Positions 1-33,197 of a stretch of 33,197 bases of DNA are shown one piece after another. The number at the start of each line of letters is the position of its first letter. Within the stretch, counting starts at the first letter, position 1. Made by a program: the position numbers and the translations under genes. Origin of the DNA: Lutibacter sp. (GTDB lineage: Bacteria > Bacteroidota > Bacteroidia > Flavobacteriales > Flavobacteriaceae); contig JAQVGD010000012.1 of the NCBI GenBank assembly GCA_028696945.1, forward strand, positions 1-33,197, given 5' to 3'. The notes beneath the pieces were generated by a model that searched no databases, was not told the DNA's origin, and was given only the letters and a program-made list of their open reading frames with translations.

Positions 1-315
1 AATTTAGCTTTAAATAAAATCAATAAAAAGCAGGGGCTTACTTTTCAGTTTTCAAGATAAAACAACCTATTTATTGGGATTGAAGCACTATTTTTCTTAT
101 TTTTAAGTTTTATCGGACAACAATAAAATTCTATATAAAAACCATTCAAATCTACAAAAAATTCTGTAACTTTATCCCTAAGTATTCTGAGTGTTTTTGT
201 TCTGCTAATATACTGATAATCAGTTAGTAATATTAATAAAAAACACTCTTTTTCTTATCTATAATTCAAGTTGATTAAATAATCTATTAAAAATTAAATT
301 AAATAAATTAAAATA
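1..315. other. AT-rich non-coding leader upstream of gcvH
   Basis: I see no gene here. The stretch is very AT-rich. At 108-126 it contains TTTTATCGGACAACAATAA, which recurs almost exactly at 3316-3334 beside the composite repeat. No clear TAnnTTTG promoter element could be placed in front of gcvH. Confidence 0.6.
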
Positions 316-696
316 ATGAACATTCCAGCAGAATTAAAATACACAAAAGACCACGAATGGGTTAAAGTTGAAGGCAATACCGCAACAGTTGGCATTACGC
401 ATTTTGCGCAAAGTGAATTGGGAGATATTGTTTATGTTGATGTTGATACCTTAAATGAAACGATTGAGAAAGAAGAAGTCTTTGGCTCGGTGGAAGCCGT
501 AAAAACTGTTTCAGATTTATTTATGCCTATAACTGGTGAAATCATTGAATTTAATGAAGCTTTAGGTGATGAACCTGAAAAGGTTAATAAAGATCCTTAT
601 GGAGAAGGGTGGATGATAAAAATAGCCATTTCAGATGCCTCCCAAATCAAAGAATTATTATCGGCAGCAGCATACGGAAAATTGATTGGGGCGTAA
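316..696 (+). CDS. gcvH: Glycine cleavage system H protein
   Basis: GcvH is the lipoyl carrier of the cytosolic glycine cleavage complex. It shuttles the aminomethyl group between the P, T and L proteins. The 126-aa length is typical of the family. The lipoylation site is visible in [13 protein letters not shown], with the lipoyl lysine at K63, and the N-terminal YTKDHEWV signature is present. The ATG at 316 follows an A-rich stretch, the usual start context in Bacteroidetes. The stop codon overlaps the TTG start of the VanZ-like gene, so the two are probably co-transcribed. No other gcv genes are in the window, which is common in this phylum where H is encoded apart from P and T. High confidence. 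Confidence 0.97.
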
Positions 697-1054
697 TTAT
701 ATTTTTTACGTTTCCGTTCTTTTAACAGTTGCAATTGCAGTTGGAAGTTTAATTTCACTCAAAACCGGGTTGAAAATAGGCGTGCAGGTTTCAGATAAAA
801 TTTTGCATGCTTTTGGCTATTGTCTTTTAACAATTAGCTGGTTATTAGCTTTTAGACCAAAAACTTATTTGTGGAAATCAATTGTTATAGTAATATTAGC
901 AGTTTTTATTTATGGCATAATTATTGAGATTTTACAAGATGTATTTACCTATAACAGGGAAGCAGACATCTTTGATGTTTTTGCTAATTTAGCAGGCATA
1001 ACAATTGCAATATTATTTTTTGCTTTTGTTTTTAAAAAAAATGACTCGCAATGA
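686..1054 (+). CDS. VanZ-like family membrane protein
   Basis: This is a 122-aa integral membrane protein with about four hydrophobic segments (roughly residues 5-25, 35-57, 63-85 and 95-117). The charged stretch [21 protein letters not shown], containing the READxxD(V/A)xANxxG pattern, is characteristic of VanZ-like proteins. Family members are of poorly defined function; the archetype gives weak teicoplanin resistance. The only possible start is the TTG at 686, because the frame has no Met or other convincing start before the first membrane segment. It overlaps gcvH by 11 bp, implying translational coupling. The gcvH-VanZ-TonB order recalls flavobacterial genomes. The start is the least certain part of the call. 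Confidence 0.85.
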
Positions 1055-1206
1055 GCATAACGGAAACACGACATACAGACTGATGAAAATATGCAAATTA
1101 CAGATGACCTATAAAAAAACAATGAAAATTACGTAATGAATTAAAGATTATACTTGTATAATATATTTAAATTATTAAATTAGCAACCTATAAAAAAAAT
1201 TTACAG

Positions 1207-1926
1207 ATGCAAGTTAAAAAAAATCCAAAAGCAAATTTAGAGACCTACACCAAATTATTTATGCAGTTAGGTTTGGTTTTAGCCCTTTTAGTGGTGTATT
1301 TAGCCATTGAAAAGAAAACGTACGATAGGGTAATTGCGGAACTTGGTCCAGCAAATTATAATGTACAAGAAGAAGAGCAAACTATAGAAATAGAACAAGT
1401 AAAACCACCAGAGCCAAAGACTCCACCGCCACCTACACCCGATAAGATAGAAATTGTTGAGGATGAGGCTGTAGTTGAGGAAACTATTATTAAATCTACA
1501 GAGACCAATGAAGATGAGGCTGTAGTCGTTAAGAAAATCGTTGAAGTAAATTTGGATGAAGACATTATGGAAGATGTTCCTTTCGCGATTATTGAAGACG
1601 TGCCTGTATATCCAGGTTGTAAAGGAACAAAAGCAGAATTAAAAGAATGTTTGCAAGATAAAATAGCCAAACATGTGAACTCTAAATTTAATGCAGATTT
1701 GGCATCGGATTTAGGATTAACGCCAGGTGTTAAAAAAATATTTGTTATGTTTAAAATTGACAAAACAGGAAATATTACAGATGTGCAAGCAAGAGCACCT
1801 CACAAAAGATTAGAAGCTGAAGCCATTAGAGTTGTAGAATCACTGCCAAAAATGATTCCTGGAAAACAACGTGGACGTGCGGTAGGCGTAAAATACAGTT
1901 TACCTATTGCATTTAAAGTAGAATAA
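1207..1926 (+). CDS. TonB family protein (energy transducer)
   Basis: This 239-aa protein has the layout of TonB. There is a short cytoplasmic N-terminus and one membrane anchor at about residues 17-36 (FMQLGLVLALLVVYLAI). A Pro/Glu-rich periplasmic spacer with KPPEPKTPPPPTP follows at about 65-80, then a C-terminal TonB_C domain at about 150-238 ending in KYSLPIAFKVE. It would transmit proton-motive energy from ExbB/ExbD to outer-membrane TonB-dependent receptors, such as the one at 29212-31767. exbB/exbD are not adjacent. Bacteroidetes carry many TonB paralogues, so the partner cannot be deduced. A strong hairpin terminator follows immediately. Confidence 0.93.
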   Translation: MQVKKNPKANLETYTKLFMQLGLVLALLVVYLAIEKKTYDRVIAELGPANYNVQEEEQTIEIEQVKPPEPKTPPPPTPDKIEIVEDEAVVEETIIKSTETNEDEAVVVKKIVEVNLDEDIMEDVPFAIIEDVPVYPGCKGTKAELKECLQDKIAKHVNSKFNADLASDLGLTPGVKKIFVMFKIDKTGNITDVQARAPHKRLEAEAIRVVESLPKMIPGKQRGRAVGVKYSLPIAFKVE

Positions 1927-1948
1927 CAAATTCGTTAAATCGTATCAG

Positions 1949-1982
1949 AATACTGTCTTCTTTTAGAGGCAGTATTTTTTTT
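1949..1982 (+). terminator. Rho-independent terminator after the TonB gene
   Basis: AATACTGTCTT and GAGGCAGTATT form an 11-bp stem with two G-U pairs and a 6-nt loop. A run of eight or more T follows directly. It starts about 22 bp after the TonB stop codon. Confidence 0.85.
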
Positions 1983-2046
1983 GCTTCAATTTTAGAAGTT
2001 TATTTTCTTATTAAAAATCGGTAAATTTACCCTAAATATTCAATAA

Positions 2047-2499
2047 ATGGAATTTAACTACCTTCTTTTAAGAAAAGGATATGCCAAAATAAAACTCAAA
2101 AAGATAAATACCAATCACTTTGAAGTTAAAGCGAAATTAAATAATGTAAAAGGCAGATTTATACTAGATACTGGAGCTTCAAATTCTTGCATCGACCTAA
2201 ATTTAGCCGAGAAATTTAAATTAGAAGTGAAAGATTCTGAAACCAAAGCTGCTGGTGCAGGTGCTATTGGTATGGAAACAAGAATTTCTTCAAAAAATAC
2301 TATTGAAATTAATCAGTGGAAATATCAAAATTTCACTGTGGTATTGCTTGATTTAACTCATGTTAACACAGCACTCACTGAACACCATGCCGAAGCTGTT
2401 GACGGTATTATTGGGGCAGATATTTTAGAAAAAGGAAACGCCATAATTAACTACGAAAAGAAATGTTTGTATTTAAAAAAGTTGGTTTATAAGTTTTAG
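2047..2499 (+). CDS. Clan AA retropepsin-like aspartic protease
   Basis: This 150-aa protein carries the single-copy aspartic protease signature ILDTGASNSCID, with catalytic Asp at about residue 41. The second hydrophobic-hydrophobic-Gly motif, DGIIGADIL, lies near residues 118-126. This is the retropepsin/gag-asp fold, and such proteins act as homodimers. No signal peptide or membrane segment is visible, so a cytoplasmic location is likely. The substrate is unknown. The gene is monocistronic, since a terminator precedes it and the repeat array follows it directly. Family assignment is firm; biological role is open. Confidence 0.88.
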   Translation: MEFNYLLLRKGYAKIKLKKINTNHFEVKAKLNNVKGRFILDTGASNSCIDLNLAEKFKLEVKDSETKAAGAGAIGMETRISSKNTIEINQWKYQNFTVVLLDLTHVNTALTEHHAEAVDGIIGADILEKGNAIINYEKKCLYLKKLVYKF

Positions 2500-2705
2500 A
2501 GTCGGAAGTCGGAAGTCGGGAGCCGGAAGTCGGAAGTCAGAAGTCGGAAGTCAGAAGTCGGAAGTCGAGAGCCGGAAGCCGGAAGTTGGAAGTCAGAAGT
2601 TGGAAGTCAGAAGTCGGAAGCCGGAAGTCAGAAGTCGGAAGTTGGAAGTCAGAAGTCGGAAGCCGGAAGCCGGAAGTCAGAAGTCGGAAGTCCGAAGTCG
2701 GAACC

Positions 2706-2791
2706 GCAATTAATTCCCCTCTCGAGAAGCCTGTCCCGCTTTTCCAGCGGGAGGGTTAGGGGTGTGTAAAAAACATGAAATTATTTGAAAA
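2706..2791 (+). repeat. Repeat core copy 1
   Basis: This is the first copy of the core, starting GCAATTAATTCCCCTCTCGAG. It contains the stem-loop TCCCGCT-TTTCC-AGCGGGA and the segment GGGTTAGGGGTGTGTAAAAAACATGAAATTATTTGAAAA. Its tail, CCGCTCGCGCTCGCG, differs from the CTCTGCTAGAGCTAG tail of copies 2 and 3. Confidence 0.85.
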
Positions 2792-2831
2792 ATTCCGCTC
2801 GCGCTCGCGTTCGGAAGTCAGAAGTCAGAAG

Positions 2832-2941
2832 TTCACAGCAATTAATTCCCCTCTTGAGAAGCCTGTCCCGCTTTTCCAGCGGGAGGGTTAGGGGTGTGTA
2901 AAAAACATGAAATTATTTGAAAATCTCTGCTAGAGCTAGTG
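2832..2941 (+). repeat. Repeat core copy 2
   Basis: The second copy starts TTCACAGCAATTAATTCCCC and ends CTCTGCTAGAGCTAGTG. It has the same stem-loop. One base change turns the CTCGAG palindrome into CTTGAG. Confidence 0.85.
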
Positions 2942-3075
2942 TTGGGAAGCAGGAAGTCAGAAGTCGGAAGTCGGGAGCCGGAAGTCAGAAGTCGGAAGTC
3001 AGAAGTCGGGAGCCGGAAGTCAGAAGTCGGAAGTCGGAAGTTAGAAGTTAGAAGTCGGGAGCCGGAAGTCGGAAG

Positions 3076-3190
3076 TTCACAGCAATTAATTCCCCTCTCG
3101 AGAAGCCTGTCCCGCTTTTCCAGCGGGAGGGTTAGGGGGGTGTAAAAAACATGAAATTATTTGAAAATCTCTGCTAGAGCTAGAGCTAGT
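3076..3190 (+). repeat. Repeat core copy 3
   Basis: The third copy is nearly identical to copy 2. It has extra G residues in the AGGGGGG stretch, and the 3' tail has gained one GAGCTA unit (CTAGAGCTAGAGCTAGTG), suggesting slippage. Confidence 0.85.
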
Positions 3191-3262
3191 GATTGGAAGT
3201 CAGAAGTCGGAAGTCGGAAGTCAGAAGTCAGAAGTCAGAAGTCAGAAGTCAGAAGTCGGAAG

Positions 3263-3308
3263 TTCACAGCAATTAATTCCCCTCTCGAGAAGCCTGTCCC
3301 CCGCTTTT
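3263..3308 (+). repeat. Repeat core copy 4 (truncated)
   Basis: The fourth copy starts TTCACAGCAATTAATTCC but breaks off inside the hairpin (CCTGTCCCCCGCTTTTTA). TTTTATCGGACAA lies just past the break. Confidence 0.8.
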
Positions 3309-3344
3309 TATGAATTTTTATCGGACAATAATAATTAAAAAATC

Positions 3345-3373
3345 AAAAAACCGAACAAATTGCTCGGTTTTTT
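3345..3373 (-). terminator. Terminator of the odhA-odhB operon
   Basis: AAAAAACCGA and TCGGTTTTTT form a 10-bp stem with a 9-nt loop. The A/T flanks allow termination from either side. It lies 23 bp beyond the odhB stop codon on the minus strand. Confidence 0.85.
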
Positions 3374-3395
3374 GACGATTAATATTTTTTGAATC

Positions 3396-4643
3396 TTATA
3401 GTTCCAATGCTCTTTTCGGGTTGTTATCCATCAAAATTTCCACCGGATTTTCTAAAGCCTCTTTAACGGCAACCAAAAAGCCAACAGATTCTCGTCCGTC
3501 AATAACCCTATGGTCATAAGACAGGGCTACAAACATAATTGGTCTAATTACTACTTGGCCGTTAACCACAACAGGTCTTTCAACAATATTATGCATTCCT
3601 AAAATTCCACTTTGGGGTGGATTGATAATTGGCGTTGATAACATAGAGCCAAATACACCACCGTTTGTAATGGTAAAGGTGCCGCCAGTCATTTCATCAA
3701 CAGTTATTTGTCCGTCCCTTGCCCTTAATGCCAAACGTTTCACTTCATTTTCCACACCTCTAAAAGTTAGATTTTCAGCATTTCTAATTACTGGAACCAC
3801 TAAACCTCTTGGACCCGAAACCGCTATAGAAATATCCTGAAAATCATAGAATATTTTATAATCGCCATCCATCATTGAATTGACATCTGGATAGAGTTTT
3901 AAAGCTCTTACAACGGCTAAGGTAAAGAAACTCATAAATCCTAACCCAACGTTGTGTTTTTCTTTAAAGGCATCTTTATATTCATTTCTCAAGTCGAATA
4001 TAGGTTTCATATCCACCTCATTAAAAGTGGTAAGCATAGCAGTTTCATTTTTTACCGCAACCAGTCGTTCGCCAACTTTTCTGCGAAGCATAGAAAGTTT
4101 TATGCGCTCACTACTTCGCGAACCTCCAGCAGGAGTTCCCATACTTGGTACTGCTTTTACGGCATCATCTTTTGTGATTCGACCATCTCTACCAGTTCCA
4201 ATTACTTCAGAAGAGGAAATCTCTTTTTCGGTTAATATTTTTTTTGCCGCTGGAGATGCGGTGCCACTTGCATAAGTTTTTTCAGATGCAATTGGAGTGA
4301 TCGCTTTTTCAGATGTAATTGGAGCGACCGCTTTTTCTGCGGGTTTCTCACTGCTTACTGCTGACGGTTTACTGTCAACTGCTTTTTCACTGCCTTCTGG
4401 TTTTTTTCCGTCTAAATCGATTAAGCAAACTACCGAACCAACAAGTACGGTATCTCCTTCTTCAGCCTTTAACGTAATAATGCCGCTTTCTTCCGCAGGC
4501 AACTCAAGGGTTGCTTTATCGGAATCCACTTCGGCAATGGGTTGGTCTTTTTCTACATAATCGCCATTTTTAACAAGCCAGGAAGCAATTTCAACTTCTG
4601 TGATAGATTCTCCCGGAGAGGGAACTTTCATTTCTAAAATCAT
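3396..4643 (-). CDS. odhB: Dihydrolipoyllysine-residue succinyltransferase (2-oxoglutarate dehydrogenase E2)
   Basis: This is the E2 core of the 2-oxoglutarate dehydrogenase complex. It transfers the succinyl group from the lipoyl arm to CoA in the TCA cycle. In order it shows a single lipoyl domain (residues 1-77, lipoyl lysine K43 in DSDKATLE) and a flexible Ala/Pro/Ser-rich linker. An E3-binding domain follows (about 128-165, [14 protein letters not shown]...[10 protein letters not shown]). The acyltransferase domain ends with the active-site motif DHRVIDG (H378, D382). The 415-aa length is normal for a one-lipoyl-domain E2. The linker contains an imperfect tandem repeat of about 30 bp ([14 protein letters not shown]), a likely slippage product. 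The gene lies 67 bp downstream of odhA in the same operon. Also called sucB. Confidence 0.96.
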
Positions 4644-4710
4644 CTTTTTAATTTTTTTATTTATCTTTTTACCTTAAATATTTTCCGAAGAAAGGCATTT
4701 TAAGGATATT

Positions 4711-7461
4711 TTATTTGTTGGTATCAAACACTTTATCAATTACGCGTTGGTGTCTTCGTTTAAACCTTGCTGAAGAACCTGCGGCAGGAACTGCATAGAA
4801 AGGTTGTGATGCCACTTCAAGATTTACCAATCTGAAACGTTGCAGCATAAAACTCCAAGCACCCATATTTTCAGGTTCTTCCTGTGCCCAAACGTATTTT
4901 TTAACATTTGGATAACTGTCGATTACCTGTTGTAAGTTTTCTAAATGCAACGGAAACAATTGTTCAATTCTCACTAGCGCCACATCCTTTCTTTCCAAAG
5001 TGGTGCGCTCGGCCAACAAATCGTAATAAAATTTACCGGTGCAAAAAACCAATTTAGTAATGTTTTTTTTATCGATGTTATCGTCGATTACCTCTTGAAA
5101 ACTTCCTTTGGAAAACTCGTCCAATGAAGAGGTGGCAGCTGGAAGGCGAAGCAAACTTTTTGGGGTAAACACGATAAGCGGTTTTCGGTAATCGCGTTTC
5201 ATTTGACGACGCAGTAAATGGAAAAAATTTGCCGGCGTTGTACAATCGGCTAAAATCATATTGTCTATGGCGCACAATTGCAGAAACCTTTCCATGCGCG
5301 CAGAAGAATGTTCAGATCCTTGGCCTTCATAACCGTGCGGCAACAACACCACAATTCCGTTTTGTAATTTCCATTTATCTTCTGCGGCCGACATATATTG
5401 GTCGAAAATAATTTGTGCTCCGTTACTAAAATCACCAAACTGGGCTTCCCAAATGGTTAAGGTATTTGGGTTCGCCATGGCATAGCCATAATCAAATCCA
5501 AGCACGCCGTATTCCGACAATAGGGAATTATAAATGCTCATTTTTCCTTGGTTATCGCTAATCATATTCAGTAGATTAATGCGTTCTTCGGAAATTTCAT
5601 CACGTAAAATGGCATGGCGATGGCTAAAAGTTCCGCGCTCCACATCCTGTCCGGAAATACGGATATCATATCCTTCTTGCAGCAAGGTTCCATAGGCTAA
5701 AGTTTCACCCATTCCCCAGTCGATTCTGTCATTTTCAAAAACCATCTGATGCCTGTCTAATAAAATTTTCTCAGCTTTCCTCAAAAATTTAATTCCTGTT
5801 GGAACGGTTGAAACAATTTTTGCGATGTCTTTCAGTTTCGATTTCGGATAAGCGGTTTTCTCGGTAATTAACATTGCTTCCACACCTCTTCGAGAGAAGC
5901 TTGCCCAGGTTTCTTGCATAAATTCCCGAACTATTGAAGTTTCATCATCTTTTGCGTGCAGGTATTCTTCTTCTAACAGGTCTTTAAATTCGGTAATTAA
6001 ATTATTCAAATAAGCATTATCAATAACCCCTTCCGAAATAAGTTTTTGCGCGTAAATATCTCTTGGATTTGGGTGTTTTGCAATGGCTTTATATAGTTTT
6101 GGTTGGGTAAAACGGGGCTCATCACCTTCATTATGCCCGTATTTTCTGTAACCGAGCAAGTCAATAAAAATATCCCTTTTAAATTGCATCCTAAAATTCA
6201 TGGCAATTTCAATGGCGTGCGTTACCGCTTCCACATCGTCGGCATTTACGTGTAACACGGGCGATAAGGTTATTTTTGCTACATCAGTACAATAGGTGCT
6301 TGATCGACCATCCAAATAATTTGTGGTAAATCCGATTTGGTTGTTCACCACAATATGAATGGTTCCGCCAGTTGAATAACCTGGCAATCGGCTCATTTGT
6401 ATTACTTCATAAACAACGCCTTGTGCTGCAATTGCCGCATCACCGTGAACAATAATGGGAAGTAATTTTGAATTGTCCCCGTTGTAGTCATTATCTATTT
6501 TTGCGCGGGAAATCCCTTGCACTATAGGCCCGACAGTTTCCAAATGCGAAGGGTTCGGAACCAAATTCATAATAAGTTCCTTGCCGGTTTTTAGTGTCTT
6601 TCTGGTAGTTAAACCCATATGATATTTAACATCGCCATCAATATCTTCATCTTCAAAATCTTTCCCTTCAAATTCGCTGAATAATTCACGGATTGGTTTT
6701 CTAAATATATTTATAAGGGTATTTAAACGGCCTCTGTGCGCCATTCCCAAGACAAATTCTTTAACGCCAAAATTTTCAGCAGCAAGACGGATAACAGCGC
6801 CTAAAGCAGGGATTAAAGTTTCGCCACCTTCTAATGAAAAACGTTTTTGGCCTACATATTTGGTTTGTAAAAAGCTTTCAAAAGTCACCGCCTGATTCAA
6901 CTTTTGCAGTACATACTTTTTAGTTTCAGTGGTGTAGTTTGGGTGATTTGCGTTTTTGGTTAGCTGTTTTTGAATCCATTTAACTTCTTCAGGGTTTCGA
7001 ATATACATATATTCAACACCAATTGAATCACAATATATATCTTCTAAATGCTTAATGATGTTGCGTAAAGTTGCTTTTCCGGTGCCAATAATTTGTCCGG
7101 CATCAAAAATGATATCCAAATCTTTTTCAGAAAGTCCAAAATTTTCGAGAGCCAGCGTAGGCAAGTATTTTCGGCGTTCGCGAACGGGATTTGTTTTTGT
7201 GAATAGATGCCCGCGCGATCGATATCCATTAATTAAATCCAGAACTTTAAATTCCTTCAAAACATTTTCGGGAACTTCATAGGCTTCGTTTTCTTGGCTT
7301 TCTTCCCTACCATTAAAAGAATATTTTTCGTTGGCAAAGTCGAAGCCTTGAAAAAAACTTCTCCAACTGGGTTCTATTGTATCAGGATTTATCAAATACT
7401 GATCATATAGGTCGGCTATAAAGCCAGTGTGAACCGTATTTAAGAATGAAAATTTGTCCAT
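4711..7461 (-). CDS. odhA: 2-oxoglutarate dehydrogenase E1 component (thiamine diphosphate dependent)
   Basis: OdhA (SucA) decarboxylates 2-oxoglutarate with thiamine diphosphate and passes the succinyl group to the E2 lipoyl arm. The N-terminal E2-binding peptide is clear (FLNTVHTGFIADLYDQYL). The catalytic core contains AHRGRLNTL, VHGDAAIAAQGVVYE and the ThDP/Mg region IHIVVNNQIGFTT. Further downstream come LPHGYEGQGSEHSSAR and the C-terminal EEPENMGAW. The track starts the ORF at 7515. I prefer the ATG at 7461 (916 aa), because residues 1-18 of the longer form do not resemble the family. A possible -7 promoter element (7515-7522) also overlaps the upstream start codon. Followed by odhB, with no lpd nearby. 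Confidence 0.95.
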   Translation of the reverse strand: MDKFSFLNTVHTGFIADLYDQYLINPDTIEPSWRSFFQGFDFANEKYSFNGREESQENEAYEVPENVLKEFKVLDLINGYRSRGHLFTKTNPVRERRKYLPTLALENFGLSEKDLDIIFDAGQIIGTGKATLRNIIKHLEDIYCDSIGVEYMYIRNPEEVKWIQKQLTKNANHPNYTTETKKYVLQKLNQAVTFESFLQTKYVGQKRFSLEGGETLIPALGAVIRLAAENFGVKEFVLGMAHRGRLNTLINIFRKPIRELFSEFEGKDFEDEDIDGDVKYHMGLTTRKTLKTGKELIMNLVPNPSHLETVGPIVQGISRAKIDNDYNGDNSKLLPIIVHGDAAIAAQGVVYEVIQMSRLPGYSTGGTIHIVVNNQIGFTTNYLDGRSSTYCTDVAKITLSPVLHVNADDVEAVTHAIEIAMNFRMQFKRDIFIDLLGYRKYGHNEGDEPRFTQPKLYKAIAKHPNPRDIYAQKLISEGVIDNAYLNNLITEFKDLLEEEYLHAKDDETSIVREFMQETWASFSRRGVEAMLITEKTAYPKSKLKDIAKIVSTVPTGIKFLRKAEKILLDRHQMVFENDRIDWGMGETLAYGTLLQEGYDIRISGQDVERGTFSHRHAILRDEISEERINLLNMISDNQGKMSIYNSLLSEYGVLGFDYGYAMANPNTLTIWEAQFGDFSNGAQIIFDQYMSAAEDKWKLQNGIVVLLPHGYEGQGSEHSSARMERFLQLCAIDNMILADCTTPANFFHLLRRQMKRDYRKPLIVFTPKSLLRLPAATSSLDEFSKGSFQEVIDDNIDKKNITKLVFCTGKFYYDLLAERTTLERKDVALVRIEQLFPLHLENLQQVIDSYPNVKKYVWAQEEPENMGAWSFMLQRFRLVNLEVASQPFYAVPAAGSSARFKRRHQRVIDKVFDTNK

Positions 7462-7514
7462 AGTATTGTTAGTAGTCAATGTTTTATTTAAATAGGTAAA
7501 AATACAACATTTCA

Positions 7515-7522
7515 CAAAACTA
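7515..7522 (-). promoter_or_regulatory. Possible -7 element of the odhAB promoter
   Basis: On the minus strand this reads TAGTTTTG, matching the Bacteroidetes consensus TAnnTTTG. No TTG is found at the usual spacing (the nearest is 23 bp upstream), so the call is tentative. Confidence 0.4.
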
Positions 7523-7739
7523 ACATCTTAATTGTGGTTATATTGCAATTATTATACTTTTAATAATGTTTAAACAATCTTGTTAAAAATATGGCTTTTT
7601 TAGTGCTTTTATTTGGAATTTTATGAGAAACCCTTAAAATAAATGTGAATTCTAGCTGCTTAGTTTAAGTTGATTTACAATGAGTTACTTTTAATTAAGA
7701 GTAAAGAATTTAAAAAGAAGAAGTTTTTTTGAAAATCTC

Positions 7740-7769
7740 TTGCAAAAAGAAGAAAACCTTGTATATTTG
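7740..7769 (+). promoter_or_regulatory. Promoter of tRNA-Asn
   Basis: TTG at 7740-7742, a 19-bp spacer and TATATTTG at 7762-7769 match the Bacteroidetes primary sigma consensus exactly. They lie 21 bp before the first tRNA base. Confidence 0.8.
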
Positions 7770-7790
7770 CACTCGCAAAAGCGGATAAAT

Positions 7791-7864
7791 TCCTCCTTAG
7801 CTCAGTTGGTTAGAGCATCTGACTGTTAATCAGAGGGTCCTTGGTTCGAGCCCAAGAGGAGGAG
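7791..7864 (+). tRNA. tRNA-Asn(GTT)
   Basis: A complete 74-nt cloverleaf can be drawn. The acceptor stem TCCTCCT pairs with AGGAGGA, and the discriminator is G. The D-arm CTCAGTTGGTTAGAG is present. The anticodon arm TCTGA-CTGTTAA-TCAGA gives anticodon GTT. The T-arm is CTTGG-TTCGAGC-CCAAG. CCA is not encoded, as usual in this phylum. Its 3' half is the target of the insertions downstream: near-copies occur at 20099-20127 and 22327-22354. Confidence 0.97.
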
Positions 7865-7865
7865 C
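7829..7865 (+). repeat. attL-like site: 3' part of tRNA-Asn
   Basis: The 3' half of the tRNA from the anticodon stem to the discriminator is the reference copy of a three-copy direct repeat. Bases 7837-7865 match 20099-20127 (29 nt, two mismatches). Bases 7829-7856 match 22327-22354 (28 nt, one mismatch). Integration of islands at tRNA 3' ends leaves exactly this arrangement. Confidence 0.85.
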
Positions 7866-7872
7866 AAAACGA

Positions 7873-7902
7873 GTCTTAACATTAAGTTGTTAAGGCTTTT
7901 TT
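7873..7902 (+). terminator. Terminator after tRNA-Asn
   Basis: GTCTTAACA and TGTTAAGGC make a 9-bp stem (one G-U pair) with the loop TTAAGT, followed by TTTTTT. It lies eight bases beyond the tRNA. Confidence 0.8.
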
Positions 7903-7929
7903 GTTTTATACAGATTAAACCCTTCATTC

Positions 7930-8091
7930 ATTTTTGATTCAAGAAAAAAAGAGGTGTTACAATATTCCCTAAAAGGTCATTTGGTAGCTAAATACGTGTC
8001 AGTTGCGGAAGCTTCAAGGCAAACAGGATTGAGTAAAACATACCCAACTTCTTTAATTAGTGGTTGGGGTTTTTTTGAATTAAAATTTTAA
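7930..8091 (+). pseudogene. Remnant of a NUMOD1-type DNA-binding domain
   Basis: An open frame without a start codon reads QYSLKGHLVAKYVSVAEASR and continues QTGLSK...GWGFFELKF before the TAA at 8089-8091. The pattern 'YsL.G.lva.Y.Sv.EAsrqTGls' followed by a G-G-F-x-W/L-K ending is that of NUMOD1 modules. These are found at the C-terminus of HNH/GIY-YIG homing-type endonucleases in Bacteroidetes. The rest of such a gene is absent, so this is a 3' fragment. It lies just inside the tRNA-proximal end of the island. Family recognition is from pattern memory only. Confidence 0.6.
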
Positions 8092-8169
8092 TAATGCCTT
8101 TTCTAATCTTCTTAATTAAAATTAGTATTTTTAACATTCAAAAAAATTGCAAATAATTAAACCCTACAA

Positions 8170-9681
8170 ATGGCAAAAAAAACCAATGGAGGCACATTTG
8201 AACAACAATTGTTTAAAGCTGCCGATAAATTACGGAAAAACATAGATGCGGCTGAGTACAAGTATGTAGTGCTAGGCTTGGTTTTCATCAAATATATTTC
8301 TGAAAGTTTTGATGAATTATACCAAAAATTAAAAGATGATGAGTATTCAGACCCAGAGGACAGGGATGAATATATTGCCGAAAATGTATTTTTTGTGCCG
8401 CCGACAGCACGTTGGTCACACCTGCATAACAATGCCAAACTGGCTACCATTGGGCAAACCATTGATGAAGCAATGGAAGCTATTGAAAAAGAAAATCCAG
8501 AGCTTAAAAATGTGTTGCCAAAAGTATATGGAAAAGCCAATTTGGACAAAGCATCCTTGGGGCAGTTAATAGATTTGATTTCAAATACCGAGTTACAGGC
8601 TGAAAATGAAAAATCCAAAGACCTTTTTGGCAGAGTGTATGAATACTTTTTAGGGGAATTTGCCAATGCCGAAGGTAAAAAAGGTGGACAATTCTACACA
8701 CCTAAAGCCATTGTAAAATTAATGGTTGATATGATTGAACCATACAAAGGGCGCGTGTATGATCCCGCTTGCGGTTCTGGCGGTATGTTTGTGATGAGTG
8801 AAAAATTTGTAACTGAACACCAGGGAAATATTAATGACATTACCATTTATGGGCAAGAAAGCAACCAAACCACTTGGAAACTGTCTAAAATGAACCTTGC
8901 CATACGTAATGTAAATTCACAGTTTGTAAATTGGAATACAGAAGGCTCTTTTTTAAAAGATGCACACCCTGATTTAAAAGCCGATTTTATTTTAGCCAAC
9001 CCGCCATTTAACCAAAGTGATTGGGGTATAGAACTTTTACAGGATGATGCGCGGTGGAAATATGGCATCCCACCAAGTGGCAATGCCAATTTTGGCTGGA
9101 TGCAGCATATGTTGTACCATTTGGCGCCAAAAGGGGTAATGGCAACCGTATTGGCCAATGGCTCGTTAAGTTCAAATACTTCTGGTGAAGGTGAGATTAG
9201 AAAAAACTTGGTTGAAAATGATTTGGTGGAATGTATTGTAGCCTTGCCAAAACAACTGTTTTACAATACTGGCATCCCAGCGTGTATTTGGTTTTTACGA
9301 CGTGAAAAAAGCAATCACAGCAAAGAAGTATTGTTTATAGATGCTTCTGAAATGGGCTATATGAAAGATAGAAGTCATAAGGATTTATCTGAAGAAGATG
9401 TAAAACGAATTGCTGATACCTACCACAATTGGCGTAAAAGAGAAAATTATGAAGATATAAAAGGTTTCTGTAAAGCTGCAAAAATTGAAGAAGTTATTAA
9501 ACACAACCACGTTTTAACTCCTGGTCGTTATGTAGGCATTGAAGATGAAGAAGACGATGGTATTTCATTTGAAACAAAAATGACTGAACTAACAACTGTT
9601 TTAAATGAACAAATGGCTAAAGAAGAAGCCTTGAATGAGGAGATAAAACAACAACTTTCTAATATTGGGTTTCAATTATGA
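8170..9681 (+). CDS. hsdM: Type I restriction-modification system, DNA methyltransferase subunit M
   Basis: This 503-aa N6-adenine methyltransferase forms the M2S methylase and the R2M2S restriction complex. An HsdM N-terminal helical domain is recognisable at residues 10-140 ([29 protein letters not shown]). The SAM-binding motif [10 protein letters not shown] starts at D198, and the catalytic motif NPPF is at 277-280. The C-terminus has a helical tail. The ATG at 8170 is A-rich upstream. The stop overlaps hsdS by 4 bp (ATGA), implying translational coupling. It is the first gene of island module 1. No close match to the housekeeping promoter consensus was found upstream. Confidence 0.97.
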
Positions 9682-10895
9682 GTGATATAAATGTTATGCA
9701 AAAAGGTTGGGCTGAATGTAATATTGGTGAATTAGTTGAATTAGCACAAGGTGTGGCAATCAATGCTAAGACAAATTATGTACTTTCTGATAAAAAGAAT
9801 GGTATTCCATTGTTAAAAATCAATAATTTATTAAATAACACTGTTGACCAATATGCTAATCCTGATTTAGTTCCAAAACAAAGTATAATCAATAAAAATG
9901 ATGTGATTTTTACAAGAACAGGGCAAGTTGGAGAAGTTCTAACAAATAAATATGGAATATTGCATAATAATAGCTTTAAGGTTATTCCTAATGAAAAGTT
10001 ATATTGGAATTATCTATATTGGTATTTGAAGAGTAGAAAAGTCTATAATTATGTACAAAAAGTCGCGGCAGGTTCAGTTCAAAAAGATTTAAATCATAGT
10101 GCTTTTAAAACTATTCTATTTAAATATCCTGAAAATATAGATGAACAAAAATCCATTGCCAATATACTCACAGCTTTTGATGATAAAATAGAGTTACTCC
10201 AACAACAAAACCAAACATTAGAAGCTCTAGCACAAACTATTTTTAAAGAATGGTTTGGTAAATACCAAGTTGGTGATGAATTGCCTGATGGTTGGAGAAT
10301 TGGTAAGTTGGGGAAAATGGCAAATTTAAAATCAGGTTATGCGTTTAAAAGTAATGATTTTGTAGAATTGAATAGTAAAAAGGCTTTAAAAATAAAAGAT
10401 TTAAAGGGAAATGGCAGAGTTGATTTGAGTGATATTTCAAGTGTTTCAGATGAAATTACAGCAATTAGTAGAGTTAAATATTTTAAGTTAAATGCAGGTG
10501 ATATTGTAATAGCTATGTCAGGAAATACAACAGGTAAAATTGGTGTAGTTCCACCTCATTCAAATGAAGTTTATTTGAACCAGAGAGTGGGGAAGTTTTT
10601 TATGGTAGATGATAAATTAAATAGCTTTTTATATTCTTTTTTAATGTCAGGTAATTATGAAGAAAAAATATTATCAATGGGATATGGGAGTGCCCAACCA
10701 AATATAAGTCCATCACAAATTGAAGATATTGATATTATATACCCTGATAATGAAACGATTAAGAAATTCAGTGATATTTCTAATCCAATATTTCAGAAAG
10801 TATTAGATAATAATGCTCTAATCCAATCCCTTACCAAAACACGTGATGCTTTGTTGCCAAAATTAATGAGCGGGCAGGTTAGGGTTAAAATGTAA
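9678..10895 (+). CDS. hsdS: Type I restriction-modification system, specificity subunit S
   Basis: This 405-aa subunit recognises the two halves of the target site. The two target-recognition domains (about residues 10-150 and 205-355) are separated and followed by the conserved coiled-coil spacers. Spacer 1 is [39 protein letters not shown] (about 155-193). Spacer 2 is the C-terminal [29 protein letters not shown]. The second TRD opens with the usual [11 protein letters not shown]. The recognition sequence cannot be read from the protein. TRD1 is rather short on signature residues, as expected for these variable domains. About 106 bp, containing a promoter, separate it from the ATPase gene. 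Confidence 0.95.
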
Positions 10896-10952
10896 CAATA
10901 AGCAATAAAATTATTTTATAAGAACTTAAAATTACATTTTTGTAAAAATAGA

Positions 10953-10982
10953 TTGTTTTTTAAATACTTATTTGTACATTTG
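10953..10982 (+). promoter_or_regulatory. Promoter for the ATPase-DUF262-hsdR block
   Basis: TTG at 10953-10955, 19 bp, then TACATTTG at 10975-10982 match TTG-N19-TAnnTTTG. The ATG of the ATPase gene follows 19 bp later. This would allow restriction and accessory genes to be transcribed separately from hsdM-hsdS. Confidence 0.75.
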
Positions 10983-11001
10983 AGTTAAAATAAGAAATAG
11001 T

Positions 11002-12450
11002 ATGAGTTTTGATACAGTTATTCCAACGGCAAAAAGAATAGAACGTTTACAATATGAAAACCCTTGGTGGACAACAGGCAATGTGCAACAAACCTACCGA
11101 GAAATGTCTAAACGCTTGTATTTTAATTTGTTCTATCCTTTTGTAAAAGAAACTGATATTAAGCGTGCTGTGGTGCTTATGGGCCCCAGAAGAGTTGGTA
11201 AAACAGTTATGATGTATCATACCATTCAAGAGTTAATTAAAGAAAATATTTCGCCACAAAAAATCTTTTTTATAGGTATAGACAATCCTATATATTTGCA
11301 CTTAAGTTTGGAAGATATTTTGTTGTTGGCAAAAGAAGCAGTACAAGCAGCTATCTTAGAAGATTGTTTTGTTTTTTTCGATGAAATTCAGTATTTAAAA
11401 GATTGGGAGCGCCATCTTAAAGTGTTGGTTGATAGGTATCCCAAAACAAAATTTGTAGTATCGGGTTCTGCTGCTGCTGCTTTGCGTTTACAAAGTACAG
11501 AAAGTGGTGCTGGCAGGTTTACAGATTTTATGTTACCACCGCTTACCTTTCACGAATACATTCATTTAAAGGGTTTAAATCATTTGATACAAGCTAAAAG
11601 CATCGTTTACAACGGTAAAGAAATTCCTTTTTTTACCACCCACGATAACAAAGCTTTTAACAAAGAATTTTTTCATTACCTCAATTTTGGTGGATATCCA
11701 GAAGTGGTTTTGTCCGAAAAAATACAATCGGATATGGGGCGATACATAAAAAATGATATTGTAGATAAAGTGTTGCTTAGAGATTTACCCAGTTTATATG
11801 GCATTAAAGACGTGCAAGAATTAAATAGCTTTTTTACCTATTTGGCATACAACACAGGGAATGAATTTTCATTTGAGAAATTGTCTAAAGACAGTGGTAT
11901 TCAAAAAGAAATCATAAAAAAATATTTAGAATATCTTGAAGCCGCATTTTTATTAAAGGTAATACACAAGGTTAATGATAACGCCAAAAAGTTTAAAAGA
12001 ATAACGAGCTTTAAAGTGTATTTAACCAATCCTTCTTTACGAACAGCCTTATTTTCTCCCATTGTAGAAACAGATAATGAAATGGGCAATATGGTAGAAA
12101 CTGCTATTTTTTCTCAATGGATGCATCGTGAAAATCTCGATTTAAAATATGCTCGTTGGAAAATGGGACGTGCTGAAGGTGAAGTTGATATTGTACTGCT
12201 GGATAACAAATTATTTAAACCACAATGGTGTGTGGAAATAAAATGGAGCAATCGCTATGTTGACAAACCACAAGAATTAAAAAGCCTAATCTATTTCTGT
12301 AAACAAAATAATTTTAAGGCAAGTTTGGTAACAACTATTGATGTTTTAGCTAATAAAACGATAGAGGATATAAATCTAACCTATGTTCCTGCGGCTGTTT
12401 ATGCGTATAACATTGGTGTGAATACACTAGAAATAAAAACAAATTGGTAA
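11002..12450 (+). CDS. AAA family ATPase with DUF4143-type C-terminal domain
   Basis: This 482-aa protein has a Walker A at residues 61-68 (GPRRVGKT) and a Walker B at 123-128 (VFFDEIQ, with D127/E128). The sensor stretch KFVVSGSAAAAL follows. The second half has the DUF4143 look, with a winged helix (ELNSFFTYLAYNTGNEFSFEKLSKDSGI). A PD-(D/E)XK-like end region follows (GEVDIVLLD...CVEIKWSN). These 'AAA_14/DUF4143' ATPases are abundant in Bacteroidetes. Their role is undefined, though they are often found in variable islands. Here one lies between hsdS and hsdR with its own promoter, and may be an accessory of the restriction system or an independent defence gene. The END...EIKW nuclease-like motif is an inference. 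Confidence 0.88.
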   Translation: MSFDTVIPTAKRIERLQYENPWWTTGNVQQTYREMSKRLYFNLFYPFVKETDIKRAVVLMGPRRVGKTVMMYHTIQELIKENISPQKIFFIGIDNPIYLHLSLEDILLLAKEAVQAAILEDCFVFFDEIQYLKDWERHLKVLVDRYPKTKFVVSGSAAAALRLQSTESGAGRFTDFMLPPLTFHEYIHLKGLNHLIQAKSIVYNGKEIPFFTTHDNKAFNKEFFHYLNFGGYPEVVLSEKIQSDMGRYIKNDIVDKVLLRDLPSLYGIKDVQELNSFFTYLAYNTGNEFSFEKLSKDSGIQKEIIKKYLEYLEAAFLLKVIHKVNDNAKKFKRITSFKVYLTNPSLRTALFSPIVETDNEMGNMVETAIFSQWMHRENLDLKYARWKMGRAEGEVDIVLLDNKLFKPQWCVEIKWSNRYVDKPQELKSLIYFCKQNNFKASLVTTIDVLANKTIEDINLTYVPAAVYAYNIGVNTLEIKTNW

Positions 12451-12453
12451 AAA

Positions 12454-12645
12454 ATGCTCAATGAAAACTCCATAGAACTTGCTTTTGCAAACCAATTGGT
12501 TGGCCAAAAGTACTTGTATCAGTATGGTCAGATATTGCCCGATACAATCGCAATCCACACCGAGAATGTTTTTAAGAGTTTTTATGAAACTAAATATAAA
12601 ATTGTTGATGTTATAGAAAATGGACCTAATGATTTGCCATTTTAA
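12454..12645 (+). pseudogene. Truncated duplicate of the hsdR 5' end
   Basis: The first 17 residues (LNENSIELAFANQLVGQ) copy the HsdR N-terminus. At DNA level, 51 nt (12457-12507) match 14925-14975 with only three substitutions. After that the reading frame continues into an unrelated tail (ENVFKSFYETKYKIVDVIENGPNDLPF) that I do not recognise, and stops at 63 aa. The ATG lies 3 bp after the ATPase stop. It is either a decayed leftover from insertion of the DUF262 gene in front of hsdR, or a tiny translated leader. I regard it as a remnant, not a functional protein. Confidence 0.7.
12457..12507 (+). repeat. 51-bp direct repeat, copy 1 (hsdR 5' end)
   Basis: CTCAATGAAAACTCCATAGA... shares 48 of 51 bases with 14925-14975. 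The two copies flank the DUF262 gene in the same orientation and in frame. Confidence 0.9.
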
Positions 12646-12650
12646 AAAAA

Positions 12651-14903
12651 ATGAATTTTATGAAAAACGTACAAAAACCAGAAAAAATACATCTTGGAAA
12701 ACTTATAGAAGAAATAAAAAAAGGAAGGTTTGTAATACCAGATTTTCAGCGTGAATTTGATTGGCAGCCTTGGGATGTAAGAGATTTAGTGAAATCCATT
12801 TTTATGGATTATTATATTGGCACGCTTCTATTATGGGAGGGAAATAAAGAAAATTACAGAAAACTTGGTTGTGCGAACTTATATGCATTTAATGAAACTT
12901 CAGACCCAGAATTTATAGTTTTAGATGGTCAGCAAAGATTATCAGCACTTCACTATGCTTTTTTTCAACCAGATATAAAGTTTAGAAATAGGAAAAACCC
13001 CATTTATTTTTTCATCAGGCTTAAGGAATTGCTAGACGAAAACTATGAAGAAGCTTTTTTTTATTATAGTAGAACCAAATATTATGATGACTTGGTAGCC
13101 GATGTTAATATACAATATGAAAATCATATTTTTCCTCTAGGAATTATGCAGCAGGGGTCTTGGGGTATTGATGATTGGATTAAAGGCTATAGAGACTACT
13201 GGAATGAGCAAGCTGAATTAGAAGTTGACAATGAAAAGAAAACAGAATTAGAAGCACTTTCTGCTGCTGCAATTGAAATAAGACACGTATTTTCAGACCT
13301 CTTAAATAACTACCAGGTTAGTTATATATCACTCGCTAAAGAGTTGCCACTTAATAAAGTATGCGACATTTTTACACATATCAACTCTAAAGGTAAGCCA
13401 TTAGATACGTTTGATTTAATAAATTCCATTACTCGAAAAGAAGATGTTTACCTTAAAGAAATGTATAGGGAGGCATCAAAATTAATTGATGATATTAGCT
13501 ATCCAGGCTTTGAAATGAAAACTCATATTTTGATGGTGATGTCCATCATAAAACAAAATTATTGTAGTGCCAAGTATTTATATTATTTAGTTCCTGGAGA
13601 AAAGAAAAAAATAAAAAATAAAGAAGGGCAAAACGAAGAAATTATTTTAATAAATAATAAAGAAGAGTTTATAGATTTATGGAATTTGGCAGTTGGAGCT
13701 ATTGATAAAACTTTAAATAGTTTAAAAAATCAACGAGAATTTGGAGCAATCACAGCTAAGTTTTTACCCTATCCTTCAATTATTCCTTGTTTATCAGCCA
13801 TAAAATATTATGTAAAGACCTCTGAATTAAAAAACAAAGTTGACATCCATTCTAAAATTAAAAAATGGTATTGGGCTTCCATTTTCTTAAACAGATATTC
13901 CAGTTCTGTGGAAAGTACATCTACAAAGGATTTTATGGATTTAAAAAAGTGGTTTGATAATGATGACCTAGAGCTAGATGCAGTATCAGAATTTATAGGA
14001 GTCTACAAAAATATTGATTTACATAAAGAAAACAGAAACGGTTCTGCAATTTATAAGGCTATTTTCAACTTGTTTATTTTAAATGAAGCACGTGATTGGG
14101 AGACATTTGAATTACCTGAATATGACGATTTAGATGACCATCATATTGTTCCTAAAAGTTGGGGAAAGGAAATAGGTTTAGGTCAGGATATCAATACTAT
14201 TCTTAATAAAACACCACTTTCAGGAGATACAAACCGGAAGGTTATTAGAAATTCACTGCCAAATGTTTACATTAAAAATATGTTTACTAATAATGATGAA
14301 GAAAAGGTTTTTAAAGTATTAAAATCACATTTAATTAGTAAAAAAGCAGTCGAGATATTATTAAGAGAAGACTTTAGTGTTGTTGATTATAAGGAGTTTA
14401 TTGCAGAAAGGAAGAGTACGATTATTAATGCCATTTATAATATGGTTATTAATGAAACGGTGGAGCTTCCAGAGGATTTATTTAAAATTAATAATGATAT
14501 AGAGGCTCTTGAATTAAAATTTAGAGAGATTATAATCACTAATTTATTTTTGTATAATAGATCCAGTTTAAAGGAAAACTTATCGCCTGATATTTATGAT
14601 AAGTTAAATCAAAAAATTAATCGTGAAAGAAAGCGTAATCCAAATTTGGTTGAAATAAATATTGAAGATGTTGATTATTGGCTGCAGTTTTCAGATCTAC
14701 AGGAATTACAAAGTTTAATAACTTCAAAACTGCACTGGCATAAATTTGAAGGAATGTTTGTTAATAAAGAGCGATTAACTTCTGAATTTAATGATGTGGC
14801 TAACCTTAGAAATGCATTAAGACATTCACGAGAAGTTGATACTATTACAAGGATGAAAGGAGAAGCATCTATTTTATGGTTTAAACAACAATTATCTATT
14901 TAA
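12651..14903 (+). CDS. DUF262 / DUF1524 (GmrSD-like) protein with C-terminal HEPN-like motif
   Basis: This 750-aa protein starts with a DUF262 (ParB-like nucleotide-using) domain: IPDFQREFDW at 29-38 and the hallmark DGQQRLSAL at 92-100. A DUF1524-type HNH nuclease motif follows at 495-501 (DDHHIVP). These two domains define GmrS/GmrD-like modification-dependent restriction proteins. The last 130 or so residues go beyond the usual layout and are helical. They end in VANLRNALRHSREVD, an RN-xxx-H motif (R720, H725) in a context that looks like a HEPN RNase domain (Swt1/RiboL-type). The gene sits between hsdS/ATPase and hsdR, flanked by copies of the hsdR 5' end. It is probably a defence nuclease. 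The DUF262-HNH call is firm; the HEPN call is an inference. Confidence 0.88.
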   Translation: MNFMKNVQKPEKIHLGKLIEEIKKGRFVIPDFQREFDWQPWDVRDLVKSIFMDYYIGTLLLWEGNKENYRKLGCANLYAFNETSDPEFIVLDGQQRLSALHYAFFQPDIKFRNRKNPIYFFIRLKELLDENYEEAFFYYSRTKYYDDLVADVNIQYENHIFPLGIMQQGSWGIDDWIKGYRDYWNEQAELEVDNEKKTELEALSAAAIEIRHVFSDLLNNYQVSYISLAKELPLNKVCDIFTHINSKGKPLDTFDLINSITRKEDVYLKEMYREASKLIDDISYPGFEMKTHILMVMSIIKQNYCSAKYLYYLVPGEKKKIKNKEGQNEEIILINNKEEFIDLWNLAVGAIDKTLNSLKNQREFGAITAKFLPYPSIIPCLSAIKYYVKTSELKNKVDIHSKIKKWYWASIFLNRYSSSVESTSTKDFMDLKKWFDNDDLELDAVSEFIGVYKNIDLHKENRNGSAIYKAIFNLFILNEARDWETFELPEYDDLDDHHIVPKSWGKEIGLGQDINTILNKTPLSGDTNRKVIRNSLPNVYIKNMFTNNDEEKVFKVLKSHLISKKAVEILLREDFSVVDYKEFIAERKSTIINAIYNMVINETVELPEDLFKINNDIEALELKFREIIITNLFLYNRSSLKENLSPDIYDKLNQKINRERKRNPNLVEINIEDVDYWLQFSDLQELQSLITSKLHWHKFEGMFVNKERLTSEFNDVANLRNALRHSREVDTITRMKGEASILWFKQQLSI

Positions 14904-14915
14904 CTATTAGAATTT

Positions 14916-17900
14916 ATGCCTAATCTCAACGAAAACTCCATAGAACTTGCTTTTGTAAACCAATTGGTTGGTCAAGGATACACGTATTTTTATGGTCCTG
15001 AAATTGCACCATATAGCAGTAATTTACAACGTGAAAGTTTTGAGAGTATTATTTTAGAAAAGCAGTTTAAAGAAGCATTGGTAAAGCTAAATCCAACTTT
15101 ACCAGAAGGTGCATTAATAGAAGCGTATCAAAAAGTTATCAATTTAGGCACACAGGATGTGATGGAAAACAATGAGCGTTTCCATACAATGCTAACCAAT
15201 GGGGTTCCTGTTGAATATGCAAAAGGAGAAGGTGTAAAAGGTGTTAATGTTCAGTTAGTAGATTTTGAAAAAGCTTTTAAAAATGAGTTTTGGGTAGTCA
15301 ATCAATTGGTTACAAAAGAAAACAATATTGAAAAAAGATTAGATGTAGTAATCTATATCAATGGGTTGCCATTAGTAGTTGTAGAACTCAAAAATGCTAC
15401 AGATGAGAAGGCTACAGTTCGCAAAGCATTTACCCAAATACAAAACTATAAAAAAGCAGTTCCTAGCATATTTTACTACAATGCGCTATGTATTATTTCT
15501 GATGGTATTGATGCTAAAACTTCTAGTTTATCTGCTCCTTTCACACGTTTTTTATCTTGGAAAGCACCTAAAGAAAGTAATAATCTTTCAATAAATGTAA
15601 TAAATAAGTTACCCTTAGCTGCTGAACCAACTGTTGAGTATGACAAAACTGAATTACAAATTTTAACTGAACAGATGCTTCAAAAAGAGGTATTGTTAAA
15701 ATTAATTAGGTATTGTACTGTGTTTGAAAGTGAGGAGAAAAAAGATGAAAATACAGGCTTAATTTCAATAGTAAAAATTAAAAAAGTAGCTGCATATCAT
15801 CAATATTATGCAGTTCAAAAAGCAGTTGAACAAACATTAAGAGCCACTCATAAATCTGATGGAGATAGAAAAGTTGGTGTAGTTTGGCATACACAAGGAA
15901 GTGGAAAATCCTTATCAATGGTGTTTTTTAGTGGACAAATTATCACACATCCACTAATGAAAAATCCAACATTGGTAATTTTAACTGATAGGAATGACCT
16001 AGATGACCAATTGTTTGGCACTTTTGGAAATTGCGTTGGGTTATTAAGGCAAACGCCTGTACAAGCTGCGAATAGAGAACATTTGAAAGAACTATTAAAA
16101 GTGTCTGGTGGCGGTGTGGTTTTTACTACCATTCAAAAGTTTTCCCCGGAAGAAGGCAATGTGTATGATACCTTATCTGAAAGAATAAATATTGTGGTAG
16201 TAGCGGATGAAGCACATCGCAGTCAATATGGTTTTACAGGAAAAGTGGTTGAATTAGAGGAAGGTTCAGAAATACGTTACGGAAATGCTAAGTATTTACG
16301 TGATGCCTTACCAAATGCCTCATTTATTGGTTTCACAGGAACACCTATAGAAAAAGCAGACAAATCTACACCTGCTGTTTTTGGAGATTATATAGATGTA
16401 TATGACATTAAACAAGCAGTGGATGATGGTGCTACGGTACCAATTAGTTATGAGTCACGCTTGGTTAAGATTAAATTAAATTCTCAGGTAGGTAGTGAAA
16501 TTGACTCATTAGTAGATGCTATTAGCAATGCAAGTGAAGAGCAATTAGAAAAAGCAAAGAAGAAAACAGCTACAATAAATGCAGTTGTTGGGCATCCAGA
16601 CAGGTTAAAAGATGTTGCACTTGATATTGTAACACATTTTGAAGCACGCCAATCTATATTTGAAGGCAAAGCGATGATAGTATGTATGACACGTCAAATA
16701 TGTGTTGATTTATTTGCTCAAATTATTAAATTAAGACCTGAATGGGATGAAGCAGATAAAGATAAAGGAGTCATAAAAGTAATAATGACCAGCTCTTCTG
16801 ATGACCCAGAAGGTTTCCAACCACACCATACCACAAAGCAACAAAGAAAAGAACTTGCAATAAGAATGAAAGATCCAAATGATGGGTTAAAATTGGTAAT
16901 TGTACGTGATATGTGGCTTACAGGTTTTGATGCTCCAAGTATGAATACAATGTATGTTGACAAGAAAATGCAGGGTGCTAATTTAATGCAAGCAATAGCA
17001 AGGGTAAATCGAGTTTATAAGGATAAACCAGGAGGACTTATTGTAGATTATATTGGAATAGGGCAAGAATTACGAGGTGCAATGGCAACCTATTTACAAA
17101 GTGGAGGAGAAGGAACTGCTTTTGTAGATATTAGAGAAGCTATAGCAGGAATGCTAGAAAAGTTTGAAATAGTAGAACAACAATTTAATGGCTATGATTA
17201 TAAGGCTTATTTTAAAGTTGAAACCAATAAAAAATTACAAGTTTTATTGGGTGCTCAAAACTTTATTTTAGCAAGTGAAAATTTAAAAGACAGGTTTTTA
17301 CGTGAGGTAACAGCTTTATCAAAGTTGTTTGCTATGTCAGTACCAAGTTTGCAAGCTGACAGAATTAAAGACGATGTCGCATTTTTTCAAGCAGTAAAAG
17401 CAAGAATAAATAAGTTTATACCTTCAGGAACAAAATCTGATTATGAAGTTGAGACAGCCATAAAGCAAATTGTAGATGATGCATTAAGTAGTGATGGTGT
17501 AATTGATATTTTTGAAGCAGCAGGAATAAAAGCACCTTCAATAGGAATTTTATCAGACGAATTTTTGTTGGAAGTAAAGAATATGAAGCAAAAAAATGTA
17601 GCCTTTGAACTATTAAAAAAATTGCTAGGTGATGAAGTAAGACTTCGTAAGACAAAGAATATATCACAATCAAAAAAGTTTTCTGAAATGTTAGAGCGTG
17701 TGGTAAAAAGATACCACAACAATCAAATCGATTCAGCACAGGTATTAGAAGAATTATCTACTATTGCACGAGAAATGAGGTTAGAAGACCATAGGGCAGA
17801 AGAACTTGGTTTAACTTCTGAAGAATACGCATTTTACAGTGTGTTAAACCAGAATGATTCTACTAAAATGTTGGATGACCATAAAATGAAAGAACTTATT

Positions 17901-18095
17901 CATCACATTGTAGAAATCATCAGTAAAAATGCCACTGTAGATTGGAGTAAAAGAAGTGATGTCAGAGCTAAATTAAGATTGACAGTTCGTAAAATTTTAA
18001 TACGCTATGGTTATCCACCAGATTTAGCGCGTTTAGAAGCTGATAGAGTTCTAGAGCAAAGTGAGTTATTGGCTGAAGAGTTGAGTAGGGCGTAG
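14916..18095 (+). CDS. hsdR: Type I restriction-modification system, restriction/translocase subunit R
   Basis: HsdR is the motor-nuclease of the type I complex. The 1059-aa protein has an N-terminal PD-(D/E)XK nuclease (D143 ... E157-L-K159 in LDVVIYINGLPLVVVELK). A superfamily 2 helicase follows: motif I TQGSGKS around 326-332, motif II DEAH at 431-434, motif III GFTGTPIE, and the later motif ITGFDAPSMNTMYVDK-type stretch WLTGFDAPS...QAIARVNR. The last part is the helical domain that docks on the M subunit. All catalytic motifs appear intact, so with hsdM and hsdS the system should be active. Its first codons are duplicated upstream at 12454. It converges with the minus-strand operon, with 95 bp between. 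Confidence 0.97.
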   Translation: MPNLNENSIELAFVNQLVGQGYTYFYGPEIAPYSSNLQRESFESIILEKQFKEALVKLNPTLPEGALIEAYQKVINLGTQDVMENNERFHTMLTNGVPVEYAKGEGVKGVNVQLVDFEKAFKNEFWVVNQLVTKENNIEKRLDVVIYINGLPLVVVELKNATDEKATVRKAFTQIQNYKKAVPSIFYYNALCIISDGIDAKTSSLSAPFTRFLSWKAPKESNNLSINVINKLPLAAEPTVEYDKTELQILTEQMLQKEVLLKLIRYCTVFESEEKKDENTGLISIVKIKKVAAYHQYYAVQKAVEQTLRATHKSDGDRKVGVVWHTQGSGKSLSMVFFSGQIITHPLMKNPTLVILTDRNDLDDQLFGTFGNCVGLLRQTPVQAANREHLKELLKVSGGGVVFTTIQKFSPEEGNVYDTLSERINIVVVADEAHRSQYGFTGKVVELEEGSEIRYGNAKYLRDALPNASFIGFTGTPIEKADKSTPAVFGDYIDVYDIKQAVDDGATVPISYESRLVKIKLNSQVGSEIDSLVDAISNASEEQLEKAKKKTATINAVVGHPDRLKDVALDIVTHFEARQSIFEGKAMIVCMTRQICVDLFAQIIKLRPEWDEADKDKGVIKVIMTSSSDDPEGFQPHHTTKQQRKELAIRMKDPNDGLKLVIVRDMWLTGFDAPSMNTMYVDKKMQGANLMQAIARVNRVYKDKPGGLIVDYIGIGQELRGAMATYLQSGGEGTAFVDIREAIAGMLEKFEIVEQQFNGYDYKAYFKVETNKKLQVLLGAQNFILASENLKDRFLREVTALSKLFAMSVPSLQADRIKDDVAFFQAVKARINKFIPSGTKSDYEVETAIKQIVDDALSSDGVIDIFEAAGIKAPSIGILSDEFLLEVKNMKQKNVAFELLKKLLGDEVRLRKTKNISQSKKFSEMLERVVKRYHNNQIDSAQVLEELSTIAREMRLEDHRAEELGLTSEEYAFYSVLNQNDSTKMLDDHKMKELIHHIVEIISKNATVDWSKRSDVRAKLRLTVRKILIRYGYPPDLARLEADRVLEQSELLAEELSRA
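14925..14975 (+). repeat. 51-bp direct repeat, copy 2 (hsdR 5' end)
   Basis: This is the intact copy, inside the first codons of hsdR. Homologous recombination with copy 1 would delete the DUF262 gene and restore an in-frame hsdR directly behind the ATPase. Confidence 0.9.
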
Positions 18096-18190
18096 GGGTG
18101 GGTTTCGCAATTATAAGATGATATTGTGTATTACGAATATGATTTTTGGTAATTAGAAGAAACTTTTTTATACTGCTTTGTTGGACAATT

Positions 18191-18811
18191 TTAACGGATA
18201 ACTCCACTAACTCTGTCAACGTTATCTTTTATTCTTGTAAAATGTATTGAGAGCTTGAATATAAATAAATATGCACCGTAATCACTTAAAGTAAATAATC
18301 GCTCATCCTTTAAGTCTTTTGATTGTAAAAGATTAATTGGACAATTATTTAGTCTATCTAAAAAGATTATTGAATCTTCAATTTGCCCTTTTATTTTTGG
18401 AAGAAAAAATATTTGTGTTAATTTCTGTTTTTTTATAGTAGCTATATGCTCTTCAATTTGTTTCTTGTTTTTTTTTGAATCTTTTAAAAGAGTTTCTTTA
18501 TATTTTTTTAAATTGAGTATAGGAGCATAAACAATTTGAGCAGGAAAACTTCTTAGATTTTTAGGGTCAATATCACAAGTATTTGAAAGAATTATACTAT
18601 TTGCTTCTTTTACGGTTGATTCGGGTAAATTAACAATTAGCATATTTTTTATTCCATCACCCTGAAAAATATTAGTTGAATTTTTAAGTGCTGAAGTATA
18701 TAACCTTGAATCAAGATTGTTAGGAAAATCTTTAAGTCCATCAAAAAGCTCTTTTTCAGATTTACTTGATAGAAATTTTGGAAGATATAATTTTATTTCG
18801 TCAAAATTCAT
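18191..18811 (-). CDS. Uncharacterised 206-aa protein with SNTCDID motif
   Basis: This is the third gene of a compact minus-strand operon. I cannot assign a family. Residues 95-101 or so read ILSNTCDID, a pattern (S-x-S/T-C-D-I) that I associate with uncharacterised island-borne proteins. It follows a GDGI... stretch and a predicted beta-rich segment. Then come a very Lys-rich helix (YKETLLKDSKKNKKQIEEHIATIKKQKL) and a C-terminal region with FTLSDYGAYLFIFKLSIHFTRI. No signal peptide or clear membrane segment is seen. It starts 10 bp after the 101-aa gene. Linkage suggests it acts with the TIGR04255 protein. Function unknown. Confidence 0.75.
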   Translation of the reverse strand: MNFDEIKLYLPKFLSSKSEKELFDGLKDFPNNLDSRLYTSALKNSTNIFQGDGIKNMLIVNLPESTVKEANSIILSNTCDIDPKNLRSFPAQIVYAPILNLKKYKETLLKDSKKNKKQIEEHIATIKKQKLTQIFFLPKIKGQIEDSIIFLDRLNNCPINLLQSKDLKDERLFTLSDYGAYLFIFKLSIHFTRIKDNVDRVSGVIR

Positions 18812-18821
18812 AAAACTTATA

Positions 18822-19127
18822 TTATAACAAATCCCAAAAATTCTTATTTACAATTTCTGCAAATTCTGAGTCTAATTCTTGTGAATTTTGTGTCAGCTCT
18901 TTTGAAAATTTTATTATAATATTTAATTTTTCAGAATCTTCTCTTTGATTTGTATCATAGCTTGTGATATTAGAATTATAACCCCAATGTGAGTCAGAAT
19001 TTTGAAAATTATATTTAGCTTCAAGAGAAGGAGTTATTTTATCATAATCCTCATATTTTAAGGGTAAGACTGTAGAACTAATGGCAGTCATTAATACTAA
19101 ACTCGTTAAATTAGTGCTTGTTCCCAT
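18822..19127 (-). CDS. Uncharacterised 101-aa protein, middle gene of the TIGR04255 operon
   Basis: This small protein starts 3 bp after the TIGR04255 gene stop and ends 10 bp before the next start, so it is clearly part of one transcript. The N-terminus has one moderately hydrophobic stretch (LTSLVLMTAISSTVLPL, about residues 8-24) that could be a membrane anchor or a buried helix. The rest is hydrophilic and Asn/Ser/Asp-rich and ends in a helix (SEKLNIIIKFSKELTQNSQELDSEFAEIVNKNFWDLL). I recognise no family. The spacing makes it a credible gene despite its length. Confidence 0.7.
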   Translation of the reverse strand: MGTSTNLTSLVLMTAISSTVLPLKYEDYDKITPSLEAKYNFQNSDSHWGYNSNITSYDTNQREDSEKLNIIIKFSKELTQNSQELDSEFAEIVNKNFWDLL

Positions 19128-19130
19128 GTT

Positions 19131-19844
19131 TTAATATTTTGGATTTAATTTTTTTAAATATTCATCACTAATTAACTCAAAAAATAATTTTTTTTCTATT
19201 AGATGACCTTCGTTAATTAGTGTTTCTTTATTGTTGAAAAAATCTTGAAGTCCCTTTGTCTTATGACAATCAATGTCAATAATTGAACCAAAAATATCAT
19301 TTGATTTTGCGTCATTTGATATTTGTAAAGTGCTGACAAATTTACCATTACTAAATTCAGTTCTAATTACACTTTTTTGACTTTTTAATTTTTTATTATC
19401 TAAAATAATTTCTAATTTAATATTATTAAAAATATCCTCATTGAAGAAGTTAATGTATCTTATTCCAAGTCTTTCAACTTCATTGATAATTTTTAATTCT
19501 TCTACTTTATTTAAAATTTCAAATATTTTAGATGAAAATTTTTTCCACCCTACGTATTTAGGATATGAACCAATAGCTAAAACATCTGGTCCGATTTGAA
19601 TAACAAACTCATCATTTGAAATACGATATAATGGTTTGTATTTAAAATTTGGGTCAGACATTCTAATTGGTTCTGGAATTTGTAAAATTGGTAGGTCTTC
19701 AATTTTACTAAAGTCAGATTTTAAAGCATTATAAATGATTCCAAAGATCGCGTTTTGATGAATTTTAGATGTAAACCTAATTTCTATCAAAGCATCTATT
19801 ATAGGGCAATTCTCAATGCTTTTAGGTAAGGTATTAGTTATCAT
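19131..19844 (-). CDS. TIGR04255 family protein
   Basis: The 237-aa product resembles the sporadically distributed TIGR04255 family. Its N-terminus has the typical 'P-I-I-(D/E)-A-(L/V)-I-E-I-R-F' signature (CPIIDALIEIRF). Mid-protein features are FVIQIGPDVLAIGSYPKYVGWKKF and LGIRYINFF, corresponding to the family's 'vqv..d....n....Y.gw..f' and 'lglRYiN.i' motifs. The biochemical role of the family is not known to me. It often turns up as a lone gene or small operon in variable genome regions. Here it heads a three-gene operon inside a tRNA island with a type I RM system, which suggests a mobile defence or maintenance function. That function is an inference. Confidence 0.78.
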   Translation of the reverse strand: MITNTLPKSIENCPIIDALIEIRFTSKIHQNAIFGIIYNALKSDFSKIEDLPILQIPEPIRMSDPNFKYKPLYRISNDEFVIQIGPDVLAIGSYPKYVGWKKFSSKIFEILNKVEELKIINEVERLGIRYINFFNEDIFNNIKLEIILDNKKLKSQKSVIRTEFSNGKFVSTLQISNDAKSNDIFGSIIDIDCHKTKGLQDFFNNKETLINEGHLIEKKLFFELISDEYLKKLNPKY

Positions 19845-19859
19845 ATTTAAATATATTCA

Positions 19860-19867
19860 CAAAGATA
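19860..19867 (-). promoter_or_regulatory. -7 element of the TIGR04255 operon promoter
   Basis: The minus strand reads TATCTTTG, a match to TAnnTTTG, 15 bp before the ATG. The upstream TTG element is not clear. Confidence 0.5.
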
Positions 19868-20098
19868 TATTTTTTGAATTAGTAAAATGTTATATTTTTA
19901 CTAAAAGTTATTTCAAAATATTGAACAACTTGTTATTTTCGATTATATATGACTTCTTAATATTAATGATTTTTTTGTAACTATATATTTTTGTGATATT
20001 ATTAATGGGTTGGCTAGTTTTATTTATAAAAAGGCACACAATTCGGTATCATTAAAAAACAGAAATAGTATTAGATATTGATTTCTCTGGGTTTTTTA
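19868..20098. other. AT-rich non-coding end of island module 1
   Basis: I see no credible gene here. A 14-codon frame beginning at 20004 has no homology that I recognise. The stretch runs up to the att-like tRNA copy. Confidence 0.5.
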
Positions 20099-20127
20099 GT
20101 CCTTAATTCGAGCCCAAGAGGAGGAGC
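20099..20127 (+). repeat. att-like degenerate copy of the tRNA-Asn 3' end (middle)
   Basis: GTCCTTAATTCGAGCCCAAGAGGAGGAGC matches the tRNA 3' end in 27 of 29 positions. The two changes (GG to AA) break the T-stem. The copy runs to the discriminator plus one base. The rest of the tRNA is missing, so it cannot be a working tRNA. It separates modules 1 and 2. Confidence 0.88.
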
Positions 20128-20136
20128 TTTTTAGAT

Positions 20137-20167
20137 AAAACCATTCAAGAAATTGAGTGGTTTTTTT
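20137..20167 (+). terminator. Hairpin terminator after the middle att copy
   Basis: AAACCATTCA and TGAGTGGTTT form a 10-bp stem (one G-U pair) followed by a T run. It probably represents the 3' flank of an ancestral tRNA-Asn transcript displaced by the insertion. Confidence 0.7.
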
Positions 20168-20301
20168 CGTTTTACTTGATTTTATTGCATTGTGGCATTC
20201 AGGAATCAAGCCTAAAAGTTGTGTAATTTTAGGTTTTTACAAAAATATTGGCTGGTCTAAATAGAAATAAATCCACATTTTTAACGCCGTTTGGTAAGGT
20301 A

Positions 20302-20505
20302 GTAAATACCTATTCGTTATGTGTTTTATGATTCATTATTGTTAGTAAATACCAACGTTATAAGTTTATTTCGACATTATTGCCGGTAAATACAAACATT
20401 TTGGTTATTTTATTTTGTTTGTGCATAATTATTTTATATTTTTGTTGGGAAATACTAGCGTTGTAATTTAAAAAGATGATTAATGATGGTAAATACTAAC
20501 AATAA
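20302..20505 (+). promoter_or_regulatory. Phased direct-repeat operator array of hipBA
   Basis: Five copies of (G)TAAATAC followed by a loosely conserved AACGTT-like tail start at 20302, 20345, 20386, 20448 and 20489. Examples are GTAAATACCAACGTTAT and GGAAATACTAGCGTTGT. Steps are 43, 41, 62 and 41 bp, close to whole numbers of helical turns (4, 4, 6, 4). Copy 4 abuts the -7 element and copy 5 overlaps the first hipB codons. The natural reading is a set of binding sites for the HipB repressor, laid on one face of the DNA. Confidence 0.65.
20415..20444 (+). promoter_or_regulatory. hipBA promoter
   Basis: TTG at 20415-20417, 19 bp, then TATTTTTG at 20437-20444 is a full match to the Bacteroidetes consensus. 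It lies inside the repeat array, so repressor bound at copies 3 and 4 would flank it. Confidence 0.75.
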
Positions 20506-20830
20506 TTGGGCTGCTATGAGTAATACTGCAATTATAGCAGTAATAGGAAATTATATAAAGGAGCAGCGTTTGCTTCAAAATAAATCACAGGCTAAATTAG
20601 CTGAGGAAGCAGGTGTAAACCGTTGGACAATTGGGCAGATTGAAAACGGTGAGGCAATTACCATAATTTCACTAATACAAATACTTAGAGCCTTGGACTT
20701 GTTGCACGTTTTTGATATATTTAAAATTGAACAACAAGTAAGTCCCATTGAATTGGCTAAACTGGAAAAACGAAAAAGACAACGTGCTAGCGGTAAAGAT
20801 AATGAAGAACAACCTAGAACAGATTGGTAA
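20483..20830 (+). CDS. hipB: HipB-like antitoxin, XRE-family HTH repressor
   Basis: This 115-aa protein has a helix-turn-helix of the Cro/CI (XRE) type at about residues 22-75 (IGNYIKEQRLLQNKSQAKLAEEAGVNRWTIGQIENGEA). A Lys/Arg-rich C-terminal tail follows. It should neutralise HipA and repress its own operon. ATGs exist at 20483, 20486 and 20516. I keep the upstream one because the NNWAAMSNTAI segment looks like part of the family N-terminus and the upstream context is A-rich. A start at 20516 would leave operator copy 5 outside the gene. The stop TAA overlaps the ATG of hipA (TAATG), as in coupled toxin-antitoxin pairs. Confidence 0.88.
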   Translation: MMVNTNNNWAAMSNTAIIAVIGNYIKEQRLLQNKSQAKLAEEAGVNRWTIGQIENGEAITIISLIQILRALDLLHVFDIFKIEQQVSPIELAKLEKRKRQRASGKDNEEQPRTDW

Positions 20831-22137
20831 TGATTACAACAGCATTTGTTAAGATTTGGGGAGAAACTGTTGGAGCAGTAGCTTGGGACGAAACAACAGG
20901 AATTGCCAGTTTTGAGTTTGATCCAAAAATAGCACAATTGGGTTGGGATCTTGCACCTATCAAAATGCCTATTTCTCAAACCAATAGAATATTTTCTTTT
21001 CCCGAACTTCGTAGGGCAATAAATAGCGAATTTGACACCTTTAAAGGATTACCAGGTTTATTGGCTGATGTATTACCTGATAAGTATGGTAATCAGTTAA
21101 TAAATGTGTGGTTGGCTCAGAGCGGACGTCCCATAAATAGTATGAATCCTGTAGAACAACTATGCTTTATAGGAACAAGAGGAATAGGAGCTTTGGAATT
21201 TGAACCAACCACGTTAGAATCTAATAAGCAAGCATTTTCAATTGAGATAAATAATTTGGTAAATATTGCCCAAAAAATGCTTTCAAAAAGAGACGCTTTT
21301 GGAGCCAACCTTCGGGAAGATGAGCACAAAGCAATGATGGAAATTCTCAAAATTGGAACATCTGCGGGTGGAGCAAGACCTAAAGCTGTAATTGCCTACA
21401 ATAAAGTAACAGGAGAGGTAAGATCGGGACAAACAAACGCACCAAAAGGTTTCGAACATTGGTTAATAAAACTTGATGGTGTAAGCGATGCGCAATTTGG
21501 AGAAAGTAAAGGTTATGGAAGGGTTGAAATGGCTTATTACTTAATGGCGAAAGATTGTGGAATAAATATGATGGAATCTCAACTCTTAGAAGAAAATAAT
21601 CGGGCCCACTTTATGACCAAACGTTTTGATAGGGAAGGAAACAATACAAAGCATCATGTACAAACATTTTGTGCGATGCAGCATTTCGATTTTAATGAGG
21701 TAACAAGTTTTAGTTATGAACAGTTGTTTCAGACAATGCGAATATTAAGATTGCCCTATCCACAAGCAGAACAAATGTTTCGAAGAATGGTGTTTAATGT
21801 ATTGGCAAAAAACTGTGATGATCATACCAAAAATTTTGCATTCCAGCTTAAAAGAAATCAGAAATGGGAAATTACCCCAGCTTATGATGTCTGCCATGCC
21901 TATCAACCAAACCATCGTTGGGTAAGTCAACATGCGTTAAGTATCAATGGAAAAAGAATAAACATAACAAAGGAAGACTTACTAACTGTTGCAAAGTCAA
22001 TGAATATTAAAAAGGCAGAAAACATTATTGTCGAGATAAGCCATAAAGTAGCTTCATGGAATGACTATGCCGATGAGGTTAAAGTTCAGGAAATCCTAAG
22101 AGATGCTATAAAAAATACTTTAATTAAAATGCATTAG
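20830..22137 (+). CDS. hipA: HipA-family serine/threonine kinase toxin
   Basis: This full-length (about 435 aa) HipA kinase has an N-terminal HipA_N/couple domain at about 10-110. The nucleotide-loop region GGARPKAVI comes next. The catalytic loop CDDHTKNFAF has Asp about 330 and Asn 335, and the DFG-like metal-binding AYDV has D353. In E. coli, HipA phosphorylates glutamyl-tRNA synthetase and induces persistence; the target here is unknown. The track starts at a TTG (20824). The ATG at 20830, overlapping the hipB stop by one base, is the better start. The key catalytic residues are present, so the toxin should be active. The pair is flanked by tRNA-Asn fragments, hence mobile in origin. Confidence 0.94.
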   Translation: MITTAFVKIWGETVGAVAWDETTGIASFEFDPKIAQLGWDLAPIKMPISQTNRIFSFPELRRAINSEFDTFKGLPGLLADVLPDKYGNQLINVWLAQSGRPINSMNPVEQLCFIGTRGIGALEFEPTTLESNKQAFSIEINNLVNIAQKMLSKRDAFGANLREDEHKAMMEILKIGTSAGGARPKAVIAYNKVTGEVRSGQTNAPKGFEHWLIKLDGVSDAQFGESKGYGRVEMAYYLMAKDCGINMMESQLLEENNRAHFMTKRFDREGNNTKHHVQTFCAMQHFDFNEVTSFSYEQLFQTMRILRLPYPQAEQMFRRMVFNVLAKNCDDHTKNFAFQLKRNQKWEITPAYDVCHAYQPNHRWVSQHALSINGKRINITKEDLLTVAKSMNIKKAENIIVEISHKVASWNDYADEVKVQEILRDAIKNTLIKMH

Positions 22138-22326
22138 ACAAGTTACAAACAAATAAAAATAAGGGATTGAATGCCAGCAAAAAGAATTTATTAAGAAGTC
22201 GTTTTTTTATTTGTAATAGAAACGATGTGGTTTTAGCAACGTTTATAGTACCATATCTTAAAAATACGCAACACCATAACACACTCTAAAATGATGTAAC
22301 CCTTGCTTTCCGCAAGGTTATAAAAC

Positions 22327-22354
22327 ATCAGAGAGTCCTTGGTTCGAGCCCAAG
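22327..22354 (+). repeat. att-like degenerate copy of the tRNA-Asn 3' end (right)
   Basis: ATCAGAGAGTCCTTGGTTCGAGCCCAAG matches tRNA bases 7829-7856 with one change. The acceptor strand after it (CGAATAAAGC) no longer matches. It marks the right limit of the accessory block. Like the middle copy it is followed by AGCTTTT. Confidence 0.88.
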
Positions 22355-22575
22355 CGAATAAAGCTTTTACAGAAATATAAAGTTTTTTTTGTTTTTATGA
22401 AACAATAAAACAAGTTCCAAGAAATTATTAAAACAAGTCTGCTTTTTGAGGTCGATTTACATTTGAATTATCAAAATAGTAATGAAAAAACTGGTGATTG
22501 GGCAATAATGATTTTTTTTACTAAATATATTCATTTGAATATTTATATTTATAGCATTAGTTTAAAATTTATTTT
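22355..22575. other. Non-coding AT-rich stretch between island and S9 peptidase gene
   Basis: No gene is seen. Together with 22138-22326 it forms the hipA to S9-peptidase gap. That gap also holds the imperfect palindrome TAACCCTTGC-TTTCC-GCAAGGTTA (about 22297-22320) just left of the att copy. Confidence 0.5.
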
Positions 22576-25410
22576 ATGAAAACATTTTTATCGATTTTAT
22601 TATTATTTATTTCATTAACAATTTCAGCACAAAAAAAAATATTGGACCATACCGATGTTGAACTTTGGAATACTATCAAGAACAAAACTATTTCTTCTGA
22701 CGGAAATTTTATGATGTATTCTTTGGAAAAAGGAGAGCAGGATCAATTTTTAAAAATTAAAGATGCCAATGCCAACCTAATTTTTGATTATCATAGAGGC
22801 GAAGAAGGTAAATTTACTTACAATTCCAAGTTTGCAACTTTTACTGTTAAGCCTTTTAAAGATAGTATCAGGGCATTGCAACGCAAAAAAATTGATAAAG
22901 ACAAACTTCCAAAAGATAGCTTGGGTATTTTTAATTTAACAGATAAATCCTTAGTTAAAATCGCCAATGTAAAATCGTACAAACTTCCTGAAAAATGGGA
23001 GGGTTATGTGGCTTATTTGTTAGATGAGGTAAAGGTTGATAAAACGAAAAAAGACGAAAATAAAGAAACAGATAGCATCAAATCAAAATCCACGAAAAAA
23101 ATAAAAAAAGTAGGGAAAGATACAGGTTATCATTTGGTCGTTAGAGATCTTAATTCAGGCAAGCAAGACACTGTTAAATTCGTGAAAGATTTCATTTTTG
23201 CCAAAGAAGGAAAGCGATTGGCATACATCACTTCTGGTGTTGATTCAACTTCAGGCGAAGGGGTTTATATAATCGATTTAACGAACAACAAAACCAATAA
23301 TATTTTTAAAGGCGAAAAGGCAAAATATGCGCAGTTAAGTTTTAGTGATTCAGGTAAAAATTTAAGCTTTATTGTTGATGCAGATACAACAAAAATACAA
23401 GTACGACCGAATGAATTGTACCTTTGGCGCGAAGGGAATAAACTTGCTAAAAAGCTGGTTGACAATACTACTTCTCCAAAAAATTACCTAGTTTCTTCCG
23501 ATGGAAAAATCACTTTTTCAAAAGATGAAACCAAACTTTATTTTGGCTTGGCAAAACCTCCAATTGTTAAAGATACGATGTTGTTAGACGAAGAAATTGT
23601 AAATGTTGAAGTGTGGACTTATAATGAACCTCAATTATATACCGTACAAGAAATGCAGCTTAAAAATGATTTAAAGAAATCTTTTGAAACAGTAATTCAT
23701 TTAAATAATAACAAATTATTTCAGTTGGCTACCCTTGAATTTCCTGATGCTGAAATTGGCAATGAAGGAAATGCACTATTTGCTTTGGTAAATACATCAC
23801 TGCCTTATGAATTGGAAAGTCAGTGGACTGGCCAAAATGCAAAAAATTACGCAATTGTTAATGTCAATACAGGTGAAACTATTGAAATATTAAAAAATAT
23901 AGTTGGACGAGTTATGTTGAGTCCTAATGGAAAGTATGCCTATGGATACAATTCTGTAGAGCGCACTTGGTTTACGGTAAATTTAGCGTCAAAAAAGCTA
24001 AATAACTTGACTTCTGGTAAAGTTTTTTATGATGAATTAAATGATTCCCCCGATGATCCCAATTCTTATGGAATGGCAGGTTGGACTACCAATGATACAG
24101 CGATTATCATCTACGACAGGTATGATATTTGGGAATTTAATCCAGATAATGACCAAAGCAGAAAATTAACCAATGGTCGTGACCCTAAAATTGTTTTCAG
24201 GTATGCAAAAATTGATGCTGAAGAACGATCTATTCCAGCAGATAAAGATTGGTTGTTAACCAATTTCAATGAAATTAATAAGTATTCGGGTTATTCTAAA
24301 TTGAATCCTAAAACATTAAATGAAGCGCAACTTATCATGGAACCTTACAGTTATTCAACGCCTGTAAAAGCTAGAGAAAGTGACAAAGTGATTTTTACAC
24401 GGGAATCCTTTATTGAATTTCCAAATATTCGTTATTCAGATTTAAATTTTAAAAAACCTATTGTAATCAGTAATGCAAATCCGCAGCAAAGTGACTATAA
24501 TTGGGGAACTGCCGAGTTGATAAATTGGACCTCTTTAGATGGGATTGAGCTTACAGGAATGCTTATTAAGCCCGAAAATTTTGATGCAAATAAAAAATAC
24601 CCATTATTGGTAAATTTTTATGAAAAAAGTTCAAATGATTTGAATAATCATAAACAACCTGCTTATGGGAGATCTTCCATTAATTACAGCTTTTACGCAA
24701 GTCGTGGTTATTTGATTTTTAATCCTGATATTCAATATCGTACTGGTTACCCTGGCGAGAGTGCTTACAATTGTGTTATTCCCGGAGTCACTTCATTAAT
24801 AGAAAAAGGATTTATAGACAAAGATAATATTGGGGTTCAAGGACATAGTTGGGGCGGCTATCAAATTGCTTATTTGGTTACAAGAACTGATATTTTTAAA
24901 GCTGCTGAATCTGGCGCACCTGTTCCAAATATGATAAGTGCTTATGGAGGAATTCGTTGGGCGACAGGCTTAAGTCGGCAGTTTCAATACGAACATACGC
25001 AAAGTAGAATTGGAGGAACTCCTTGGGAATATCCTGCCCGTTATATAGAAAATTCTCCCATTTTTACTGTTGATAAAATAAATACACCATTGTTAATCAT
25101 GCACAATGATGCTGATGGTCATGTGCCTTGGTATCAGGGAATTGAATTTTTTACCGCGTTGCGAAGGTTGGGAAAACCTTCATGGTTTTTAAACTATAAT
25201 GATGAACCACACTGGCCTGTAAAATATCAAAACCGTAAAGATTTCAATATAAGAATGGCACAGTTTTTTGATTACTATCTAAAAGGCGATTTAAAACCTG
25301 TGTGGATGGAGCGTGGTGTGCCCGCTATAGAAAAAGGTATCAATCAAGGCCTAGAACTAATTCAAGTCGAAACAAACATAACAAATTCTGATACACAAAG
25401 GAATAATTAA
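22576..25410 (+). CDS. Secreted S9-family (prolyl oligopeptidase-type) serine peptidase
   Basis: This 944-aa enzyme has a signal peptide (MKTFLSILLLFISLTISAQ). It is followed by a long beta-propeller-like region (about 25-670) and a C-terminal alpha/beta-hydrolase domain (about 680-915). The catalytic triad is visible: Ser758 in GHSWGGYQ, Asp847 in HNDADGHVPW and His879 in NDEPHWPV. The family cleaves peptides, often after proline or as aminopeptidases (DPP IV/AAP-type). The protein is larger than the usual 650-750 aa because of an insertion with Lys-rich segments around residues 155-185. It is probably periplasmic or exported. It is the first gene right of the island and is likely transcribed alone; 85 bp separate it from the exonuclease. 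Confidence 0.93.
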   Translation: MKTFLSILLLFISLTISAQKKILDHTDVELWNTIKNKTISSDGNFMMYSLEKGEQDQFLKIKDANANLIFDYHRGEEGKFTYNSKFATFTVKPFKDSIRALQRKKIDKDKLPKDSLGIFNLTDKSLVKIANVKSYKLPEKWEGYVAYLLDEVKVDKTKKDENKETDSIKSKSTKKIKKVGKDTGYHLVVRDLNSGKQDTVKFVKDFIFAKEGKRLAYITSGVDSTSGEGVYIIDLTNNKTNNIFKGEKAKYAQLSFSDSGKNLSFIVDADTTKIQVRPNELYLWREGNKLAKKLVDNTTSPKNYLVSSDGKITFSKDETKLYFGLAKPPIVKDTMLLDEEIVNVEVWTYNEPQLYTVQEMQLKNDLKKSFETVIHLNNNKLFQLATLEFPDAEIGNEGNALFALVNTSLPYELESQWTGQNAKNYAIVNVNTGETIEILKNIVGRVMLSPNGKYAYGYNSVERTWFTVNLASKKLNNLTSGKVFYDELNDSPDDPNSYGMAGWTTNDTAIIIYDRYDIWEFNPDNDQSRKLTNGRDPKIVFRYAKIDAEERSIPADKDWLLTNFNEINKYSGYSKLNPKTLNEAQLIMEPYSYSTPVKARESDKVIFTRESFIEFPNIRYSDLNFKKPIVISNANPQQSDYNWGTAELINWTSLDGIELTGMLIKPENFDANKKYPLLVNFYEKSSNDLNNHKQPAYGRSSINYSFYASRGYLIFNPDIQYRTGYPGESAYNCVIPGVTSLIEKGFIDKDNIGVQGHSWGGYQIAYLVTRTDIFKAAESGAPVPNMISAYGGIRWATGLSRQFQYEHTQSRIGGTPWEYPARYIENSPIFTVDKINTPLLIMHNDADGHVPWYQGIEFFTALRRLGKPSWFLNYNDEPHWPVKYQNRKDFNIRMAQFFDYYLKGDLKPVWMERGVPAIEKGINQGLELIQVETNITNSDTQRNN

Positions 25411-25495
25411 TGGCGAATTTACCTATCGGTAGGCAGCAGCTATTACCATTAAAAAATAAAATTTAAACAAATGAAATTATAAAACTATTATATCC

Positions 25496-26065
25496 ATGTA
25501 CTTATTCTTCGACACAGAAACAACTGGATTGCCCAAAAACTACAAAGCACCAGCTTCAGATTTAAACAACTGGCCGAGGTTGGTTCAGTTAGCTTATGTG
25601 TTTTACGACTATGATGGAGCCATAATAACACAAGGCGATTATATTGTAAAGCCAAACGGTTTTACAATTCCTGAAGAAGCTTCAAACATTCATCGCATTA
25701 CCAACAAAATGGCAATTAGTGAAGGCTTACCACTTTCGTTGGTGTTAAATGAGTTTTACAAGCTTGTAGAGAAAACAACCAACTTGGTTGCACACAACAT
25801 GGCGTTCGATGAAAAAATATTGGGTGCCGAATTTCTTCGATCTGGATACAGCAACCCTTTACCTTTTAAAAATCGTATTTGTACGATGCATAGCACTACC
25901 GATTTTTGTAAAATTAAAAACCGTTATGGGTACAAATGGCCTAAGTTGTCGGAATTGCATATCAAACTTTTTGGTTTTGACTTTGAAGAAGCACACAATG
26001 CCGCTGCCGATATTCATGCTACCGCAAAATGCTTTTGGGAATTGAAAAGGCTGGGGATTTTATAA
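25496..26065 (+). CDS. DnaQ-like 3'-5' exonuclease (DEDDh family)
   Basis: This 189-aa protein has all the exonuclease motifs. Exo I is FFDTETTG (D6, E8), Exo II is VAHNMAFDEKIL (D105), and Exo III is HNAAADIHAT (H167, D172). It resembles the proofreading epsilon-type domain but stands alone with no polymerase or partner gene nearby. Such solo enzymes act in DNA repair or RNA trimming; the substrate cannot be deduced. Cytoplasmic. The ATG at 25496 gives the FFDTETTG motif at the expected position. A bidirectional terminator lies about 300 bp downstream. Confidence 0.93.
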   Translation: MYLFFDTETTGLPKNYKAPASDLNNWPRLVQLAYVFYDYDGAIITQGDYIVKPNGFTIPEEASNIHRITNKMAISEGLPLSLVLNEFYKLVEKTTNLVAHNMAFDEKILGAEFLRSGYSNPLPFKNRICTMHSTTDFCKIKNRYGYKWPKLSELHIKLFGFDFEEAHNAAADIHATAKCFWELKRLGIL

Positions 26066-26366
26066 TGTATTATTAAATAGAAGGTAATATATAAGGAAAA
26101 GAAAACACAATAAACAACTGATTATCAATATAATAATGTTTTATCTTTTGTTTATTTTCTTTCAATCGGTTTGTAATCTGGATGGCGCGGATTTGTAATT
26201 GTGTTTACGAAATACCTTCATTATTGTTTTGTTATATTCGTTTAGTTTGAAGAAGGAATTGGTATTTTTAATCTAAAAATTCTCAGATGGTTCATACCTT
26301 GGGTTTCCTAAGAATATTTATAGGTTCTCAATTTCTTCAACAGTTGAGAAATACAGAAAATATTAT
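26066..26366. other. Intergenic stretch after the exonuclease gene
   Basis: No gene found. The only feature is a small inverted repeat, TTCTCAA ... TTGAGAA, around 26328-26353, before the strong terminator. Confidence 0.5.
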
Positions 26367-26396
26367 AAAAAAAGCCACCGAATTGGTGGCTTTTTT
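26367..26396. terminator. Bidirectional rho-independent terminator
   Basis: AAAAAAAGCCACC-GAATT-GGTGGCTTTTTT folds into a GC-rich stem with A and T runs on either side. It can serve the exonuclease gene (+) and the Asp-rich lipoprotein gene (-). Confidence 0.9.
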
Positions 26397-26480
26397 AAAG
26401 GGTTGATTTAAATATGTTCAAAAATTGCATTCAGTTTCTTTTCTGATTCATTAAAAACTTCACAAAATCCTGTTTTTTAT

Positions 26481-27536
26481 TTAATCACAATGTTTTTCAA
26501 GTTTGAATTTATTGTCTTCAAAACGCAAATCAATTTCATCATCATCTTCTATTTCATGAAGCTTCCAATCAAAGGAAAAATCGGCTAAAGTTTCAAAATT
26601 TATTTTTAATAAGATGTCGGTATCAGATGAGTCAACTTCCCAGGTTCCAAAAATTTCATTTCCATTATTAATCGCTTTTAAAACTCCTTCACTCAAAAAG
26701 AAGAAGGTATAATTTTCATATTGCTCTGTTTGCTCAACATCATTAATTTTAAGTTTATCAACTTTCCAAGAACATGTTTTTAACAATTGGGTTAATTGTT
26801 CTTGAGAACAATCGTCGCAATCATCATCATCGTAATCATTGTCGTCATCTTCATCGCACATATCTTTAACCTGTTCAATTTCATTTTCTAACATATCCAT
26901 ATTTTCAATGTTTCTTTCTGTACCATCAAAAAGGATTATTGAAATTGGAAAATTAATGACTACTATATCGTTATCATCTATATCGTCAATCAATTTATAA
27001 AACTGCTCATCATTTACAACACTCACAGTTTTAGTTAATTGATTTTCTGAATTATACATAGACAAGCTTATTGGATATACAAAATCTAAACATTCAATAT
27101 CGTCATCTATTTCGTTTTCATCTCCACAATCCTCAATTAAAGCTTCTAGTTCATCTTGCGTATTGATGGTTATTTTGGAATAATCATTTAAAATAACTAC
27201 AATTGGGAAAAATATTTCTAAGTGATCTGAATCATCATCAAATTCATCAAAAATAGCTTCTATTACTTCAAAATCATCTTCTGAATCTACGTAAATCTCT
27301 AATCCGTTTACACTTACTGTTATTGGAAGTTGAACTTGCAAACAACTCGAATTGTCGATAATATTATCTTTTGAACCATCTTTTGTAACTGTGCGTTGTA
27401 CTAAATTGGTTACATTAGCGTTCACTTTTAAAGCTTCGCCTTGGGCTGGTTCTGTAATTTGTGATATTTCATCCTGACAAGAAATAAACGCCACAAAAAA
27501 TAAACTTAGAAAAAATAAATTGTAGAAATGTTTCAT
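26481..27536 (-). CDS. Asp/Glu-rich lipoprotein with internal repeats and lipocalin-like C-terminus
   Basis: This 351-aa protein has a lipoprotein signal peptide with lipobox FISC (Cys20). Residues 60-240 contain four degenerate repeats of about 50 residues. Each starts with an [L/F/Y]-P-I-x-(V/L/I) strand (LPITVSVNG, FPIVVILND, YPISLSMYN, FPISIILFD) and ends in an acidic helix. A cluster DEDDDNDYDDDDCDDC follows at about 225-240. The C-terminal 100 residues (SWKVDKLKIND ... YENYTFFFLSEGVLKAIN ... GTWEV) look like a lipocalin-type beta-barrel domain. The fold would be surface- or periplasm-exposed and is very acidic, consistent with cation binding (inference). It diverges from the ECF sigma gene and has the same GTAGGG-N16-TGTTATA motif as fecR. 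No family name recognised. Confidence 0.85.
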   Translation of the reverse strand: MKHFYNLFFLSLFFVAFISCQDEISQITEPAQGEALKVNANVTNLVQRTVTKDGSKDNIIDNSSCLQVQLPITVSVNGLEIYVDSEDDFEVIEAIFDEFDDDSDHLEIFFPIVVILNDYSKITINTQDELEALIEDCGDENEIDDDIECLDFVYPISLSMYNSENQLTKTVSVVNDEQFYKLIDDIDDNDIVVINFPISIILFDGTERNIENMDMLENEIEQVKDMCDEDDDNDYDDDDCDDCSQEQLTQLLKTCSWKVDKLKINDVEQTEQYENYTFFFLSEGVLKAINNGNEIFGTWEVDSSDTDILLKINFETLADFSFDWKLHEIEDDDEIDLRFEDNKFKLEKHCD

Positions 27537-27652
27537 GAGTTACAAATTTAAAATTAATTGTAAATAACCAAGAGGTTTTGGGGTTTTTTGGCATTAAACT
27601 TTTTAGTTTTAATAATATGCAAACCTCTTGGAATTTTTTACACAATCATGTA

Positions 27653-27681
27653 TATAACAGTTTATTTTGAAAAAACCCTAC
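27653..27681 (-). promoter_or_regulatory. Predicted ECF promoter of the Asp-rich lipoprotein
   Basis: On the minus strand GTAGGG (27676-27681), 16 bp, TGTTATA (27653-27659). Sequence and spacing are identical to the motifs at 28265 and 31859. It lies 117 bp before the start codon, leaving a long leader. Confidence 0.7.
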
Positions 27682-27740
27682 TTATTTTTTAAAATAATTA
27701 TATTTAAACCTAAAATTAATCTGAAATTTTCATAAAATTT

Positions 27741-28256
27741 ATGAATCATAATATTGATGAAGCGTATTGTAATGAAAAAAAATTCAGTGATTTTTTTTTA
27801 AATAATTCAGCATTATTGCGCAATTATATGTACTACAAATGTGGAGATGCAGAATTGGCAAATGACATTGTTCAAGATGCTTTTTTAAAATTTTGGGATA
27901 ATTGTAAAAAAGTAATTCCGGGAAAAGCAAAATCTTTTTTATTTGCCATTGCAAATAATTTATTTTTAAATGAATATGCTAAAAGCAAGGTAGCATTAAC
28001 TTTTAAAAGTATCCCACAAAAGAAATACACCCATGAAACTCCAGAGTTTTTATTGGAAGAAAAAGAGTTTGGCGAAAAATTACAAAAAGCACTTTCAAAC
28101 TTAACTGAAACACAACGAACAACTTTTTTAATGAATAGAATTGATGGTAAGAAATACAAGGAAATTGCTGAAATTTTGGGAATTTCGGTAAAAGCGGTTG
28201 AGAAAAGAATACACAACGCTTTGTTAAGTTTGAGAAAAGAAATTGAAAATATTTAG
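27741..28256 (+). CDS. ECF-type RNA polymerase sigma-70 factor (FecI-like)
   Basis: This 171-aa protein is an extracytoplasmic function sigma factor with region 2 at about 22-85 (LLRNYMYYKCGDAELANDIVQDAFLKFW). Region 4 lies at about 112-168 (LSNLTETQRTTFLMNRIDGKKYKEIAEILGISVKAVEKRIHNAL). No region 1 or 3 is present. It is followed by its cognate FecR anti-sigma and a TonB-dependent receptor with an STN domain, the classic surface-signalling trio. Its regulon is probably defined by the GTAGGG-N16-TGTTATA sites at 27653, 28265 and 31859. The sigma gene itself lacks this motif and a recognisable housekeeping promoter, so its own control is unclear. Confidence 0.95.
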   Translation: MNHNIDEAYCNEKKFSDFFLNNSALLRNYMYYKCGDAELANDIVQDAFLKFWDNCKKVIPGKAKSFLFAIANNLFLNEYAKSKVALTFKSIPQKKYTHETPEFLLEEKEFGEKLQKALSNLTETQRTTFLMNRIDGKKYKEIAEILGISVKAVEKRIHNALLSLRKEIENI

Positions 28257-28264
28257 CAAATAAA

Positions 28265-28293
28265 GTAGGGAAAACCTGTATTTAATTGTTATA
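28265..28293 (+). promoter_or_regulatory. Predicted ECF promoter of fecR-TBDR
   Basis: GTAGGG (28265-28270), 16 bp, TGTTATA (28287-28293), located between the sigma stop codon and fecR, 24 bp before the fecR ATG. It would let the sigma factor drive its anti-sigma and receptor separately from itself. Confidence 0.75.
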
Positions 28294-28316
28294 TAACTGT
28301 TATATGAATTTTACAG

Positions 28317-29222
28317 ATGGAAAAAAACTATTTTTTAGCAAAATGGCTTAATGGCGAAATAACCGAAGAAACACTTAAGGAACATGTAAGTGAGGAAGAA
28401 ATACGCGCGTATAAAAAAATAATTTCAGCCACAAACCAACTTGAAGCACCAAGTTATAATGCGCAGGAATCTTTAGAAAAAATAAAGAAAACGCATGCTA
28501 AAACCGCCGTAAAGAAACTGAAATTTACCAAATATTTTTACAGAATTGCAGCCGTGTTTGCGGTGTTAATTACTTCGTATTATTTTATTTCAACAAAAGA
28601 CACAAGTTACACAACAAATTTAGCCGAGAAAATTACTTTTGAACTACCAGACCAGTCTGAAGTGCATTTAAATGCCGATTCAAAAATTACTTTTAATGCC
28701 AAAAATTGGAAAAAAAACAGAACCTTAAATTTAAAAGGCGAAGCTTATTTCAGGGTAAAAAAAGGGAATAAATTTACTGTAAATTCAGATTTGGGTTCCG
28801 TTCAAGTTCTAGGCACAAAATTTAATGTTATTGAAAGAGACCAATATTTTGAAGTGAATTGTTATGAAGGTTTGGTAAGTGTAACTTCTAAAATTGAGAC
28901 CGTTAAGGTTCCTGCAGGAAGTTCCTATAAAATACTCAATAAAGTTTCTCAATTTTCAAAAAATACGAGTGAAATAATGCCTGCTTGGCTTCAAAACAGC
29001 AGTTCATTTAAAAGTATGCCGTATAAATATGTTGTGAAAGAATTGGAAAGACAATATAATATTTCCATTGAATATGATGTTAAGTATGAAAATAATTTAT
29101 TTACAGGAAGTTTTATTCATTCAAATTTAGAATTGGCTTTACAGGCAATCAGCATTCCCTTAAACCTAAAATACGAAATTATCAGCGATAAAAAAGTGTA
29201 TTTAAAATTAGATGAAAATTAA
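28317..29222 (+). CDS. FecR-family anti-sigma factor with DUF4974 domain
   Basis: This 301-aa protein has a cytoplasmic N-terminal anti-sigma segment (residues 1-70). One membrane helix lies at about 73-91 (YFYRIAAVFAVLITSYYFI). The periplasmic FecR domain is at about 105-200 (ITFELPDQSEVHLNADSKITF ... GEAYFRVKKGNKFTVNSDLGSVQVLGTKFNV). A C-terminal DUF4974-type domain is at about 230-300 (YKYVVKELERQYNISIEYD...). It holds or activates the adjacent sigma factor in response to the receptor STN domain. The stop codon overlaps the receptor ATG by 11 bp, so the two are translationally coupled. Confidence 0.95.
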   Translation: MEKNYFLAKWLNGEITEETLKEHVSEEEIRAYKKIISATNQLEAPSYNAQESLEKIKKTHAKTAVKKLKFTKYFYRIAAVFAVLITSYYFISTKDTSYTTNLAEKITFELPDQSEVHLNADSKITFNAKNWKKNRTLNLKGEAYFRVKKGNKFTVNSDLGSVQVLGTKFNVIERDQYFEVNCYEGLVSVTSKIETVKVPAGSSYKILNKVSQFSKNTSEIMPAWLQNSSSFKSMPYKYVVKELERQYNISIEYDVKYENNLFTGSFIHSNLELALQAISIPLNLKYEIISDKKVYLKLDEN

Positions 29223-31767
29223 CAAACTAAAGCCTTTATTAATTTTTACTTGTCTTCTTTATTCAATTTTTAGTTTTTCACAAAATTTAACTGAGGAAAG
29301 CAAATTGCTTTCTAAAATTTTAGTTGAAATAGAAAAAGAATATGAGGTTACCTTTACCTATGCCAACAAAGTAATTGAAACCATTAAAATTACACCACCT
29401 TTAAAAAAAATAACGCTTCCAGAAATCATTGAATATTTAAAAGAAAAGACCGGCTTGGTATTTACCTTTTCAACTTCAACAAATATTTTAATAAGCAAAA
29501 AATCGGGTATTGAAATTATTTGTGGCTATTTGGTTGATTTTAATTCCAACCAATACCTTAAAGGAGCTCATATTTCTGTCTTAAAATCCAATATTCATAC
29601 CACCTCAAATAGTGTGGGCTATTTTAGCATTCCAAAAATTAGTGAAAATCAGGTAATTCAAATTAGTTATATCGGTTATCCAACCTTGTCTTTAAATTCT
29701 ACCGATTTTTTGACTAATAAATGTTTGACAATCACATTAACTGAAAAATTTGAAGAACTGAGCGAAGTTATTTTGCAAAATTATTTAACCTCGGGAATTA
29801 CCATAAAAACCGATAACTCATTTGTAATTTCCCCACAGGAATTTGGTATTTTACCAGGACTGGTTGAGCCTGATGTTTTGCATCAAATACAAGCTTTACC
29901 GGGTATAAGCAGTGTGGATGAAACTGTTTCTGACATTAACATTAGAGGAGGAACAAACGACCAAAACCTATTGCTTTGGGACGGTATAAAAATGTATCAT
30001 TCAGGGCATTTTTTTGGATTAATTTCTGCGTTTAATCCGTATCTAACAGAAAGTGTTACCGTAATTAAAAACGGCACCGATTCCCAATATAATGATGGTG
30101 TTTCTGGAACTATTTCTATTGAATCAATTGATGAAATAAAAGAGAAACCATTTGGTGGAGCCGGAATTAATTTACTGAGTGCCGATGCTTATGGACAAAT
30201 ACCAATTTCAAAAAAACTGGCAATTCAAGTATCTGGAAGACGGGCTTTTACTGATTTATGGAACTCGTTAACTTTCGAACAATATTTTAATCGTGCATTT
30301 CAAAATTCTAAAGTTTCTGCTTATTCAAATGCAGACAACGAGCAAGTTGAATCTGGTTCAAACTTTTATTTTTATGATTATAGCATTAAATTATTATATA
30401 ATATTAATGAAAAACACCAATTTAGATTTAGCTTTTTAGATGTTAAAAATGAACTTGATTATAAAGAAGCAATCGATTTAGAAAAGGAAGCTGACGAGGA
30501 ATACAAAGAAAGTAGTTTGGAACAAAAAAACAAGGGTTTTGGATTTCAATTAACCGACAATTGGAACTCAAAATTTAAAACAGTTTTTAATGCTTATTAT
30601 ACAAAATACAACCTAAATTCTTCAAATCAGGAGCTTTTTACGGAGCAGCTTTTACAACAGCGCAATGAAGTTTTGGAAACAGGCTTAAAATTAAATACGC
30701 ACTATTCAATTTCAAAGAAAATTCAACTGTTAAATGGTTATCATTATTATGAATTGGGAATTACAAATACAGAGGTTGTAAATGTTCCAGATTACAGTCG
30801 GATTATTAAAAATGTGCTGAGAAATCATTCGCTTTTTAGTGAAGTTAATTACACTTCAAGTGACAAAGAAACGTTTGTGAATGCTGGATTGCGATTGAAT
30901 TATATTGAAAATTTTAACACATTTATTATTGAACCCAGATTACAGGCATTGCATAAGCTAAATAAACATTTTTCGTTTAAAATTGCTGGTGAATTTAAAA
31001 GCCAGAATGCCACTCAAATTATAGATTTACAAGAAGATTTTTTAGGAGTTGAAAAAAGACGATGGATTTTAGCTGACAATACAACCACCCCAATCATAAA
31101 AAGCCAACAAGCTTCTGCTGGATTTAATTTCCACAAACAACATATTTTTATTGATATAGAGGGCTTTTACAAATATGTAGATGGTATTACAACTGCAAAT
31201 CAAGGATTTCAAAATCAAAATCAGTACATAAAAACTTCTGGAAGTTATACTGTAAAAGGAATTGAATTTTTAATTAATAGAAAAACCGATACTTTTAGTA
31301 CATGGTTAGGCTATACTTATAATCACAATACCTATAATTTTCCAGAGTTAACACCTAGTGAATTTCCGAATAATTTGGATATTAGACACAGCATTTCGTT
31401 TGGAAACACCTACACTTATAAGAAATTTAATTTTGCTATCGGACTTTTATGGCGAAATGGAAAACCTTATACTACACCTCAAGAGGCAAATCCAATTACT
31501 GTTGACGGCATTAATTCTTATATAAATTACAACTCCCCAAATAGCGATAATTTACCAAATTACTATAGGGTCGATTTTTCATCAACCTATAAATTTAATC
31601 TAAACAAAAAAGTTGACGCAATGGCTGGCATTTCAATTTTAAACATTTTAAACACTAAAAATATTTTAAATACTTACTACAAAATAACTCCTGAAAGTAC
31701 CATAAACACTATTAATAGTGTTGCTTTAGCCACAACTCCCAATTTCACTTTTAGAATTTCTTTTTAA
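29212..31767 (+). CDS. TonB-dependent outer-membrane receptor with STN signalling domain
   Basis: This 851-aa protein has a signal peptide (MKINKLKPLLIFTCLLYSIFSFSQ). The STN (secretin/TonB N-terminal) signalling domain at about 28-95 is the part that contacts FecR. A carboxypeptidase-regulatory-like beta-sandwich (about 100-180) is followed by the plug domain (about 205-310, with SDINIRGGTNDQNLLLWDG). The beta-barrel reaches the C-terminal phenylalanine of ...TPNFTFRISF. The length suits a Bacteroidetes receptor without a SusD partner, and no SusD gene follows. Ligand unknown. The linked acidic lipoproteins suggest a cationic or metal-related substrate, but this is speculation. Confidence 0.94.
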   Translation: MKINKLKPLLIFTCLLYSIFSFSQNLTEESKLLSKILVEIEKEYEVTFTYANKVIETIKITPPLKKITLPEIIEYLKEKTGLVFTFSTSTNILISKKSGIEIICGYLVDFNSNQYLKGAHISVLKSNIHTTSNSVGYFSIPKISENQVIQISYIGYPTLSLNSTDFLTNKCLTITLTEKFEELSEVILQNYLTSGITIKTDNSFVISPQEFGILPGLVEPDVLHQIQALPGISSVDETVSDINIRGGTNDQNLLLWDGIKMYHSGHFFGLISAFNPYLTESVTVIKNGTDSQYNDGVSGTISIESIDEIKEKPFGGAGINLLSADAYGQIPISKKLAIQVSGRRAFTDLWNSLTFEQYFNRAFQNSKVSAYSNADNEQVESGSNFYFYDYSIKLLYNINEKHQFRFSFLDVKNELDYKEAIDLEKEADEEYKESSLEQKNKGFGFQLTDNWNSKFKTVFNAYYTKYNLNSSNQELFTEQLLQQRNEVLETGLKLNTHYSISKKIQLLNGYHYYELGITNTEVVNVPDYSRIIKNVLRNHSLFSEVNYTSSDKETFVNAGLRLNYIENFNTFIIEPRLQALHKLNKHFSFKIAGEFKSQNATQIIDLQEDFLGVEKRRWILADNTTTPIIKSQQASAGFNFHKQHIFIDIEGFYKYVDGITTANQGFQNQNQYIKTSGSYTVKGIEFLINRKTDTFSTWLGYTYNHNTYNFPELTPSEFPNNLDIRHSISFGNTYTYKKFNFAIGLLWRNGKPYTTPQEANPITVDGINSYINYNSPNSDNLPNYYRVDFSSTYKFNLNKKVDAMAGISILNILNTKNILNTYYKITPESTINTINSVALATTPNFTFRISF

Positions 31768-31858
31768 AAATTAAAATTATTAATGGGCCATTATTATTTA
31801 TAAAAATAGCCTGTTGCCATACAAATTGAAATTTTTATTTAAAACTATTGATTTAATG

Positions 31859-31887
31859 GTAGGGTTTTCTCCCTGCTGTTTGTTATA
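31859..31887 (+). promoter_or_regulatory. Predicted ECF promoter of the Ig-like/Asp-tract lipoprotein
   Basis: GTAGGG (31859-31864), 16 bp, TGTTATA (31881-31887), 147 bp before the ATG at 32035. It is the third copy of the bipartite motif. The leader between motif and ATG has no other gene. Confidence 0.7.
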
Positions 31888-32034
31888 AAATAGGTATGGT
31901 AACTGCTCACACATAAATGGATTATAAACTATTAAATAGATTTTATGTTTGAAAAGATATGATGCTTATTAATAGCATCCATCTTATGAAGAGGGTTGAT
32001 CTTTTAACTAGAATTTAATTAAAAAATTAAAAAA

Positions 32035-33197
32035 ATGAAATTATTAAAAAATTTATTGACAACTTTTGCGATAGCGGCGGTTGTTTTAGTGACTAGTTGT
32101 TCAAGTGATGAAGGCATCACAACAAGTCAGTCAGATGTAAATCTTGCAGAAGCAGGTCTTAAAGAAACATTTCCTGCAAATCTTGCTGAAACCGTGGCTG
32201 TTAATCCTCTAATAGTCGTAAATTTTAAAAGTACCGCCAATCCGTCAGAAGTAGCAGCATCTGTCTTAACCTTAAAAAAAGGGACAACGCCAATTTCTGG
32301 CACAGTAACCTTTTCAGGGACTACAGCTGTTTTTAGACCAGATACTTATTTGGCAACTAATTCCCAGTTTACTGCAACAATAAAAACCAATTTAAAGGAT
32401 GGATCTTCCAATGATAACGAAAAGGAACATTCTTGGACATTTAGAACTGATGATCACCACCATGAGAAATCGTTTTCAGTTGTTTCGGTTACTCCCAAAA
32501 ATAAAGATATTGATGTAGCGTTTGACGTTCATCCCACTATTAAATTCAGCAGGGAAATGAAATCAGAAATGACAAAATTGGTAACTTTTACCTTAAAACA
32601 AGGAACAACAGTTGTTGAGGGTTCATTAACCTATTCCAATAAAACTGCTACATTTATTCCAACAAGTAATTTAAAAGCCAATACTTTATACACAGGAGCA
32701 ATTATAATAAATAACAGCAATAGTAATGAAGATGATGATGACGATGATGACAATCATTATTATGAAGATGATGATGACGACGATGATGATGATGATGATG
32801 ATGATGACGATGATGACGATGATGACGATGATGACAACGATGATGATGACGATGATCATCATTCAACGAACACCTATATATGGGGTTTTACAACACTTGC
32901 ACCTGTTGTAGGAGACACAACTGCGCCAACAGTGCTTTCTGTAGTTCCAGCAAATAATGCAACTTCAATAGCTGTCAACAGTAATGTTACCGCAACTTTC
33001 AGCGAAGCTATGGATGCATCAACCATTTCAACTGCTACTTTTACCTTAAAACAAGGAACAACAAATATAATAGGATCGGTTTCTTATTCGGGTACAACGG
33101 CTACTTTTAACCCAACCAACGACCTTGATGCTGGATTGGTTTATACGGCAACAATTACCACAGGAGCTAAAGATGTTGCTGGAAATGCAATTACCAC
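32035..33197 (+). CDS. Lipoprotein with SbsA-type Ig-like domains and poly-Asp insertion (3' end beyond the window)
   Basis: This frame is open from ATG 32035 to the window end (at least 387 codons) and is absent from the ORF track, presumably because it has no stop here. It starts with a lipoprotein signal peptide (VLVTSC, Cys22). At least three Big_5/SbsA-like Ig domains follow; the third opens with VVPANNATSIAVNSNVTATFSEAMD and contains TLKQGTT. Inside the second, residues 233-276 are an insertion of 7 Asp, NHYYE, 23 Asp, N, 6 Asp, HH, encoded by (GAT/GAC)n. The rest is Thr/Ser-rich, typical of surface-exposed adhesin-like lipoproteins. The poly-Asp could bind divalent cations and its codon tract is slippage-prone. 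It carries the same promoter motif as fecR. Confidence 0.88.
   Translation, partial: MKLLKNLLTTFAIAAVVLVTSCSSDEGITTSQSDVNLAEAGLKETFPANLAETVAVNPLIVVNFKSTANPSEVAASVLTLKKGTTPISGTVTFSGTTAVFRPDTYLATNSQFTATIKTNLKDGSSNDNEKEHSWTFRTDDHHHEKSFSVVSVTPKNKDIDVAFDVHPTIKFSREMKSEMTKLVTFTLKQGTTVVEGSLTYSNKTATFIPTSNLKANTLYTGAIIINNSNSNEDDDDDDDNHYYEDDDDDDDDDDDDDDDDDDDDDDDNDDDDDDHHSTNTYIWGFTTLAPVVGDTTAPTVLSVVPANNATSIAVNSNVTATFSEAMDASTISTATFTLKQGTTNIIGSVSYSGTTATFNPTNDLDAGLVYTATITTGAKDVAGNAIT
32731..32862 (+). repeat. (GAT/GAC)n trinucleotide tract coding for poly-Asp
   Basis: A run of GAT and GAC codons (132 nt, interrupted by AAT CAT TAT TAT GAA and AAC) encodes 36 Asp. The track ORF 32726-32911 is its frame-shifted shadow. 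In-frame slippage would change length in whole residues. Confidence 0.92.

What the first reader, a model, noticed from the sequence alone, without database searches (positions are those of the whole stretch)
27653..31887. Three identical bipartite motifs define an ECF sigma regulon that joins fecR-TBDR with two Asp-rich lipoproteins
GTAGGG-N16-TGTTATA occurs with the same sequence and exact 16-bp spacing at 27653-27681 (minus), 28265-28293 and 31859-31887 (plus). The sites lie upstream of the acidic repeat lipoprotein, fecR and the Ig-like lipoprotein. A 13-base conserved pair of boxes with fixed spacing three times in about 4 kb is far beyond chance. Given the ECF sigma gene in the middle, it is best read as its -35/-10 promoter. 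This would make the two lipoproteins part of one receptor-controlled surface system.
Basis: partly seen in the sequence, partly recalled or inferred. Interest (0 to 1): 0.8.

Follow-up and report, generated by a model that had tools for sequence, protein, structure and literature searches.

The report
Shared promoter of a surface-sensing regulon
Three identical two-part DNA signals in this flavobacterium are very probably on-switches read by one envelope-sensing sigma factor; the same switch is found across a whole bacterial family, where it also drives many other surface lipoproteins, tiny membrane proteins and a previously unlisted small RNA.

Summary
GTAGGG-N16-TGTTATA occurs three times in the window (0 expected in shuffles) and nowhere else exactly in the 3.36 Mb assembly. 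In 80 related ECF loci of Flavobacteriaceae, GTAGGG is the commonest 6-mer behind the ECF gene (74/80) and on the divergent strand (68/80), and spacing is 16 bp at all 73 fecR sites scored. In six genomes with 30 examined FecR loci, only those whose ECF is at least 50% identical to this one carry the motif (7/7 versus 0/23). A strict motif is present in 88/158 genomes with such an ECF and 1/41 without.

The regulon is wider than the window. Of 106 strict sites, one lies inside a gene; the rest precede fecR, the divergent lipoprotein family, other lipoproteins, a conserved 55-aa membrane protein, ~27-aa membrane peptides and a ~120-nt terminator-ended putative sRNA. That sRNA is absent from Rfam and single-copy in 36/199 genomes; 29/30 copies examined have the motif upstream. 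The core works like FecI-FecR-FecA signalling; ligand, transcription starts and sRNA targets are unknown.

The parts
26481..27536 (-). 351-aa acidic lipoprotein (lipobox Cys20): four FP/YP beta-beta-alpha-type repeats plus C-terminal lipocalin-like domain; no Pfam or NCBIfam family
   Evidence: AF2 pLDDT 83; 4qrl Z 10.4 over residues 250-349
27653..27681 (-). promoter-like site GTAGGG-N16-TGTTATA reading into the divergent lipoprotein
27741..28256 (+). ECF sigma factor (Sigma70_r2, Sigma70_r4_2)
28265..28293 (+). promoter-like site GTAGGG-N16-TGTTATA reading into fecR and the receptor gene
28317..29222 (+). FecR-type anti-sigma factor (FecR, FecR_C)
29212..31767 (+). TonB-dependent receptor with N-terminal signalling-type domain, carboxypeptidase-like domain, plug and beta-barrel
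   Evidence: best match full-length FpvA, signalling domain included
31859..31887 (+). promoter-like site GTAGGG-N16-TGTTATA reading into the Big_5 lipoprotein
31888..32034 (+). 147-nt leader of the Big_5 gene; its first ~50 nt resemble the leader of motif-driven DUF4382 lipoprotein genes in relatives
32035..33197 (+). Big_5 (Ig-like) lipoprotein with poly-Asp run, lipobox Cys22, truncated by the contig end

Best explanation
GTAGGG-N16-TGTTnTA is the -35/-10 promoter of a clade of FecI-like ECF sigma factors in Flavobacteriaceae. The most likely working: the outer-membrane receptor binds an unknown ligand and signals through its N-terminal domain to FecR in the inner membrane; FecR releases the ECF; the ECF transcribes fecR plus the receptor (feedback), the divergent acidic lipoprotein and the Big_5 lipoprotein. 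In many relatives the same sigma factor also drives a small RNA, small membrane proteins and further exported proteins. Shown computationally: motif, spacing, orientation, conservation, link to the ECF clade, regulon content. Inferred: that it is a promoter, the signalling steps, and surface location of the lipoproteins. Unknown: ligand and sRNA targets.
For: Unbiased counts: GTAGGG is the top 6-mer after the ECF stop (74/80 loci) and on the divergent strand (68/80; own strand 10/80); TGTT follows at offset 16 in 65/74. All 73 scored fecR sites have 16-bp spacing, and 71 of them end 5-25 nt before the start codon. fecR sites contain a housekeeping TAnnTTTG box in 1/73, while that box is enriched upstream of the ECF gene (22/80; 6.5 expected in shuffles). 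FecR loci in six genomes: motif in 7/7 with ECF at least 50% identical, 0/1 at 46%, 0/22 for more distant or undetected ECFs. Strict motif in 88/158 ECF-positive and 1/41 ECF-negative genomes, Fisher p 4e-11. -10 heptamers agree within loci more than between (p 0.0006 by shuffling); TGTC occurs at both promoters in five loci. The sRNA model was built without the motif, yet 19/20 examined copies in genomes outside its training set have the motif upstream; the conserved RNA 5' end lies 7-10 nt behind it in 21 of 30 copies. Receptor fold matches full-length FpvA including the signalling domain.
Against: No transcription data. Some genomes carry several ECFs of this clade, so which one reads which site is not resolved. 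The co-variation shuffle test ignores relatedness of the loci. The published F. psychrophilum promoter map reports one ECF-type motif (CGT box, T9SS genes) and not this one (PMC9723704), though its authors say other ECF promoters may have been missed.
Confidence: 0.88

Rival explanations
1. The two boxes are the operator of an ordinary transcription factor (not a sigma factor) encoded elsewhere, which happens to control this locus.
For: The boxes are bipartite and ECF-motif assignments are by association only; no promoter assay exists.
Against: Non-palindromic, directed toward the gene, 16-bp spacing, ends 5-25 nt before fecR starts, replaces the housekeeping -7 box, sits just before the sRNA 5' end, and follows the ECF clade rather than FecR loci in general.
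Confidence: 0.06
2. The divergent lipoprotein and fecR belong to this ECF, but the Big_5 lipoprotein (third site) is read by a paralogous ECF or has its own extra regulator.
For: Big_5 and DUF4382 genes with the motif lie away from the ECF locus in relatives and share an extra conserved leader block; their leaders are about 145-200 nt long; genome G007 has motif sites but no recognised divergent-lipoprotein homologue.
Against: Identical 13 box bases; in this genome only one other FecR locus exists and it lacks the motif; the site is conserved beside the ECF locus in a sister species (L052/G002).
Confidence: 0.15
3. Chance recurrence or recent copying of a repeat unit.
For: None found.
Against: Spacers differ between the three sites; zero in shuffles; motif conserved over 84 of 185 genera sampled.
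Confidence: 0.01

Closest known systems
FecI-FecR-FecA cell-surface signalling of Escherichia coli (and FpvA/FoxA-type systems of Pseudomonas)
   Same: ECF sigma, FecR anti-sigma, TonB-dependent receptor with N-terminal signalling domain, receptor gene under ECF control (review PMC9249621, seen as a search hit only)
   Different: fecR itself appears to be under the ECF promoter together with the receptor; a divergent lipoprotein of an unnamed family is a frequent partner; regulon spreads over many lipoproteins and, in relatives, an sRNA; ligand unknown
ECF/FecR-controlled SusC/SusD glycan systems of Bacteroidota (own knowledge)
   Same: ECF, FecR and TonB-dependent receptor in one locus next to surface-type lipoproteins
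   Different: No SusD gene; the lipoprotein has a different architecture (repeats plus lipocalin-like domain); the own-genome FecR locus next to a long receptor (C199) lacks the motif
SigmaE-dependent sRNAs (MicA, RybB in Enterobacteria, own knowledge; FoxJ in Fusobacterium, PMC11005410)
   Same: An ECF-type promoter directly in front of a short terminator-ended RNA
   Different: Other phylum, other kind of ECF (FecR-linked); no Rfam match; targets unknown; expression not shown
SM6 promoters of Flavobacterium psychrophilum (PMC9723704)
   Same: ECF-type promoters in Flavobacteriaceae
   Different: SM6 has a CGT -10 box and drives T9SS genes; no GTAGGG motif is mentioned in the text

Membership tests
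FecI-FecR-FecA cell-surface signalling | ECF sigma factor with regions 2 and 4 | tested here: met
   Sigma70_r2 E 7.5e-11, Sigma70_r4_2 E 2.3e-17
FecI-FecR-FecA cell-surface signalling | Adjacent FecR-family anti-sigma factor | tested here: met
   FecR E 5.9e-19, FecR_C E 8.8e-12, above curated cut-offs
FecI-FecR-FecA cell-surface signalling | TonB-dependent receptor with an N-terminal signalling domain | tested here: met
   Plug domain; model residues ~31-96 form a small alpha/beta domain; best fold match is full-length FpvA with signalling domain, alignment long enough to span it
FecI-FecR-FecA cell-surface signalling | Receptor gene expressed from an ECF promoter | tested here: inconclusive
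   Strong comparative evidence for a promoter in front of fecR-receptor; no expression data
FecI-FecR-FecA cell-surface signalling | Ligand-induced release of the sigma factor (FecR proteolysis by RseP in E. coli, PMC8144685) | not testable with these tools
   needs cells
SusC/SusD-type ECF locus | SusD-family lipoprotein next to the receptor | tested here: not met
   neighbouring lipoproteins match no SusD model; one has no family, the other is Big_5
Lipocalin-like lipoproteins (divergent gene) | Lipocalin-like C-terminal barrel | tested here: met
   4qrl Z 10.4, 90 residues, rmsd 2.5, model 250-349; the N-terminal repeats were not searched alone
Bacteroidetes surface-exported lipoproteins (LES) | Acidic export signal just behind the lipidated Cys (QKDDE, SDDDD, SDDFE; PMC5080379) | tested here: inconclusive
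   C20 and Q21 invariant in 42 homologues, followed by D/E-rich residues; resembles, does not match exactly
ECF group of the published classification | Group assignment by group-specific model | not tested
   classification paper not held; best NCBIfam TIGR02985 below cut-off

The most novel reading that the evidence does not exclude
A family-wide receptor-controlled ECF regulon in Flavobacteriaceae that, beyond its receptor, commands a previously undescribed single-copy small RNA with an almost invariant 19-nt core (ATGTGTTTAGGTTGGTTTT), small membrane proteins and a battery of lipoproteins: an envelope-remodelling response wired to a TonB-dependent receptor, analogous to sigmaE with its sRNAs but built from FecI/FecR parts.
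Probability: 0.6. Interest if true: 0.8.

Novelty: new variant of a known kind. Interest (0 to 1): 0.64.

Why it matters
Bacteroidota encode many FecI-like sigma factors but few have a known promoter or regulon (own knowledge). Here a single readable motif gives promoter, sigma factor and regulon together for a large family, names a frequent lipoprotein partner of the receptor, and points to a small RNA whose function can be tested at once. It turns an annotation ('ECF sigma factor, FecR, TonB receptor') into a defined, testable regulatory circuit.

Tried and rejected
Reading other two-mismatch hits in the own genome as regulon members: rejected, fewer than in the reversed control. C196 and C86 one-mismatch sites: inside ORFs, treated as chance. 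C270 as proof of a paralogue: not used, since it is 90-96% identical to another species' contig and may be contamination. Perfect antisense of the sRNA core (13-mer) in 15 genomes: finds mainly the sRNA itself, no recurrent target. The sRNA as a micropeptide gene (MCLGWF...): possible, but 27/30 copies are identical over 19 nt including third codon positions, the T-run length changes the frame and a few copies lack the start, so RNA is favoured. sRNA in the window's own genome: none; in the genus only two weak hits. Rfam: nothing but a tRNA. PDB sequence search with the receptor: nothing. Literature: no paper found with GTAGGG as an ECF motif in Flavobacterium; most subscription papers are not held, so absence is weak evidence. 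In the catalogue my pattern for the sRNA was too strict, so most sRNA sites fell under 'none'; they were counted by hand.

Full report
Observation. GTAGGG-N16-TGTTATA lies at 27653-27681 (-), 28265-28293 (+) and 31859-31887 (+), exactly as reported. No exact copy appears in 100 dinucleotide-preserving shuffles and no other exact copy exists in the 3,359,956-base assembly. One-mismatch sites are two in ORFs (C86, C196) and a pair on contig C270 flanking a second, diverged lipoprotein/ECF locus; C270 is 90-96% identical to another species' contig, so it may be a contaminant rather than a paralogue. Two-mismatch sites are background: 41 matches in all against 105 for the reversed control.

Genes. 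The window end holds, divergently, a 351-aa lipoprotein (26481-27536, -) and ECF sigma (27741-28256), FecR (28317-29222), TonB-dependent receptor (29212-31767) and a Big_5 lipoprotein from 32035 that runs off the contig. The site at 27653 reads into the lipoprotein (about 117-nt leader), 28265 into fecR (23 nt), 31859 into Big_5 (147 nt). Both lipoproteins are acidic.

Conservation of the motif. One scan of species genomes gave 80 loci with relatives of this ECF (52-92% identical), all but a few labelled Flavobacteriaceae. Without assuming a motif, GTAGGG is the commonest 6-mer in the ~110 nt behind the ECF stop (74/80) and in the 500 nt upstream on the divergent strand (68/80), against 10/80 on the ECF's own strand; TGTT follows at offset 16 in 65 of 74. 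All 73 scored fecR sites have a 16-bp spacer, with 71 ending 5-25 nt before the start codon. The consensus is GTAGGG-T-W-W-W-N11-Y-TGTT-W-T-A; the GTAGGG part of that table is fixed by the search, so one search is the unbiased evidence. Sixty-one loci have such a site before a divergent lipoprotein-like gene, and 66 of 71 loci long enough to judge have an ORF above 650 aa behind fecR, the expected place of the receptor.

Why a sigma promoter. The motif is directional, has constant spacing, sits at promoter distance and replaces the housekeeping TAnnTTTG box (1/73 fecR sites), whereas that box is enriched in front of the ECF gene itself (22/80; 6.5 expected). Its presence follows this ECF clade. 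Across 199 Flavobacteriaceae genomes the strict form occurs in 88/158 genomes with an ECF relative at E <= 1e-30 and 1/41 without (Fisher p 4e-11); reversed-pattern controls are almost all zero. Inside six genomes, of 30 examined FecR loci, the motif is in 7/7 whose neighbouring ECF is at least 50% identical to the window's, in 0/1 at 46%, and in 0/22 of the rest. Within a locus the -10 boxes of the two promoters agree more than between loci (5.79 versus 5.49 of 7, shuffle p 0.0006), with TGTC at both promoters in five loci; this test does not correct for relatedness.

Regulon. In the genus the motif precedes fecR, the divergent lipoprotein, Big_5 lipoproteins away from the ECF locus, DUF4382 lipoproteins, DUF2490 proteins, TSP3-repeat lipoproteins (one beside another FecR) and a polytopic membrane protein. 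Over the family, 106 distinct strict sites were read: one falls inside an ORF; about 23 precede the divergent lipoprotein family and 19 fecR; the rest include 14 other lipoprotein-like genes, a cytochrome-c-like lipoprotein, a cupredoxin-like protein, nine copies of a 55-aa single-span protein ending QFGY, and about four ~27-aa membrane peptides. A Rieske protein and a tRNA_anti-like protein lie behind looser sites near the ECF locus. Some identifications are by reading the sequence only.

A small RNA. About ten sites precede no ORF but a conserved stretch of ~110-125 nt ending in a terminator hairpin. A covariance model of that stretch, without the motif, finds exactly one copy in 36 of 199 genomes (34 genera), all of them ECF-positive (hypergeometric p 1e-4). 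Of 30 copies examined, 29 have a GTAGGG-N16 box upstream, including 19 of 20 in genomes not used for the model; the conserved TTGCT lies 7-10 nt behind the motif in 21. The core ATGTGTTTAGGTTGGTTTT is identical in 27/30. It has no Rfam match, is not found in the window's genome, and its antisense reveals no recurrent target. Expression is not shown.

Proteins. The divergent lipoprotein forms a family with invariant C20-Q21 and four conserved prolines in repeats; its model (pLDDT 83) has a C-terminal lipocalin-like domain (4qrl, Z 10.4). The receptor model (pLDDT 82) is closest to full-length FpvA including its signalling domain, which fits a transducing receptor but does not tell the ligand.

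Mechanism. Best reading: FecI/FecR/FecA-like signalling in which the ECF transcribes its own anti-sigma and receptor, the partner lipoprotein and further envelope proteins, and in many relatives an sRNA. Promoter function, signalling and surface location are inferred; ligand and purpose are open. Metal- or redox-related products recur among targets (Rieske, cupredoxin-like, cytochrome-like, Asp/His-rich lipoproteins), which makes a metal-linked cue a guess worth testing, no more.

Relation to the known. The signalling parts are of a known kind. The promoter, the lipoprotein family, the breadth of the regulon and the sRNA were not found described in the papers at hand; the F. psychrophilum promoter map lists a different ECF motif. 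Hence 'new variant of a known kind'.

Noticed in passing
27537-27652 (-), leader of the divergent lipoprotein: The ~117-nt leader holds an 11-bp inverted repeat CCAAGAGGTTT...AAACCTCTTGG that folds into a long hairpin; most relatives outside the closest ones have only ~20-28 nt leaders.
   Followed up: partly
31888-32034 and L146, L150, L153 leaders: Leaders of unrelated Big_5 and DUF4382 lipoprotein genes share a block TGTATGGTA..TATTTA...AAATGGA right behind the motif, perhaps a second regulatory element.
   Followed up: partly
L293-L322: Conserved ~120-nt putative sRNA with near-invariant core ATGTGTTTAGGTTGGTTTT and terminator, one copy per genome, behind the motif.
   Followed up: yes
L238, L245, L248, L259, L276, L282, L284: 55-aa single-span protein MDVI.EI...QFGY, mostly with the motif variant GTAGGGTTTTTGGC and a 57-78 nt leader.
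   Followed up: partly
L277, L283, L291, L253: Tiny ~27-aa membrane peptides (e.g. MNTFFTVLVVLLALNLCLLLVSVNRPK) directly behind the motif, short enough to be missed by usual gene callers.
   Followed up: no
L079, L082, L083, L101, L219: A motif site lies 170-400 nt upstream of what reads as the signal-recognition-particle gene (MFDNLSDKLDKAFH...) in several genomes; a hidden short gene in between was not excluded.
   Followed up: no
G000:C270 (L021): Second copy of the lipoprotein/ECF locus in the same assembly, ECF 76% identical, contig 90-96% identical to another species: contamination or paralogue.
   Followed up: partly
window 8170-18092 and 20483-22137: Type I restriction-modification set (hsdM, hsdS, hsdR) with an ATPase and a GmrSD-type gene between, a tRNA at 7791-7864, and a hipBA-like pair behind.
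   Followed up: no
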